A stretch of DNA of 64,000 bases from Flavipsychrobacter stenotrophus (GTDB taxonomy: Bacteria; Bacteroidota; Bacteroidia; Chitinophagales; Chitinophagaceae): positions 1 through 64,000 of the forward strand of contig NZ_PPSL01000007.1 in assembly GCF_002954265.1 (NCBI RefSeq), in the 5' to 3' direction. Every line of letters begins with the position of its first letter. Position 1 is the first letter of the stretch. The notes under the pieces were generated by a model. It had not been told where the DNA came from and did not search any database. It was given only the letters and a program-made list of their open reading frames with translations. Positions 1 through 64,000 of the stretch are shown here, in pieces. A program made the translations under genes and the position numbers.

Positions 1-1
1 T

Positions 2-309
2 AGCAGCGATTTTGAGGACTCCCATCCTGTAAATATAATCGGTTACAGACTGTTCGTGTATGATATTTTGAATAATGAGCGAGCCCCGTTCTTCCGGATG
101 TCCGAAGGGCTAGGAAGTCAAAATAAATTCCAAATAAATAACAAAAACACTTTATTGAACTGGTGTTCGACAGCTCCCTTGATTACCATGACAACAGTTA
201 TCGAACCGCTTATTTGATTAATACCTTCGCGCCTAAAGCCGCGTCGGTAAAGGAAAAGGGGCTACTCGCCACGAGCAGCCCCATCAATATTCGAGCAATT
301 TTGCTCTAA
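2..309 (+). pseudogene. Decayed 3' end of an unknown gene
   Basis: The plus strand is open from base 2 in one frame and ends in TGA near 219. A second frame picks up at about 165 and runs to TAA at 307-309 with protein-like composition (segment FDSSLDYHDNSYRTAYLI). The two halves join sensibly if one base is shifted near 165, so this looks like the frameshifted C-terminal part of a gene entering from the left edge. I do not recognise the family. The rest of the gene is outside the window. It could also be chance, and confidence is low. Confidence 0.3.
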
Positions 310-420
310 GTGCCCCTAACTGACAAAACTTCGAACCAGATAAAAAATTTCTTTTATGAAATACATTCTTACGCAAGGGTATTAGTTAGTAAATACAAAC
401 AACAACAGAAGAAATGATGG

Positions 421-1262
421 TTACAATTTAAATTTCGAAAATTTCCTTCCATCAAATTGATAAACTCCGGCTCCATCCGTCCCAAACCATAGAATATCGT
501 TTTTATCTCTATAAATTGCCCAGATTAGGTCAGTCCCAAGCCCATCCTTAGTTGTGTAGTTAGTCAAACGTTTACCATCAAACATCCAGACACCTGCGTC
601 AATAGTCCCTATCCAAAGATCTCCTTTTTTATCTTCTGCTATTGTCCATACACGAGCGAGAGTACCTTCTTTACTTTCAAAATTTTTGATGAAATTTGAA
701 TTTTCAAGATTTTGTTGCTTTGTTACATTAACTAACGCTCCACTATCATATCGAAACAAGCCATAACCGTTGTTACCTATCCAAATTGTTCCATTTTGTC
801 CTCAAAAATAGAGCGAACCGGAACACCTAATTCGTTATTTTTAATCCAAGTGTATTCTTTCCCATCATATTTACAAACACCTGCAGTGCATGTCCCGAAC
901 CATATATTACCACGCCGGTCTTTTAACGTACTGTAAATATCGTATTGAAAGCGAGAGTTTTTATTTTCATCCTTAATGTATGAGGTGTGCGGTAGTGCAA
1001 TTTTTACAAGATATTTTCCGTCATAGTAATGATCAATTAGTAACTGGTCTTTCATGAAGTCGTAATTTATTGGCCTCGAACTCATTTCACCTTCTTGCTG
1101 CACAATAAATTGTTTTCCATTAAAATAACAAACTCCCTTCTCAGTTTTAAACCAAATATCTCCATTGTTTGCTTCCTGAACATTCCAAACGATGTTGCAG
1201 CAAATACCATGTTTGTCGGTAAATTGCCTGAGAGATTTTCCACTGTACAGAACAGGAGGTCA
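421..1262 (-). pseudogene. Two-component-regulator propeller (Reg_prop) protein, broken
   Basis: The frames 421-759 and 777-1103 plus upstream sequence give a chain of short repeats of the form GDLWIGT..AGVWMFDGK, RGNIWFGTCTAGVCKYDGK and NGDIWFKTEKGVCYFNGK. These are the Reg_prop beta-propeller blades found in the periplasmic sensor halves of hybrid two-component systems and in free-standing lipoproteins. The reading frame is lost near 785 on the minus strand, where one A is missing from an A run; restoring it reads into IWIGNNGYGLFRYD and joins the two frames. Upstream, the frame is closed by stops near 1262 and no signal peptide or start is seen. There is no kinase or output domain. It is a 5'-truncated, frameshifted remnant, possibly of a propeller-only protein. 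The assembly should be checked for a homopolymer error. Confidence 0.7.
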
Positions 1263-1306
1263 AAAATGGCTTTGTAAAGATTCCCAAATGAGTTTGTATG
1301 TAGGAC

Positions 1307-1343
1307 TGACATGGTGCTCTAACCAGCTGAGCATATAGTGCCC
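1307..1343 (-). repeat. tRNA 5'-half-like remnant (acceptor strand and D-arm)
   Basis: Read on the minus strand from 1343, the sequence resembles the 5' half of a bacterial tRNA: GGGCACT, then a D-arm GCTCAGCTGGTTAGAGC with the typical AGCTGGTTA loop. It diverges before the anticodon stem, so no functional tRNA exists here. A degenerate copy of the D-arm part sits at 4862-4889 in the same orientation, on the other side of the Roco gene. Confidence 0.55.
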
Positions 1344-1741
1344 TTTATTGAACAAAGTCAATATAGTTTATAAGAATCAATAAGGAAATAAAAACAATAA
1401 AAATTATCCCTTACGGAGTATTCTTTCCCATCCGCCACAATTGGGTATAAGATCCATGATACCTGACTATTACTGAGGCTTTAATGGTCCTGTGGTTCTT
1501 TGTTGCCCCGTATTCCTCGTAGCAAAGAATGTAATGAAAACCAAAATGGACTAACAATATATTTTACAAAAAAATAGATCTCAATTCCATCACTTTACAA
1601 CAAATAGAAAAAGTCCAGAATAAATTCAATAACTGACACAAAAAAAAGAAAAATTTCACTTCACGAGCTAAATTATTAGATTTACATAAGTTGCATTTGC
1701 CGCTTGCACTTGAGTCACTTAGCATAAAACACTTACAGAAC
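1344..1741. other. Non-coding leader region before the Roco gene
   Basis: About 400 bases with no supported gene. The open frame of the Roco gene extends back to a TTG at 1691, but ATG at 1742 is the better start because the intervening 17 residues lack any domain. I saw no clear TAnnTTTG promoter or terminator. Confidence 0.4.
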
Positions 1742-4519
1742 ATGAAACAACACATTAAAGAAAAACTAGAGGGTTTAAAATCTAATACCAAGAACGTACA
1801 GCTTACATCTGGTCGACTAAAAGAAGTTCCAATAGAACTTAATATTTGTACCGAAATCAGGTATTTAGATTTATTTGGCAACTCTATTGATGAAATTCCT
1901 GACTGGTTCTATCGTTTTAAGAAATTAGAGCACCTAAGTCTACGAAATAATACACTTAAAGAACTACCTACAATTGTATTTACTCTCGAGAATATTAAAT
2001 ACCTAAACTTATCGGATAATCAAATACATGAAATAACGGGGCATTACTTTAGAAATTTGATGAGTATTGAAAAAGTTGATATTAGTTACAACCAAATAAC
2101 ATCAATTCCTTCAGAAAAAATAACATATTCGAAATGCAACAGTTTAAATATAAAAGGCAATAAATTACAAAAATTTCCAACTGCAGTAAGTGAAATTCAT
2201 ACTCTTGAGAAATTAGATTTGTCTGAAAACAATATTAATTCAATAGAGGATGATGCCTTTGAAGGACTTGAGAATTTGATAGAACTCGATTTAAGTTTCA
2301 ATAAGCTCCAATATTTACCAAGTAGTATCGGTCAATTAAAAAAGCTTAAAAGGCTGAATTTAAGTGGAAATGAGATTAGTTCTTTGCCAAAGGAATTTGA
2401 AAATCTTACCTCCTTGGAGTTTCTGGATTTCAATAATAATCCGATAGGAAGAGTACCAGTGGAAATTTCTTCACAGGGTGTTTCAGGAATCATAAACTAC
2501 TATCTATCGCTTGGTGATAATGTACAATTATTCGAAGCAAAGTTGCTGATAGTCGGACAAGGCAACGTTGGAAAAACCTATCTGATGAATCGCTTGATAC
2601 ATGACTCGATACCCGAAACCCAAACTACAGAAGGGATTGATATAAAAACATGGACGATTCAAACGCAGTCATCATCTGACTTCAGAGTCAATATTTGGGA
2701 CTTTGGAGGACAGGAGATATATCATTCAACTCACCAATTTTTTCTAACAAACAGATCTCTTTACTTGCTAATCTGGGAAGCAAGAACAGATCAACATCTT
2801 ATTAGCTTTGATTATTGGCTTAATGTTATTCGTCTTTTGAGTAGCAACTCCCCAGTAATAATTGTGCTAAATAAAATTGATGAAAGACTTGCCAACATTG
2901 ATGAAAAATCACTCAAGGCAAAGTTCAAAAACATAGTTTCTTTCCATCAAGTCAGTGCAAGTAGTGGTAAAAATATTGACTTGCTCACAACAAAAATTAG
3001 AGCGGAAATTGATTCATTGCCCCTTATTGGTGACAAGCTTCCCAAAGTATGGTTGGAAATAAGGACAATACTAGAAACTCAAGAGTCAAACTATATTTCA
3101 GCTGAACAATATTTAAACATTTGTAACCAGCACGGTTTGTCAAATAAGCGAGCACTTTTTTTAAGTCAATACTTTCATGATCTTGGTGTTTTTCTTCATT
3201 TTCAAGATGACAATTTCTTAAGAAATATACTTTTTTTAAAACCGGAATGGGCAACAAATGCAGTATATAAAATACTTGACTCAAAAGCTGTTATAGCTCG
3301 GAACGGTGAATTTGACTCTGACATGTTAGACTCTATACTTGAAGGATTTGAGCGTGACAAGCGTCCCTACATAGTTACACTCATGAAGAAGTTCGAGTTA
3401 TGTTTCGAGGTTGAAAGAAACTTGTTTCTAATACCAGAGTTACTTCAGCCAGAAAAAGTTGAATTTGATTGGGATTACAAAGATAATTTGCGTTTTGAGT
3501 ACCAATATGACTTTATGCCTGCGGGTATAATGGCTCGCTTTATTGTTAGAACAAGAAATTTGGTATACGATAAAACCTTCTGGAAGAATGGGGTAATTAT
3601 TCAAAGAGAAAATACAAGGGCATTAGTTACGGTCGACCAATATTCTCGAAAGCTTTATATCTGGATTCATGGCAATAATGCATCTTTTTTACTTGAGATT
3701 ATCAGGAAAGAATTGAATGACATACATCAATCTTTGAATTATCCTGATGTTCCTGAGAAAATCCCATGTAATTGTCAAGAATGCATTAATTCAAAGACCC
3801 CCCATCTCTTTAACTATGCATTTGTTAAAAGAGTAGGGTTTGAAAATACTTTCAGAACTATACCGTGTGAAGTGAGTGCTACAGGAGTAAATGTTCATAA
3901 ACTTCTTGGGTTATATCGAATTGATAGTCCTGAGCCTGATAATAATCCCATATACTCACTTGATAAAATCCTAAATGATCTTATTGAAGTTGGATCACGA
4001 ATTCTTGAACGAAAGTTTCAAAAGAAGATTGAAGACCTAATTAATGATGACATTGTTGATTTATTAAGAACCAAAGGGCATAATATTTCAGACCAAACGA
4101 GATCTGGGACTTCTGGTAATGGAAAAGGAGCTGGTGAATTAGACATTATGATTAGGATGAGCAATGGAATCCCAGTTACCATTATTGAATGTTTCAGACT
4201 CGAAAGTTGTGGCCCCAAAAATACAGTAATTGCAGATCACCTTATAAAACTACTTTCAAAATATGACACACATGAGCTTAAGCGTAAATTTATAATTGTG
4301 TTTGGTGAGGCAGAACGGTTTGACAATTTATGGACCAACTATACTCAATACATCAAAGATCTGAATTCTAATAATAATTATGGAGATGACTATCCTCTCT
4401 CGGGCTTTAGCGTGAGAGACGACCTCCATAGCTTTGCAAATATGAAAGTGGGTTTTTCAAGACATGAAAACAATGGCGAAATTGTTGAGGTTGTGCACGT
4501 GATGATAAATATGAAATAA
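1742..4519 (+). CDS. Roco-family GTPase: LRR-Roc-COR with C-terminal nuclease-like domain
   Basis: Predicted cytoplasmic 925-residue multidomain GTPase. Residues ~35-255 are leucine-rich repeats (repeated L..L.LS.N.I..IP units). The Roc GTPase domain follows, with a P-loop GQGNVGKT at ~271-279, Switch II DFGGQE at ~320 and NKID at ~377. COR spans roughly 430-690 and ends with a CNCQEC cysteine cluster (~676-681). The last ~150 residues contain a G-rich stretch, ELD at 799-801, a beta strand, then ECF at 816-818 followed by Arg819. That spacing resembles a PD-(D/E)XK nuclease core, although the canonical lysine is absent. Roc-COR proteins are known to dimerise and hydrolyse GTP; LRRs usually bind a ligand. 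The nuclease reading is my inference. The gene stands alone, between decayed genes and two tRNA-like repeats. The start was set at ATG 1742 rather than the upstream TTG 1691. Confidence 0.85.
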   Translation: MKQHIKEKLEGLKSNTKNVQLTSGRLKEVPIELNICTEIRYLDLFGNSIDEIPDWFYRFKKLEHLSLRNNTLKELPTIVFTLENIKYLNLSDNQIHEITGHYFRNLMSIEKVDISYNQITSIPSEKITYSKCNSLNIKGNKLQKFPTAVSEIHTLEKLDLSENNINSIEDDAFEGLENLIELDLSFNKLQYLPSSIGQLKKLKRLNLSGNEISSLPKEFENLTSLEFLDFNNNPIGRVPVEISSQGVSGIINYYLSLGDNVQLFEAKLLIVGQGNVGKTYLMNRLIHDSIPETQTTEGIDIKTWTIQTQSSSDFRVNIWDFGGQEIYHSTHQFFLTNRSLYLLIWEARTDQHLISFDYWLNVIRLLSSNSPVIIVLNKIDERLANIDEKSLKAKFKNIVSFHQVSASSGKNIDLLTTKIRAEIDSLPLIGDKLPKVWLEIRTILETQESNYISAEQYLNICNQHGLSNKRALFLSQYFHDLGVFLHFQDDNFLRNILFLKPEWATNAVYKILDSKAVIARNGEFDSDMLDSILEGFERDKRPYIVTLMKKFELCFEVERNLFLIPELLQPEKVEFDWDYKDNLRFEYQYDFMPAGIMARFIVRTRNLVYDKTFWKNGVIIQRENTRALVTVDQYSRKLYIWIHGNNASFLLEIIRKELNDIHQSLNYPDVPEKIPCNCQECINSKTPHLFNYAFVKRVGFENTFRTIPCEVSATGVNVHKLLGLYRIDSPEPDNNPIYSLDKILNDLIEVGSRILERKFQKKIEDLINDDIVDLLRTKGHNISDQTRSGTSGNGKGAGELDIMIRMSNGIPVTIIECFRLESCGPKNTVIADHLIKLLSKYDTHELKRKFIIVFGEAERFDNLWTNYTQYIKDLNSNNNYGDDYPLSGFSVRDDLHSFANMKVGFSRHENNGEIVEVVHVMINMK

Positions 4520-4861
4520 GTAGCCTTATTTACTTTGCATTTCTAGCATAGCCCTGTGAGTAGGCCAGGTCGTGTTTATATATTTAACCGGTTTGCCTCG
4601 GGCATTATGGTACAAATTTGACCTTAGCAACATTGTATTAGACCGCATAGGATCTTGATGTAAGTGTATCTGAATTACTCATAATTAACAGCAGTTGCAT
4701 TAACTTGTAGCTGCTTTCTTATTTTTGTTCAATTCTTGGTCGCAACAGCCGTTGCTTTAGTCGCATTGTACTGTATTGTTTGGCTTTTATAATGTTGCGC
4801 TACTCTATGTAGCTGGGCTCGATTTGACCTCAAGATGAGCTTAGAATGTTTATTGGTGGAA
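4520..4861. other. Non-coding region downstream of the Roco gene
   Basis: No open frame with protein-like composition, no clear terminator and no mobile-element gene were seen between the Roco stop and the tRNA-like repeat. Confidence 0.4.
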
Positions 4862-4889
4862 GACATGGTGCATCAAACCAGCTGAGCAT
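4862..4889 (-). repeat. Second tRNA D-arm-like repeat
   Basis: The plus strand reads GACATGGTGCatcaaACCAGCTGAGCAT, matching 1308-1333 (GACATGGTGCtctaACCAGCTGAGCAT) apart from a short central difference. The two copies are direct repeats about 3.5 kb apart and enclose the Roco gene. Only the D-arm part of the tRNA is recognisable here. Confidence 0.55.
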
Positions 4890-4978
4890 TAACGGAGTAA
4901 GTTCCGTATAGGACCTGACGGCTTGCGCTGTAATATCAATATTGATATAAATGGGTAGGTAAGTTTCGAAAAAAAAAT

Positions 4979-5000
4979 CCCAATGTATCACTACATTGGG
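4979..5000 (-). terminator. Rho-independent terminator
   Basis: Perfect 9-bp inverted repeat CCCAATGTA / TACATTGGG with a 4-base loop. On the minus strand it is followed by a run of nine T. It lies about 20 bases after the TAA at 5021, which suggests the transcribed gene originally ended at 5021 and not at the amber stop at 5114. Confidence 0.8.
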
Positions 5001-5020
5001 GTTTCTATTTATTCAATGTA

Positions 5021-5113
5021 TTAAGCTGCTTGTTTATTCTTAACTAAGTAAACTACTCGCTCAGTATCTGCATCAGTTAGAGGTTTTACCCCACCTAACA
5101 ATCCTTCAAAGTT
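5021..5113 (-). other. In-frame tail beyond the amber stop of the upstream gene
   Basis: Directly after TAG (5114-5116) the same frame continues for 30 sense codons and ends in TAA at 5021-5023. The tail begins NFEGLLGGVKPLTDADTE and ends KNKQAA, which looks like real protein and not random sequence. It could be the lost C-terminus after a nonsense mutation, or be made by low-level readthrough. It has no start codon of its own. Confidence 0.5.
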
Positions 5114-5863
5114 CTAGTCATCTGTCATTAAAAGAATAGTTGCACTATCCGTCCACTCATCGTAAGAATCAACTTCTTTAATTCGAAGGATTTTCTTAGT
5201 ATTTAAGTCATTATTAACGAAATAACCGACTACTGTTTTTGCCTTATAGGGTGCCAAAGATGTCTCACATTTCCATGAGATAATGTATTGCTGGTTAGGT
5301 GTATAATTCCCCATTGGCAAAATTACCCCTTGTCTTCCTCCGGGCCAAGAATAAATAGTTGATAAATCCACATCGATATTATTTATTGTCACATTAACAA
5401 ATTTCACAAAGGGGCTTGAGCCGATGGGAGCCCATCCGAGATATAAAGAAAGCTGTGGTTTTAACCCATCGATTGAAAAGTTTCCCTCCCATGGTTTCTC
5501 ATCATAAATTTTGAAAACACTTTGATTTGCATTAGGTAGATTCAAATTAGTCACATAGTTCTGAAATTCTTTACAACTTCCCGAATCAAAAACATATCGA
5601 GTAATCGCATCACCTACAATTATTTCAAGTAGGTTGTCTTGTTCATTGCATGACGATGTCAAAAGTACCTTAACCTTTATGTATTGGCCAAGGTGCATTA
5701 GGAAAATCAATCCATTTGTCACGGTAGATTTTGAACATTGACTAATTACGTATTCTTCATTAAGGTAGGACATCCGTCCACTTCTGAATTTGTCATTAAT
5801 TACAATTTTGAATTCATAGGTCGTACCTAAATGATCTATTACGCTTGCAGAATAATCTTTCAT
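5114..5863 (-). CDS. Hypothetical protein, 249 aa, ending at an amber stop
   Basis: Begins MKDYSASVIDHLGTTYEF and has no signal peptide or membrane segment. Composition is that of a beta-rich globular protein. The C-terminal half includes SLYLGWAPIGSS and a strand-rich segment around QYIISWKCE. I do not recognise the family. It is 29 bases downstream of the 118-residue gene at 5893-6249 and on the same strand, so the two are probably co-transcribed and end at the terminator at 4979-5000. The stop is TAG, and the frame continues sensibly for 30 more codons, so the natural product may be ~280 residues. The ATG start at 5863 follows an AT-rich leader. Confidence 0.6.
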   Translation of the reverse strand: MKDYSASVIDHLGTTYEFKIVINDKFRSGRMSYLNEEYVISQCSKSTVTNGLIFLMHLGQYIKVKVLLTSSCNEQDNLLEIIVGDAITRYVFDSGSCKEFQNYVTNLNLPNANQSVFKIYDEKPWEGNFSIDGLKPQLSLYLGWAPIGSSPFVKFVNVTINNIDVDLSTIYSWPGGRQGVILPMGNYTPNQQYIISWKCETSLAPYKAKTVVGYFVNNDLNTKKILRIKEVDSYDEWTDSATILLMTDD

Positions 5864-5892
5864 GGTTTAATTTTTACTTTAGTTTTAAGTTA

Positions 5893-6249
5893 TTATAAAG
5901 GTTGTTCAGTCACGCCTTTGAGGAAAATAGTCATTAAATATGCATCGTGATTAATATTTTGAATTGTTCCTTTAGGGAAAAATTGATGATAAATGTGATC
6001 AATAAAAGCACTAATACGACGCATTTCCCCAAAATCATTAAACTTTAATAAAATAACTTCTTCTCTTCTTGGTCCATCAACAGATGTTGTAAATTGCATA
6101 ACGACAGACCGATCCATAGATTGAAATTTAAATTGAAAATCTATAGCATAAACAACAGTATCATCGTATAACTCTTTCAAAAGTGCTTCCTTATTTTCTA
6201 ACAATTTGAAATTGCTAAATTTATCATTATCAATTAAAATGTTTTCCAT
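5893..6249 (-). CDS. Hypothetical protein, 118 aa
   Basis: A soluble 118-residue protein (start MENILIDNDKFSNF) without signal peptide, membrane segment or known motif. It is the first gene of a likely two-gene unit with 5114-5863. The middle contains alternating strands (YAIDFQFKFQS, VVMQFTTSVDG) and an amphipathic segment near the end. The function is not recognisable. Its position beside the Roco gene in a decayed accessory stretch suggests cargo gene status, but that is only context. Confidence 0.55.
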   Translation of the reverse strand: MENILIDNDKFSNFKLLENKEALLKELYDDTVVYAIDFQFKFQSMDRSVVMQFTTSVDGPRREEVILLKFNDFGEMRRISAFIDHIYHQFFPKGTIQNINHDAYLMTIFLKGVTEQPL

Positions 6250-6444
6250 ATTGTTTATTGTTTAAATAATTAAAAGAAATTAAATTACATATATTGATAC
6301 TCGAGTAAAATTGTAAACTCGCTATCCGTTTCGACTGCCTTTAGTGTCGGCTAAAGGGGGGCACTTTTTTCTTACTATCAAAAAATGCAAAATATAGCTT
6401 CAGATAAAGTTACAGTAACAATCAGAAATATGTCAAACTAAGAT

Positions 6445-6534
6445 CTAATTCTGAAAATTCTTCTTGAATAATAATCCAATGTCCTTTCCACTTGTCATTA
6501 GAAGCAGTGCTAAAAATACAATTTTAGTTTTCAT
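6445..6534 (-). pseudogene. Signal-peptide fragment of a lost secreted protein
   Basis: ATG at 6534 opens a 29-residue frame starting MKTKIVFLALLLMTSGK, a typical lysine-plus-hydrophobic export signal, and then stops at TAG 6445. It starts 17 bases after the end of the giant adhesin gene on the same strand. It could be the stub of a deleted exported protein or a tiny peptide; there is no homology evidence. Confidence 0.3.
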
Positions 6535-6551
6535 CTCTATTCGATTTGATA

Positions 6552-9500
6552 CTATAGTTGAACAATAATTTTATCTGCAACTTGACCATGTGCTGTTACA
6601 ATCGACAGGATATATACCCCTGTTTCATTGAGGTCAACGCTTATGGTACTGTTTGTTTTGATTTCCCTCTTCAATAACTCCCGGCCTAAAAAATCTGTTA
6701 CAATTAACTGTCCATTTTCTGTAAAGTCCGATGTCAACTTCACATTAAATCGTCCATTGTTTGGGTTGGGTGATATTTCCATTTTACCGACCTTGCCTGA
6801 AGTAATGTCATTAACTATTGTTGGCACTCTTAAATAGGTCTTCTGCATACAATCCTTATAGGTGGTGATGACCCAATAGTACTTGTTTGTAAAGTCAGGA
6901 TTCTCATTATAATAGTTCTGATTAGTTTCACCAACCAAAAGAGATGAATCTAATGTACCCACGTCGTCATAACCCCACTGATAGGTCCACTCAGGATTAA
7001 ACAAGCATACAAAATCAGGATGGTGATAGATCACTTCAGGTGACATTGACGTGTAATCGCCTACAAGTACTACAAACGAGTCCCTCGTTTTACAGGTATA
7101 TCCAGTGTATGATGAAGAAAGAGTTACCCAGGTAAAGCCCGGATACTTAAAGTTAACCAGACAATATTGGTCGTCAATACCGGTAGCCCATACTTCTGCA
7201 CCATTTGCTGTCCAGGTATATTTTATTCCTGATGGAGGAATTGAAGCAGCACCAAAATTCTGGTACATTGTTCCTGTACACAAATATGATGGAGACATAG
7301 TAGTGATCCTCGGCGGAGCAGGTGCTTGGGTTTCAACAAGTACATTTACATTTTGAGTCGAAGTACAACCAGCTGCAGATAGAGTAAATGTATACACTAC
7401 AAATATACCAGCACTGGTAGAATTGGTAAGACTCTCAGATATATAATTAGTCCCAGTACCCACTGAAGGTAATATACCTAAAACACTTGCTCGTGACCAT
7501 ATGAAAGATGTTAGTGGCGTAGCACTACTGGCAAGATAATTTATAGGGACATCTGAACATGTAGTGATGTTCAAGCTACTATTCATTGCCGGAATAGGAT
7601 TGATAATAACTGAAACGGCCTGAGTGTTGCTGCAACCTAAAGAAGTTACAGTGACATTATATATTACACTCGTTGGTAGAGCCCCATTTAGAACAAGTGT
7701 TTCATTAATACTATCAACACCATAACCTGCAACATTCACAATGAGCGGAACTACTGCCCTACTCCATGAATAACTGGCACCAGGACTGGCACTAGTCGGC
7801 AAATAATTAAATGGCGAACCGCTACATACACCTGCAGGATTCAAAGTGCTACTTAAAGAAGGAATAGGATTGACAGTAACATAGAATATGGCAGTATCGT
7901 ATCCGCATGTATTTGACACTACATATCTGACAATTGCTGTACCGGCATTAATACCATCTACCCTAACACTGTCCGAGCCTAATCCAGATGTATTGATATT
8001 GATTACTCCACTTGATGCAACAATGCTCCAGCTTCCACCCTGGACTATACTATGTAGTATACTTGAAGAACCTGCACAAATGCTACTTGGACCAGATATT
8101 GACCCGGCATAAGGAAGCTGTTTAACAATGACGGTATCAGTTACATCTGCAACTCCACATACGTTTGTTACAGTGTAGTGAATTACAACATTCCCAAATG
8201 ATAGCCCGTGCAAGACACCAGTTGAGTTAATCGTTGCAATGCTTAAATTACTGCTGCTCCATATACCGCCAATCGCAGTATCACTCAACAAAATATTAGA
8301 ACCGATACATACGTCAGGCAGCCCTGTAATATTGCCGGCAACGGGCAAAGCAATCACCGCGAGAGACTTGTGAACTGTATCTGATCCGCAGGTATTTGTA
8401 ATTACGTACTGAATTGTGTCTGTCCCAGGCAGTATGCCGCTGACCAGACCTGCAGTATTAATTACAGCATCAGTATTGGTCATCAGCCAGGTTCCACCAG
8501 GAGTAATATCTGCCACAGTAACAGTAGAGCCAACACAAACATATGCAGGGCCAGTAATGCTATCAATCACGGGTATTCGATCAATAAAGACTTCTAATGA
8601 ATTTGTGTCACTACCACAGATATTGGATAGTATGTAAACTGCTGTATCTAATCCATAAGAAATACCTGTCAAAGCTCCTGAGCTATTAATTGCAGCATGG
8701 TTATTCTTAACTGACCAGATACCCCCTGATACAGAATCCAAAAGTATCGTCGTTGCAAATTGGCATACCAATTGACTTCCTGTAATAGACGAGCCATTAG
8801 GTATAGAAAGCACGTGAACCATTACGCTATCTGAAGAAAAACAATTATTTATTCCTGCAGTTACTTTATAATATCCTGAGTCTGACAACGAAACTGGAAC
8901 TATTGCTGTGTTTTGAAACGTTGACGTGTAACCTCCTGGACCACTCCATACAAATGAAACCCCTATCGTAGTATCTGTTGAGCTCAAATTCAATATTGAA
9001 CCTAGGCAGACAGGTGAGTTAGTTGTCAAATGTGGAATGGCAGGATTAGGGGGATCAACTAGTAATCCTGTAACGTAATTTGAAGTACATCCACCTAATG
9101 AGACACTAATGTTTGTATAGGTACCCGCAGTTAAGCTATCAAGAAGTAAATTACCAACTGCATCAGAAGTTTTTACTGTTACGTGAGGAATACCATTTTT
9201 AAGATAATTGACGTTATAAGTGATCGAGCTCCCAACTCCCATTATCTTTATGGCACCACTTATGCCGTTACATGTTACTGGATGTATTAGTTGTACACCA
9301 CTAATAATAAACAGGTTATTTACTGTAACCGTAGCTGTTCTATAGCACCCTGAGGACAATGTGTAAGAAATTGTTGAACTGCCTACTGCTCTTGCATATA
9401 CTAAACCAGTACTGCTTATGGTTGCAACTGAAGTATCGCTACTGCTCCACACCCCACCTGAAACACTATCTGTCAGCTGAGATGTAGTACCGAGACACAA

Positions 9501-12500
9501 TCCTGTTGAACCTATAATAGGTTGAGGTAACGGATTTACTAGGACAGAAATATGACTACTGCATGCAGACAAGTTAGAGAGTGTAATTGTGAGTATTCCA
9601 GGAGTGACTGGAGTAACAACATACATTACAGCACCTGAAGAGTCTGTAAGCACTACTGGTGAATTCACACATGCTGTTGGACTACCAAAAATAGGAACCG
9701 GCAAAGGATTGACTTTGATCAGATCAACAACCTGGCAACCTGTGCTAGAAATTGTATAGACAATAGTATCAATTCCTGAATGGACACCAAAAACTAATCC
9801 TGAAGTACTAACAGTTGCAATTGAGAGATTGGCACTACTCCATATGCCACCCGGCGTTGTATTTGCCAATCCAACATTTGCCCCAACGCATACGGAATCA
9901 GTACCTGTTATTGCATTGGGCAACGGGTTTACTAATAACATAGTTGTTATAAGACAACCCGTTGGTAAAGTATAAGTGATCGTATCTATCCCAGTTGATA
10001 ATGCAGATACAAGACCAACAGGACTAATTGACGCAACTAAAATGTTACTGGTGCTCCAACTACCGCCAACTGAAATATCTGAGAGTAAAGATGTCAATCC
10101 AAAACAAACTGTAGTATCACCGGTTATAACTGCAGGAGTTGGATTAACTGTAATTACAAAGCTAACAGGACTACCAATACATCCATTTGCAGATGGAGCT
10201 ACAGTGATCGTAGATGTAGCTACAACGGGACTGGTATTAATTGCGGAAAATGAGCCTATATTCCCTATACCATTGGACGATAATCCTATGCTATTGTTAC
10301 TATTACTCCAGTTATAGGTTGTACCGCTAACTAACGAACCTCCGAAAATAATTGCGGCGGTACTAAGTTGATTACATACGCTTTGATCTGACACCGCGGC
10401 TACTGAGGGTGTAGGATTGACCGTAATATTGAAGCTATTAGATAGACCGTTGCACCCATTTGCATATGGAGTTATGTTTATAGTTGCGATAACAGCGGTA
10501 ATTCCACCATTTAAAGCAGTAAATGCAGGTATATTACCAACACCAGTTGCAACAATTCCTATACTAGTGTCGCTGTTGATCCAATTGTAAACAGTTCCCG
10601 AAACAGAACCTCCAAATATAGTAGATGCTACAAAATCAGAATTACATACAGTTTGACTAGGTACAGAAAAAACATTTGGAGTAGGATTTACAGTGATATT
10701 GAAATTTTGAGAATTACCTGTACAACCATTCGCAGCTAAAGTAACTGTAATTGTAGAAGTAACAGCAACCGTACCTGTATTATTAGTTACAAAGGATGAG
10801 ATATTGCCGGTTCCTGAGTTAGCTAATCCCATACCAGAAGTACTATTGACCCAGCTATAACTGGCTCCACTTACCGACCCACCAAATACTACTGATGTGG
10901 TCGCGCCTCCATTGCATATTGTCTGCCCAGAAACCGGAGAAACAAAAGGTGTGGGTTTAACATCAATTGTAAAAGTAGTTGTGCTTCCATTACAAAGATT
11001 AGCTGTAGGTGTGACAGTAATGATAGCTGAAACAACTGTACTTCCGGCATTTATTGCTGAAAATGGAGCTATTGACCCAGCCCCTGTTGAAGCAAGACCT
11101 ATCGATGGGGCGTTGTTTGCCCAGCTATAGGATGTTCCCGCAACATTACTATTGAATGATACTAATGTGGTTGAGAATCCATTACAAATAGACTGACCTG
11201 AAACTGGGGAAATAATTGGAGTTGGGTTTACAGTTATGGTGAAATTTTGCGCGGGACCATTACAACTATTTGCAAATGGAGTAACGGTAATAGTTGAAAT
11301 GGTACTTGTTGTCCCAACATTTACCACTGGGAAGGAAAGGATGTTACCAATACCAGATGCTGCAAGACCGATACTTCCATTGTTGTTTGCCCAATTGTAA
11401 ACAGTGCCAACTACACTACCGCCAAATAATACTGTTGCTGCCGAAGCTCCATTACATATTATTTGATTTGAAACTGGATTTACATCCGGAGTTGGCTTGA
11501 TAGATATTGTAAAGACTTGAGCAGCACCAATACACCCATTAACCGATGGAGTTACAGTAACTGTTGACACAGAAGTAGCAGTTGTGGTGTTGATACCAGT
11601 AAATGCAGCCATGTTACCTGTACCTGCTGTTGGCAACCCAATAGATGGGTTGCTATTTACCCAATTATAGACTGTACCTGTAACACCTCCACTAAAAATA
11701 ATGGCAGTAGTCGCCGCTCCATTACAAACAGATTGACTTGTCAATGGCAGTAAATCAGGGGTGGGATTTACGGTTATCGTAAAATTAACAGGACTACCAC
11801 TGCAGAGATCTGCAACTGGAGTGACCGTAATAGTAGAAACATTTGCAACGTTCCCAGAATTCGATCCGACAAATGGCAATATATCACCAGATCCTGTTGC
11901 TGGAATACCTGTAGTGTTATTGCTATTAGTCCAATTATAAACAGTAGAAAATCCACTTATTGGAGACCCTGTAAATGACACTAGAGTCGTAGTTGAGCTA
12001 TTGCATATCGTCTGGCTTGCAACAGAAATTACAGTTGGAGATGGTTTTACATTTAAGCTAAAACTCTGAGGTGATCCAACACAACTATTGGCAACAGGGG
12101 TTACAATTACTGTTGATGTTACGGCTACGCTACTGCTATTTATTCCTGTAAATGATGCGATATTACCTGTTCCTGATGACGCTAATCCAATACTGCTATT
12201 GCTATTAGACCAATTGTAGTTTGTACCACTTACTGTTCCATTAAATACTATTGTTGCAGTATTGGTGTTATTGCATACTGTTTGTCCTGGCACACTCAAT
12301 ACGGTTGGTGTTGGTTTTACTGTGATAGTAAAATGCTGAGAACCACCAATGCAACCGTTACCTACAGGAGTAACCGTAATTGTGGAGGCAATTGCCGAAC
12401 TTGTCAGATTGCTGGCAGTAAATGCCCCTATGCTATCACTTCCAAAAGAAGACAGCCCGATGGTTGCATCACTGTTTATCCAGTTATATATAGTAGAAGA

Positions 12501-15500
12501 TCCACTAACCGAAGTTCCATTAAAAATAACAGAGGATGTCAAGTTGTTATTACATACTGATTGATTTGAAATAGGGAGAACCGTAGGAGCTGGTTTAACA
12601 GTAATTGTAAGATTTTGGCTTGTACCAACACATGTATTAGCAACTGGTGTTACTGTGATAGTTGATGTTACTGCCACGCTACCTGTGTTAATCACAATAA
12701 ATGAAGCAATATCTCCCGACCCAGTCGTTGCAAGACCAATACTGCTATTACTATTTGACCAATTGTAAACTGTACCGCTTACATTGCCACTGAGTGCAAT
12801 TGCAGTATCAAAGGTTCCATTACAAACAATCTGACTAGTAACAGGTATTACCGTTGGAGTCGGATTTACCACTACAGAAACTGTTTGCGGCAAACCACTA
12901 CATCCATTTGCATATGGTGTTACAGTAATCGTTGAAGTAACTGGTGTCGATGTCGTGTTAACAGAGACAAACGATGCAATGTTACCTGTACCAATAGTAG
13001 CAAGACCAATACTTGCATTACTATTGATCCAGTTATATGTCGTTGAAAATCCAGTAACAGGAGATCCAGTAAACACTATTGTTGAAGTTGACGCATTATT
13101 ACAAGTTGTCTGCCCCGCGATTGGGAATATTGTTGGAGATGGTTTAGCAGTGATAGTGAAAATCTGAGTGCCTCCATTACATCCGTCAGCAACGGGCGTC
13201 ACCGTAACAGTTGACACAATTAGCGTACTACCTGTATTTAGAGCAGTAAACGTACTTATATCTCCGGCTCCTGATCCTGGTAAACCAGTACTGCTGTTGT
13301 TATTGATCCAATTATAGGTAGTTGAAAAACCACTGATAGCTACGCCACTAAACAAAATGGGCGTACTAGATTGTGTGTTACATAATGTTTGACTGGCAAT
13401 AGGCAGTAAAGTTGGTGATGGTTTTACTGTTATTGTAAAAAAGTCAGCAATACCTATACAGCTGTTAGCCGAAGGTGTAACGGATACTATTGCCGTTGCT
13501 GAGACAGTACCCGTGTTAATAGCTGTGAAAGATCCAATATTCCCTGTCCCAGTTGTAGTAATCCCAATTGTACTATTACTATTTGTCCAACTGTACAACG
13601 TACCTGAAACAGCACCTGCAAAAGTTGCTGAAGTCAATGTATTATTACATACAATCTGGTCGGAAATATGATTTACGGTTGGTGTAGGCTTAACTGTTAA
13701 TGTAAACGTCTGTGGAGCTCCTGTACAACTATTAGCAACCGGTGTAACTGTAATGGTAGTAGTTATTGCTACACTTCCATTATTGATTGCAGTAAAAGAG
13801 CCTATATCGCCTGTTCCAGTAGTTGCAAGGCCAATGCTGCTATTACTATTTGACCAATTGTAAACAGTCCCACCAACGCCTCCTGTAAAAGTAATTGGTG
13901 TAGTTGATGCATTATTGCATACTGCTTGATTCACGACTGCAGATACTGTAGTTGTTGGCGCAACCGTAATTGTAAAGATCTGTGAAGAACCAATACATCC
14001 ATTTGCAGTAGGTGTAACAGTAATTGACGAAAATGTGATTGTACTACCAGAGTTCACCGCAATGAACGATCCAATACTACCTGTCCCAGATGTAGCTAAG
14101 CCTATACTACTATTAGTATTTACCCAACTGTAGGTTGTACCACTTACAACACTTGAGAAGGAAATGGACACAGCAGCACCATTACATACAGCCAGGTTAG
14201 ATAATGAGGTGATAGTCGGTGTTGGTTTAACAGTTACGTTAAAGGAACTGGATGATCCATTACATCCATTTGCCACAGGGGTAACTGTTACAGTGGAAGT
14301 GATGGCAACAGTTCCTGTATTAATAGCAGTAAAAGAACCAATATCTCCTGAGCCTGTACTAGCAATACCGATGCTATTGTTACTATTCACCCAGTTATAA
14401 GTTGTTGGTACTCCGATAATTGGTGATCCCCCAAATATGATTGGCGTGCTCAACGAAGTATTACATAGGATTTGGTTTGTAGTAGTATTAACTGTTGGCG
14501 CAGGATTGATTGTTATAGTAAAACTATCTAGAGTACCAATACAACTACCAACAGATGGTGCAACGATAATATTCGAGGTGACAGCAACACTACTGCTATT
14601 CAAACCGGTAAATGACGAAATATTTCCAGTTCCATTGGCACTTAACCCGATTCCTGCATTACTATTAGTCCAGGTATAACTAGCACCAGGCACCGAACCA
14701 GAAAAATTGATGGGTGAAGTACCTGTATTTTTACAAATTGCCTGATCCGCAACTGGATTAATCGAAGGTGTGGGAGTTACATTGATAGTAAAGTTACTTG
14801 AAGTCCCAATACAACCGTTGAACACTGGTGTTACAGTTATAGTTGCCGTTACGGTAACGCTGGTGCTGTTAATGCCTGTGAATGAGGCAATATTGCCTGT
14901 ACCGGTAGATGCCAAGCCGATACTACTGTTGCTATTTGCCCAGTTGTAAGTTGTACCGGCCACAGATCCATTAAATATAATTGGAGAGGTAAAAGTATTG
15001 TAACAAAGAGTTTGATTTGAAATTGGCGATACAGTTGGTGAAGGGTTTACTGTGTAATTGAAACTTATTGAACTGCCTGCACAACCATTTGCAGCCGGAG
15101 TAATAGTTATTGTGGATGTTACCGCAACAGCAGATCCATTGTTAGCTGTAAATGAACCAATACTACCCGTACCTGAAGTAGCCAAGCCGATACTACTGTT
15201 ACTATTCGACCATGTGTAAGTTACTGGTACTACAGAACTAGTAAATGTAGTTGGCGCAGTTAGTGCATGATTGCACACCGACTGATTCAAGACAGGTGAT
15301 AATATCGGTGTAGGTTTAACTGAAATGGTAAAAGATTGTTGGATACCTGCGCATCCATTAGCATTTGGAGTAACCGTAATCGTTGAAGTAACAACTGTAA
15401 CACCAGAATTTATTGAAGTAAAAGAAGCAATATTTCCATTTCCTGATGAGGCAATACCAATTGTAGTATCAGATGAAGCCCAACTATAAGTAGTGCCCGC

Positions 15501-18305
15501 AACCGGACCAGAAAAAGAAGTCAACGAAGTCATGCTTCCATTACACAAAATTTGATTAGATGTTACGGATAAACTTGGTCGAGGATTGACTGTTATTGAA
15601 AATATTTGCTGAGGCCCACTACAACTGTTAGCTACTGGAGTTACAGTAACCACTGAAACTAATGGAACATTGGTTGCATTTGTAGCAAGATATGACCCTA
15701 TATCACCCGACCCGGATACGCCAAGCCCAATAGCACTGTTACTGTTGATCCAATTATAGGTAGTTGGACTACCACTTACAGCAACACCATTAAATGATAT
15801 TAAAGTCGATGTAGAGCCGGAACATATTATTTGATTGGGAATAGGAGTAACTGTAGGTGAAGGTTTGACAGTTATCGTGAAAGACATTGGAATGCCGGTG
15901 CATCCATTAGAAAAAGGAGTAACTGTAACTGTAGATGTTACAGCAACACTACTTGAATTCAATGCGGTAAATGACGGTATATTTACTGCACCCGATAAAG
16001 CCAGTCCTATGCTACTATTACTATTTGTCCAACTGTATGTAGCGCCAGCAACTGATCCGGTGAATGTAATTGCTACGGAAGATGTGTTATTACAGACTAC
16101 CTGGCTAGATATTGCATTAACTGTTGGAACTGGATTTACAACAACAGTCCTATTTGTAGTATTAGCACATCCGTTACCTCCAACCGCTGTTACCGTGTAG
16201 ATAGTAGTTGCGGTAGCATTAGAGACTACTACCCCACCGGTAGAAGCAGATAGCCCTGTAAATGGAGTCCAAGTATAACTGATACCACCCGACGCGGTTA
16301 GTGTGATGTTTTGTCCGCTACATATTATAGCAGGTGCTGGTGTGATGCTGATTGTTGGCAATGAATCAACTACAATTGTTGTAACGGATGTATCAGCGCA
16401 TAAATTACCATCCTTACCCGTTACTGTGTAAGTTGTTGTAACTGTCGGATGCGCATTAACTGACGTACCTGTAGTTGTGGTTAAACCTGTTGTTGGAAGC
16501 CATGAATATGTAGTTCCGCCTGTTGCCGTCAGAGTTGTATTCTGACCACTACAGATTGTCGTAGGTGGTGATGCCATTGTAACAGTTGGCAAAGAATTAA
16601 CTGTAACTATCTTAGTTGCAGTACTTATGCAACCATTGATATTATTTCCTGTAACAGTATAAGTAGTTGTTGTCGTTGGAGAAGCAACGACAGACACTCC
16701 AGTACTAGAGCTCAGAGTTGTTACTGGTATCCAGGAATAGCTTATTCCACCACTGGCAGTCAAAGTGCGAGTGCTACCAACGCAAACAGAGGCGAACGTA
16801 GGAGAAATAGAAATAATTGGAAGTGCATTGATAGTAATTGTAATTGTAGTAAAGCATGTGGTAGGAAGCGTATATGTAATTGTTACTGTACCTGAAGCAA
16901 GTCCTGTTAGTTTCCCAGTAGTGGCATTAATAGTTGCTGTTGACGGGCTGTTACAAGTCCAAATTCCTCCAGAATCAATATCGGTTAATGTTACAGAAGA
17001 ACCTACACAAAGAGCAGGCGGACTAGAGATCGGGTTGGGAAGGGAGTTTGTTATAACTTGATAATCTACTTCACAACCACCTCCTAATGAATAAGTAAAG
17101 CTGACATGATTAATGCCAATATGAGTTCCAGTGTAGGTTTCCCAAGGATCATTATTTAGTGAATCTCTTACAGTGATAGGATTGCCATAACATGTACTGA
17201 ATGACCCAAGATGTAAACTATCAGGATGAACTGAAACGACTCTAGTTACGAAACAACCTGTAACGGGATATATGTAAGATATAATAGCAGCACCTGTATC
17301 GAGCCCAGTAATATATGCTGTAGAAGGATCTATAGTAGCTATAGAAGGACTTCCGCTGCTCCAAATTCCTCCAGTACTGGTTTCCAATAAATGAATTTGA
17401 TGTCCAATGCAAGTGACAGCAGCCGTTGTTAAATATACCTGAATATCTGCTGGTCGAGGATTTACTGTAATTGCACTAATTGCTGTATTGCTGCAATTAT
17501 TTGTATCAGAGCCGGTAACCAAATATAATTGGGTTGCGCTAGGACTAGCCACAACAGATGATCCAGTAGATGTATTTAAACCTGAGACGGGATTCCATGA
17601 ATAACTTGTTCCGCCAACTGCAGTTAAAACAGCACTATTGCCATTACAGATAGTATCTAACGATGGAGTAACGGATATTACAGGTAATGGCTTAATTGTA
17701 ACTTTAATAGAATCTCTTGCACTTTCACATCCACTTATTGTTTGCGAGACATAGTACTTTGTTTCTCCGACTAGCGCAGTTGAAGGGATTGGTGTTACTG
17801 ATGAGCCTACCCCTCCTGTTGCAGAAGTATACCATTGTAAAGATGCACCTGTTGCTACTAATGCAGAATCAGGTCCATTATTGCAATATTGAATAGGTGA
17901 AAGTACAATTGGTGTGGACGGTTGAAAAATTGTAGCGACTATTGTGATTATTGCAGAATCAGTTCCATCATAGATCTTGATCTTGAAGGTGTCTGTACCC
18001 GTGAAACCGATGACAGGTGAATAAGCAACCGTATGTGACGGGGCCATTGCAAGACCTGAAGAACTCAAAGTGTCATCTAAGCCTGTAATGCTACCATGGG
18101 TAGGCAACCTAAAAATAGATATAACCTCAACTTGCCCGGTATCTAGATCGTTGAATTGCAATAGAGCATTCAAGCTATTATTTAGTGAGTTTTTACATAC
18201 AGTTATAGTTTGTGGTGAAATAGAAACAAAGCTAGGTGGGTTATTGGCTCTTAATTTGCTAGAAATGAACAATAAAACTAAAAGAAAAGCATAAGAGTTT
18301 TTCAT
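6552..18305 (-). CDS. Giant T9SS-exported adhesin-like protein with 22 PKD-like repeats
   Basis: Predicted cell-surface or secreted protein of 3917 residues. The start was set at ATG 18305, which gives a clean export signal (MKNSYAFLLVLLFISSKLRA); the upstream in-frame start at 18344 would bury it. Residues ~21-130 look cadherin-like, followed by several Ig-like units. Residues ~720-2720 are 22 tandem ~90-residue repeats (consensus PTPTV..NQ.VCN, then YNW.NSNSSIGLA, then TITVTP.ANGC). Next come Ig-like repeats carrying GGIWSSSNLSIAT-type motifs. The last ~75 residues form a T9SS type A sorting domain (NPNNGRFNVKL, then GVYILSI). Paired cysteines in each repeat suggest disulfides. Such proteins are typically adhesins, gliding or matrix components; no enzyme domain is seen. 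It is transcribed alone. Many plus-strand open frames inside it are shadows. Confidence 0.9.
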   Translation of the reverse strand: MKNSYAFLLVLLFISSKLRANNPPSFVSISPQTITVCKNSLNNSLNALLQFNDLDTGQVEVISIFRLPTHGSITGLDDTLSSSGLAMAPSHTVAYSPVIGFTGTDTFKIKIYDGTDSAIITIVATIFQPSTPIVLSPIQYCNNGPDSALVATGASLQWYTSATGGVGSSVTPIPSTALVGETKYYVSQTISGCESARDSIKVTIKPLPVISVTPSLDTICNGNSAVLTAVGGTSYSWNPVSGLNTSTGSSVVASPSATQLYLVTGSDTNNCSNTAISAITVNPRPADIQVYLTTAAVTCIGHQIHLLETSTGGIWSSGSPSIATIDPSTAYITGLDTGAAIISYIYPVTGCFVTRVVSVHPDSLHLGSFSTCYGNPITVRDSLNNDPWETYTGTHIGINHVSFTYSLGGGCEVDYQVITNSLPNPISSPPALCVGSSVTLTDIDSGGIWTCNSPSTATINATTGKLTGLASGTVTITYTLPTTCFTTITITINALPIISISPTFASVCVGSTRTLTASGGISYSWIPVTTLSSSTGVSVVASPTTTTTYTVTGNNINGCISTATKIVTVNSLPTVTMASPPTTICSGQNTTLTATGGTTYSWLPTTGLTTTTGTSVNAHPTVTTTYTVTGKDGNLCADTSVTTIVVDSLPTISITPAPAIICSGQNITLTASGGISYTWTPFTGLSASTGGVVVSNATATTIYTVTAVGGNGCANTTNRTVVVNPVPTVNAISSQVVCNNTSSVAITFTGSVAGATYSWTNSNSSIGLALSGAVNIPSFTALNSSSVAVTSTVTVTPFSNGCTGIPMSFTITVKPSPTVTPIPNQIICSGSTSTLISFNGVAVSGSPTTYNWINSNSAIGLGVSGSGDIGSYLATNATNVPLVSVVTVTPVANSCSGPQQIFSITVNPRPSLSVTSNQILCNGSMTSLTSFSGPVAGTTYSWASSDTTIGIASSGNGNIASFTSINSGVTVVTSTITVTPNANGCAGIQQSFTISVKPTPILSPVLNQSVCNHALTAPTTFTSSVVPVTYTWSNSNSSIGLATSGTGSIGSFTANNGSAVAVTSTITITPAANGCAGSSISFNYTVNPSPTVSPISNQTLCYNTFTSPIIFNGSVAGTTYNWANSNSSIGLASTGTGNIASFTGINSTSVTVTATITVTPVFNGCIGTSSNFTINVTPTPSINPVADQAICKNTGTSPINFSGSVPGASYTWTNSNAGIGLSANGTGNISSFTGLNSSSVAVTSNIIVAPSVGSCIGTLDSFTITINPAPTVNTTTNQILCNTSLSTPIIFGGSPIIGVPTTYNWVNSNNSIGIASTGSGDIGSFTAINTGTVAITSTVTVTPVANGCNGSSSSFNVTVKPTPTITSLSNLAVCNGAAVSISFSSVVSGTTYSWVNTNSSIGLATSGTGSIGSFIAVNSGSTITFSSITVTPTANGCIGSSQIFTITVAPTTTVSAVVNQAVCNNASTTPITFTGGVGGTVYNWSNSNSSIGLATTGTGDIGSFTAINNGSVAITTTITVTPVANSCTGAPQTFTLTVKPTPTVNHISDQIVCNNTLTSATFAGAVSGTLYSWTNSNSTIGITTTGTGNIGSFTAINTGTVSATAIVSVTPSANSCIGIADFFTITVKPSPTLLPIASQTLCNTQSSTPILFSGVAISGFSTTYNWINNNSSTGLPGSGAGDISTFTALNTGSTLIVSTVTVTPVADGCNGGTQIFTITAKPSPTIFPIAGQTTCNNASTSTIVFTGSPVTGFSTTYNWINSNASIGLATIGTGNIASFVSVNTTSTPVTSTITVTPYANGCSGLPQTVSVVVNPTPTVIPVTSQIVCNGTFDTAIALSGNVSGTVYNWSNSNSSIGLATTGSGDIASFIVINTGSVAVTSTITVTPVANTCVGTSQNLTITVKPAPTVLPISNQSVCNNNLTSSVIFNGTSVSGSSTIYNWINSDATIGLSSFGSDSIGAFTASNLTSSAIASTITVTPVGNGCIGGSQHFTITVKPTPTVLSVPGQTVCNNTNTATIVFNGTVSGTNYNWSNSNSSIGLASSGTGNIASFTGINSSSVAVTSTVIVTPVANSCVGSPQSFSLNVKPSPTVISVASQTICNSSTTTLVSFTGSPISGFSTVYNWTNSNNTTGIPATGSGDILPFVGSNSGNVANVSTITVTPVADLCSGSPVNFTITVNPTPDLLPLTSQSVCNGAATTAIIFSGGVTGTVYNWVNSNPSIGLPTAGTGNMAAFTGINTTTATSVSTVTVTPSVNGCIGAAQVFTISIKPTPDVNPVSNQIICNGASAATVLFGGSVVGTVYNWANNNGSIGLAASGIGNILSFPVVNVGTTSTISTITVTPFANSCNGPAQNFTITVNPTPIISPVSGQSICNGFSTTLVSFNSNVAGTSYSWANNAPSIGLASTGAGSIAPFSAINAGSTVVSAIITVTPTANLCNGSTTTFTIDVKPTPFVSPVSGQTICNGGATTSVVFGGSVSGASYSWVNSTSGMGLANSGTGNISSFVTNNTGTVAVTSTITVTLAANGCTGNSQNFNITVNPTPNVFSVPSQTVCNSDFVASTIFGGSVSGTVYNWINSDTSIGIVATGVGNIPAFTALNGGITAVIATINITPYANGCNGLSNSFNITVNPTPSVAAVSDQSVCNQLSTAAIIFGGSLVSGTTYNWSNSNNSIGLSSNGIGNIGSFSAINTSPVVATSTITVAPSANGCIGSPVSFVITVNPTPAVITGDTTVCFGLTSLLSDISVGGSWSTSNILVASISPVGLVSALSTGIDTITYTLPTGCLITTMLLVNPLPNAITGTDSVCVGANVGLANTTPGGIWSSANLSIATVSTSGLVFGVHSGIDTIVYTISSTGCQVVDLIKVNPLPVPIFGSPTACVNSPVVLTDSSGAVMYVVTPVTPGILTITLSNLSACSSHISVLVNPLPQPIIGSTGLCLGTTSQLTDSVSGGVWSSSDTSVATISSTGLVYARAVGSSTISYTLSSGCYRTATVTVNNLFIISGVQLIHPVTCNGISGAIKIMGVGSSITYNVNYLKNGIPHVTVKTSDAVGNLLLDSLTAGTYTNISVSLGGCTSNYVTGLLVDPPNPAIPHLTTNSPVCLGSILNLSSTDTTIGVSFVWSGPGGYTSTFQNTAIVPVSLSDSGYYKVTAGINNCFSSDSVMVHVLSIPNGSSITGSQLVCQFATTILLDSVSGGIWSVKNNHAAINSSGALTGISYGLDTAVYILSNICGSDTNSLEVFIDRIPVIDSITGPAYVCVGSTVTVADITPGGTWLMTNTDAVINTAGLVSGILPGTDTIQYVITNTCGSDTVHKSLAVIALPVAGNITGLPDVCIGSNILLSDTAIGGIWSSSNLSIATINSTGVLHGLSFGNVVIHYTVTNVCGVADVTDTVIVKQLPYAGSISGPSSICAGSSSILHSIVQGGSWSIVASSGVININTSGLGSDSVRVDGINAGTAIVRYVVSNTCGYDTAIFYVTVNPIPSLSSTLNPAGVCSGSPFNYLPTSASPGASYSWSRAVVPLIVNVAGYGVDSINETLVLNGALPTSVIYNVTVTSLGCSNTQAVSVIINPIPAMNSSLNITTCSDVPINYLASSATPLTSFIWSRASVLGILPSVGTGTNYISESLTNSTSAGIFVVYTFTLSAAGCTSTQNVNVLVETQAPAPPRITTMSPSYLCTGTMYQNFGAASIPPSGIKYTWTANGAEVWATGIDDQYCLVNFKYPGFTWVTLSSSYTGYTCKTRDSFVVLVGDYTSMSPEVIYHHPDFVCLFNPEWTYQWGYDDVGTLDSSLLVGETNQNYYNENPDFTNKYYWVITTYKDCMQKTYLRVPTIVNDITSGKVGKMEISPNPNNGRFNVKLTSDFTENGQLIVTDFLGRELLKREIKTNSTISVDLNETGVYILSIVTAHGQVADKIIVQL
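10145..16137 (-). repeat. 22-copy array of ~270-bp coding repeats
   Basis: Twenty-two successive units can be counted in the translation of the giant gene. Each begins P.PT or a variant, carries one cysteine near its start (VCN/ICN) and one near its end (NGC/NSC), and has the signature NWxNSNSSIGLA. Units are 87-93 residues long. Some carry a 2-3 residue insertion in the first half (type ISGFSTTYNW), so there are two length classes. Copies are clearly diverged in DNA, not recent perfect duplicates. Confidence 0.9.
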
Positions 18306-18550
18306 AGAGATAGTATAAAATTTTAATTGAGGATAAAAGTACAATTAATAAATATAATTTCAGCACAATGAAGCGATTATTGGATTACACATAAAATAAT
18401 ATTAATTTTATTTTATAAATCTAAGTTCAACTCTTCTGTTTAGCTTTTTTATAAAATTTTATTGTCCTTATTTCATCAGTAACCATAGTAATATATTGTG
18501 TATATTCCCTTTTGGAAGGCATTACATCACTCTATAATCAAATTCTTAAA

Positions 18551-18904
18551 ATGAGCTTAATGGGAGACGTAATAAATAAGGAATATTACCATATTCAACG
18601 AACAACACGTATCAGCAATTTTGAAGTTGTGCCCAATTTAGAAAAATGGCAGACGGATAATGAGATAAATTTTGGAGAAATATATAATTCTCTACGTGAT
18701 AGGATTTTTCAAATAAATTTTGATGTAACAAAGGAATTAGAACTTTTGTCACGCCTGAGCAGATCTTCAGCGTTTGATTTTTATAAAAATCAGGTTCAGT
18801 CTGACTTTTTTCATAATGGCTTTTTGCTTAAATACTTACAACTACTTAGAGAAACTGTGCTCGAAGTAGATTTTTCTTTAAAAATTCAGTCTTACCAAGT
18901 ATAA
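18551..18904 (+). CDS. Hypothetical protein, 117 aa
   Basis: Small soluble, charged, helix-rich protein with no recognised motif. ATG at 18551 was preferred over an upstream in-frame TTG at 18512. It is read divergently from the giant adhesin, across a ~245-base AT-rich gap, and is followed by decayed genes. The composition looks coding (ELELLSRLSRSSAFDFYK), but the family is unknown and it may be a fragment. Confidence 0.4.
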   Translation: MSLMGDVINKEYYHIQRTTRISNFEVVPNLEKWQTDNEINFGEIYNSLRDRIFQINFDVTKELELLSRLSRSSAFDFYKNQVQSDFFHNGFLLKYLQLLRETVLEVDFSLKIQSYQV

Positions 18905-19084
18905 TACTATGTTTCTCTTAAAAGATTGATGGAGATATATTAAGTGTATGCAAGAGAAATTCCAGTTACAAGAATAATTCAAAATATGGAGCCAAACGTA
19001 CACAACTCTCATCAATTCATATAACGATTTTAAAAGTGCCAATATTGACCCAATTTGTAATGGTAATTTTTTACTGAAAAAATC
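18905..19084. other. Short AT-rich gap
   Basis: No gene, terminator hairpin or promoter could be supported between the 117-residue gene and the converging fragment at 19085. Confidence 0.3.
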
Positions 19085-19603
19085 TTAGTCCCCCCTCTTA
19101 AAGTACGTGGTTATCCTTAGCATATCAGTTTCTCCATTTAGCACGGCATCAAGATTCACTACTTCTGCATCATTAATACGCAAAGTCCTATGTTTGAATG
19201 TAAAGATTTGGTCGTGAACAAAAATGCGGTATGTATCAAAAACTATGGTAAGGTCATTGATAGGTTCACCATTTCTTTCCTTCAAATTAGTTATTGCTTC
19301 GGCATCAAATTTGCCCTCTAAGTAAGAAGTAAAATCCAATTGCATCTCGGAATTACAACTGATTGCATAAAGTAATCGAACCAACTGAAAAGTATCATCC
19401 GTGATTTCATCAATTGATATGAATCTTACTTGATAGTACTTTTCTATCTCTGATAACATTTTGAAATAATTGAAGTATTGCTCAATCCCCCTCGATTTTT
19501 TGATGTTAGAGTTTATTCCACCGGGATATTTTTTGCCGTTTTGCAAAAAGATGCTGAACGGATTCCCCTCAGCTATGTACTTTAATAAAGTAAAAGCTTC
19601 CAA
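19085..19603 (-). pseudogene. 5'-truncated gene for an unknown protein
   Basis: A 172-residue frame with protein-like composition, ending in ITTYFKRGD. Its only start is a TTG, and the same frame continues a few sensible codons upstream (PYGNPKDELEAF) before a TAG at about 19626. The true N-terminus therefore seems to have been removed by a break near 19628. The sequence mixes short helices and strands with no membrane segment, and the family is not recognised. The lost 5' side abuts the region holding a tRNA remnant and another decayed gene, consistent with a rearrangement boundary. Confidence 0.5.
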
Positions 19604-19628
19604 TTCATCTTTAGGGTTACCATAAGGC

Positions 19629-19883
19629 TAGAACGTAATCTTATCTCGCAACGTACAAAGAAAGTCTTGTCTCGCAAACGTGCAGAGGGAATAGTTTTAT
19701 GACGTCCCAAGGAATACGTTCAACTAAGGTGAAGCTTTCCGGTCAATTGGAACGACCTAATGTGCAAAACGTTTCAGCAGATCGAAAAGGGGACAAAGGG
19801 ATTCGAACCAATAATTCTAAAGTGACAACATTTTAAAGATATTTCCCTTTCGTTTCTAATTACTTTGTACTTTTGAAAATAGT
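19629..19883. other. Non-coding junction region with tRNA remnant
   Basis: No gene is visible. It contains the tRNA 3'-end-like segment listed separately and lies between two truncated genes, so it is probably a recombination junction. Confidence 0.4.
19784..19826 (-). repeat. tRNA 3'-end-like remnant
   Basis: On the minus strand the sequence reads ATTGGTTCGAATCCC followed by TTTGTCCCCT, which resembles a tRNA T-arm (GGTTCGAATCCC) and 3' acceptor strand. No D-arm or anticodon arm is present. A related remnant lies at 45174-45212, and both are followed at ~80-90 bases by the same decayed gene segment. Confidence 0.5.
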
Positions 19884-20324
19884 TCATTGAATGATAGTGT
19901 GCCATTCCGATTTAAAGTGAAATCGTTTCACCGCTTCTTCACCAAATATTTGCGACCACGCTAAAACATAGTATTCATAGGCCTTCCAGCCAATCCATTC
20001 TATTCCTGGCAATACCAAAGGATTGATAGGAATTTTATTTAGACTTCTTATCTCTTTATCATCAGTCAGACTTTCAAAATGGTTCTTTGAAAGTAGCAAA
20101 TAGTCATATGCCTTCTTAAAATCCACATTATTATACTTTTCATCACTAAATAAACAGACATTGAATAGTTCAATTCAATATCATTTGGAGACTTACGTAT
20201 GGCTTTATTGAGTTTCTTGGACGCCTTAGTATATTTTTTTTTCTATCAGCTTCAGGTATTTGTTTTGGCTAAAAGATATGTGGCTACTTTTGATCAGAGC
20301 CAACACAAGAATCAATTTGATGTA
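19884..20324 (-). pseudogene. Secreted repeat protein (TPR-like), frameshifted
   Basis: Joining three frames gives an export signal (YIKLILVLALIKSSHISFSQ), a helical stretch (TKASKKLNKAIRKSPNDIEL), then FSDEKYNNVDFKKAYDYLLL and a C-terminal part ending FKSEWHTIIQ. This resembles the N-terminal helical-repeat segments of secreted Bacteroidota proteins. One frameshift falls at a nine-T run (about 20234-20242) and another near 20155; no start codon is present. The last 128 bases are repeated at 45270-45397 at about 94% identity. It is probably a dead, truncated gene, although homopolymer sequencing error could explain one of the shifts. Confidence 0.55.
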
Positions 20325-20988
20325 GTTTATAGTGTGATTTGGAAACGGTAAGGGTAAAATTTCGAAAGGATTAAACGGAAAACAATCAAACTCGACGCAG
20401 AAAAGTAATAAATTAATCGAAAGTATTTTAAGCAGTATTTGATATCCAGCTAAATCACCTGTAAAGTTACTTTAAGAAATGGGAGTTTACGGGAGTAAAC
20501 GGCAGTTTACTCCCGTAAAATGAAGGACATTTCTTTACAAAAATTTGCCCCTAAATTGTTCATTAGATTTAAAGTAACTTTAAAAGTACTCATTAATCAA
20601 TTCACTATTGAAGTCATAGTTCTGCAAAGAATCGCATATCACATACCAACTATTCTACTTACAAATTTAGTTTTTTATTCCTCAATCTTATTGCCACGCC
20701 TTTACAGATTCATAAATACTGTATAAATCCTCATTATGGAAATTTGGCTAAAAAACATGCTATGTTCGAGTCTGGACGGGGGCTTTAGTTATTGTATGAA
20801 ATGAACTGAATTATACTCCAATGAACACTTATAGTCACTTCGGAGATTTTCAAAAAGACGGTAAATGTCCATATGAGTCCACAGTAATACAAAGCTGTTT
20901 AACGATTCTCTACGGTAGCTCTACGGCAAGATATTTTTGCACTTACAAATAATCCCAAATCCATTTCACAAAGCGACCATATTCCAAA
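20325..20988. other. Non-coding region with a nested palindrome
   Basis: About 660 bases with no convincing gene; a 68-codon plus-strand frame at 20520-20726 has no recognisable features and overlaps the palindrome listed separately. No promoter was identified for the minus-strand operon ending at 20989. Confidence 0.35.
20461..20582. repeat. Nested inverted repeat (strong hairpin)
   Basis: The core is a perfect 15-bp inverted repeat, TTTACGGGAGTAAAC at 20486-20500 and GTTTACTCCCGTAAA at 20505-20519, with a 4-base spacer. Around it, TTTAAGAAATG (left) is mirrored imperfectly by CATTTCTTTAC (right). Further out, TAAAGTTACTTTA at 20462 is mirrored by TAAAGTAACTTTA near 20570. It is too symmetric to be accidental. 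It lacks a T run directly after the core, so it is not a classic terminator. It may be a protein-binding site, a structured RNA or a mini-element. Confidence 0.6.
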
Positions 20989-21756
20989 TTAATCCTTTAT
21001 ACATCGAACAGAATACCCACTCTTATATGAACTATATAATTTAATATACGTTATAGAATTAAGAATCGGCGTCATTCTATACACTTTGGTGGTCATAATT
21101 TTCCGATCAACGTTCGAAGTCCAAAAAAAACATTGCCCTTTTGTACGCATGCCACCCAGTAAATAGGACGCAGGCAAAGCAGAAAAACCGCTTACGTTTG
21201 TGCCATTTCCGTCATCCTCCCATCCTGTTGTATCTTTCAACTTTTTACCAGCGATATTTTCCCCTCCTAAATATTCTATGAGCTCAAGCCACTCATCTTC
21301 AGTAGGAATGTGCCACCCTTTTGGTGCTAAACCTCTTGGATCTATTACCGCGCCGCCACTATAGATACATCCGAGTTGCTCAATATTCTCAGACTCCAAA
21401 TTAAGATTTGCCCAGGCTGACTTCATTTCAAAATTTGAGTCAACAAGCTTTCCATTCCAATCATTATCAGATTTTGCTTCGTTTATTGAGTCCCCGTTTC
21501 TAAACCTTGTCACATTTAAGTTTTCAGCCATCCAAATTTGATTTCCAATTTTCACAGATTTATATAAAACTCCATCAGCTTTCTTTGTTGGCTCCGCTTT
21601 TTTAATTTTCTCAATTGTCACCCCTTTTTTTGCTGTTGTTGCTTCGTTTCTTTTAGGTGAATTTACATGCTGCACCTGTGCACCGATGCAAAAATTGCAA
21701 AACAGTATTATTAAAAAAAAAGTTGCATTATTGCGTTTAGCATCTATTATTGTCAT
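20989..21756 (-). CDS. Exported FISUMP-domain protein
   Basis: Predicted exported protein of ~255 residues with an N-terminal export signal (NNATFFLIILFCNFCIGAQ). Residues ~65-255 form a FISUMP domain (Fibrobacter succinogenes major paralogous domain, a C-type-lectin-like fold). Hallmarks are IGNQIWMAENLN, GWHIPTEDEWLEL, GENIAGKKLKDTTGW, FSALPASY and the terminal GYSVRCIKD. FISUMP domains are common on Bacteroidota surfaces; their ligands are mostly unknown. It is the last gene of a minus-strand operon, 47 bases after the DUF1566-like gene, whose C-terminal domain has a related fold. ATG 21756 or GTG 21759 could be the start. Confidence 0.85.
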   Translation of the reverse strand: MTIIDAKRNNATFFLIILFCNFCIGAQVQHVNSPKRNEATTAKKGVTIEKIKKAEPTKKADGVLYKSVKIGNQIWMAENLNVTRFRNGDSINEAKSDNDWNGKLVDSNFEMKSAWANLNLESENIEQLGCIYSGGAVIDPRGLAPKGWHIPTEDEWLELIEYLGGENIAGKKLKDTTGWEDDGNGTNVSGFSALPASYLLGGMRTKGQCFFWTSNVDRKIMTTKVYRMTPILNSITYIKLYSSYKSGYSVRCIKD

Positions 21757-21803
21757 CACATCATAATATTTATTGAATTGAAAGGAAATTTGTCTTTACA
21801 TCC

Positions 21804-23207
21804 TTAAAAAGAACGAACTGCCCGAGTACTACAGTTGCATATGTCAAAACGAATTTTAAATGATTCGCCATTGTCAAAATCGATAGCTGTATGATTATTC
21901 GCGCTCCAATAACCCAAATGAACCAGATTAGCATCCATTATGGGAATTCCTATTGCAACATGTTGACTATTTTTCTTTGTTATTGTGTTAAAACCACCAA
22001 TGTCATCTTTCCCCAAATTTTGATACACAAGTTTCAATTCTTTAACAGATGGCAACCTCCAATCGTGGTACCCACCCATTCCAAGTTCATCGCACTCCTT
22101 TTTTGCAACGTCCCATTTCATTGCCGGATCAATATCTGTGATAGCTGCAACTAAACCATGCCCGTTTTCCTCGTAAATAACAACCCCTCCGTTTTTTATA
22201 AGGGAGTGTATACCTCTGGGCTTAACAACGTATCCGCTTATATGCTCAATTTGTTGAAGCGTTTTAGGATCGTCCCACATAAATGTCGCGGCTTTTTGTC
22301 CTGAGGCTAATAACGTAATACTCCCTGGGTGAGCAACCTTATAAAAGTGAATTTCTCCATTTCCATAAGTCTCAACGTCCGAGACAACCTTAAAAGACCT
22401 TATATACCCCTCTATACAATAATTAAAATTTGTCAGTGCTAGAGATGACGCAAGTGTCCTTAAGTAAATTTTTTTGCTCTGTCCTTTATACGTTATTTCA
22501 TATTGAAAATATAGCTTCTTAAGCTCTGCATATGTCTGCACTTCTTCTCTCGTTAAGCTTATTGCCTTTAATGTTTTAAAAAGATATTCTGAGCAGACAT
22601 CAATATTCTTATTCGTAGTTGCAGTCACAACTATTGGTATGTTCCAGTTTTTACCTTCTTTGTCTATAATACTCGATGCCTTGGATTCACTTGTTTTAAT
22701 TTCATAGTCGTAAGCCGTTTGCATGGGTTCATGTAGCAACATTAATAGATCAACAATAGATTTGAATTCACCTTGTTCATTTAGAAGTTGCTGTTTTATA
22801 TTCATCGCAAAAACTGCTCCATTAAATTCAACGGCAATCCCCTTCGCCTGCACAAAACTAGATAGCTTACTTACAGAAACAACAGCTTTTAGCATCACAC
22901 CCCAGGTACCATCTGGCAACTGAGAAGCATTCAACACATCGAACGATTGTATGTTGCCGCTGGCAACAGAACTGATTTGATCCGCTACTACCTTATCGTT
23001 TAATATCTCCGTTTTCGACGATATAAATGCACCAAATGTCTGCTCTATTGCAGACCGAAGAGCCGATTGTTTTGCCTCATCTTGTGTTTTACCGCTGCCG
23101 CTCACGGTAAGGGTTACCACTTTATCTTTTTCCTGCGCCAGTGCACACGAAAAGGTCGTTAGGATCAATAATAATGCGAGGGAGGCTCTTTTCAGACGAA
23201 AAATCAT
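21804..23207 (-). CDS. Exported protein with C-terminal DUF1566/Lcl-like domain
   Basis: Predicted 467-residue exported protein. Residues 1-24 are a signal peptide (ALLLILTTFSCALAQ). Residues ~28-140 contain the segment VSGSGKTQDEAKQSALRSAI and further helix-strand elements, an N-terminal module reminiscent of LPP20/FlgT-like envelope domains (inference). The C-terminal ~130 residues carry GMGGYHDWRLPSVKELK, YWSANNH and CNCSTRAVRSF, matching the DUF1566/Lcl C-terminal lectin-like fold. It sits between the FISUMP gene and a two-fold repeat protein in one operon. The paired lectin-like folds suggest surface ligand binding or assembly roles; no catalytic residue set was recognised. Confidence 0.75.
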   Translation of the reverse strand: MIFRLKRASLALLLILTTFSCALAQEKDKVVTLTVSGSGKTQDEAKQSALRSAIEQTFGAFISSKTEILNDKVVADQISSVASGNIQSFDVLNASQLPDGTWGVMLKAVVSVSKLSSFVQAKGIAVEFNGAVFAMNIKQQLLNEQGEFKSIVDLLMLLHEPMQTAYDYEIKTSESKASSIIDKEGKNWNIPIVVTATTNKNIDVCSEYLFKTLKAISLTREEVQTYAELKKLYFQYEITYKGQSKKIYLRTLASSLALTNFNYCIEGYIRSFKVVSDVETYGNGEIHFYKVAHPGSITLLASGQKAATFMWDDPKTLQQIEHISGYVVKPRGIHSLIKNGGVVIYEENGHGLVAAITDIDPAMKWDVAKKECDELGMGGYHDWRLPSVKELKLVYQNLGKDDIGGFNTITKKNSQHVAIGIPIMDANLVHLGYWSANNHTAIDFDNGESFKIRFDICNCSTRAVRSF

Positions 23208-23246
23208 ATCATAAACTTGCTTTAGTGTGTATGTAAAAACGGCCAG

Positions 23247-23981
23247 CTATTTTTTTAGCTCTTTATAAAAAAAATATACCTTTTTGCTATCGAGGTCAAA
23301 TTTCACGAGGTTTTCCAATCCATCAACAAACCCCATAGATTGTTCCCTGATCATTTCAGATGCATTGTCTTTCTTGCGTCCACTTGTGGTAATGATCATA
23401 TCTGAGCTTATAGTTGACCCGTTGAAAAAAATACTCGCCTGAGATTTTGCTTTTATTTGAGCTACTCTATCCATCATAGCCGCAGATGCATATTTCTTAT
23501 TCTCCAGGGTTACTCCCGAGATTAAATAACTGGAATTGGGGGTAGTAATTAGCTTTGCTCCATCAAACGGCTGCTGCTTATAAGTAATTACAACAAATTC
23601 AGAGAGGGGCTGACATAAAAATAAAAACGTTGTTTTTTTCTTCCCCTGGTCGGGCATTGCAACAAGCATCTCCAATTTTATACATGGCTCTGCAAAAGTA
23701 CTCCTGGCCGATTCCTCGGCTTTGTGTTCTGCAGTAGTAAGTTGTTTTTCGGAAGATGGCTCCTTACTTTCATCTGGCAGGGTAATGGCAACCACATAAT
23801 ATTTTCTGTCCTCGCCTTCTATTAATTTTGCACCTTCAAAAGAGGAAGCCAGATACATTCTCTTAACATAGTTGGTCACTACAACCTTTTCATCATTAAA
23901 TGACTGAGAATAGCAATGAATATTGACGAACAGTAAACAAATTATTACTAGAAAACGTGCGGTCATTTTATTTTGTTTCAT
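23247..23981 (-). CDS. Exported protein with an internal two-fold repeat
   Basis: A 244-residue exported protein of unknown function. The start was set at ATG 23981, since the longer frame begins at a TTG and would overlap the upstream gene; the ATG leaves a gap of two bases and gives a good signal peptide (FLVIICLLFVNIHCYSQ). The mature part holds two similar segments, SSFEGAKLIEGEDRKYYV and PFDGAKLITTPNSSYLI, suggesting an internal duplication. A later helix, QIKAKSQASIFFNGS, resembles segments of LPP20-like envelope proteins, but that is weak. The tight spacing with its neighbours indicates one transcript and probably one complex or pathway. Confidence 0.65.
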   Translation of the reverse strand: MKQNKMTARFLVIICLLFVNIHCYSQSFNDEKVVVTNYVKRMYLASSFEGAKLIEGEDRKYYVVAITLPDESKEPSSEKQLTTAEHKAEESARSTFAEPCIKLEMLVAMPDQGKKKTTFLFLCQPLSEFVVITYKQQPFDGAKLITTPNSSYLISGVTLENKKYASAAMMDRVAQIKAKSQASIFFNGSTISSDMIITTSGRKKDNASEMIREQSMGFVDGLENLVKFDLDSKKVYFFYKELKK

Positions 23982-23983
23982 GC

Positions 23984-24940
23984 TTATTTCCAATAAATAT
24001 TGTTGTAAACTTTCGTACCGGGCTGCCTGTTGAAATAAGCTACAGCTATATTTTCGTACGCAATAATTTGTTCTTTTTCCAACGATAATTCTTCAACATG
24101 ATTCTTTTGGGCAAGTAGTTTTTTCTCTCTCTCGTCTACTGTTGTCTTTTTCAGTATTTTTTCAGAAAAGGCCCTAACCTCATTAAAGCAGGAGGAAGAC
24201 GGGCTTATTGAAGATAAATTCTCCTCAATAAGCAAAGCTGTTTCTTGATTAGGACTTGCTGCCCATTTATTCTTTGCTTCCTGCAACTTTTGCTTACAAT
24301 CAAAATCTATCTTCGACTTATAAACTGCTGGCAGCTTTTTAGCGGCTTTTATATAACACTCTTTACAAACATCGGGTATGAGTACCAACGTGTAAATTGC
24401 AGCGTCATACTTTTCTTGTTTTGCAAGCCCTTCAGCTTCTTTAATAATGAATTCGCATTGCGAATTGAAATAGGAAATTATCTTGTTCTTCCCTTCTTCC
24501 ATCAAAACTGCTATCTCTTTGCTTTGATTATTCAGGTTTATTATGGCGTCAATGAATGCTTTGTCCTCATTGGTTCCCACCCCTTTGGTCTTAATGGTTA
24601 TATCAGAAAAACGCATGGCTGTATATGCATCGCCGATAGAAATGGTGATTTCCAGATTTTGGGCCAGCATTTGTGGTGGACCGGAAATGAAATCCTTAGT
24701 ACCCACATTTACATTTGCTGTTATGACAAATCTGGGGTTTATGGAATTTCCCCCAACACCATAGTGGGTGGCTATTTGTGTCAATTTATCTTCCAGCATT
24801 TTTTTCGCTTCCTTGGGTATCGATATATTTGCAGGCAGATATGTATTTAAAACTATCCGGTTAAATCCATTTGATTTTGTTTGTCCATTGCTTACGCCAC
24901 ATGCCAATACAAGTACCAAGATTGATATAATTTTTTTCAT
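23984..24940 (-). CDS. Exported protein of the DUF6175 operon, 318 aa
   Basis: Begins MKKIISILVLVLACGVSNGQ, an export signal that could also be a lipobox (LVLAC, Cys14). The N-terminal half has alternating strands and a conserved-looking segment (PRFVITANVNVGTKDF). The region after residue ~150 is helical, with TPR-like helices (AKQEKYDAAIYTLVLIPDVC) and a charged coiled stretch near the C-terminus. I cannot name the family. It lies two bases upstream of the two-fold repeat gene and five bases downstream of the DUF6175 gene. It is probably a periplasmic or outer-membrane-attached partner of those proteins. Confidence 0.65.
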   Translation of the reverse strand: MKKIISILVLVLACGVSNGQTKSNGFNRIVLNTYLPANISIPKEAKKMLEDKLTQIATHYGVGGNSINPRFVITANVNVGTKDFISGPPQMLAQNLEITISIGDAYTAMRFSDITIKTKGVGTNEDKAFIDAIINLNNQSKEIAVLMEEGKNKIISYFNSQCEFIIKEAEGLAKQEKYDAAIYTLVLIPDVCKECYIKAAKKLPAVYKSKIDFDCKQKLQEAKNKWAASPNQETALLIEENLSSISPSSSCFNEVRAFSEKILKKTTVDEREKKLLAQKNHVEELSLEKEQIIAYENIAVAYFNRQPGTKVYNNIYWK

Positions 24941-24945
24941 TGCTA

Positions 24946-25902
24946 TTATTTTTCACCCAGCACCAGAATTGCTTCTCCCAGCCCGCGTGTCATTAATTTC
25001 ACTTCAAAATTAAAAGGAGCCGCCTTTAAATATTTTTGCAGTCCTTTTGCAAATTGCCGCGCATCAAGCGCATTATTATTGGAATCGAATAATGGAATAC
25101 GAACCTGGTCAAAGCGAATATTATTTTCAGTGGCGTCACTAGTGCTAAATCTGCCCTTCGTGGTGTTTAGTGCCATCCATTTATTAATGTAGTCTGTTAT
25201 TTCCTCTCCATTTACCTCTGTTGACAGATTCTTATCCCAGCTCTTCCATCTTTTTACAGTTACAATAACTTCCCTGCCATTACTAAACATGTCATCAAAA
25301 TGTTTTTGTAATTGAGCTGCAAAAGGGTCGATATTAGCTAACACCGCTTTTTGTAAAAGCTCTGGAACTAAATCAGTGGTGTTAGGCGATCCAATACCTG
25401 TTGATGATGCTATCCTTTTACTGGTAAACGCATCAAAAGCTTCCAGAGTAAATGAAACAGAATTTCCTTTGTCGGTTTTGTTGATCTTCCACCATATTTG
25501 AATAATAATGTCTGCCTTTGCCTTGTTTTTTAGTTTATCCAGTGGGCTTTCCGAAATTGAAGAAGCTGAGGTTGTACTACTCGTCATATTGTCCTCTGCA
25601 CTTCTTGCCTCTATTGCTTTCAGTTCTTGCTCTGCATCTTTAAGGGGGAAACCGCGCTCAATCATGAGTGAACCAATTTTACTTATAACCTGGTTGATTT
25701 CCGCGTCTTCCTGAAATACCTGTTTATAATTGGGTACCTTTTGCTTGGTGCCTTGATTATCAAATTCGGTCATAAAATACCGCTGCTCACACCAGTTGTC
25801 ACTGGGGAGGATCATTAAGGTTGGCTTTTTTGCCTGCCCGATACAGGTAACCGAATTACCTAGAGCCAAAAGTATTGCAACAATTAAGTAAGTGCTTTTC
25901 AC
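24946..25902 (-). CDS. DUF6175-family exported protein
   Basis: A 318-residue exported protein beginning with GTG at 25902; an export signal precedes GQAKKPTLMILPSDNWC. The segments PTLMILPSDNWCEQRYF, NYKQVFQEDAEI and MIERGFPLKDAEQELK are characteristic of the DUF6175 family of Bacteroidota. A later strand, KADIIIQIWWKI, recalls CsgG/LpoB-like envelope proteins, in which a sensor or assembly fold is linked to the outer membrane (inference). It is tightly packed in an operon, two bases after the 161-residue gene and five before the next. No catalytic motif is seen. The function of DUF6175 is not established as far as I know. Confidence 0.75.
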   Translation of the reverse strand: MKSTYLIVAILLALGNSVTCIGQAKKPTLMILPSDNWCEQRYFMTEFDNQGTKQKVPNYKQVFQEDAEINQVISKIGSLMIERGFPLKDAEQELKAIEARSAEDNMTSSTTSASSISESPLDKLKNKAKADIIIQIWWKINKTDKGNSVSFTLEAFDAFTSKRIASSTGIGSPNTTDLVPELLQKAVLANIDPFAAQLQKHFDDMFSNGREVIVTVKRWKSWDKNLSTEVNGEEITDYINKWMALNTTKGRFSTSDATENNIRFDQVRIPLFDSNNNALDARQFAKGLQKYLKAAPFNFEVKLMTRGLGEAILVLGEK

Positions 25903-25904
25903 AA

Positions 25905-26390
25905 TTAAAATCCTTGATTTAAAGGTTTAATAATATTATTCTCTTCCAGGTATTTTCTCAATTCACCCTTGGAGACTGAAACCTGATAGACCTTCCAGCT
26001 CTTATTCTCAACATGCGACGGAACTGTTGTCTCAGTAGCCGCACTTCTGGTAAACATTACCCATTTCCCATTTCTGGAAAAAAAGGCTTCTTCTATGCTT
26101 TTGAATTTTTCCTGTTCATCTGCTGTTTTGAGTATTGGTGGTTGAGTAGGACAACCATTGCTTCCGGCAACTCCGGAATACAGAACGGCGTTAACGGCAT
26201 CTTTGCGTGCTTTCACGGCTTTATACAAGGACCGCTTTTGGGTATCCCATATTTTAATCGTCAGATAACCATCTGACTCAAGTGAAACACATTCAGTTTG
26301 ATAATTTCTGTCGTTGGGGAGAAATGATAGCAACCCTAAACTGAAGACAAACAATAAGCAGATTTTTATCGTGCTTGATTTAATTTTCAT
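25905..26390 (-). CDS. Exported protein, 161 aa, first structural gene of the operon
   Basis: ATG at 26390 and an N-terminal hydrophobic signal (ICLLFVFSLGLLSF) indicate export. The mature part contains YLTIKIWDTQKRSLYKA, then a helix KARKDAVNAVLYSGV followed by a glycine-rich GSNGC, and ends in a charged helix KYLEENNI. The AxxxA-DAV-L-GV helix is reminiscent of other short envelope proteins coded beside DUF6175, but I cannot assign a name. It is separated from the HTH-like gene by 64 bases and overlaps almost directly with the next gene (2-base gap). Confidence 0.6.
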   Translation of the reverse strand: MKIKSSTIKICLLFVFSLGLLSFLPNDRNYQTECVSLESDGYLTIKIWDTQKRSLYKAVKARKDAVNAVLYSGVAGSNGCPTQPPILKTADEQEKFKSIEEAFFSRNGKWVMFTRSAATETTVPSHVENKSWKVYQVSVSKGELRKYLEENNIIKPLNQGF

Positions 26391-26454
26391 AATAATTTAC
26401 ATTTTAGAACAAACTATTTGCTGAGGCTAGCTTCAAACTATATCCTCATTCCTT

Positions 26455-26916
26455 TTACTTCCAATGCAGATTCATGTCTACTATTGTCAATATATCGTCC
26501 TTAACCATGGTGCTTTTATCTGATTCCAATACCTGGAAGTCATTGTTCCCTAAATATTTGACTTTTACCTTGCTCCCCGGGCCATACTTAAAAGAAATAA
26601 CCTGCTCAAGATTCAACCCCGATATCGTCATAGTTTCCATTATCTCTATATTAGAATTATCGATCAGTCTATTATCTTTAGACGCGTCCTCCCAACAATT
26701 ATATCCTGTATATTGCGCAATCAGATCTAGGGTAAATTTCCGCGGATGGGTAGGCCCTTGTTTAGCCATACCAAATATCCGCACCAATGTGGCAGGGCTG
26801 ATTTTTTCATTGCAATAATTACTGATTGATAGAGCTAGTGCGTCACAGTCTTTGGGATACCTTATTGATTTTCCAAAACGTACTTCTATTCTTTTCTTGA
26901 TAGAGTCAGGTATCAT
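26455..26916 (-). CDS. HTH-like protein, possible regulator of the operon
   Basis: A soluble 153-residue protein. Its N-terminal ~75 residues have the layout of a helix-turn-helix seen in many Bacteroidota proteins: a helix with ALALSISNYCNEK, then ISPATLVRIFGM, then RKFTLDLIAQYTGY. The C-terminal half is beta-rich (EQVISFKYGPGSKVKVKYLG), possibly a small ligand-binding or oligomerisation module. It lies directly upstream of the six-gene exported-protein operon, in the same orientation with a 64-base gap. Autoregulation of the operon is a reasonable inference, but DNA binding is not shown by the sequence alone. Confidence 0.55.
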   Translation of the reverse strand: MIPDSIKKRIEVRFGKSIRYPKDCDALALSISNYCNEKISPATLVRIFGMAKQGPTHPRKFTLDLIAQYTGYNCWEDASKDNRLIDNSNIEIMETMTISGLNLEQVISFKYGPGSKVKVKYLGNNDFQVLESDKSTMVKDDILTIVDMNLHWK

Positions 26917-27034
26917 AGTTTACTTTCAAGCGCCAAAGTAGCGAAATCTATTTACGAAACTGCGGAGTGCAGTAAATGGAGGAAATGATTGACTTGCAGC
27001 AACTGATAAATATTTATTTTAGGGAATTTACAAC

Positions 27035-27042
27035 TATTTTTG
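27035..27042 (+). promoter_or_regulatory. Candidate Bacteroidota -7 promoter element
   Basis: TATTTTTG fits the TAnnTTTG element of the Bacteroidota primary sigma factor and lies 20 bases before the ATG at 27063. The -33 TTG element is weak. Confidence 0.35.
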
Positions 27043-27062
27043 TTTCATATTAAATTATCATT

Positions 27063-28673
27063 ATGATAAATAAATTTATTACATGTGCGGTCCTGATTAT
27101 CATATTAATTTGCGGGAGTTACAGTTGTAAAAAAAACTATACTGGTATATATTTAATTTCCGACAGTGTGCGATATAAACAGTATCAAATTGCTACGTTG
27201 ACACTCAGCGGAACAACGTTTAAAAAAAATACATATGAGGCCCGACTTAATGGTCAAATAATAGAGCTGTCGGCTATTGGTAACCAACTCGTTTTTATTA
27301 CGCCTACGTTAACACCTGGGGCATATAGTTTGCAGACAAACATTGATGAAAGAGTATTTACCGTGGCAATAAATATAGATTCTACAGTTTTAGACAAGAG
27401 CCCTAATGAAATTATTGCAAACGTTTTTGACAGCTGTTTTTATCGTAACAGTTGCCTTGACAGTCTTACGCAACTCAATAACGGATTATTAAACGTAGAT
27501 ACTGAAAATGCTGTTCATGATGGTATGTTACTCAAGCAGCAGTTAGCAAGAACATTAGCCACATTCGACTCTGCGACAACTTCGGAGAAACTTATAGTTG
27601 CGAAATTTATCCAAGCCAACCCCGATTTCTTCATGCCTTTGGCTGATGTTATTTCGTATGCTGACACAAATACTCTCCACCGGACAACAGACGAGGAGGA
27701 TATGGAGGTGGTATTTAGAAATGATATGACGTTTTTTAAGCGAAGATTGCGAACTGATTTGGCATTAACATTCGTAGGTGGAGTTATATTTCGTATTCCT
27801 AGCGCAGGTATAAACCAAATAATAGGAGGTCTGTTAGGCGTTTCGGGGGTATACAGGTTGTACAACGATCTCATATGGAGTCAATTGGTTTTTTCAAAGC
27901 CATTTGTCCAAACGGCATTAGATGTAATTGGAGCACACAAAACTACCTCGACTTCGATTACTTTCGGCAATAACCAATCTTATGTTCTCGACATAAACGG
28001 AAACTACAGAAATATATGTAACCAAGACGTAAACTCCGCCGACCCATTACTCATCGATTTGAATTCGGTTATGAAAGAATTTAAAAAAACGTGGGATGTT
28101 GTCAGTTTATTTCTCCCAGAAAAATTAAACAGTGTGCCGCCACAATTTGAAAGTGCTGTAGCGGTCAGATCTAAACAGTTAAAGGTGAACGCAAGATACC
28201 TTTCGATAGATAACATTTCCAATTTTTGGGTATCGTGCATAACCGACAATGTCAATGGAGAGTTGAAGGTCAAGTTTAATACATCATCAACTACTAATGA
28301 AGATTTTTCCTATAATGTGACATATAACAATCTTAACGGCAATTCAAACACACAAACGTTTAATGCGAAGGTGAGTACAAAAAAATATAATTTGGTTGGC
28401 ACCTGGATTTCCCAAGACGAAAACTTATGCCCCGGACTTGCCGGAATGATTGTCGCTTATAACGGTATTCAAGGTACTATAGTGTCTGGATCATCAGCCG
28501 CTTGTAGCCTCTATCCAGGAAATCAAATGTGGACTAACTATGATTCAATAAACTATAAAATGGACATACTTACCTCTGGATGGTCTGGTGGAACATATGA
28601 AAAATGGGATATTAGTTTTATAGACTCCACTAATATTATACTTGGAAATACAGTTCGGTATATCAGACAATGA
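27063..28673 (+). CDS. Lipoprotein, 536 aa, coupled to a DUF5723 protein
   Basis: Predicted lipoprotein with a hydrophobic signal followed by a lipobox (GSYSC, Cys22). The first ~100 residues are beta-rich (TLTLSGTTFKKN, then TPTLTPGAYSL), like an Ig-type or IPT-like domain. The middle (~110-260) is helical with acidic turns, and one hydrophobic patch around residue 240 (TFVGGVIFRIPSAG) may be amphipathic. The C-terminus is again beta-rich. The family is not recognised. Its stop overlaps the next start by four bases (ATGA), so it is translationally coupled to the DUF5723 outer-membrane protein and probably works with it at the outer membrane. Confidence 0.65.
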   Translation: MINKFITCAVLIIILICGSYSCKKNYTGIYLISDSVRYKQYQIATLTLSGTTFKKNTYEARLNGQIIELSAIGNQLVFITPTLTPGAYSLQTNIDERVFTVAINIDSTVLDKSPNEIIANVFDSCFYRNSCLDSLTQLNNGLLNVDTENAVHDGMLLKQQLARTLATFDSATTSEKLIVAKFIQANPDFFMPLADVISYADTNTLHRTTDEEDMEVVFRNDMTFFKRRLRTDLALTFVGGVIFRIPSAGINQIIGGLLGVSGVYRLYNDLIWSQLVFSKPFVQTALDVIGAHKTTSTSITFGNNQSYVLDINGNYRNICNQDVNSADPLLIDLNSVMKEFKKTWDVVSLFLPEKLNSVPPQFESAVAVRSKQLKVNARYLSIDNISNFWVSCITDNVNGELKVKFNTSSTTNEDFSYNVTYNNLNGNSNTQTFNAKVSTKKYNLVGTWISQDENLCPGLAGMIVAYNGIQGTIVSGSSAACSLYPGNQMWTNYDSINYKMDILTSGWSGGTYEKWDISFIDSTNIILGNTVRYIRQ

Positions 28674-30079
28674 CAACTATGAAATCACTCAAGTGTATTT
28701 TTTTTGTAATCGGTAATGTAGTTAGTATTTCGGCAAATGCACAATATAACATTGGTATTTCAACAAGTCTTTATGGCGGTATAAATGCCGTGCAAATGAA
28801 TCCTGCGTTTATTTCTGGCTCGAGACAAAAAATAATTGTAAACTTTTTAGGGATATCCTCTTTCCCCACAGATCTTTTGGTTACGTCGGGCAATTTTGCA
28901 GCAGCCATTTATTCAGAAAACGAACGTGGACTAAATTATAACAGCAACATTATCGGAAATGTAAACAGAATTAACCAGGCCCAAGGCCCAGGATGCCAAA
29001 TTAGCATTGGGCAAAGGTTCGGAATAGGAATCAGTTCTCGAATAAGAAGTATGGAAAAAATAACCAACATAAACGAAAATACGTTGGGTATTATTTCAAA
29101 TAATAACAACCCTCAAACATTTGACCTTGCTACACATTTCAGATATAATTCACATTTTTGGAACGAGGTAGGGTTTACTTTTGGCGCCTTGATGTACAAA
29201 AAAGAGGACAGGCAAATTAAGTTTGGAATTACTCTTCGATCCTTGGGCGGTATTCAGTACATGTCCGTTAATTGTAAAAATATGTCCGTTCAATATCGAA
29301 ACGCAGATAGCACATTTGTCGTAAAGGATGTTGACATGACTGCGTCAGGAAATTTGTATGACACAAAATGGCAGAGTGCTACCAATAACGTGGCAGGGCA
29401 ACTTTTTGATTCAAAAATAGGCAAAGGGCTTAGTGCCGATATTGGCGCAGTTTATTCATGTTTTCCAATGGTGGCAAAGCGCAATGACAGTACAGGAACG
29501 TTAATCTATTCGGATGAATATAAGCTGAATGTGTCCGTCTCAATAACTGATATTGGGTCGATTAAATACCCATTTGCATCGGATAATAGTTATAAAATCT
29601 CCGGTAACGGTGTTGTGACCCAAGAGGGATTAAATTACAATTCGCAAAAATTCGAAAATCTGCTATATTATATGCAGAGCAGTGGTTTTAAAATCGATAC
29701 TACAAAGTCGATAACGAAGATGTATATGCCCACTTCGCTTATCATGAGTGTCAACTATAATATTCTACATAGATTTCATACAGTCCTTACTGGATTGTTT
29801 TCCATAATTAGTAAAAATAAACCAGGAGTATTTTTTGATAACTATCTGAATTTAAATACGATGTATGAAGGCCCCAGGTTCAGTTTTGGGGTTCCTGTTT
29901 CATATAGGTATGCAACTGGAAAAATTGATTATGGTGTAATGTTAAGGTGGAGGGGTGTTTATTTAGGTACGGATAATCTCAAGAGTGCATTTACCCAGTC
30001 TGGTATTAATTTTTATTTAGGATATCAATTAATTTTAAATAAAAAACCGAACATAAAACCGATTGTTAAAGCACATTAG
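28670..30079 (+). CDS. DUF5723-family outer-membrane protein
   Basis: A 469-residue exported protein; signal peptide ending ISANAQYN. The segment GISTSLYGGINAVQMNPAFI is typical of DUF5723, a family thought to form PorV/FadL-like outer-membrane barrels. Alternating hydrophobic strands with aromatic ends continue to the C-terminus (INFYLGYQLI). ATG at 28670 overlaps the previous stop; a second in-frame ATG at 28679 is possible. Barrel prediction and topology need a program, but the coupling with the lipoprotein is clear. Confidence 0.75.
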   Translation: MTTMKSLKCIFFVIGNVVSISANAQYNIGISTSLYGGINAVQMNPAFISGSRQKIIVNFLGISSFPTDLLVTSGNFAAAIYSENERGLNYNSNIIGNVNRINQAQGPGCQISIGQRFGIGISSRIRSMEKITNINENTLGIISNNNNPQTFDLATHFRYNSHFWNEVGFTFGALMYKKEDRQIKFGITLRSLGGIQYMSVNCKNMSVQYRNADSTFVVKDVDMTASGNLYDTKWQSATNNVAGQLFDSKIGKGLSADIGAVYSCFPMVAKRNDSTGTLIYSDEYKLNVSVSITDIGSIKYPFASDNSYKISGNGVVTQEGLNYNSQKFENLLYYMQSSGFKIDTTKSITKMYMPTSLIMSVNYNILHRFHTVLTGLFSIISKNKPGVFFDNYLNLNTMYEGPRFSFGVPVSYRYATGKIDYGVMLRWRGVYLGTDNLKSAFTQSGINFYLGYQLILNKKPNIKPIVKAH

Positions 30080-30084
30080 ATATG

Positions 30085-30420
30085 TTATTGCAAAATACCT
30101 GCATTAGGGTGGAAAAATAGACCTAAACTGGAACGCGTATGGCGCAGCCTGTGCAAAATGAACAGAAGTGTCTTGTTGTGGTGTAACACTATTGTTTGTT
30201 CCGCCAAGATTATAAAGGATCTTTTATCTCCTCCGTTGTATCCTGTATGAAGTTGAGCGACAAGCGTAAAGTACTTATACAATGGTTTACGCCATTCGGC
30301 ACTTGTTGTTAATCAAAAGACAAAAGGACCACCTTTATCTGAACCCTTAAATCCATCAAAAAAATCAGCTTTGTTACCTGTAAACAATCTCTGTAATTTT
30401 GGCTTAATGAACTAAAGTTA
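30085..30420 (-). pseudogene. Possible decayed gene or non-coding gap
   Basis: One minus-strand frame reads through protein-like sequence (TGNKADFFDGFKGSDKGG) to a TGA and then continues as WRKPLYKYFTLVAQLHTGY to a stop near 30085. It is on the opposite strand to its neighbours and has no start codon, so it may be a remnant of a lost gene. No family is recognised, and chance is possible. Confidence 0.25.
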
Positions 30421-30431
30421 CCATATAATAT

Positions 30432-30439
30432 TACCTTTG
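30432..30439 (+). promoter_or_regulatory. Candidate Bacteroidota -7 promoter element
   Basis: TACCTTTG fits TAnnTTTG and lies 56 bases before the AraC-type regulator ATG. The upstream -33 element is not clear. Confidence 0.35.
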
Positions 30440-30494
30440 AGCGTAGGGGAGGTTGATGTCAATTGTAAAGTTGTAAATATTTAGCATAGCTACA

Positions 30495-31361
30495 ATGAAG
30501 AAAATTCCGGTCAGACAGCTTGCAGAATCTCAAAACAAACGAGGTACGCTTGAGATGTTCAACATACGTCAAGTAAGTGATCTATTTGGTGACAAAGAAA
30601 TAATTAACCATGAGCTTCACCGGCACGACTTCTTTTTTGTTCTTGCTCTTAAAAACGGAAACGGTGTCCACGAAATCGATTTTAATGCGATTGATTTGTC
30701 CGAAAATTCGATCTTTGTTTTACGTCCAGGCCAAGTTCACCAACTTACATTAATGGCAAAGTGCTCGGGATACTTAATGGAGTTTAATACTGAATTTTAT
30801 CATTCGGACAATACGCTGTCGAACCAGCGCTTGAGAAAAGCCGGTAATAGAAATTTTTGTAAGGTAGAGGATGCTCGGTATGATAAGTTGGAAGCGGTTC
30901 TGTCCTACATCTTTAACGAATATGTCGATAAATCGGATGGATACCAGGATATTATTAAGGCTAATCTGGATATTTTCTTCATAGAGCTTACACGTCAAAG
31001 TCGTAATTCTAATGCTGTAATAGCTAACTCCGGTTCTTATCAGCAGGAGCGATTGGAGGAATTTTTAGAGCTCTTAGAATTGCATATCATTGGCCAAAAA
31101 CAAGTATCTTATTATGCAGATGAGATGAGTCTTTCCCCGTATCAGTTAAATGAGATTACTAAGAGCATTGTCGGAAAAACAGCGTCAGACGTTATCAACA
31201 GCCACATTATTCTTGAAGCAAAGCGCTATCTGCTGGCTACTCCGAATCAAGTCAAGGACGTCGCGTATCAATTAGGCTATGAGGATGTTTCCTATTTTAT
31301 CAGGTTCTTTAAACGGCATACAGGCCATTCTCCGGACATATTCAGAAGCAATTTCAGATAA
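30495..31361 (+). CDS. AraC-family transcriptional regulator
   Basis: A 288-residue regulator. Residues ~30-110 form a cupin-like sensor region (HRHDFFFVLALKNGNG, then VLRPGQVHQL). Residues ~190-288 are the AraC-type double helix-turn-helix, with SLSPYQLNEITKSIVGKT and then VKDVAYQLGYEDVSYFIRF, the signature second helix. AraC regulators of this type respond to small ligands bound by the cupin. It is transcribed toward the membrane protein/oxidoreductase/SDR/porin cluster, 94 bases before the next start, and is the obvious candidate to control it, although no operator was identified. Confidence 0.9.
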   Translation: MKKIPVRQLAESQNKRGTLEMFNIRQVSDLFGDKEIINHELHRHDFFFVLALKNGNGVHEIDFNAIDLSENSIFVLRPGQVHQLTLMAKCSGYLMEFNTEFYHSDNTLSNQRLRKAGNRNFCKVEDARYDKLEAVLSYIFNEYVDKSDGYQDIIKANLDIFFIELTRQSRNSNAVIANSGSYQQERLEEFLELLELHIIGQKQVSYYADEMSLSPYQLNEITKSIVGKTASDVINSHIILEAKRYLLATPNQVKDVAYQLGYEDVSYFIRFFKRHTGHSPDIFRSNFR

Positions 31362-31454
31362 GTCCTATTCAACTCCATTACAGTCCTACTATACCACCTT
31401 TTGCCTATGGTACTTTTGTGAAAGCAAAGATAATTGCTGATAAAAGTATTCGAT

Positions 31455-31679
31455 ATGAAAGCAAAAGCAAGACTGTTAATGTCTCTAAAAATTTGGTTGG
31501 TCATTTATCCATCAATTACATTGTTCCTTTTCCTGTTTGGACAGCAATTGTCAGATATTCCACTATATCTGCGAACATTCATTTTAACTATTTCATTAGT
31601 GCCATGGATGATGTTTGTTGGGGTTCCGTTTCTGGATTTTATCCTTCGTCAGTTTTCAAAGAATAATTCATTGAAATAA
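31455..31679 (+). CDS. Small membrane protein, 74 aa
   Basis: A short hydrophobic protein with two predicted membrane spans (LKIWLVIYPSITLFLFLF and FILTISLVPWMMFVGVPF) and a basic C-terminus. ATG 31455 was chosen over 31434 because it places charged residues before the first span. It ends one base before the oxidoreductase gene, so the two are coupled. A longer overlapping frame at 31418-31666 is a shadow. No function is known. Confidence 0.6.
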   Translation: MKAKARLLMSLKIWLVIYPSITLFLFLFGQQLSDIPLYLRTFILTISLVPWMMFVGVPFLDFILRQFSKNNSLK

Positions 31680-31680
31680 C

Positions 31681-32682
31681 ATGTTGCGGCGTGACTTCGT
31701 AAAACAAACAGGAATCCTATTAGGCGGTATGTTGGTGCCTATACCATTAATAAGCAATTCGATAAAAAATAAAATGAAACAAGAGAAAGTGTTTGACGTA
31801 ATAATTATTGGTGGCAGCTACTCTGGACTTGCAGCAGGCATGGCTTTAGGCAGAGCATTGAGGCGAGTGTTAATCATCGATAGTGGAAACCCATGTAATA
31901 AACAAACGCCACATTCACACAATTTCCTCACCAACGATGGAAAGACACCTCGGGAAATCGCCAACCTGGCTAGGCAACAAGTCCGGATGTATGATACAGT
32001 GACAATTTTGGACGCATCGGTAACTGGTGCCAGTAAAATTGAAAAAGGATTTGATATTCAGGTAAATACTGGTGACAGGTTTACAGCGAGTAAACTGGTC
32101 TTTGCGACTGGCATAAAAGACATACTTCCTGATATACCAGGTTTTGCCGAATGCTGGGGGATTAGTGTAATTCATTGCCCATACTGCCATGGTTATGAGG
32201 TCAGGTATCAAAAGACGGGTATACTTGCTAACGGCGATAGTGGGTTCGAGCAATCGTCGCTCATCTCTAATTGGACAAATGATTTAACCCTGTACACAAA
32301 TGGTAGGTCTACACTTAACGATCTACAAAAAGCAAAGCTTCAAAAGCACAACATCACCATAGTAGAAGCTGAAATTGAGCGAATCGAGCATGAAAATGGT
32401 CATGTGCAAAGGGTCGTTTTCACTGACGGCAGGAAGGAATCCCTTAACGCCTTGTATGCGCGGCTTCCCTTTGCACAGCAGTCGACTATTTCCCAAGAGT
32501 TAGGCTGCGAGCTAACTACAGATGGTTATATTAAGATAGATGCTGCCCAAAAGACGACAATTCACGGTGTGTACGCGTGTGGTGATAATACGACAAGAAT
32601 GCGGACTGTAGCAAATGCTGTGTCAATGGGCACAACCTCAGGACTAATGGTGAATAAGGAATTGATTGAGGAAATTTTTTAA
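31681..32682 (+). CDS. NAD(P)/FAD-dependent oxidoreductase (thioredoxin-reductase-like)
   Basis: A 333-residue flavoprotein. The N-terminus (MLRRDFVKQTGILLGGM) resembles a twin-arginine-type leader; export is possible but not certain. Residues ~38-60 hold the FAD Rossmann motif (VIIIGGSYSGLAAGMAL), and a CPYC redox pair is at ~166-169 (HCPYCHGYEV). The C-terminal GVYACGDNTTR is the FAD-binding tail of this family. The thioredoxin-reductase-like group reduces disulfides or small substrates; the CPYC pair supports a dithiol mechanism. It lacks a separate NADPH-motif check by eye. It is cotranscribed after the small membrane protein and followed by an SDR 130 bases downstream. Confidence 0.85.
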   Translation: MLRRDFVKQTGILLGGMLVPIPLISNSIKNKMKQEKVFDVIIIGGSYSGLAAGMALGRALRRVLIIDSGNPCNKQTPHSHNFLTNDGKTPREIANLARQQVRMYDTVTILDASVTGASKIEKGFDIQVNTGDRFTASKLVFATGIKDILPDIPGFAECWGISVIHCPYCHGYEVRYQKTGILANGDSGFEQSSLISNWTNDLTLYTNGRSTLNDLQKAKLQKHNITIVEAEIERIEHENGHVQRVVFTDGRKESLNALYARLPFAQQSTISQELGCELTTDGYIKIDAAQKTTIHGVYACGDNTTRMRTVANAVSMGTTSGLMVNKELIEEIF

Positions 32683-32811
32683 ATGAAAGGTCAAGAAAAC
32701 ATAGAAAAATCTAGTCCTGGGGAAGTATGGAGTCTAAAGTCCAGTTTCAAAACAGAGATGCCAAATAAAAAACAGTTTTATTAATCACAATTAAACAATT
32801 ACCAAACAAGT

Positions 32812-33408
32812 ATGAAGATTATCATCGTGGGTGCATCAGGCACCATGGGGACTTATTTGTCCAGCGCATTTGAAAAAGAGCATGAAATAGTGCGTGCAGA
32901 CCGCAGTGGCGCAGACGTTCAGGTAGATATTACATCGCCAGAGTCGATAGAAGAAATGTATAAAAAGGTTGGCACATTCGATGCAGTTATCAGTACAGCA
33001 GGTCCAACTTTTGTGGGGCCGTGGAATAAGCTCACAGACAAGGAGTTCAGGCAAGGAATAGAGGGCAAAATGATGGGGCAGATTAACCTGGTGCTAATCG
33101 GACAACATTACATCAACGCCAAAGGTTCGTTCTCGCTGATTACCGGGGCATTGACGCATGACCCTCAGAAAAACTTTGCTAATGCATCAGCCGCGAATGG
33201 AGCAGTAGAAGGCTTTGTGCGTGCTGCTGCTATCGAGTTGCAAAACGGCATTCGTATCAATGCAGTAAGCCCTACTGTAATTGAAAACTCTCCACAGTAT
33301 TTTCCATACTTCCCCGGCGATATACCAGTGACCATGAAACAACTGGAATTTGGCTTCCGCAAAAGTGCTTTCGGTGCAAACACAGGCCAAGTAATCAAAC
33401 CACATTAA
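32812..33408 (+). CDS. Short-chain dehydrogenase/reductase lacking the YxxxK motif
   Basis: A 198-residue SDR-fold protein. The nucleotide-binding turn is GASGTMG at residues 7-13, followed by DITSPESIEEMY and the VISTAG strand typical of SDRs. At the place of the catalytic Tyr-x-x-x-Lys it has ASAANGAVEGF, with neither Tyr nor Lys. Such short SDRs with NGAVE are a recognisable subgroup whose catalysis, if any, differs. It is likely cytoplasmic and binds NAD(P), and lies between the FAD oxidoreductase and an outer-membrane porin. It could be a regulatory or non-catalytic member; that is inference. Confidence 0.75.
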   Translation: MKIIIVGASGTMGTYLSSAFEKEHEIVRADRSGADVQVDITSPESIEEMYKKVGTFDAVISTAGPTFVGPWNKLTDKEFRQGIEGKMMGQINLVLIGQHYINAKGSFSLITGALTHDPQKNFANASAANGAVEGFVRAAAIELQNGIRINAVSPTVIENSPQYFPYFPGDIPVTMKQLEFGFRKSAFGANTGQVIKPH

Positions 33409-33468
33409 TTTCTTCGGTCAGTCGGGTCATTGTTTTAACAGTGGCCCGAATGACATTAAAACAAAGCA

Positions 33469-34833
33469 ATGAGATACTCAATATTTCCCTTCATATTATG
33501 GCTAATGGTTTCTGCCTCAAATAGCTATTCCCAGATCAACATTTTGAGGTACAACGATAACTTCACCTATCTCAAGGCAGATAGCGTAAATAAGAAAGGC
33601 ATCGACAAAATTAAGTATATAACCTTAACTAAGGGAACAAACATATCATTTGGCGGCGACTTCCGGGAGCAGTTGCAATATTATAAGAATAGCAATTTTG
33701 GAGATGCTAAATCATCTCATACAAATACTTTCCAACTATGGCATAGATTAATGATACATTCAAATTTAGAACTAGGTAAAAAAACGCGACTGTTTGCTCA
33801 ACTGGGAAGTACATTCCGTTTTTTCAATCCCGACCCACTTACTCCAGAAATCGATGAAAACAGGCTTAGCTTGCATCAAGCTTTTATTGATTATAACTAC
33901 AATAAAAACTGGTTGTTCAGGATTGGCAGGCAAGAAGTTACTTATGGTAATAATAGGGTCGTAACATTTAGAGAAGGACCAAACACCCGGCAGACATTTG
34001 ATGCAGCAATTGCAAAATACCATACCGAAAAAAGAAGACTGGATATATTGGTAATGAGCCCAGTAATATCGGAACCAGGGTTATTCGATGACAAAAGTTC
34101 TGGTGAGGTAATAATTGGAGTTTATGGTACAGAAGTTGCTCGCAAAAACCTTCCTGGATTGGATTATTACATTCTCAGCTATACAGGAAATCGGCGCAAA
34201 TACAATTTCACTCCTGGCAATGAAGTGCGCCAAATCTACGGTTTCCGAATATTTAGCAAGAATAAGAGCTTCAATTATGAATTTGAGGGTACATATCAGT
34301 CTGGAAAATTCAACAACCTTAGGATAAACGCTTATAGCATTTCTGCAGATCTAAATTATGCATTGGTGACGAAAAAACTTACTCTCGGCGTTGCCGCGAA
34401 TTATGCCTCGGGCGATAAAAACAAAAATGATAAGGAACTAAACACCTACAACTTTCTATTTTCAAAGCCACAATACGGACTTGCAGCACCTATCGGTGCG
34501 ACAAATATTGCGAACATAAATCCCTATGTTACCGTCACACCGTTTAAAGAGGTACATATTGATGCAGGAGCATTTTTCATGTGGAGACAAAGTGCACAGG
34601 ACGGCACATATTCTCCTCTCGCAAAAGAGGTGCGTCCGGGCCCTGCCCTATTATTTAGCTCCACTAACAAAAGAATTGGGACCCTTCTTAACCTAGAATC
34701 CACATTTGTCATAACAAAGAACTTTTCCTTTGGTGTAGATGATGCCTATTTCATTGCGGGGAATTATCCCAAGGGAACCGGAAAAGGAAAGGACATTTTC
34801 TATAGTGCTCTCAAAGCAACAATTAAATTTTAA
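33469..34833 (+). CDS. Alginate-export-family outer-membrane porin
   Basis: A 454-residue exported beta-barrel. The signal peptide ends near SNSYSQIN. Features matching the alginate-export family are FGGDFREQLQYY, LWHRLMIHSNLELG, the tyrosine-rich turn FIDYNYNKNWLFRIGRQEVTYG and regular beta strands to the C-terminal Phe. Related barrels export or import small or polymeric solutes; substrate is not readable. It lies 60 bases after the SDR, with a weak hairpin between, so it may be part of the same transcript. Topology was not computed. Confidence 0.8.
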   Translation: MRYSIFPFILWLMVSASNSYSQINILRYNDNFTYLKADSVNKKGIDKIKYITLTKGTNISFGGDFREQLQYYKNSNFGDAKSSHTNTFQLWHRLMIHSNLELGKKTRLFAQLGSTFRFFNPDPLTPEIDENRLSLHQAFIDYNYNKNWLFRIGRQEVTYGNNRVVTFREGPNTRQTFDAAIAKYHTEKRRLDILVMSPVISEPGLFDDKSSGEVIIGVYGTEVARKNLPGLDYYILSYTGNRRKYNFTPGNEVRQIYGFRIFSKNKSFNYEFEGTYQSGKFNNLRINAYSISADLNYALVTKKLTLGVAANYASGDKNKNDKELNTYNFLFSKPQYGLAAPIGATNIANINPYVTVTPFKEVHIDAGAFFMWRQSAQDGTYSPLAKEVRPGPALLFSSTNKRIGTLLNLESTFVITKNFSFGVDDAYFIAGNYPKGTGKGKDIFYSALKATIKF

Positions 34834-35553
34834 AACTGAAAGTATCACCCGCATAAAATTTACAAAGTCCCATATCGATTCGTGTTTGTCTATCAGATGG
34901 ACGTATCGCTACAATACTTTTGCCTTGAAATTAGGACATAGAATGAAATAGGCTAGTCTAGACCCAAAATGGGAGTGAACGGAAGAGAAGACGAAAAGAT
35001 CGCTATCAATAATCGCTTGTTTAACATAGTCGAAAAATAGCACAGGACTACATTTCGATCGGGCTGTCAAAATAGCCATTTAAAGGTTAGCTAGTCAAAA
35101 AAATGAACGATCAATCTTATATGGAAGTTTACGGCAACTATTGCAATACAAAAAAAATTGCAAATACGATAAAGAAAACTGCTATATAATGTCAATAATC
35201 TCTCGTTTTGCAGACAATTATGACCAGTTTGCATAATTTCCCCCTCAATGCCAAATGAATAACGGAGGTTTGCTTACTTTTTAATTGACATTTCTAAAGC
35301 ACGAAAAAATCGTTTGTTGTTTTATACTTTGGTTTTTGAGTGTGTTATTTTTTAAACGATAATTAAGATATTGGGTGTTTATTACAGAAGCAGTTCTCGT
35401 TTAAAAGCAGCGACTACCTTCTCATAGCGTCTTAATGTCTATTGCTGACAGATCGTTAAAATGATGGTCGTTGAAGGCTTACGCACAAAAAAGAGGATAC
35501 GATATCAAATCATATAGTGACGTAATAGATAAAGTGACACATTTATATAAAAT
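34834..35553. other. Long intergenic region
   Basis: About 720 bases with no supported gene. No convincing terminator or promoter was found by eye; the end includes an AT-rich stretch before the kinase ATG. It could carry regulatory sequence for the kinase operon. Confidence 0.35.
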
Positions 35554-36621
35554 ATGAAAAAATCATTTGCGCTGTTGTTGAATTTAGGGTTCTGGGTTTG
35601 CTATTTTAGCTTGATCGGTATCCTTTTGACGCTTTACAACAAAAGCATCTCGCATGCGGCCGATCACATTTACAAGGTGATCAATGCCTTTAAAAGCCTT
35701 TTTATTTTTGCTATCCTGCCTTCAGCGATCACCTATGTTCTTTATTATTTCGTGCTGTTCCGCAAATACCTACAGCATCGAAAATACTTACGCTCAATGC
35801 TTTTCGGCTTGGTGATTGCTATTGGTGTGGCGGTGCTTAGCTATATCCTGCATCGTTATCTAATCGAAACCGGCCGTATTCTTGATATGGATGAAGCCGG
35901 CAGGAAAGGTCGATCTACCGCTATCATAGTGATAACTGCTACGACCGTCATCAATCTGATAACCGGAATGCTTGCATTAAGTATTAAAGGCTTTGTCACT
36001 TGGCTCTCAGAGATCAGGTTAAAAGAACTGCTAAAGGAAAAGAACTATGAAATGGAAATGGCCCTCGTTAAATCACAGCTTGACCCACATTTGCTATTTA
36101 ATACCATCAATAACATTGACGCACTGATATTGAAAGATGCGGTCAAGGCTTCCAATTATCTGAATAAGCTATCGGGTATTATGCGTTTTATCCTTTACGA
36201 AACGAAGACTGATCTGATTTTATTGCACAAAGAAGTGGAGTACCTTGAAAAGTATATCGCCCTTCAAAAAATCAGAACGGCCAACCAGCATTATGTCAAG
36301 TTTTCAGTAACCGGGGTGATGGGTAATAAACTCATTGCACCGATGGTTTTTATTCCATTCATTGAAAATGCCTTTAAACATACCAACAATAAAAAAATTG
36401 AGAACGCCATCACAATTGATATCATTGTCAATGATGACAATATAAGATTAGTCTGTGCCAATAAATTCGAGACTGGAGCAAAAATACAACAGCCGGACAG
36501 TGGATTGGGTAATGAGCTAATAAAAAAGCGGCTGGAACTCCTCTATAAAGGAAGACACAGCTTAAGCGTGAATAACAACGGTGAACTATACAAGATCGAC
36601 TTAATGATTCCCTATGGATAA
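35554..36621 (+). CDS. LytS/YehU-type sensor histidine kinase
   Basis: A 355-residue inner-membrane kinase. Four hydrophobic spans fill residues ~5-150. The HisKA_5-type phosphoacceptor SQLDPHLLFNTINNI gives His179; the N-box has IENAF at 270-274 and a glycine-rich SGLGN follows at 316-320. No extracellular sensor domain is present, so the ligand is unknown. Its stop overlaps the start of a response-regulator fragment by eight bases (36614), which is the ancestral LytS-LytTR arrangement. The true regulator now lies at 38397, beyond an insert. The C-terminal 80 residues are duplicated there at ~87% identity. Phosphotransfer to the 38397 regulator is a reasonable inference. Confidence 0.9.
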   Translation: MKKSFALLLNLGFWVCYFSLIGILLTLYNKSISHAADHIYKVINAFKSLFIFAILPSAITYVLYYFVLFRKYLQHRKYLRSMLFGLVIAIGVAVLSYILHRYLIETGRILDMDEAGRKGRSTAIIVITATTVINLITGMLALSIKGFVTWLSEIRLKELLKEKNYEMEMALVKSQLDPHLLFNTINNIDALILKDAVKASNYLNKLSGIMRFILYETKTDLILLHKEVEYLEKYIALQKIRTANQHYVKFSVTGVMGNKLIAPMVFIPFIENAFKHTNNKKIENAITIDIIVNDDNIRLVCANKFETGAKIQQPDSGLGNELIKKRLELLYKGRHSLSVNNNGELYKIDLMIPYG

Positions 36622-36678
36622 ACTAAACTGTATTATCGAAGACGAGCCACTGGCAACTGAAAAACAAAGGGCTTTGTA
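36379..36678 (+). repeat. Left copy of a kinase-3'/regulator-5' duplication
   Basis: About 300 bases, covering the end of the kinase and the start of a regulator gene, recur at 38162-38466 in direct orientation. The copies differ at many third positions (about 87% at the protein level) and by one 3-base deletion. The segment between the copies holds a degraded gene and an alpha/beta hydrolase. Both are consistent with paralogous recombination, and the divergence argues against a very recent event. Confidence 0.75.
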
Positions 36679-36787
36679 CACAAGATTGGAAAATATTTTG
36701 CCTCAGGGCGTTTTTCTTTTGACAAATACAGTCAAAACCCGGTTCTGTATTTACAATATCTTGACGATAACGGGGACAGAAAAATAG
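36614..36787 (+). pseudogene. Response-regulator N-terminal stub
   Basis: Starts MDKLNCIIEDEPLATEKQRA, which matches the first ~20 residues of the regulator at 38397 (with one residue fewer), and then diverges and ends after 57 residues. It holds no phosphoacceptor Asp or LytTR domain. It is the 5' remnant of a second regulator gene cut by the insertion. Confidence 0.75.
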
Positions 36788-37111
36788 GTTTATGTGTAGA
36801 TGATTTGGATAACAGTCCGCCTTACCCTGAGTTTCGCTGTACGTATAAGGAAACAGAAAAATTACCTAATGGTCCAGAGAGTGAGGCTAAACTAAAACAA
36901 ATACTGGAGCCAGCTAATAAGTGACCCTACCTTTTCCCATCGGGTTTTTATTGGTAAAGACGCAGACAAATCAGCATTAATAAACTTAGCAGATAAAAAA
37001 GGCATGTCAAGGATTCAGCTTATTGTTGAGTTTATTGGAGATGCAAAAATAGATTTCCTCGACTCTACAGGCAAAATTGTTTATAGTTTACCCAATAAAG
37101 TGAATCACTAA
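36679..37111 (+). pseudogene. 5'-truncated, frameshifted unknown gene
   Basis: Right after the regulator stub, one frame reads FASGRFSFDKYSQNPVLYLQ to LEPANK and a TGA (36922-36924). A second frame then continues as SDPTFSHRVFIGKDAD to KVNH and TAA at 37109-37111. The sequences join sensibly with one base shift, suggesting one gene whose start was lost at the recombination junction. No export signal or known domain is seen. It is probably cargo of the same insert that carries the hydrolase. Confidence 0.45.
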
Positions 37112-37191
37112 AGAACAGCATGCAATCACATACACCAACCTTTAAGTTAGCGGTAATTTTTGACATTCATTGATTATAACGAGGGGAAAAC

Positions 37192-38040
37192 ATGAAAAAA
37201 GAGAATAAAGAAAACTATAGGCAACTTCTGATAGACAAAATAGGAGGATTAGTTGAACAAAGAGAAGTAACTATTGGAACAATAAAAACGACCTACTTAT
37301 TATGTGGAAATGGTAAACCTATAATTTTCCTACACGGAGCTGGTGCTGGCGCTGTTACCTGGTATCCATCAATAAATACTATCTCTAAAAATTTTCAAGT
37401 AGTAGCACCAGATATAGTTGGATATGGAGAATCTGATAAACCTGATGCGCCTTATGATAGGCCATATTTTTCGAACTGGCTCAAAGATTTCATGAAAGAA
37501 TTGAAAATATCAAGGGCTCATATTGTCGGATTGTCTCAAGGTGGCGCCATCGCTTTGCAGTTTGCCATAGACAATTCTGAAATGGTTGATAAGCTTGTTT
37601 TAGTTAACTCTGCAGGTTTAGGTGCAAAAGTTTCTTTTTGGCCTCTAATTGGAATAATATGGATGAATAGTTATCCATCATCATTGGCAAATCGTTTTAA
37701 TTCGCGTTATATACTTCATAAACCTATAAACAGAGACCCGAACCATAGTAGCTACTCAATAGCTGTCCTCAAATATAAAGGAGGAAAAAATGCATTTAAG
37801 CAGGGGCGTGGAACCTCAGTGTCTAAAATATCCGAAAAATTATTAATGCAAATAAAAAATGAAACACTTATCATTTGGGGGAAAGATGATAAATTATTTT
37901 CTGTTGAATATGGCGAAGCAGCAGCTAAAATTATCCCAAATGCAACGCTTCATTTAATTCAAGATGCTGGACATTTACCATTAATGGATCAACCCGAAAT
38001 TTTCAATAAAATTCTTGATGCTTTTTTAAAAAGCGAATAA
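37192..38040 (+). CDS. Alpha/beta-hydrolase
   Basis: A 282-residue soluble alpha/beta hydrolase. The oxyanion-hole segment is IIFLHGAGAGAVTW, the nucleophile elbow GLSQGG has Ser115, an Asp sits in WGKDDKL (232/233), and His261 is in DAGHLPLMDQ, a complete triad. The substrate is not readable; ester or epoxide cleavage is typical. The gene lies inside the insert that separates the kinase and regulator and is followed by a hairpin at 38046-38067. ATG 37192 follows an AT-rich leader. Its presence inside a two-component locus suggests cargo rather than a functional link. Confidence 0.9.
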   Translation: MKKENKENYRQLLIDKIGGLVEQREVTIGTIKTTYLLCGNGKPIIFLHGAGAGAVTWYPSINTISKNFQVVAPDIVGYGESDKPDAPYDRPYFSNWLKDFMKELKISRAHIVGLSQGGAIALQFAIDNSEMVDKLVLVNSAGLGAKVSFWPLIGIIWMNSYPSSLANRFNSRYILHKPINRDPNHSSYSIAVLKYKGGKNAFKQGRGTSVSKISEKLLMQIKNETLIIWGKDDKLFSVEYGEAAAKIIPNATLHLIQDAGHLPLMDQPEIFNKILDAFLKSE

Positions 38041-38045
38041 AAAAC

Positions 38046-38067
38046 GGCATACAACAAGAGTATTGCC
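38046..38067 (+). terminator. Hairpin after the hydrolase gene
   Basis: GGCATAC and GTATTGCC pair with one bulge around a 7-base loop, 6 bases after the hydrolase stop. No T run follows, so it may be a weak terminator or a structure of the inserted element. Confidence 0.35.
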
Positions 38068-38154
38068 AATGGTCGGAGTGAACGTTGAAGTAATTGGCTG
38101 TATTTCTCTTTCAGCTTTGCTTCTGCCAGAACCAACTATTTTGAACCTCAAAAT

Positions 38155-38404
38155 ATATTATCATACCAACAATAAAAAAATTGAGAACGCCATCACAATA
38201 GATATCTTTGTCAATGATGACAATATAAGATTAGTCGGTGCCAATAAATTCGAGCCGGGAGCAAAAATACAGCAGCCGGACAATGGTTTGGGCGATGAGC
38301 CAATAAAAAGGCGGCTGGAACTCCTTTACAAAGGAAAACACAGCTTGCGCGTGAACAACAACGGTGAACTATACACGATCGACTTAATGATTCCCTATGG
38401 ATAA
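38155..38404 (+). pseudogene. Kinase C-terminal fragment (second copy)
   Basis: From about 38162 the frame encodes the last 80 residues of a LytS-type kinase (HTNNKKIENAITIDIFVN to IDLMIPYG), ~87% identical to the intact kinase. It has no membrane part or phosphoacceptor His, so it is dead. Its stop overlaps the regulator start at 38397 by eight bases, the same overlap as in the intact pair. A frame opening at 38063 includes unrelated upstream sequence. Confidence 0.8.
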
Positions 38405-38466
38405 ACTAAGCTGTATTATTATTGAAGACGAGCCACTGGCGCTGGAGAAAACAAAGGACTTTGTAG
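38162..38466 (+). repeat. Right copy of the kinase-3'/regulator-5' duplication
   Basis: Direct partner of 36379-36678. Here the regulator is intact and the kinase is only a 3' fragment, the reverse of the left copy. Confidence 0.75.
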
Positions 38467-39092
38467 CCAAGGTCCCTTTTTTGCTTTTAAGTGCAACGTT
38501 TGATAATGCCCTAACTGGGCTGAATTACCTCAATAATAACAAAGTCGACCTACTTTTCCTGGATATAAATATGGATGAATTGTCGGGCATCGAATTGCTG
38601 GAAAGTACAAAAATAAACAGCCAGGTTATTATTACGACGGCCTACCAGGAATATGCTTTGAAGGGATATGAGTTGCAAATAACCGACTACCTTTTAAAGC
38701 CGTTTACCTTTAATCGCTTTATTCAGGCTGTAAATAAAGCACAGGAAAATATATTGCATCGCACTCCCGATGCACCGCCTGATTTTATTTTCGTCAAGAC
38801 TGAGAACCGGCTTGAGAAGATTATGCTTAATGAAATCGTTTATATTGAAGGGAAGCGGGATTACCGCAGAATTCATACAGTAAATAAGAAAATAATGACT
38901 TTGCAGAATTTCAGTGATTTTGAAAAAGCAATCCCATCCGGATTGGTTTGCAGGGTACATAAGTCTTACATGGTTGCCCTGAACAAAATAGAATCCATTG
39001 AGCGGAGCAGAATAAAAGTTGCAGACCAATTGATTCCCATTTCGGAAACTTATAAAGATATTTTCTTTAATCTCATCAATAATAAGGCCTGA
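38397..39092 (+). CDS. LytTR-family response regulator
   Basis: A 231-residue regulator. Residues 1-115 are a receiver domain with acidic residues IIIEDEP near the N-terminus, phosphoacceptor Asp56 (LLFLDINMDE) and LLKPF. Residues ~130-231 are a LytTR DNA-binding domain (FVKTENRLEKIMLNEIVYIE, then VCRVHKSYMVALNKI). It is the likely partner of the kinase at 35554. The genes downstream (SHOCT protein, TonB receptor, DUF4249 lipoprotein) are natural candidates for its regulon; LytTR sites were not searched. Confidence 0.92.
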   Translation: MDKLSCIIIEDEPLALEKTKDFVAKVPFLLLSATFDNALTGLNYLNNNKVDLLFLDINMDELSGIELLESTKINSQVIITTAYQEYALKGYELQITDYLLKPFTFNRFIQAVNKAQENILHRTPDAPPDFIFVKTENRLEKIMLNEIVYIEGKRDYRRIHTVNKKIMTLQNFSDFEKAIPSGLVCRVHKSYMVALNKIESIERSRIKVADQLIPISETYKDIFFNLINNKA

Positions 39093-39160
39093 CCTCGCTA
39101 CTATTTTGCAGGCTAATTTCATCAGTACGCAGACATCTTAAGTTGTTTTGCATATCCAAA

Positions 39161-39191
39161 TTGTACCACTATACGCGTTCATATACTTTTG
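39161..39191 (+). promoter_or_regulatory. Bacteroidota promoter (TTG-N20-TACTTTTG)
   Basis: TTG at 39161-39163 is followed after 20 bases by TACTTTTG (39184-39191), a good fit to the Bacteroidota -33/-7 consensus. The SHOCT-domain gene starts 34 bases downstream, giving a normal short leader. Confidence 0.55.
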
Positions 39192-39224
39192 TACCAGTTA
39201 ATAAAATAACAAAAACAAAATAAT

Positions 39225-39815
39225 ATGAATTACGGATTTAGAGCATTTATTATGCTTGTTGTCTTTCTGTACAACTACAAGGTAAAAGCCCAGAATTACC
39301 CAATGGTATCAGATAACGGGGGCTCTGTTTGGCTATCAGAAACAGTTGTGTTTAATGTTGGTACGGATATCAACGTAGGAACTGGCGCGACCGATGACGG
39401 CAGTTTTAAATACATAAGGATCAGCTCGCAAAGCTGGATGCACAATAATTCCAAATGGGGAATTAATTCCAGATATGTAAATGAAGCAAACTGTTTACCA
39501 GTGAGGTTCACTGGCCTGAAGATGCATATTAAGAAGATAAGGTTTATTGGAGATCAGAAGAGAGGGTATGTCGTTTATCTGATATTGGGGGGCGGCACAG
39601 CCACAAATTATGAATGCGATATCGCGCAGGCTGTAAAAGCAGGCGAAATCGAATGCCAGCAATGTGAAACATTGAGAAGAACAGGCTCAAATGTTATTGC
39701 CGCGAACCAATTAAGTACTGCAGATGAATTGGTGAAACTTAAAAAATTAAGAGACGACGGCGTTCTATCTGAACCAGAATACCAAACTCAAAAATTGAAA
39801 TTGCTAAACAGGTAA
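39225..39815 (+). CDS. Exported protein with C-terminal SHOCT domain
   Basis: A 196-residue exported protein. Residues 1-23 are a signal peptide (FIMLVVFLYNYKVKAQ). The body is beta-rich with several aromatic positions (FKYIRISSQSWMHNN). The last ~33 residues are a SHOCT domain (DELVKLKKLRDDGVLSEPEY), a short helical module often at the C-terminus of membrane or envelope proteins. It has its own promoter. A decayed copy of the SHOCT segment lies at 43928-44028. Function unknown; likely envelope stress or surface-related. Confidence 0.75.
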   Translation: MNYGFRAFIMLVVFLYNYKVKAQNYPMVSDNGGSVWLSETVVFNVGTDINVGTGATDDGSFKYIRISSQSWMHNNSKWGINSRYVNEANCLPVRFTGLKMHIKKIRFIGDQKRGYVVYLILGGGTATNYECDIAQAVKAGEIECQQCETLRRTGSNVIAANQLSTADELVKLKKLRDDGVLSEPEYQTQKLKLLNR

Positions 39816-39964
39816 CAATAGTAATTCCTCTTTATTCCCCGTTGGCCAATTCATAATGGTTCCATTACAAAGCTCACCTAAGCGATAGCAACTACCCGAT
39901 TTACAGGATTTTAAAATTAGCCTGCTGCATTACTTTTTCTCAAAAAATTCTAAATAAAAAATAA

Positions 39965-42274
39965 ATGATTAGATCGATTACGCTCATTGCCCTGCTTTTT
40001 ACTACATATTTCTCCTTCGCCCAACAGAAATATACCATTAGCGGGACAGTAAATGACAAAACCACAGGCGAAACCATTATTGGTGCTATTTTGAGGATTG
40101 AAGGAAAGAGTGCCGGTACAACGACAAATGAATATGGGTTTTATTCCCTTTCACTTCCCGCAGGCAGCTATATTGTCATGGTTGATTATATCGGTTATCA
40201 GGAACACATGTTCAGCCTGACCTTAGAGAAAGACTCCATTTTGGCTATTTCCATGGTACCGAAAAACAAGCAGCTGTTGGAAGTTGTTGTAACAAGTAAG
40301 GCGAAAAATGAAAATATTACATCAGCCCAGATGGGAATGAATACCCTTAACGTTAAAGAATTAAATGCATTACCGGTGCTCTTTGGAGAAAGGGACGTAA
40401 TGAAAATAATACAGCTATTGCCCGGTGTAAAATCAGCAGGCGATGGCAATACAGGCTTCTTTGTAAGAGGTGGTGCTGCAGATCAGAACCTGATATTACT
40501 CGATGAGGCGGTAGTATATAACCCGTCGCATCTTCTGGGGTTCTTCTCTGTTTTTAATTCGGATGCAATTAAAAACCTTTCACTGTACAAAGGAAATGAG
40601 CCCGCACAATATGGTGGTCGTCTGTCTTCCGTTATGGATATAAAGATGAACGACGGCAACAACCAGTCTTACCATGCCAGTGGCGGTATAGGCCTAATAT
40701 CTTCTAGGCTGAACTTGGAGGGGCCGTTAGTAAAAGATAAAGGGTCATTCCTAGTGAGTGCCAGGCGAACTTATGCCGACGCATTTCTCATTTTTTCCAG
40801 CGACGAAAACATGAAAAAGAACAAGCTTAATTTCTATGATTTCAACGCAAAATTGAACTATAGGTTTTCAGACAAAGACAGAATATATCTATCTGGGTAC
40901 TATGGCAAAGATGTCTTAGGGCTTAGCAATCTATTTGGCATTAACTGGGGCAATGCAACCGGTACATTAAGATGGAATCACATTTTTAATCCGAAATTGT
41001 TTTCAAATACATCTTTGATCTATAGCAACTATGACTACAAATTCAAAGTTACTACTGCCGGTATTGATGCAAGCATACTGTCTGTGATCAATGACTGGAA
41101 TTTCAAAGAAGAGCTGAAATATTTTATGCATCCTGGTAACTCTCTGTCATTCGGACTAAATTCAGTGTACCACACGCTTACTCCGGGACAATTTGAAGGC
41201 ACTATCACTGCGCCTAGTCAGCCAAAAGTCCACTCTTGGGAGAACGCTTTCTATATTGCCGATAGTTGGAGAGTATCAAAGAAACTGAATATTGACATGG
41301 GAATCAGGTTGAGTACATTCTCATTCTTTGGAGGAGACAATAAATTCTACAATCTCGATGGGAACCATAATATAACAGACACATTCACCTATGCTTCCGG
41401 ACAAATAGTGAAAACCTATGTCAACCCTGAGCCGCGGCTATCGGCAAGCTATCAGCTAAACAATTCGTCCTCCATTAAGGCAGCATATGGGCGCAACACA
41501 CAGTATCTGCATTTACTATCAAATTCAACGACAAGTAATCCTACTGATAAATGGGTGGCGACAAATAACATTATTAAGCCCGAGCTTTCAGACCAGGTCT
41601 CATTAGGTTATGCACAAAATTTTAAAGACAATACTTATGAATGCAGTGTGGAGACCTACTACAAGTCTATGCAGCATCAGGTTGATTATAAAAATAATGC
41701 GCAGGTATTGAGCAATGACGCCATTGAGCCACAACTCTTATTTGGACAGGGAAGGGCCTATGGTATTGAGCTGCTGATGAAGAAAAACGAGGGCAGGTTT
41801 ACAGGCTGGGTTTCTTACACATTATCCAGAACTGAGTTACAGATCGATGGCATCAATAAAAATGCATGGTATCCGGCACATCAGGACCAGACACATAATT
41901 TGTCGGTCGTCGGTATGTACAAGCTGTCAAAAAAATGGACCGTATCGGCCGATTTTGTTTACTACACTGGGTATGCTGTTACATTTCCAAGTGGAAAGTA
42001 TAACGTCGATAATCAGGTAGTCTTCTACTATACAGAACGCAATGCATACCGCGTACCGGCTTATCATCGGTTAGACCTCGGGGCCACGTGCAAGCTAAGA
42101 GAGCGAAAGCACTTTTCGTCTGAGGTTTCCTTCAGTTTGTATAATGCATATGGTCATGCAAACCCATATACCATCACATTTCAGCAGGATCCGAATAATG
42201 CAACTAAAACCCAGGCAGTGCAAACCTCTTTGTTTCAATGGGTACCATCAATATCATACAATTTCAAATTTTAA
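39965..42274 (+). CDS. TonB-dependent receptor with carboxypeptidase-like domain
   Basis: A 769-residue outer-membrane transporter. A signal peptide ends at SFAQQ. Residues ~20-110 form a carboxypeptidase-regulatory-like beta sandwich (ISGTVNDKTTGETIIGAIL). Residues ~120-220 are the plug (PVLFGERDVMKIIQLLPGVK, VRGGAADQNLILLD), followed by the barrel to a terminal Phe (WVPSISYNFKF). It lacks an N-terminal signalling extension, so it is not obviously an anti-sigma partner. With the DUF4249 lipoprotein (9 bases downstream) it forms a SusCD-like pair using DUF4249 in place of SusD. The substrate is unknown. It probably depends on TonB-ExbBD elsewhere. Confidence 0.92.
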   Translation: MIRSITLIALLFTTYFSFAQQKYTISGTVNDKTTGETIIGAILRIEGKSAGTTTNEYGFYSLSLPAGSYIVMVDYIGYQEHMFSLTLEKDSILAISMVPKNKQLLEVVVTSKAKNENITSAQMGMNTLNVKELNALPVLFGERDVMKIIQLLPGVKSAGDGNTGFFVRGGAADQNLILLDEAVVYNPSHLLGFFSVFNSDAIKNLSLYKGNEPAQYGGRLSSVMDIKMNDGNNQSYHASGGIGLISSRLNLEGPLVKDKGSFLVSARRTYADAFLIFSSDENMKKNKLNFYDFNAKLNYRFSDKDRIYLSGYYGKDVLGLSNLFGINWGNATGTLRWNHIFNPKLFSNTSLIYSNYDYKFKVTTAGIDASILSVINDWNFKEELKYFMHPGNSLSFGLNSVYHTLTPGQFEGTITAPSQPKVHSWENAFYIADSWRVSKKLNIDMGIRLSTFSFFGGDNKFYNLDGNHNITDTFTYASGQIVKTYVNPEPRLSASYQLNNSSSIKAAYGRNTQYLHLLSNSTTSNPTDKWVATNNIIKPELSDQVSLGYAQNFKDNTYECSVETYYKSMQHQVDYKNNAQVLSNDAIEPQLLFGQGRAYGIELLMKKNEGRFTGWVSYTLSRTELQIDGINKNAWYPAHQDQTHNLSVVGMYKLSKKWTVSADFVYYTGYAVTFPSGKYNVDNQVVFYYTERNAYRVPAYHRLDLGATCKLRERKHFSSEVSFSLYNAYGHANPYTITFQQDPNNATKTQAVQTSLFQWVPSISYNFKF

Positions 42275-42283
42275 TTTCACAAC

Positions 42284-43060
42284 ATGAAGAGCTTATATAT
42301 TTCCTCCATTTTTTTGTTGCTTACCACACTAGTGGCTTGTCGAAAGGTAATCAAAGTAGACCTCAATGCGTCAACTCCCAGGTACATTGTGGTAGGTAAT
42401 ATTACTGACAAGCCCGGCCCTTATCACGTAAAGATCACCAAATCGTTGAACTTTGATCAGGATAATAATTTCCAGGGCGTCAGCAATGCTCAGGTCCTGA
42501 TCACCGACATAACTTTGAGCGTTACCGACACACTAACCGAAGAAAGCAGCGGCAATTACGTTACGCATTCCATCTTAGGGATAAATGGACATGTCTATAG
42601 TTTGAAGATAACTTCAGGCAACAACATCTTCTCCGCAACATCTACCCTGCCAGCGGCTGTTCATCTCGATGACCTTTATACCGAGAAAGCCGCACTGAAT
42701 GACAATCTTGATGTAGTGCCTGTATTTAACGATCCGGCAGAAAAAGGCAATTATTTTCATTTGCTGCTCACGGTTGCAGACAGTATCAGCCCGCAAATAA
42801 TGATTATTGATGACGGATTGATTAATGGACAAAAGATCATGACACCCATCTACAACAAGATGAAATTTGCTTCTGGCGATGCTGTGAGTGTAGAGCTGCA
42901 GTGTGTAGATAAGGGGGTATTTAATTACTATAGTGATCTACAGCAAACAGAAGCTCAGAATTTAGCCAACCCAGCGAATCCCCAAAGCAATATTACCGGT
43001 GGTGCCTTGGGCTATTTCAGCGCGCATACGGTGAACAAAATGACGATAATAGTTCCATAG
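42284..43060 (+). CDS. DUF4249 lipoprotein, TonB-receptor partner
   Basis: A 258-residue lipoprotein (lipobox LVAC, Cys19). The segments YIVVGNITDKPGPYHVKIT and VLITDITLSVTDTLTEES match DUF4249, a family regularly encoded right after TonB-dependent receptors and thought to act like SusD as a surface substrate-binding partner. It starts 9 bases after the receptor stop. It ends at 43060 before a short gap. The ligand is unknown. Confidence 0.88.
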   Translation: MKSLYISSIFLLLTTLVACRKVIKVDLNASTPRYIVVGNITDKPGPYHVKITKSLNFDQDNNFQGVSNAQVLITDITLSVTDTLTEESSGNYVTHSILGINGHVYSLKITSGNNIFSATSTLPAAVHLDDLYTEKAALNDNLDVVPVFNDPAEKGNYFHLLLTVADSISPQIMIIDDGLINGQKIMTPIYNKMKFASGDAVSVELQCVDKGVFNYYSDLQQTEAQNLANPANPQSNITGGALGYFSAHTVNKMTIIVP

Positions 43061-43111
43061 CATATTAGCAACAACATTAAGTTATTGGATTGATATTTAA
43101 TTGGAGCACAA

Positions 43112-43822
43112 ATGAATATAATGAATTCAACAATGAGAACAGACAAGATAAATGCTACTGTTACAGGTGTGTTTTTTATTATTGCCGCTGTGGCAGCTAT
43201 CACAGGGCTTATATTATACGACCCGCTTCTAAACCACAGCGACTACCTGATCCGTGGTGCCAGGTATTCAAATCAAATAGTTTTAGGGGCTTTCCTAGAA
43301 CTAATACTTTCCTGTTCGGCAGTCGGAACGGGGATTATGCTATACCCATATTTAAGAAAAGTAAATGAAAGTCTAGGGATGGGGTATGTATGTTTTCGAA
43401 TGTTGGAAGTCGTTTTTATACTAATCGGCATCGTAAGCGTACTTTCACTTTTAACGCTGAGTATTTCATTTACAAATACAACTGCGCCGGACGCTGCATC
43501 ATTTCAAGCGACAGCAAGAACATTGAAGGCTATACATGAATGGACCTTTATGCTAGGTCCAAATTTCATGCTTGGAATAAACACATTTATATATAGTTAT
43601 GTACTCTTTCAGTCTAAACTTGTTCCAAGAAAAATTTCAGTGATTGGAATTCTCGGAGCGGTTCTAGTATTCACAGCAGCCCTCCTGGAATTGTTTGGCA
43701 TAATTCTTCAAATATCCATATGGGGGGCGTTATTGGGCATGCCGATCTTTGTTTATGAAATGACCTTAGCAATCTGGCTTATCATAAAAGGATTTAATTA
43801 TCCGGTAGAAACCGTCAATTAA
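43112..43822 (+). CDS. DUF4386 membrane protein
   Basis: A 236-residue integral membrane protein with about six hydrophobic spans (GVFFIIAAVAAITGLI, VLIGIVSVLSLLTLS and others). DUF4386 proteins are widespread membrane proteins of unknown role. The start may be ATG 43112 or 43133; the latter places a basic residue directly before span 1. It lies 51 bases after the DUF4249 gene and may be in the same transcript, but a functional link is only positional. Confidence 0.75.
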   Translation: MNIMNSTMRTDKINATVTGVFFIIAAVAAITGLILYDPLLNHSDYLIRGARYSNQIVLGAFLELILSCSAVGTGIMLYPYLRKVNESLGMGYVCFRMLEVVFILIGIVSVLSLLTLSISFTNTTAPDAASFQATARTLKAIHEWTFMLGPNFMLGINTFIYSYVLFQSKLVPRKISVIGILGAVLVFTAALLELFGIILQISIWGALLGMPIFVYEMTLAIWLIIKGFNYPVETVN

Positions 43823-43927
43823 GGGGATTACAACAGGTTTATAACAGGTTTAGCGAAACTATTTATGACTAAGTAATTTCATTATCAATAAAATAACTAA
43901 AAGCATTGAAAAAAGTATCATTTAAGT

Positions 43928-44028
43928 GCGCCTGATAAATTAGCGACATTTTAAAAACTAAAAGGCGACGGCGTATTATCAGAAATATAATACCAACCGC
44001 AAAAAACAAAAAAATGTTACGCAACTAA
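43928..44028 (+). pseudogene. Decayed SHOCT-domain fragment
   Basis: The frame reads APDKLATF, a stop, KLKGDGVLSEI, a stop, YQPQKTKKMLRN and stop. This matches the SHOCT end of the gene at 39225 (DELVKLKKLRDDGVLSEPEY) with two in-frame stops. It is a relic of a duplicated or deleted SHOCT gene. Confidence 0.6.
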
Positions 44029-44075
44029 AAAATTTTCAACAAAATAGAACAACTCACTTTACAACACCGAAAAGG

Positions 44076-44963
44076 ATGCAAGAAAGGATAATTAAATCGC
44101 CAGTGACAAGAATATTCCTTGGACTATTTGTATGCTTAACTACAATAATCATCGTACAACAAATATTCCTTAAAATACCGGGTATAGGTCTATTGAGTAA
44201 TGATTTCAGAAATCTTATTAAAGGAATAGTTGTCTCATTTTTAGCAATGGGTAGCTATGCAGGTTTTTACTACAAATACGAAAAGAGGGTAATTACAGAG
44301 TTATCAATTAAAGGAATAGGGAAAATACTGTTTTTGGGATTGATTATCGGTGTCGGTTTGCAGTGCCTGACAATTTTGGTAATTTATCTATTCGGTAGTT
44401 TTAAGATCATATCTATTAATGCTTTTTCAACTCTGATTATTCCATTTACTGTGGCTATTACAGTAGCGATAATAGAGGAAATATTACTTAGAGGAATTGT
44501 ATTTAGAATCACGGAAGAAAGATTAGGGAGTGTGATCGCATTGATTATTTCTGGTATTATTTTCGGCGGGTTGCATCTGATAAATCCGCACGTTACACTA
44601 GTTTCTACTTTATGTACGACTACGGTCGGGATATTTCTTGGTGCTGCCTATATGTGTTACAGAAGTTTATGGTTTCCAATAACGATACATTTTGCCTGGA
44701 ATTTCACACAAAATGGAATTTTCGGTGCCATAACATCCGGCAATGAGAAGACAAATAGTTTATTGGCAACTAAAATAGGAGGACATGAAATCATTTCAGG
44801 TGGACAATTTGGCCCGGAAGGTGCAATACAAACACTATTTTTTTTCTTAACGGCTACTGCTATTATTATTCAAATACTCAACAAAAACCGAAAGTTTGTA
44901 GCGCCGTACTGGAAAAATAGGCATACACCTTTAAATAGTAGCAAATATTGTGAACTCAAGTAA
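44076..44963 (+). CDS. CPBP-family intramembrane glutamic endopeptidase
   Basis: A 295-residue membrane protein with about eight spans. It has the CPBP (CAAX/Abi) signature: EEILLR at residues 134-139, FGGLHL and a later HFAWNF, matching EExxxR, FxxxH and HxxxN. Family members are intramembrane proteases or bacteriocin-immunity proteins. It stands alone between a SHOCT relic and an intergenic region. Substrate and any immunity role are not readable. Confidence 0.85.
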   Translation: MQERIIKSPVTRIFLGLFVCLTTIIIVQQIFLKIPGIGLLSNDFRNLIKGIVVSFLAMGSYAGFYYKYEKRVITELSIKGIGKILFLGLIIGVGLQCLTILVIYLFGSFKIISINAFSTLIIPFTVAITVAIIEEILLRGIVFRITEERLGSVIALIISGIIFGGLHLINPHVTLVSTLCTTTVGIFLGAAYMCYRSLWFPITIHFAWNFTQNGIFGAITSGNEKTNSLLATKIGGHEIISGGQFGPEGAIQTLFFFLTATAIIIQILNKNRKFVAPYWKNRHTPLNSSKYCELK

Positions 44964-45133
44964 ATGACAACGAGAATAACTCGTACTCTACTAGCTAACT
45001 GAATTTTGGAATATCACTCGATCTTTTTTGTACATTCTATACCGAACATCAATTTATCGCCAAATACTAGTTGCTAAGGTTTTGCAAAACTCGTCAACGA
45101 AATGATACCAAAAACGTGCATTTCCCATTAAAC
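44964..45133. other. Intergenic region after the CPBP gene
   Basis: No gene, hairpin or promoter was recognised in these 170 bases. Confidence 0.3.
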
Positions 45134-45166
45134 GTAAAAGGATGCAATTAATTTGCATCCTTTTAC
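45134..45166 (-). terminator. Terminator next to the tRNA 3' remnant
   Basis: A perfect 14-bp inverted repeat (GTAAAAGGATGCAA / TTGCATCCTTTTAC) with a 5-base loop, just past the 3' end of the tRNA-like remnant on the minus strand. Such hairpins often follow tRNA genes. It could also terminate plus-strand transcripts. Confidence 0.65.
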
Positions 45167-45173
45167 ACATTTT

Positions 45174-45212
45174 TAGGCGGACCGTGGGGGATTCGAACCA
45201 TCAATTCAAAAG
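45174..45212 (-). repeat. tRNA 3'-end-like remnant
   Basis: The minus strand reads GATGGTTCGAATCCCCC followed by ACGGTCCGCC, a T-loop and 3' acceptor strand. No D-arm or anticodon arm is present. Similar to 19784-19826 and, like it, followed by the repeat-protein fragment. Confidence 0.5.
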
Positions 45213-45715
45213 TTATATCGTTCCAACGATATTTTCATTTTCATTTCCTACCTTCGTTCACGTATAGTAAATGATAGTGTGCTATTCCGATTTAAAGTGA
45301 AATTGTTTCACCGCTTCTTCACCAAATATTTGCGCCAACACTAAAACATAGTATTTATAGGCCTTCCAGCCAATCCATTCGATTCCTGGCAAGACCACAT
45401 TATAATAACGGAGTACATCAGCGCGCCAAGCGATGATGCGCTCCGTTCCCATTTTCGCCCTGCACAGAAGCTACAAATTCACCAATTGACTAGATAGCTC
45501 CCACCCTTCTCCATATTAAGCCATATCATTGATCCTACGCTCTACTTTACCCCCATCACCACATTGAAATATCCAATACGCTGCGATACAGAATCCACTT
45601 ACTTTTGTTGAGTATCAGCGGAAATAATTTAAACAAACGCCTGCGTAAAAGAACCCCATCGTGCAGGCAAGCAATGTGCAGATCATTCCGCAACTCACCA
45701 ATCAAAATGTAGTTA
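45213..45715. other. Intergenic region with a duplicated gene fragment
   Basis: Apart from the fragment at 45270-45397, there is no supported gene. Bases 45398-45715 form the leader of the photolyase gene; no convincing promoter was recognised. Confidence 0.35.
45270..45397 (-). repeat. Second copy of the repeat-protein 3' fragment
   Basis: 128 bases about 94% identical to 19890-20017, encoding PGIEWIGWKAYKYYVL and ending FKSE followed by a stop. It is a fragment only. Together with the tRNA remnant ~80 bases away it repeats the module of the 19.8-20.0 kb region in the same orientation. Confidence 0.75.
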
Positions 45716-47257
45716 ATGGAGGCAAACAAAACCCTACGTCTTATACTCGGCGATCAGTTGAACAGACAGCATAGTTGGTATGCACGCGTAGATGATGATA
45801 CTACATATGTAATGATGGAAGTGCGATCAGAAACTGACTACGCTACTCATCATATTCAGAAAGTAGCCGGCTTCTTTGCCGCTATGCGTGCCTTTGCTGA
45901 TGAACTGAGCATGCTAAAGCACAATGTCGTTTATATAAAATTGACCCATGAAGGAAACAAACAGAGCTTCAAGGAAAACATATCAGACCTCATAGCCAAA
46001 AAGAACTTCACACATTTTGAATACCAGCTACCCGATGAATACCGGATGGACATGCTACTGCAAGACGTTACCAGCAACCTGTCAATTCCCTTCAAACTAT
46101 ACGATACAGAACATTTCTTCAGTACCCGGGACGAACTAGGTAAGTTCTTTGAAGGCAAGAAGCTGTACCTGATGGAGAATTTCTACAGGTACATGCGCAA
46201 AAAGCACAACATCCTGATGGATGGTGACAAACCAGTAACCGGCCAGTGGAATTATGATGGAGAAAACAGGAAGAAACTACCCGCAGGCCACAAGCCGGTT
46301 GCGCCAATTCTACTTCAGAATAATGTACAAGACATCGTCGACGAGATCGGTACAACAAACATTAAAACAATTGGCACCGTCAAGGTAAACGCTTTCGCAT
46401 GGCCAATTGACAGGCAACAATCTCTTTCATTGCTTAGCTTCTTTCTAAAGGAATGTCTGCCATTGTTTGGCACATACCAGGATGCCATGACAACAGGTGA
46501 ATGGTCGCTCTATCACTCCCGCATATCCTTCTCACTGAACTCTAAAATGATATCTCCGGCTGAAGTAATAGAAGCGGCCATACAAGAGTGGAGCGAAAGA
46601 CCAACTGAGATACAGTATAACCAACTGGAAGGATTTGTGAGGCAGATAATTGGCTGGCGGGAATACATGAGGGGTATCTATTGGCTTAAAATGCCTGAAT
46701 TTGCTACGCTCAATTTCTTCGAACATACTACTTCTCTACCCGATTGGTATTGGACAGGGCAAACAAAGATGAACTGCCTGAAACAAAGCATTCAACAGTC
46801 ACTCACGCATGCCTATGCCCACCACATACAACGCTTGATGGTAACAGGCAATTTTGCCTTACTGGCAGGCGTACACCCCGACGAGGTCGATGTCTGGTAT
46901 CTGGGTATCTATATTGATGCACTCGACTGGGTAGAAGTGACCAATACCCGCGGTATGAGTCAATATGCCGACGGTGGAATTATTGGCACAAAGCCATACG
47001 TCAGCTCTGCTGCCTACATCGACAAAATGAGCAACTATTGTTCCACTTGCTACTACGACAAGTCTAAGAAGACAGGCAACAGAGCCTGCCCGTTCAATAG
47101 CTTGTATTGGAACTTCTATAACAGGCATGAAGAAAAGCTGGCCAAAAATCCAAGGGTACAAATAATGTATACCATCTGGAACAAAATGAAACCCGGGCAA
47201 AAAGCAGAACTACTACAGCAAGCAGACTATTACTTACAAAACATTAATGCGCTATAA
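45716..47257 (+). CDS. phrB: Fe-S bacterial cryptochrome/(6-4) photolyase (PhrB-like)
   Basis: A 513-residue protein of the photolyase-related FeS-BCP group, which repairs (6-4) photoproducts in light using FAD and a [4Fe-4S] cluster. The N-terminus (LRLILGDQLNRQHSW) and helical middle are typical. Four cysteines at ~354, 442, 445 and 458 (MNCLKQS, NYCSTCYY, RACPF) have the spacing of the cluster ligands of PhrB. It is followed by Cry-DASH with an 11-base overlap, so the pair form one transcriptional unit. The gene symbol is used in the family sense. Confidence 0.88.
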   Translation: MEANKTLRLILGDQLNRQHSWYARVDDDTTYVMMEVRSETDYATHHIQKVAGFFAAMRAFADELSMLKHNVVYIKLTHEGNKQSFKENISDLIAKKNFTHFEYQLPDEYRMDMLLQDVTSNLSIPFKLYDTEHFFSTRDELGKFFEGKKLYLMENFYRYMRKKHNILMDGDKPVTGQWNYDGENRKKLPAGHKPVAPILLQNNVQDIVDEIGTTNIKTIGTVKVNAFAWPIDRQQSLSLLSFFLKECLPLFGTYQDAMTTGEWSLYHSRISFSLNSKMISPAEVIEAAIQEWSERPTEIQYNQLEGFVRQIIGWREYMRGIYWLKMPEFATLNFFEHTTSLPDWYWTGQTKMNCLKQSIQQSLTHAYAHHIQRLMVTGNFALLAGVHPDEVDVWYLGIYIDALDWVEVTNTRGMSQYADGGIIGTKPYVSSAAYIDKMSNYCSTCYYDKSKKTGNRACPFNSLYWNFYNRHEEKLAKNPRVQIMYTIWNKMKPGQKAELLQQADYYLQNINAL

Positions 47258-48548
47258 AGTGAAAACCGCCATAGTCTGGTTCAAAACGAACCTGAGAGTA
47301 CATGACAACGAGCCACTGCTAAGAGCCATTGAGCAAAACGACCTGGTAATACCGGTATATTGTTTTGATGACAACCACTATAGAACAACCGAAAAGGGCT
47401 TTAAGAAAACAGGTTCCTTCAGAGCACAATTTATCTTGCAGGCATTGTTAGATCTGGACAGCAGCTTACGTCAACTAGGCTCAGGACTTTTGATTGTAAA
47501 GGGTAACACAGGTGATGTATTAGCGCAAATAGCACTGGAATACAAAGCTCGTAAAATATATGCCCAACAGGAAGTTGCTCATGAAGAACTACAAACTCAG
47601 GATGAAGTTACAACTAAGCTACAAGCTATTCATTGCTCACTGGAGACTTTTAATACAACCGCACTTTACCATCCCCACGACTTGCCATTTACAATAGCAA
47701 ACGTACCTGATATTTTCACCCCGTTCAGACATAAGGTAGAATCTTCCACCAAAATAAGAGCTCCCTTTCCTTCACCAAAAGCTATCAGATCACTAGAACT
47801 ACCTGCACTGCAACTCCCGAGCTTATCCGACCTTGGATTGGGTCCTGCAATTTTAGATAGCCGTGCTGCGTTTAATTACCCCGGAGGAGAAAGCAGCGCA
47901 ATGATGAGGGTTAAATACTACTTTGAAGAAAGCGGACTGGTCTCATCATATAAAGCAACTCGCAATGGACTGGTAGGCGCAGACTACTCCACTAAGTTCT
48001 CACCCTGGCTGGCCATTGGCTGCTTGTCGCCCCGGTATGTATATCAGAAGTTGAAGGCATATGAAGCAAACTATGGGGCCAATGACTCCACCTATTGGGT
48101 AGTATTTGAATTATTATGGAGAGACTATTTCCGATTAATAATGAGCAAATATGGTGTACAATTATTCCTGAAGAACGGCATTGACAGCAACCACCCGAAA
48201 GCTAAACAGCACAATACAGAAGTATTCGCAAAATGGATCAACGGCGAAACGGGAGTAGACTTTGTAGATGCCAACATGCGTGAACTAAAACTTACAGGCT
48301 TCATGAGCAACAGAGGACGGCAGAATGTAGCCAGCTACCTATGTAACGACCTTAAACTAGACTGGACATATGGTGCAGCATATTTTGAAGTACAACTGAT
48401 AGATTATGACGTGTGCAGCAACTGGGGCAACTGGGCATATATAGCCGGTGTAGGCAACGACCCACGCAAAGACAGGTACTTCAACATTCAAAAGCAAGCC
48501 GACCAATATGACACTGACCACAGTTATAGAAACCTGTGGCTTAAGTAA
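47247..48548 (+). CDS. DASH-family cryptochrome/photolyase
   Basis: A 433-residue flavoprotein. The N-terminal alpha/beta domain (TAIVWFKTNLRVHDNEPLL) binds an antenna cofactor, and the C-terminal helical domain binds FAD. The segments WLAIGCLSPRYVYQ, YDVCSNWGNWAYIAGVGND and DPRKDRYFNIQKQ are typical of the Cry-DASH group. These proteins repair cyclobutane dimers in single-stranded DNA. Translational coupling with the FeS photolyase (11-base overlap) suggests a common UV/light-damage response. No local light-responsive regulator is visible. Confidence 0.92.
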   Translation: MRYKVKTAIVWFKTNLRVHDNEPLLRAIEQNDLVIPVYCFDDNHYRTTEKGFKKTGSFRAQFILQALLDLDSSLRQLGSGLLIVKGNTGDVLAQIALEYKARKIYAQQEVAHEELQTQDEVTTKLQAIHCSLETFNTTALYHPHDLPFTIANVPDIFTPFRHKVESSTKIRAPFPSPKAIRSLELPALQLPSLSDLGLGPAILDSRAAFNYPGGESSAMMRVKYYFEESGLVSSYKATRNGLVGADYSTKFSPWLAIGCLSPRYVYQKLKAYEANYGANDSTYWVVFELLWRDYFRLIMSKYGVQLFLKNGIDSNHPKAKQHNTEVFAKWINGETGVDFVDANMRELKLTGFMSNRGRQNVASYLCNDLKLDWTYGAAYFEVQLIDYDVCSNWGNWAYIAGVGNDPRKDRYFNIQKQADQYDTDHSYRNLWLK

Positions 48549-48616
48549 TACTTGGATGTATTAGTGCCGCAGCTGACCAGCCCGACACGCGCATATTTTT
48601 TGCTCTTTGAGAAACT

Positions 48617-51604
48617 TTATTCCTTCAACAATTTCACATGCCCGATCCTTACTCCATTGTGATAATAGTTGATAATGTAAACCCCTGATGAGAGTTCACT
48701 AATACTTAGCGTGCTTTTATTTTGGTCTATACTTACTGTACGAAGAACCTTGCCTGATAAATCAGTCAACTCTACCATTGACGTGCCATTTAGCGGTCCG
48801 TCTATGGCTACTGTTACCATATCATTAGCAGGATTAGGATAAACACTCAACGTCTGGATGCGATTCACATTTTCAACAGCCAGATTAAATATGCCATACT
48901 CAGCCGACAACCTGCTGCAACCATTGGTGTCTGTCACAAGTACCTTATATCCGGCATTGGTAAATGCATGTACACTGCTGCTGGTTGCCCCTACAATTGT
49001 AACGGTATTAGCATACCACTGGTATGAGGCAAAATAATTGCCTGTACGTAGTGTAGATCCATCGAATGTAATAACAGGCGCTGGAGCAGGATATACATGA
49101 ACATATACTGCAGCGGACGAAGATGCACAAATGCCTGGCAAGTTAACAAAACACGTATAGTAACCGGTAGATGTAGCGATATAAGAGGCTGAAACGGCAC
49201 CGGGGATATTCACACCACCCCTCTTCCACTGATATACAGCGCCGGGTACATTGGCTACGGACAGTGCTACATTTATGCCTTCACAGAAAGTCGTAGGTCC
49301 GGCGGGAGCAATGACCGGAGGAGGCACAGAAGTAACCGAAACTGTATTGGAATTAGTTACACATCCCTGTGGACTGGATATAACTGCATGATAGTATGCG
49401 GTAATACTTGTGCTGAATGTAGCGTTCGTAGCTCCGCTGATTACAGCTCCACCACCAGCTACCGGAGATGTATACCATTGGTAAGTGTACCCTGCACCGG
49501 TTGCCGCTGATAAAGTAACACTACCTCCTTCACAAAAGGTAAGCGCGCCACTTGCAGCAATAGTTGCTAATGGCGCCGGATCAACGGTATCTGTATGAGG
49601 GGTGCCTGTAGTATCTGAACAGCCTGCTGCATTAAAAACTATGAGCCTGAAATTACCTGAATTGTGTACTGTATAGGAAGCGTTGGTGGCGCCAGGTATA
49701 GAAGAACCACTTGACCTCCATTGATAAGTATACCCAAGTACAACAGGTCCATTAAGCACCACACTATCATAAGAGCAGAATCTGGTCATTGACGATGATG
49801 GTGTGATCGTTGCCGTTGGCTTAGGCCTGATGGTCACGACCACAATTCCGGCACCTGTGGTTACCGCACTGCAGCCTGTTGTGGTATTCAATATTCTTAC
49901 CGAATAGCTGCCGGTTGCATTGGCAGTATATGATGAATTTGTGGCACCCGCAATTGCAGGAACGCCAAGATACCATTGGTACGCATAACCCGCACCCGGT
50001 GTTGCATTCAATACAACAGAATTGGGAAAACAAACACTTGTCCCACCTACCGATGTAATTGTAGTGACGGGAAGTGGGTTCACAACTACAGATGTACCGG
50101 TTGTAGCGGCAGCACTGCAACCAAAGCTGTTGGTAATGGTTACATTGTAGGTACCTGCCATTAACGCCGTATAATTAATATTGGTTGCGCCTGGTATTGG
50201 ACCTGCGGTATTGCTCCATTGGTAAGTGTCGCCGGCACCACCACTGGCCATAAATATTACGCTGTCCCCTGCGCAGAAGGTTGTGGTACCACCTGTAACA
50301 GATATAGCTGCTAAAGGCAGGGCATGAACGACCACTGTCTGTAGGGCAGAAGTAGCAGCGCAGGCACCGGAGCCTGTGATCACAACCGTATAGTCACCTG
50401 TAGTACTTGCACCATAGTTTGAATTCGTAGCGCCGCTTATTGCCACCCCGGTATTGTACCACTGATAAGTATACCCTACACCTGTAGTTGTACTGAGCGT
50501 TACATTAGCACCCGCACAAATAGATAGAGAACCTGATGTGGTAACTGCTGGTGATGGATAAGGATAGACAGTGACTGTTGCGCCTGCTGAAGTAGCACTA
50601 CAGCCTGCCGCCGATGTAGTAACAACCGAATACGTTGTAGTTGTGGTAGGGAACGCAAGATAAGTATCATTGGTTGCACCTGCTATTGGCGATGCTCCAT
50701 AATACCATTGGTAAGTGTTACCTGCACTTACAGTGGCACTCAGTGTTACACTGCTGCCATTGCAGATAGAAGATGAAACCGGAATTATCGATGACGTTGG
50801 CAACGGATTTACTGTTACCGTAGTTGTGGCCGTACCCACGCAGCCGGTAACATCTGTTCCTGTCACTGTATAGATAGTGGAAGCAGATGGAAGAGCAGTA
50901 ACAACATCGCCCGTAGTCGCAGACAATCCGATTGATGGCCCCCATGTATATGTACCAGCCACGCCTGCCCCACCACCTGTAAGGACTACACCTGTTGTTG
51001 AACCCGTACAGATAAAAGAAGTAGCTGGTGTGGCTGTAATTGTTGTTAATGGGCATACTACCCTGCAATAATAGTCGTTAGATTGTCCCCACCAGGCAGA
51101 ACACGGAGCCGAAACACTGCCGCCCACATAGTGCGGTTCACCCAAATATACCCGCATTGGCAAATTGACACCAACAGTAACCCCTGTTACAGGAACCGTA
51201 AAATTGTAAGAACCAGATCCTGTAGATGATGCAAGATAGGTAGTAGTGCCTGCCAGTTCAGACAACTCAAATGTTCCATTATTATTCCAGTCAACATACA
51301 CAGCGATATACGCAGGATACCCTGTAACCCTTGAAAAAGGAATAGTGACAGTGGCACCAGCCGGAGCCACAATTCCTTGTGTTGAAAAATAATTAAAGTA
51401 AGACCCTACACAACTACTGCCGGTGTAGCTGATAGTAGATGTTACTCCCACACCGGAAGCAGAAACAGAATAAAAGAACTGCGAAGTACACCCAGCCGTG
51501 TATGAAGGCGCAGTGCCTGTACTACATTGCCCATATGCATTTTGCATATTAAAAAGGAAAGCACAGATAGCTAGCGTATTAAAGAGCGTACTGAGTATTT
51601 TCAT
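48617..51604 (-). CDS. T9SS-exported protein with GEVED and Ig-like repeats
   Basis: A 995-residue surface protein. ATG 51604 was chosen because it gives the signal peptide ILSTLFNTLAICAFLFNMQN; the longer frame from 51649 would bury it. Residues ~60-190 form a GEVED-like domain (VAPAGATVTIPFSRVTG, YIAVYVDWNNNGTFELSE). About nine Ig-like units follow, each with motifs like CAGANVTLSTTTGVGYTYQW. The last ~75 residues are a T9SS type A sorting domain (LSVYPNPANDMVTVA, then LSSGVYIINYYHNG). It is read convergently with Cry-DASH. No enzyme or ligand-binding motif beyond the Ig-like units is seen. Confidence 0.88.
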   Translation of the reverse strand: MKILSTLFNTLAICAFLFNMQNAYGQCSTGTAPSYTAGCTSQFFYSVSASGVGVTSTISYTGSSCVGSYFNYFSTQGIVAPAGATVTIPFSRVTGYPAYIAVYVDWNNNGTFELSELAGTTTYLASSTGSGSYNFTVPVTGVTVGVNLPMRVYLGEPHYVGGSVSAPCSAWWGQSNDYYCRVVCPLTTITATPATSFICTGSTTGVVLTGGGAGVAGTYTWGPSIGLSATTGDVVTALPSASTIYTVTGTDVTGCVGTATTTVTVNPLPTSSIIPVSSSICNGSSVTLSATVSAGNTYQWYYGASPIAGATNDTYLAFPTTTTTYSVVTTSAAGCSATSAGATVTVYPYPSPAVTTSGSLSICAGANVTLSTTTGVGYTYQWYNTGVAISGATNSNYGASTTGDYTVVITGSGACAATSALQTVVVHALPLAAISVTGGTTTFCAGDSVIFMASGGAGDTYQWSNTAGPIPGATNINYTALMAGTYNVTITNSFGCSAAATTGTSVVVNPLPVTTITSVGGTSVCFPNSVVLNATPGAGYAYQWYLGVPAIAGATNSSYTANATGSYSVRILNTTTGCSAVTTGAGIVVVTIRPKPTATITPSSSMTRFCSYDSVVLNGPVVLGYTYQWRSSGSSIPGATNASYTVHNSGNFRLIVFNAAGCSDTTGTPHTDTVDPAPLATIAASGALTFCEGGSVTLSAATGAGYTYQWYTSPVAGGGAVISGATNATFSTSITAYYHAVISSPQGCVTNSNTVSVTSVPPPVIAPAGPTTFCEGINVALSVANVPGAVYQWKRGGVNIPGAVSASYIATSTGYYTCFVNLPGICASSSAAVYVHVYPAPAPVITFDGSTLRTGNYFASYQWYANTVTIVGATSSSVHAFTNAGYKVLVTDTNGCSRLSAEYGIFNLAVENVNRIQTLSVYPNPANDMVTVAIDGPLNGTSMVELTDLSGKVLRTVSIDQNKSTLSISELSSGVYIINYYHNGVRIGHVKLLKE

Positions 51605-51768
51605 GTTCTGTTTTTTATGTCGTGCCAAAAAATCCTGACAGAACAACAAAACTAAAACCCCAATATAACCTCAGCCCGAAGTGAAGGTTAAGGATTTATT
51701 GTTTAATTGTTACATGTTTTAATTTGCAATTAATAGATCACTGTAACGATCATGCAGAAGTAAAAAAT

Positions 51769-51800
51769 AAAGAGGCCGTCACCTGCAGGGACGATCTCTT
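51769..51800 (-). terminator. Terminator of the giant FG-GAP protein gene
   Basis: An imperfect 12-bp stem (AAGAGGCCGTCA pairing with GGACGATCTCTT at all but about two positions) with an 8-base loop, followed on the minus strand by a T-rich run. It lies 26 bases after the stop at 51826. Confidence 0.55.
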
Positions 51801-51825
51801 ATCAACTCCTAAATCTAAACACAAC

Positions 51826-54800
51826 TTATTCTTTGACTAACCTCTGCGAAACTTTCTGCTCGCCCTGTGTAAGCTCTACCATGTATATACCGGCTGCAAA
51901 CTTGCTTAATGGAACGGAAACAGTACCATTCTGCTGTTCACCCAACTCCTCATTGTAAATATTTACACCACTGATATCCATAACACGCACTGATACCTTT
52001 TCCTTTTTACCGGATGTATAACTGATCTTCACATCATCGATTGTTGGGTTAGGTGTCATACTTACAACAAGAGCTTTAACAGTTGCAGAAACATTGGACT
52101 TCAATGTAAGCTCAAAGCGATCTCCCTGAGTAGTTTTATCCTTGCTAATTGTAAATGCATATTCCGTACCCTGGTTAAGATCAACATACTTTTCAAGCAG
52201 CTTGTCATGAAGTACTAATTTACCACCTTCAGGAACAACCACATTGTCAGCACGGATGATAAAGTTCTGCTGGTAACCGCTGGTTACACCCAATGGTATT
52301 ACCTTCTCCACTGCAAATGGACGACTATCTACTGCTAGCTTACGATTGTCGGAAGACTGACTATAGAAATTGAAATCCGACACACCCATAGGCTTCACCG
52401 CATCCAGCATCATATCTTCTTTATCAGTTGCATGGTCGTTGAAATCGAATTTCAACATATCCCACATATGGTAGTTCACATCATAAACATTGATGCTGGT
52501 ATATTGAACCGGGGCCTTGTACAGGTAGTTTGAAGTATTTGGTGATTTATCGGCCTCTATAAAGTCAATGTGGGCGTTATCATGATCGGCACGTACCTGT
52601 ATACAGGTATTGGCTTGCACGTAATAATGCACCGGACTACTACCAAGGTTAATGGCAACAAACTGACCACCGGCACTTAGATTAGGATCAAAAACATAGA
52701 ATGCGCCACCTATCACTTGTCCGGCTGCCCTTGCATTCCAGATTACGTAACCCATATCCACTGACGAAGGGTATGGATTTCCCACCATATTAAAATCCTG
52801 TATCGTATCTATCAATCCCTGCGCTAACGGTATGGATACATCCCCTTGGTTTACCGGACCAAGCATCTTAAAGGTTGTTGGTGATGGTGTATATCCTCCG
52901 GTCGCTCCAAGGTAACCCAATCCTTCTCCCTTGGCTCCTCTGAAAAAGAGGCGTATACCTTGACCCGGATGCACCTTGTTAGAATCAACAGCACTAATAT
53001 TTATCTTAGTAAACGGCTTCCAACCGGGATCATAACCCAGCGACGAATTCTCTGTATATGGATCCAACCTGAATGCAGATGGAGCATTGGTAGTTGTTGA
53101 TGTAAAACCGTTTGCAGCCCCGCCAGAACCTGTTATATCTATATAAGGCTTTAACTGGCTCAGCGATAACTTATCGCTAAACGGATGAGCGAAGAAACGA
53201 TACCTGCGCAACCCACCCATTACATACTGATCCACCTTTACTTTACCTGATATACCGGCACCAACATTGGTAATGGCATCGATACGGGCAGTAACATTGG
53301 TGTCAAATGATGCAAGCTCCAGGCTATCACTGGTTGATAAAATACCGGATGTAATGTAAAGCGTATTGGCAATGATCACATGCGCGCCACTATCTACCGC
53401 TGCACCCGATGCATTATCCAGTTCAAGGTTACTTATTGTTCCGTTACCTTTTATTGCCTGCAGACTTGTGCTATTCAATATCACTTTACCATCGCCCGAA
53501 ACAAAACCATCGTTCTGCAACGTACCCTTAGTATTCAGAACAGATCCCGCATCCATCACTATAGTTGCACCACGTCCTAGTTTAAGCCCGGAAGTTGTAA
53601 AAGGTGTAATGCTGCTTATTACAGGAACGTATGATCCTGAATCAACAATTACATCATCTCCCAGATCCGGAACTGTATTACATGCCCAGTTTGCCGCATA
53701 ATTCCAATCAGTGAGATGACCTGCCGAGCCACCTATCCATTGCATAGGGGTCGGCGCTATATAAACTACTGTATCAATATAGGTAGTACATACTGGATTA
53801 GACACACTTAAAATGGTATAATTATGAGGTATTGAAATTACCCCTGAATTGATGGAGAACGCGCCGCCTACAGAAATTGTGGAATTGACAACTGCGCTAC
53901 TATCCACCATGTATGAAATTGTATTAGACGGCACACCTGTTATATAAACTGTACCAGCATGACCGACACAAGGCACATCAACTGCCGTGACTGTAGCTGT
54001 AGGGTAAGCCAGGATGGTTGTTGTAACCGGATATGGTGCACTCGCACACACACCGTTACTCACGATCACAGACCCGTTAAAAGTACCCACGGCACCCGAG
54101 GCAGGCATAATAAGAGGTATAGAACTACCAATAAGCGCGGAGCCTGTTACATCAGTAAATCCAACACTATTGGCAGTACCATCCCAGTTCAGGTCGTAAC
54201 TTGTTGGCCCGGCTGTTGTTGAGCTGAATGACACAGAAGCTAATGTAGTAGGCTGACAAACTGTTGGCATTGCAGCACTCAATGCTATAGTTGGATTAGC
54301 ATTTACTGTATCCGCACCAGCCATACCATAATCACATGCACCGATACCCGACGCAATAATTGTATAAACACCTGCGGCTGATTGCAAACCAAAATCCAAC
54401 GGCGCTAGTGAACCGGGAAGAGCAGCGCCCACAGGTGACACACCATTGTACAATTGATATTGAGTACCTGTATCTGAGTTATTAAGCCCAATTGTAACTC
54501 CTGCAGAAGCACAGGCATTGCCACCAGTTATATTATAGACAACAGGGTGAGGATTAACGGCGACCATTGATGTAACCGATGGAAGGCTTATACATCCCGG
54601 CCGGTTATAAGTTACCGTAAGGCTATATACACCAGACTGTCCTGCACTCGTTGGCGTAATCGTCCTGCTGCTTACACTTGCAGCTATAGCCGTTGAAGTA
54701 TACCCGCCAGGGCCAGACCATGCATAAGAAACAAATGATGTACCTGCAGGGCCGGAAGGTGTACCCGTTTCCGATAACACAAAACTCTCAGTACCACCCA

Positions 54801-57800
54801 AACAGATATTTGTATCTGAAGCAGCGACTGTGCCCGCATCAGGCAAAGGCAACACAGTTACACTTGCTGTACCTACTACACAACCACCTACTGAAGCTGT
54901 ATACGTTGTTGTAACGGTCGGTGTAGCCATTACTCCTCCGGCAGTTGTAGTCAAACCGGCTGACGGAGACCATGTGTAAGCAGATTGCGCGGCAGTTCCT
55001 GTGATCGCAACATTGTCAACAAAATACAACCAAGAGGCAGCTGCGCCAAACTTATAGAAGCCAAACCTTACTTTAACATTGGCATTACCAACATATGGTG
55101 TAAGGCTGATAGTATTGGAAATCCCGTTCATGGCATAGGTGCCACTGCCCGGCCAGCTATTAGGCGCTCTCCATAAGCTAACCCACGTACTACCGCCATC
55201 GATAGATATAGCCACGTTACCTGAATCATTGGTAGTTGCCCCGAGATCGTAAAAATAATTGTAGCTGATCGAGGCAGTTGCATAATCAGCAAGAGAAAAC
55301 GAAGGAGATACCAATTGAGACGCCGTAGTTGCTCCGCTTCTGTTATCAAGAACATAGGCTTTGCCCGATCCAGATATAGTGGTAGAAGACCAGGTAAAAG
55401 GTAATGTGACGGGAGACCAAGCTGTAGTTCCGCTCGTAGTCCACCCTTCAGTGGCTATATTTCCTTCAAATGCTTGTGTCGGCATCGGATAGAGATTTGC
55501 CGAGGCTGTTAGTAACTGGCCTGGCGCTGCGCAAATCGATGTTGTAGTTGGCGTCACCGATAGTGCATTAACACCGGGGTAATTTATTGTGGCAGTTGCA
55601 TTGCTGGTACAAGTAAATGTATTCGTACCTGTAACTGTATACACCACTGAAGCAGAAGATAAAGAGTTAACCGTAACGTTTGCTCCGGTTGACGCTGACA
55701 GGCCAGTGGAGGGAGACCATGAATAAGTGCCTCCAATGCCTGCACCGCTGGCACTTAATACTGTACTGCTTGCACCTGTGCAGAATGCGCTACTTGATGG
55801 AGTCACAGTCATTGTTGGAACCGGACTAATGTTGATGACCGATGTTGATGTAACGCTGGTATCGCTGGTATTGGTGCACGTCACAACCGATCTGTAGTAC
55901 GTATTTGCCGTAACAGATGGAGTAGTATATATATTACTTGTTGCACCGCTTATATTAGACCACGTTGCATTGTCAGGTGAAGATTGCCATCTGTAGGTGA
56001 TACCCCCTGCTGTAGGTGATGGCGCTGTTAGAATATTAGAACCTGTCCCACAGTATGTTGCAGAAGCAGGGGTCACAGTGCCCGCTGACGGTACTCCCGC
56101 ACATGGCGGCGGAACAGTAACCGTAAGTAATCCTGCACCGGATGTCGAAGTTGCACCGGCTGCGTTTGTAACTATACAACGATAACCATACCCATTCCAG
56201 GCCAGTGGAACGTTAGCCAGCGTAAGCGTATTAGTAGTAGCTGTTGATGTAGTGCTGTACCCGCTATAAGTACCGGTAGCATCCAGCGTAGCGGAATTTA
56301 TATTTGTCCACGTACCACCACCGCCAATACCGGAAGTATTTCTCTGCCATTGATAAGAGGCCGCACCCCCTGCACCTACGGAAAATGAAGTGCCGGCAAA
56401 CTCTATAATAGAAACATTATTTGGATAAGGGTTAATGACCGGAGCAGCAGTACCAGGAACAAGTATGCCACTTAGCGTAAAATCATCTACCCTGAATGTG
56501 CCGGAACCTGAAGCCCCGTTTACACCGAGTACAACGGTAACTGTACCGGTTAGGTTAGATAGAGCAGGAGAAAGTGATAGTGTACCGGTTCCTGTACCGC
56601 TGGTTGGCGCGGTACCCGACCCTACCGATGTACCGTTAATGGTCAATGTATAATTTGGCGCACCTGTAGCGCTTCTTTGCCTCCAGAAACTATATGATGT
56701 AAGAGAAAGAGAATAACCGGGCTGAATGGTCATTGTCATGGTAAAAGTTGGGGTGCCGGCGGAACTACTAAAAGCGAGTGCCTGTCCTGAACCACCTGCA
56801 AATTGTGTTACAGCGGCTGAACCGGTCCAATTTCCACCAGACAGGCCTGGCGCAAGAACCGCGCCACCGGTATAATTTGGAGAGCTTAGCGTACCGGCAT
56901 CAAAACTGTTGTAGTAAAGCTGGCCTGAGGTTGTAACTGCCGTAGATACAGTCAGCGCTTGAGTTGCAGTATTAGTGCCACAGGCATTGGTTACATTATA
57001 AACAATATTTGTAGTGCCGGCTGAAAACCCGCTTACTCCTCCTCCGCTCACATTCACGTTGGCTACGGCAGGACTACTGCTCGTCCATGTACCACCGGTT
57101 GCAGGTACATATGAAAGAGTTATTGTGCTCCCTGCTGTTAAAGTAGAAGTACCTGTGATCGTTGGTATGACATCAACAACAACCGATACCGTAGTAGCAG
57201 TAACAGTGCCACAACCATTTATTGCCGATACGGTATAGATACCTGCTGATAGTGAATTGGTCACTCTCGATGCCGGATTACCGCTGGCTGTATAAGTATT
57301 CGGGCCTCTCCAGGTGTATGAAGTGGCGTCTGTTGCCGTTGCTGTAAGCGTTAGTGTTGCACCACTGCACAATGGTGTAGATGTAGCTGTCGCGGATACC
57401 GCTGTTGGTGGTGTGTTAACAACTATTGAACTTGTGGTGGCACTTGTAGTACCACATGCATTAGTCACCGCAAGTGTGTAAACTCCGGCAGATAAAGTAT
57501 TAACTGCAAAGCCCGCAGGATTTCTTACCGTTTGGCTGTAGCTATTAGGTCCCGTCCACTGATAGGACGTTGCGCCTGCCGGGCTACCCGTTAATGTAAG
57601 TGTCTGTCCACTGCAAAGTGTCGTTGCATTAGACGTTGCAACAACGCCTGTTGGAACCGTAATGACTGACACAGACGCAGTTGTGGCTGTAGTAGTACCG
57701 CAACTATTCATAGCACTTAAAGTATATATCCCGCCAGACGAAGCTGTGGCTACAATTGCCACCGGATCTTCGTCGGTTGATGTATAACTATCCGGTCCGC

Positions 57801-60800
57801 TCCAGGAGTACGAAGTTGCAGTAGTTGCACTACCACTAAGTGTGAATGTACTGCCCAGACAAACGGTTGTTGGCAAAACCGAAGCAGATACGCCTGTTGG
57901 TATTCCATTTACAGTAACCGATGCAGTTGTCGCAGTTACAGTACCGCAACCATTTATAGCAGTAAGCGTATACACACCTGAAGCAGCATCTGTGGCGGTG
58001 GTAAATGAGGTATTAGCATCAGTAGATGAATAACCTGCAGGACCGCTCCATGAGTATGAAGTAGCATTAGAAGCACTTCCGGTAAGTGTAAGTGTTTGAC
58101 CCGTACACAGAGAAAGCGGCATAGCGTCTGCTGTTACCGCAAAAGGTAATGAGTTAACAACCACTGAAGAAGTAGTTGCTATCGTAGACCCGCAAGTATT
58201 AGTTGCAGTTAATGTATATACCCCGGCCGACATTGTTGTAGTTGTAAAGGCCGCAGGATTCAGATCTGTCGATGTACCACCGTCAGCGTAGCTCCAGTTG
58301 TAAGATACAGCGTCGGTTGCAGATCCGGTCAAAGTCAGCAGATTACCGCTGCAAAGCGTCCCCGGGTTGGCCGATGCTGTTACTGCCGAAGGCACTGTAT
58401 TAATTGTTAGCGCTGAAGACGAAGCAGATGTACTTCCGCAGCTATTAGTTGCTGTAAGCGTATAAATACCTGCAGACAATGTAGTGGTAGTTATTGCAGC
58501 TGGGTTAAGATCAGTTGATGTACCACCGTCAGGGAAATTCCATGTATAGGTTGTTGCACCGGTAGCCCCACCTGTCAATGTCAGTGACTGCCCTTGGCAA
58601 ACAGTAGAGGAAGACAATGTGGCACTTACAGATGTAGGTACCGTAAGTACATTAAATGAAGCTGTGGCAGTACTGGTACCACAAGCATTTGTTGCAGCAA
58701 GCGTATACACACCAGCTGAAGCTGTACCAACTGTGAATGATGCAGGATTCAGATCGTTAGACAAATAACCATCAGGGCCGTCCCACTGAAAAGTAAGACC
58801 ATTTGTTGCGCTACCCGTAAGTGTTAATGTACCACCGTCACAAACCGCTGCGGACGACAGATTTGCAGTAACCGCAGTTGGCGCAACAGTACAACCCATA
58901 TCAATAGTAATTGTAGCACTTTCTCCGGTAACTATCGCAAAACAACCAGCCAGTGCCCTTGCACTATCAATAGTATAAGTAGTAGTTGACACGGGTGTTA
59001 CTGTGAACGAATATGCGCCACTCGCGTCGATTGTCACGGAAGAGTAACTTCCTCCCGTCCACGAATAATAGACAATATCACCATCATTGCCATTTATGGT
59101 CAATGATGTGCTGCTTCCTGAGGGTATAACGGCGGTTCCTGTTATGGATGGTGTAGGGGTAACATTGATTATTACGTTTGATGTTGTTGCAGTTACCGTT
59201 CCGCAACTATTCGATGCAGTGAGTGTGTAAATACCTGTCGACGCTGTACCTACTGTAATTGCCGCAGGATTAAGATCAGTTGAAGTAAAACCATCGGGGC
59301 CATTCCAAACATATACTGAAGGACCAGTAATGCTACCGGTTAAAGTAAGGTTACTACCGGTACACAGTGTTGTTACCGATGCATTGGCCATTACTATTGG
59401 TGCCGCAGGTGATATAGTTACAACTGTATAAGCATAGCTTGTATCACCACCAAAAGTTGTGTAGTAAATTACGGTATCAGTACCGGCTGAAAGACCGGTC
59501 AATACCCCACCAGATGCAGTGATCGTTGCATTGGTAGCATTTGACACTGTCCACGTCCCACCGGTAACTGTATTACTGAATGTAGTTGAAGTACCTGCGC
59601 ACACAGTAGTTGAACCTGTTGTCTGCCCTATCGGCGGAACAGGATAATTCTTGAGGATTGTAATTGTATTAGCTGTTGCCGCGGAAGTGCCCCTATTGCC
59701 GGTTACAACGTCAGGATAACCATCAGCATCCAGGTCACCAATAGTAACTGTTACGGGCCTGCTACCTGTTCCAAAATTAAGGACTGGTGCAAATGCTAAT
59801 GTAACCGCACTGCCTGTAGCCAGGTTACGGAACATGGACACCGTGTTATCTGTATTATTAGATACAACCACATCTAACTTCCCATCTCCGTTAAGATCTG
59901 CAACTGCGATACCTGTAGGCGCATTGCCTGTAGCAATATCGGTGTGCGCTGCAAATGAACCGGATGTTAATGTTCCCAATGTACTTGTGTTGATCAGGAC
60001 ACTGAAAGTAGCATCGTTGAAATTAGTTACCACCAGATCATTTTTACCGTCATTGTCAATATCGCCTGCAGCAATATCGATTGGGCCCGACCCTACACTT
60101 AGAGACACTGATGTAACAAACGAAATATTACCATAGGTTGATGTATTGCGCGCAATGGTGACTGTGCTTCCTGAGTATGTTGCAGGCGATGCACCATTGC
60201 TACCCGAATTAGGTACGGCAACATCGGGCTTACCATCACCATCAAGATCAGCTATGCAAACACTCGATGGTGCAGCACCCGCTGGTATAGTTACAACCGG
60301 ACCAAACGCCGCGGCTCCCGGAGTGGAAATATTAGGCAAAACATAGATGGCTCCAAGACCGCCCGACACAGCAATATCCGGCTTTCCGTCACTATCAAAA
60401 TCATTGATCGCCGCAACTGAAGAGAACGGTCCGGCCGTAACATCGGTATGCGCTGCAAAAGTTGGCGTGCCTGTACCTGATGTTGTGTTAAGATATACGA
60501 TCATGGTCGAACCGCCTACAGCATCTAAAAGAGGAACAATTATATCCAGCTTACCGTCACCGTCAATGTCCGCAAGCTTTATGTTGTTCGGACTCTTGGT
60601 TCCGATTCCGTCAGTAAGTGTACTTGTAAGCGAATAAGAAGCTCCTGAGATCACACCGGCACCGGTCATTACATTTTCAAATATAGAAATGGATGGAGTA
60701 CCACTACCGGATACTGTAGCAGAATTGTTGACAACCAGGTCAGGCTTACCATCATTATTCAGGTCGCCGATTGCCCCGGAAAAAGGTGTCGCACCCGCAG

Positions 60801-63456
60801 TAAGTATAACAGAGCCTTTAAAAACAAGACTATCTGTACGGAAACCCGCATTGTTATATATAGGTGTGAAGTTAGTGTCGGAATAGGCTGTATAATTACC
60901 CGAAGTTGTAATAGTTACAGGAGCATACGTAGCTCCTGCCGGTACCGTAACCGTCAAGCTGAGCGTGGTAGAGGCACCTGCATTTACAATCGCCCGTGTT
61001 GCACCAAAATAAACAATGTTGTTTGCAGGCGTTGCATCAAAGTCTGTCCCATTGATGACAACAGTAGAACCGGGCATACCGGTTTGTGGTGCAAATGACG
61101 TAATAATCGGTGATGGTCCGTTTACACTTATTGTTCTTGTAGCATATACAGGTCCGCAACCTGCAGCTGTAGTAGATGTATAACTTATAGTAGCTGTACC
61201 CAAAGTAAGGCCCGTAGCAACCCCTCCTGCATCAATTGTAACACTGCCTGTACCGGCAGAAGTACTCCATACGCCGGTTCCGGTTGCAGTTGTATTAGCG
61301 AGCGTAATTGATGTGCCCACCTGCACAGCAGGGGTTGATGGAGTTATTGTTCCTGCGGCAGGTAATGGGTTAACCGAGTAGGTTGCCGTAATACTACTAT
61401 TACCACAACCGGTAGCCGCTGTCATTGTATATGTACCGGTCATTGCAGTTGTTGGACCCGACCTTACCAATGGATTAATTGTTGTAGAGCTAAGCCCTGG
61501 TCCTCTCCATGAGTAAGTAGGGGATATATAACTTGTAGCATTTGCTACAAGGCTGAATGAACTACCGGCACAAACTGAAAAAAAAGGACTGCCGGTAATA
61601 GTTAGCGAAGTAGGAGCAGAGCCTACTACCAAGGGCACAGTAGTAAGGGTAGAAATACCGCATGAGTTAGTGGCTGTAAGTGTATAGATACCGGCCCATG
61701 CTGCAGTAATTGCAGTTCGTGAAGCAACGGCCGTAGCTGAATTTGTCAAGGCACCCGGTCCTGCCCAGCTAAAAGATGTAGCATTTGTAGCACTTCCGGT
61801 TAGCGTAAGATTCGCACCTGAGCACAATGGATTTGCAGAGGTAATTACTGCAGATGAAATAGTTGGAGTGGCCGTATGCACTACTACTGCTGTGGGAGAA
61901 AAAGTAGCAGTACCGCAAATATTCGTTGCTGAGAATGTATAAGATCCGGCCCCAGACGCGCTTATAGAAGTAATAGAAGCAATAGATGTCGTTGCACCAG
62001 CCCAGCCTGGCCCAGCCCACGAATAGGAAGTTGCGTTGGTTGCAGTACCTGTCAATGTAAGTGTGTTACCCACGCAAACAGGGCCATTAGTAGTTGCCGA
62101 TACTGACGACGGAACCCCTGGGCTAACCACAACGGCGGTAGGCGAAAGTGTAGCAGTTCCGCAACCATTTGTTGCTGAGAATGTATATGTGCCTCCACCG
62201 CTGGTGGTAACCGGCGCCCTGCTTGTTATCGAGGTAGTTGCCCCGGCCCAGCTTGGCCCGGCCCACGAGTAAGTTGCGGCATTTGTAGCAGATCCTGAGA
62301 GGGTTAGTGTAGATGTGGCACATAACGGGGTTGGTGTTGCAGATGCACTTAGTCCAGATGGCATACCAGACCAAACTGTTACTGATGCGGCGTTAGAAGT
62401 GTTAGTACTGCCGCCCGAACTACAAGTGCTCACACATTGGTAATACGTGGTGGTCGAGGCGGCAAGTGTGGTAGGTGTAGTATATACAAGAGTGGTAGCA
62501 CCCGAGCCGCCTGTAACGTTTGTAAAAGGGCCACCTGCACTAGTTGATTGCTGCCACTGGTAGCTGATACCGGAGCTGGTGGTAGCACTGCTAAGAGCAA
62601 TAGTAGTAGAGCCACCGGTACAAATATTAGCAGATCCTGCAGTTGCCGTACCCGCAGCAGGAGTGCCCGAGCAACCTGAAGCATATACCGGAGTGATCAC
62701 TACATCATCAACACCAAGAGCCTGCCCATTTGTCGCTCCACCACTACCGGTTAGTGTCCATTTGAAAAAATAGGAAGATCCATTCGCAATGCTCAGACTA
62801 GAAATGGTACATGAAACTGGCGTAGATGATATTGGGGTTCCGTAAGTTGAGTTTCCGCCATCGGCTGCGTAGCTAAGATTACCTGCTCCTGACACAGGAT
62901 CAGTATATGTCCCGCCTGATGTAGTAGAAGTTGCAAAAGTCCAGCCCCATGCCCTGCTACCCGACCGGTATTTTTCATATTTCCAGGAGATCGTAAAGCC
63001 AACAATTGTTGCTCCTGTATTATTTGTTACACCAAAATATAAGACACCGGGCGTAAAAGATCCCGAACCTAAAAAGCCGGGGCATCTGTCTGTTCCTGCT
63101 GCATAATTATAGGTTCCTCCAGCAGTGAACGAACCGCTGGCGACATTTGTTACCGTTCCCGAAGCCGATGCGTAAGCAGCAGTACCGGCCCCTATAAGAA
63201 AACCTGTGGGCAACGCAGTTCCGGTACTCATTCCATCAAAATTTGTGGTTACAGCTGAAGTCGTAGTCAAACTCAGCTGACCCTTTACATTGCTGACGAA
63301 CAATTGAAGGGCAAGAATCAGAATTGCATATTTACCTACAGTAAAAAAACTTTTCGTTACGAAGCTGGTTTGATACCTCTCGTGAACTAGTGGCCTCACA
63401 CAGTTCGTTCCGTCTACACTACCCAATAACACTCCTGACTTGTAATTCTGTTTCAT
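51826..63456 (-). CDS. Giant T9SS-exported protein with Ig, IPT and FG-GAP repeats
   Basis: A 3876-residue surface protein. Residues 1-60 are a long signal region ending LQLFVSNVKGQ. Residues ~60-250 form a beta-sandwich module, then Ig-like repeats (SVSATTNGPVCVGNTLTLTG). An IPT/TIG domain lies at ~778-860, and residues ~850-1270 hold seven FG-GAP/VCBS calcium-binding units (DLNNDGKPDL, DGDGKLDI). More Ig-like repeats follow to ~3200, then a beta-helical stretch around NYAANWACNTVPDLGDDV, a 500-residue non-repeat part and a T9SS type A sorting domain (MTPNPTIDDVKISY, then AAGIYMVELTQGE). It is probably a surface adhesin or matrix protein. No hydrolase domain was recognised. Confidence 0.9.
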   Translation of the reverse strand: MKQNYKSGVLLGSVDGTNCVRPLVHERYQTSFVTKSFFTVGKYAILILALQLFVSNVKGQLSLTTTSAVTTNFDGMSTGTALPTGFLIGAGTAAYASASGTVTNVASGSFTAGGTYNYAAGTDRCPGFLGSGSFTPGVLYFGVTNNTGATIVGFTISWKYEKYRSGSRAWGWTFATSTTSGGTYTDPVSGAGNLSYAADGGNSTYGTPISSTPVSCTISSLSIANGSSYFFKWTLTGSGGATNGQALGVDDVVITPVYASGCSGTPAAGTATAGSANICTGGSTTIALSSATTSSGISYQWQQSTSAGGPFTNVTGGSGATTLVYTTPTTLAASTTTYYQCVSTCSSGGSTNTSNAASVTVWSGMPSGLSASATPTPLCATSTLTLSGSATNAATYSWAGPSWAGATTSITSRAPVTTSGGGTYTFSATNGCGTATLSPTAVVVSPGVPSSVSATTNGPVCVGNTLTLTGTATNATSYSWAGPGWAGATTSIASITSISASGAGSYTFSATNICGTATFSPTAVVVHTATPTISSAVITSANPLCSGANLTLTGSATNATSFSWAGPGALTNSATAVASRTAITAAWAGIYTLTATNSCGISTLTTVPLVVGSAPTSLTITGSPFFSVCAGSSFSLVANATSYISPTYSWRGPGLSSTTINPLVRSGPTTAMTGTYTMTAATGCGNSSITATYSVNPLPAAGTITPSTPAVQVGTSITLANTTATGTGVWSTSAGTGSVTIDAGGVATGLTLGTATISYTSTTAAGCGPVYATRTISVNGPSPIITSFAPQTGMPGSTVVINGTDFDATPANNIVYFGATRAIVNAGASTTLSLTVTVPAGATYAPVTITTSGNYTAYSDTNFTPIYNNAGFRTDSLVFKGSVILTAGATPFSGAIGDLNNDGKPDLVVNNSATVSGSGTPSISIFENVMTGAGVISGASYSLTSTLTDGIGTKSPNNIKLADIDGDGKLDIIVPLLDAVGGSTMIVYLNTTSGTGTPTFAAHTDVTAGPFSSVAAINDFDSDGKPDIAVSGGLGAIYVLPNISTPGAAAFGPVVTIPAGAAPSSVCIADLDGDGKPDVAVPNSGSNGASPATYSGSTVTIARNTSTYGNISFVTSVSLSVGSGPIDIAAGDIDNDGKNDLVVTNFNDATFSVLINTSTLGTLTSGSFAAHTDIATGNAPTGIAVADLNGDGKLDVVVSNNTDNTVSMFRNLATGSAVTLAFAPVLNFGTGSRPVTVTIGDLDADGYPDVVTGNRGTSAATANTITILKNYPVPPIGQTTGSTTVCAGTSTTFSNTVTGGTWTVSNATNATITASGGVLTGLSAGTDTVIYYTTFGGDTSYAYTVVTISPAAPIVMANASVTTLCTGSNLTLTGSITGPSVYVWNGPDGFTSTDLNPAAITVGTASTGIYTLTASNSCGTVTATTSNVIINVTPTPSITGTAVIPSGSSTSLTINGNDGDIVYYSWTGGSYSSVTIDASGAYSFTVTPVSTTTYTIDSARALAGCFAIVTGESATITIDMGCTVAPTAVTANLSSAAVCDGGTLTLTGSATNGLTFQWDGPDGYLSNDLNPASFTVGTASAGVYTLAATNACGTSTATASFNVLTVPTSVSATLSSSTVCQGQSLTLTGGATGATTYTWNFPDGGTSTDLNPAAITTTTLSAGIYTLTATNSCGSTSASSSALTINTVPSAVTASANPGTLCSGNLLTLTGSATDAVSYNWSYADGGTSTDLNPAAFTTTTMSAGVYTLTATNTCGSTIATTSSVVVNSLPFAVTADAMPLSLCTGQTLTLTGSASNATSYSWSGPAGYSSTDANTSFTTATDAASGVYTLTAINGCGTVTATTASVTVNGIPTGVSASVLPTTVCLGSTFTLSGSATTATSYSWSGPDSYTSTDEDPVAIVATASSGGIYTLSAMNSCGTTTATTASVSVITVPTGVVATSNATTLCSGQTLTLTGSPAGATSYQWTGPNSYSQTVRNPAGFAVNTLSAGVYTLAVTNACGTTSATTSSIVVNTPPTAVSATATSTPLCSGATLTLTATATDATSYTWRGPNTYTASGNPASRVTNSLSAGIYTVSAINGCGTVTATTVSVVVDVIPTITGTSTLTAGSTITLSYVPATGGTWTSSSPAVANVNVSGGGVSGFSAGTTNIVYNVTNACGTNTATQALTVSTAVTTSGQLYYNSFDAGTLSSPNYTGGAVLAPGLSGGNWTGSAAVTQFAGGSGQALAFSSSAGTPTFTMTMTIQPGYSLSLTSYSFWRQRSATGAPNYTLTINGTSVGSGTAPTSGTGTGTLSLSPALSNLTGTVTVVLGVNGASGSGTFRVDDFTLSGILVPGTAAPVINPYPNNVSIIEFAGTSFSVGAGGAASYQWQRNTSGIGGGGTWTNINSATLDATGTYSGYSTTSTATTNTLTLANVPLAWNGYGYRCIVTNAAGATSTSGAGLLTVTVPPPCAGVPSAGTVTPASATYCGTGSNILTAPSPTAGGITYRWQSSPDNATWSNISGATSNIYTTPSVTANTYYRSVVTCTNTSDTSVTSTSVINISPVPTMTVTPSSSAFCTGASSTVLSASGAGIGGTYSWSPSTGLSASTGANVTVNSLSSASVVYTVTGTNTFTCTSNATATINYPGVNALSVTPTTTSICAAPGQLLTASANLYPMPTQAFEGNIATEGWTTSGTTAWSPVTLPFTWSSTTISGSGKAYVLDNRSGATTASQLVSPSFSLADYATASISYNYFYDLGATTNDSGNVAISIDGGSTWVSLWRAPNSWPGSGTYAMNGISNTISLTPYVGNANVKVRFGFYKFGAAASWLYFVDNVAITGTAAQSAYTWSPSAGLTTTAGGVMATPTVTTTYTASVGGCVVGTASVTVLPLPDAGTVAASDTNICLGGTESFVLSETGTPSGPAGTSFVSYAWSGPGGYTSTAIAASVSSRTITPTSAGQSGVYSLTVTYNRPGCISLPSVTSMVAVNPHPVVYNITGGNACASAGVTIGLNNSDTGTQYQLYNGVSPVGAALPGSLAPLDFGLQSAAGVYTIIASGIGACDYGMAGADTVNANPTIALSAAMPTVCQPTTLASVSFSSTTAGPTSYDLNWDGTANSVGFTDVTGSALIGSSIPLIMPASGAVGTFNGSVIVSNGVCASAPYPVTTTILAYPTATVTAVDVPCVGHAGTVYITGVPSNTISYMVDSSAVVNSTISVGGAFSINSGVISIPHNYTILSVSNPVCTTYIDTVVYIAPTPMQWIGGSAGHLTDWNYAANWACNTVPDLGDDVIVDSGSYVPVISSITPFTTSGLKLGRGATIVMDAGSVLNTKGTLQNDGFVSGDGKVILNSTSLQAIKGNGTISNLELDNASGAAVDSGAHVIIANTLYITSGILSTSDSLELASFDTNVTARIDAITNVGAGISGKVKVDQYVMGGLRRYRFFAHPFSDKLSLSQLKPYIDITGSGGAANGFTSTTTNAPSAFRLDPYTENSSLGYDPGWKPFTKINISAVDSNKVHPGQGIRLFFRGAKGEGLGYLGATGGYTPSPTTFKMLGPVNQGDVSIPLAQGLIDTIQDFNMVGNPYPSSVDMGYVIWNARAAGQVIGGAFYVFDPNLSAGGQFVAINLGSSPVHYYVQANTCIQVRADHDNAHIDFIEADKSPNTSNYLYKAPVQYTSINVYDVNYHMWDMLKFDFNDHATDKEDMMLDAVKPMGVSDFNFYSQSSDNRKLAVDSRPFAVEKVIPLGVTSGYQQNFIIRADNVVVPEGGKLVLHDKLLEKYVDLNQGTEYAFTISKDKTTQGDRFELTLKSNVSATVKALVVSMTPNPTIDDVKISYTSGKKEKVSVRVMDISGVNIYNEELGEQQNGTVSVPLSKFAAGIYMVELTQGEQKVSQRLVKE
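59640..60900 (-). repeat. FG-GAP/VCBS repeat block
   Basis: Seven successive units each carry a DxDxDG-type calcium loop with K/Y-x-D: examples are GDLNNDGKPDLVV, ADIDGDGKLDII, NDFDSDGKPDIAV, GDIDNDGKNDLVV and GDLDADGYPDVV. This pattern is typical of the beta-propeller blades of integrin-like FG-GAP proteins. Confidence 0.9.
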
Positions 63457-64000
63457 ATATGGATATACTTAAGAACACAAAAGTCAAAATGTAATGTCAA
63501 CGCAACGCTAAGCCTTTATTACCCTAACATAAAGGAATTGTTATGGGGGAAGGAGTGATGGCACTAACAAAAAGAACCAACGTATTGGAAATCAATCGTA
63601 GTAGAATTCAAAACGGAGTTATTGAGAAATTTTTACGAAACATACCGTTAACAACATCACTAATTATGATCATCACCGGCCTATAGCTATCGCTATAGGA
63701 ACAAACAAAAACGGCCCGAACACTCTCATTGCTATCCGCACTACACTAACATCAATTATAATTCATCAGACGTTCCTCATTCAATGGTATTCAGTTATTA
63801 TTACTTTTATCTCGCTATAAGGTAGTTGAATATTCTAAAACCACTAACTTCCTAGAACACGTCAACTCCCTTCCTCGTTGTTATCAGGCTGTACAAGCTC
63901 TCCTGCACCAGTCTGCCCCATGCACCCGAGCAGCCACCATAACACTCTATGGCGGGCACGAGTCCTTGGTGGGTAAAAGTGACTTTCGTTTTATTTCCTT
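63457..64000. other. Non-coding right edge with a small hairpin
   Basis: No open frame is supported in 544 bases. A perfect inverted repeat CCTATAGC-tatc-GCTATAGG lies at 63680-63699. The bases directly upstream of the giant gene are AT-rich, but only a near-miss to the -7 consensus (GACTTTTG on the minus strand, 63478-63485) was seen. Confidence 0.35.

Follow-up and report, generated by a model that had tools for sequence, protein, structure and literature searches.

A bacterial Roco GTPase with a predicted PD-(D/E)XK-like C-terminal domain whose relatives occur in anti-phage loci

RESULTS AND DISCUSSION

Gene structure, domain layout, and surroundings

The window, by which we mean the whole stretch of 64,000 nucleotides analysed here from Flavipsychrobacter stenotrophus (contig NZ_PPSL01000007.1), carries on its + strand an intact gene (1742..4519), a single open frame that runs from the ATG at 1742 to the stop at 4519 and encodes 925 aa with the layout LRR-Roc-COR-CTD, as assigned by ORF calling and Pfam. 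In all eight orthologous genes, the window's among them, the equivalent ATG can serve as the start and gives exactly 925 codons, making the upstream TTG at 1691 an unlikely start. As position 1 of the window is also position 1 of its contig, the upstream side of the gene is known for 1.7 kb only.

Leucine-rich repeats (LRRs) occupy residues 15 to 245 or so (1784..2476, + strand; Pfam LRR_8) and are followed by a Roc (Ras-like) GTPase domain at residues 267 to 425 (2540..3016, + strand; Pfam Roc/Ras), where the Roc family matches residues 267 to 380 with an E value of 2.4e-28. The G1, G3, and G4 motifs are in place as the P-loop GQGNVGKT at residue 272, DFGGQE at 320, and NKID at 377. The COR region comes directly after Roc, at residues 434 to 722 (3041..3907, + strand; PF16095 and PF25497), and consists of COR-A (434 to 568; 2.7e-40) and COR-B (581 to 722; 2.7e-30). 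The LRR-Roc-COR layout and the three GTPase motifs named in the original prediction, which was made from the letters alone, are therefore borne out. A Roc domain with G1, G3, and G4 and a COR region directly behind it are what characterise Roco (Roc-COR) proteins, and the N-terminal LRRs together with a variable C-terminal domain in the effector position correspond to the plan of the LRR-AP-GTPase-COR conflict proteins.

The remaining C-terminal domain (CTD) is 189 residues long (residues 737 to 925; 3950..4516, + strand) and is predicted to be a PD-(D/E)XK-like effector, its key positions being E764, D784-Q785, G798-E799-x-D801, E816-x-F818, H833, and K836. The Pfam scan of the 925-aa protein yields nothing after residue 722 at an E value of 1, and the CTD shows weak Pfam matches to other families only (TSCPD, 0.07; Ntox33, 0.13). 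PADLOC has no match to the window protein or its CTD, and NCBIfam, run on the window protein alone, has no convincing match for the CTD.

The gene is bracketed by a pair of 17-base fragments of repeat family D12, at 1318..1334 (-) and, as a near copy (94%), at 4873..4889 (-), which we take to be tRNA-like; ARAGORN finds no tRNA in the window. The bracketing pair is a possible insertion scar and possibly a chance occurrence. Between position 1 and 1340, at the contig end, three short - strand frames (421-1312) look like a broken propeller-type sensor gene. Elsewhere, the window contains two giant repeat-rich frames on the - strand (6552-18344 and 51826-63456; 3930 and 3876 aa) with a secretion-type-like C-terminus, as well as adjoining genes at 45716-48548 that by eye resemble photolyases or cryptochromes, and the G+C content climbs from about 0.37 to 0.43-0.49 starting roughly there.

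Conserved residues and a displaced lysine

In the alignment A4 of 24 CTD rows, which go down to 25% identity to the window's CTD, the invariant positions are E764, D784, Q785, G798, D801, E816, H833, K836, Y841, F860, Y867, and H919. When eight later loci are added, nine of them (E764, G798, D801, E816, H833, K836, Y841, Y867, and H919) are identical in 32 of 32 members, rows that are not independent, since they include eight close Roco orthologs and the near-identical pair L022 and L106. Four further positions are kept almost throughout, with D784 in 28/32 and Q785, F860, and E799 in 31/32 each. The decayed CTD copies at L079 and L081 and the weak matches in G979 and at a second place in G1084 were left out of the alignments. 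A chance motif is ruled out, as nine residues are kept in all 32 relatives.

The acids of the PD-(D/E)XK motifs II and III are thus present in every row as D801 and E816. The lysine of the classical ExK motif, two residues after E816, occurs in none of the 32, the position being taken by F (21), L (8), M (2), or Y (1), and the helix after the third strand carries a lysine, K836, in all 32. A 2007 survey (PMC1913061, in part) describes a lysine (or arginine) that has moved to the helix after strand 3 in DUF506, DUF790, and DUF1626. By analogy, the CTD would have the same arrangement of motifs I, II, III, and IV, with the lysine shifted from motif III to motif IV.

The sequence had initially been read as a GE-LD/E pattern resembling a PD-(D/E)XK core with a substituted lysine. 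The resemblance holds and the ExK lysine is indeed replaced, but it is not simply lost, given the invariant K836 on the next helix. Likewise, GELDI at residue 798 and IECFR at 815 are found with 14 residues between D801 and E816, as predicted, but the second string reads ECFRL and not ECF.R.

Fold of the C-terminal domain

Two AlphaFold2 models of the CTD, built on shallow alignments of 9 and 8 sequences, have mean pLDDT values of 79.2 and 80.2 and pTM values of 0.82 and 0.78. In both, the elements follow each other as helix-strand-strand-strand-helix-strand, which is the PD-(D/E)XK order along the chain (the chain order only, not the order in the sheet). E764 sits at the first core helix or shortly ahead of it. 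Strands 1 and 3 contain D784 and E816, respectively, D801 is in strand 2 or next to it, and the helix after strand 3 holds K836. The 12 to 14 residues ahead of the GE-D motif have pLDDT values below 50 in both models.

A Foldseek search of both models against the PDB gives no match at an E value of 0.001 or below, and the first model has no match in BFVD. Among the best 50 matches listed per model, most are tyrosine phosphatases with TM scores below 0.4 over the query; the one restriction enzyme among the matches listed, EcoT38I, is at rank 6 with an E value of 0.043, and phosphatases rank as high. The chain order of both models thus agrees with the nuclease fold put forward in the original prediction, a candidate fold for which the PDB search gave no significant match.

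The PADLOC type IIG profile (PDLC03624) matches the CTDs of L013 (2.8e-5), L015 (0.0044), and L011 (0.0053) and none of the other 7 of 10 proteins, the matched positions of the type IIG restriction-methyltransferase profile being 95-181, 92-180, and 93-179, respectively. Weak matches are CARF_PDDEXK for P0003 (0.0042) and PDDEXK_4 for one of 16 (0.033). In hhalign, the CTD aligns to the type IIG nuclease domain in the right register with a P value of 0.0016, and to PDDEXK_4 with 0.13. In the sliding-window control, however, other windows of the same proteins reach 0.015, and windows of the nuclease domain (two sequences) only 0.077-0.082. As this control was not passed, we give the hhalign result no weight; our odds, which derive from the invariant residues, the chain order, and the type IIG match, are the same with or without it. 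Since the Foldseek and hhalign comparisons are not significant and the ExK lysine is absent, the domain is termed PD-(D/E)XK-like here, short of proven membership in the superfamily.

Distribution and selection of the Roco gene

A genome scan turned up CTDs of 75-89% identity in six relatives, namely, two Flavobacterium species, Chryseobacterium taeanense, Hyunsoonleella pacifica, Spirosoma luteum, and one Bacteroidetes MAG; a seventh ortholog, with an 84% identical CTD, lies on plasmid pSLIN03 of Spirosoma linguale. The CTD is found in none of 10 other genomes of the same genus, some of them incomplete, so that the gene is patchily distributed, being absent close by and present in other genera. 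The LRRs are the least conserved part, with 65-82% identity to the window against 82-89% for Roc. The median dN/dS among orthologs is 0.10 for the LRRs, 0.05 for Roc, 0.06 for COR, and 0.062 for the CTD, with 14-18 of 28 ortholog pairs usable per region (14 of 28 for the CTD) and much saturation. Judged by this ratio, with many pairs saturated, the CTD is under purifying selection.

Remoter Roco proteins with the CTD occur in Photobacterium toruni, G744 (L074), and G977 (L107), giving 11 Roco loci including the window, where Pfam was run on the window and Photobacterium proteins only and the rest were assigned by eye. The Photobacterium toruni gene (L016:7727-10465) lies on a plasmid within a Tn7-like type I-F CRISPR-associated transposon, flanked by a helix-turn-helix regulator and tniQ. 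The close orthologs are mostly solitary; three of them (L009, L010, and L011) sit amid genes that look like housekeeping genes by eye, and the neighbours of another (L008) read like recombinases. In the Roco branch, the context thus shows mobility (plasmid and CRISPR-associated transposon) rather than island membership, and the 925-aa orthologs are not clearly in defence islands.

The C-terminal domain on unrelated proteins

The CTD ends proteins that are otherwise unrelated, namely, Roco proteins, LRR-only proteins, proteins of about 1,250 and about 1,340 aa, and partners of ATPases. One LRR protein ending in the CTD (L020) has no Roc domain evident by eye. ORF333 of P2-EC5 also ends in the CTD and is the second gene of a P2-prophage pair with an AAA_15 ATPase. 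The proteins of about 1,250 aa are found on Burkholderia, Salmonella, and Edwardsiella plasmids and on one viral contig, and those of about 1,340 aa in Bacteroidota. Three CTD proteins of 1,343-1,354 aa (L022, L106, and L113) are encoded near genes resembling relaxase and MobC types, and two-gene units (L110:9957-13153 and L111:9311-12534) pair a CTD protein of 383-385 aa with a partner of 683-687 aa. By eye, L113 also holds a gene set resembling JetA-JetD. At L076, there is a JetC match of 3.7e-10.

The domain is rare. It was found in 4 of 99 relatives, in 5 of 395 genomes from the phylum and 6 of 299 from one family, and, with a wider profile, in 13 of 396 genomes from the order, the window's own genome being counted within the 4, the 5, and the 13. 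Five of 72,556 plasmids match the window's CTD, and another query added two Acinetobacter plasmids; the L022 CTD had no match in the plasmid search, and the L021 CTD only two already known records. One of 50,697 phage records has the CTD, and ORF333 is found in 4 of 5,426 E. coli genomes. The viral contig scans gave two contigs with the CTD, one of them 99% identical to ORF333 of P2-EC5, four of the seven scans being without a match and one returning the second of these contigs again. Searches with the CTD in Pfam, PHROGs, and solved structures gave no convincing match, and neither, apart from the type IIG match, did PADLOC across the CTD family. As far as these sequence searches go, the CTD appears to define an effector family without a convincing match in Pfam, PADLOC (aside from type IIG), PHROGs, or NCBIfam (window protein only).

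Defence genes near CTD relatives

Several CTD genes have neighbours from anti-phage systems, the Hachiman, Lamassu, OLD, PDC-S73, and Gabija neighbours having been picked by eye. In one Hachiman locus (L021:10100-15177, G037), HamA (2.6e-112) and HamB (E value of 0) are followed by a 485-aa CTD gene without a Pfam match; it differs from the published third Hachiman gene, HamC, which the available text of PMC8565338 gives as a DUF3223 protein. A Shedu-like gene may lie in the same locus at 6776-7990, judged by eye. One Lamassu-like operon (L075:9477-14003, G726) encodes a 212-aa protein, LmuB (5.4e-139), a 353-aa protein and, last, the CTD protein, and its flanks look like phage genes or a prophage by eye. 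At L017, the CTD gene adjoins an OLD-family ATPase gene; at L078, a PDC-S73 gene is at most some 1.3 kb away from it, and at L081, GajA, GajB, and a TmtA-like gene are found no more than about 7 kb from the decayed copy. The ORF555-ORF333 pair fills the gpA-gpQ interval in two of the four E. coli genomes, the two looked at, and this interval is described as a P2 prophage hotspot by Rousset et al. (PMC9122126, in part).

For a comparison that does not depend on picked neighbours, PADLOC was run at an E value of 1e-20 on ten Bacteroidota CTD loci and on stretches of the same genomes chosen by hand at round coordinates, counting only ORFs of 220-1500 aa that are complete within the stretch. It gave 128 models over 74 ORFs at the CTD loci and 4 over 104 control ORFs, where the 128 are partly redundant, many being alternative models of one component. 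The best 25 of the 128 include TmtA, PtuA, PtuB, SduA, HamB, GajA, GajB, LmuB, and PDC-S73. Our own count of proteins, read from these best 25 of 128 listed models plus HamA from the Hachiman locus, is at least 15 of 74 against at most 4 of 104 (Fisher one-sided, 0.00056), and a count of 12 or 10 would give 0.005 or 0.019. The ten loci include L081, with its decayed CTD, and L079, which has a stop in the CTD and is 13 kb long, its control being trimmed to 13 kb. The window, the named genome, the plasmid and phage loci, the eight later loci, and G098, whose control contig was too short, stood outside the comparison.

The suggestion that the gene serves defence therefore gains from its relatives, which were found within or close to Hachiman, Lamassu, and Gabija genes, at the P2 hotspot, in a CRISPR-associated transposon, and on plasmids, but not from the close Roco orthologs, which are mostly alone. 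Homologues that are never near defence or mobile genes, the finding that would speak against the suggestion, are not what we see.

Proposed function and alternative explanations

Because relatives of the nuclease-like CTD sit in anti-phage systems, we propose, with a probability of about 0.6, that the Roco protein is an immune receptor which, once triggered, attacks nucleic acid, where both the nuclease activity and the phage defence are predicted from sequences and models. In this single-gene receptor, the LRRs might detect some signal of phage or of other incoming DNA. Roc-COR would then change its nucleotide state and shift between dimer and monomer; this step is modelled on CtRoco, which according to the accessible text of PMC11052575 is a dimer without nucleotide and a monomer with GTP. 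The switch would then free or orient the CTD, a putative metal-dependent PD-(D/E)XK-like enzyme using E764, D801, E816, and the displaced K836, which could cut nucleic acid so that the invader is blocked or the cell is stopped.

The CTD might instead be nuclease-like in fold and yet no nuclease, acting as a nucleic-acid binder or as a docking or oligomerising module while the Roco protein signals in another way. The complete lack of a lysine at the classical position would fit such a role, but all 32 rows share E, D, E, H, and K, a set that is more than binding usually demands, and we regard this explanation as unlikely. The CTD gene that follows hamA-hamB adds to its appeal, as HamA is already a nuclease there (PMC12278908, in part), and the published precedent for lysine migration (PMC1913061, in part) takes away from it. 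Less probable again is that the CTD is some other enzyme, differing in fold or substrate (a phosphatase- or hydrolase-like effector, for instance), in which the GE-D/E pattern arose by chance. The tyrosine phosphatases that dominate the best Foldseek matches listed, the lack of a significant nuclease match, and the failed hhalign control all suit this idea, whereas the low TM scores of those phosphatases and the fact that the best sequence-profile match is a restriction enzyme argue against it.

A different kind of objection concerns the Roco protein itself, which could serve ordinary signalling or regulation, so that the defence contexts of the CTD relatives do not carry over. Several orthologs do lie amid genes that do not look like defence genes, and the functions of bacterial Roco proteins are described as very little known (PMC6337361, in part). 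We nevertheless think this improbable, since a gene missing from all 10 same-genus genomes (some incomplete) has 75-89% identical CTDs in other genera and on a Spirosoma plasmid, and one relative is inside a CRISPR-associated transposon.

Returning to the immune receptor, its plan is known, and the effector it carries is shared with other proteins, absent from the libraries searched, and probably nucleolytic. More tentatively, and at slightly less than even odds, a family of displaced-lysine PD-(D/E)XK-like nucleases might be a general effector cartridge of bacterial immunity, used by LRR-GTPase receptors, in one Hachiman and one Lamassu operon, by P2-prophage ATPase pairs, in a CRISPR-associated transposon, and by large proteins, with the Roco version as a GTP-switched counterpart of NLRs with a nuclease output.

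Relation to known systems

The gene is a bacterial relative of the Parkinson's disease protein LRRK2. In the open-access literature on Roco proteins in phage defence, we found no paper testing a bacterial Roco protein against phage. With so little known of bacterial Roco roles, a defence-linked and probably nucleolytic CTD makes the question testable, with the GTP state as input and DNA or RNA cleavage as output. The CTD also marks genes that are absent from the libraries searched, so searching with a CTD profile could reveal accessory effectors of Hachiman and Lamassu that are not yet listed, as well as further candidate systems.

The receptor plan is already known, and the effector family has, apart from the type IIG match, no convincing match in the libraries searched. 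Kaur et al. (2021) described bacterial LRR-AP-GTPase-COR proteins, of the same layout as the window protein, with at least 24 different C-terminal domains and predicted counter-invader roles (PMC8195603). The domains given by name there are GT4, TIR, DRHyd, caspase, trypsin, FGS, and EADs and include no PD-(D/E)XK-like domain; the CTD may still be one of the 24. A 2020 study by the same authors, in the part available (PMC7159879), reports REase-fold effectors in NTPase-based conflict systems, one clade of which was new there, and mentions COR proteins; this clade may be the CTD. CtRoco of Chlorobium tepidum is, like the window protein, an LRR-Roc-COR relative of LRRK2, but the accessible description covers an LRR-Roc-COR core only (PMC11052575), whereas the window protein adds an enzyme-like C-terminal domain.

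On the effector side, the N-terminal nuclease domain of type IIG restriction enzymes (PDLC03624) has GRLDI and IECK aligned with GELDI and IECF of the CTD; it keeps the ExK lysine, which in the CTD gives way to F, L, M, or Y, while the following helix of the CTD holds a lysine in every row. The nuclease-protease pairs that recur in Hachiman, AVAST, Lamassu, and DRT are, like the CTD, one effector module in unrelated systems, but their nuclease, as far as the text of PMC12799240 was available, has a metallo-beta-lactamase fold and is activated by a protease. Lamassu LmuA similarly offers an effector slot with exchangeable enzymes, including PD-(D/E)XK nucleases (PMC10586767, in part); its effector domain is N-terminal, whereas the CTD ends a separate protein encoded by the last gene of the operon.
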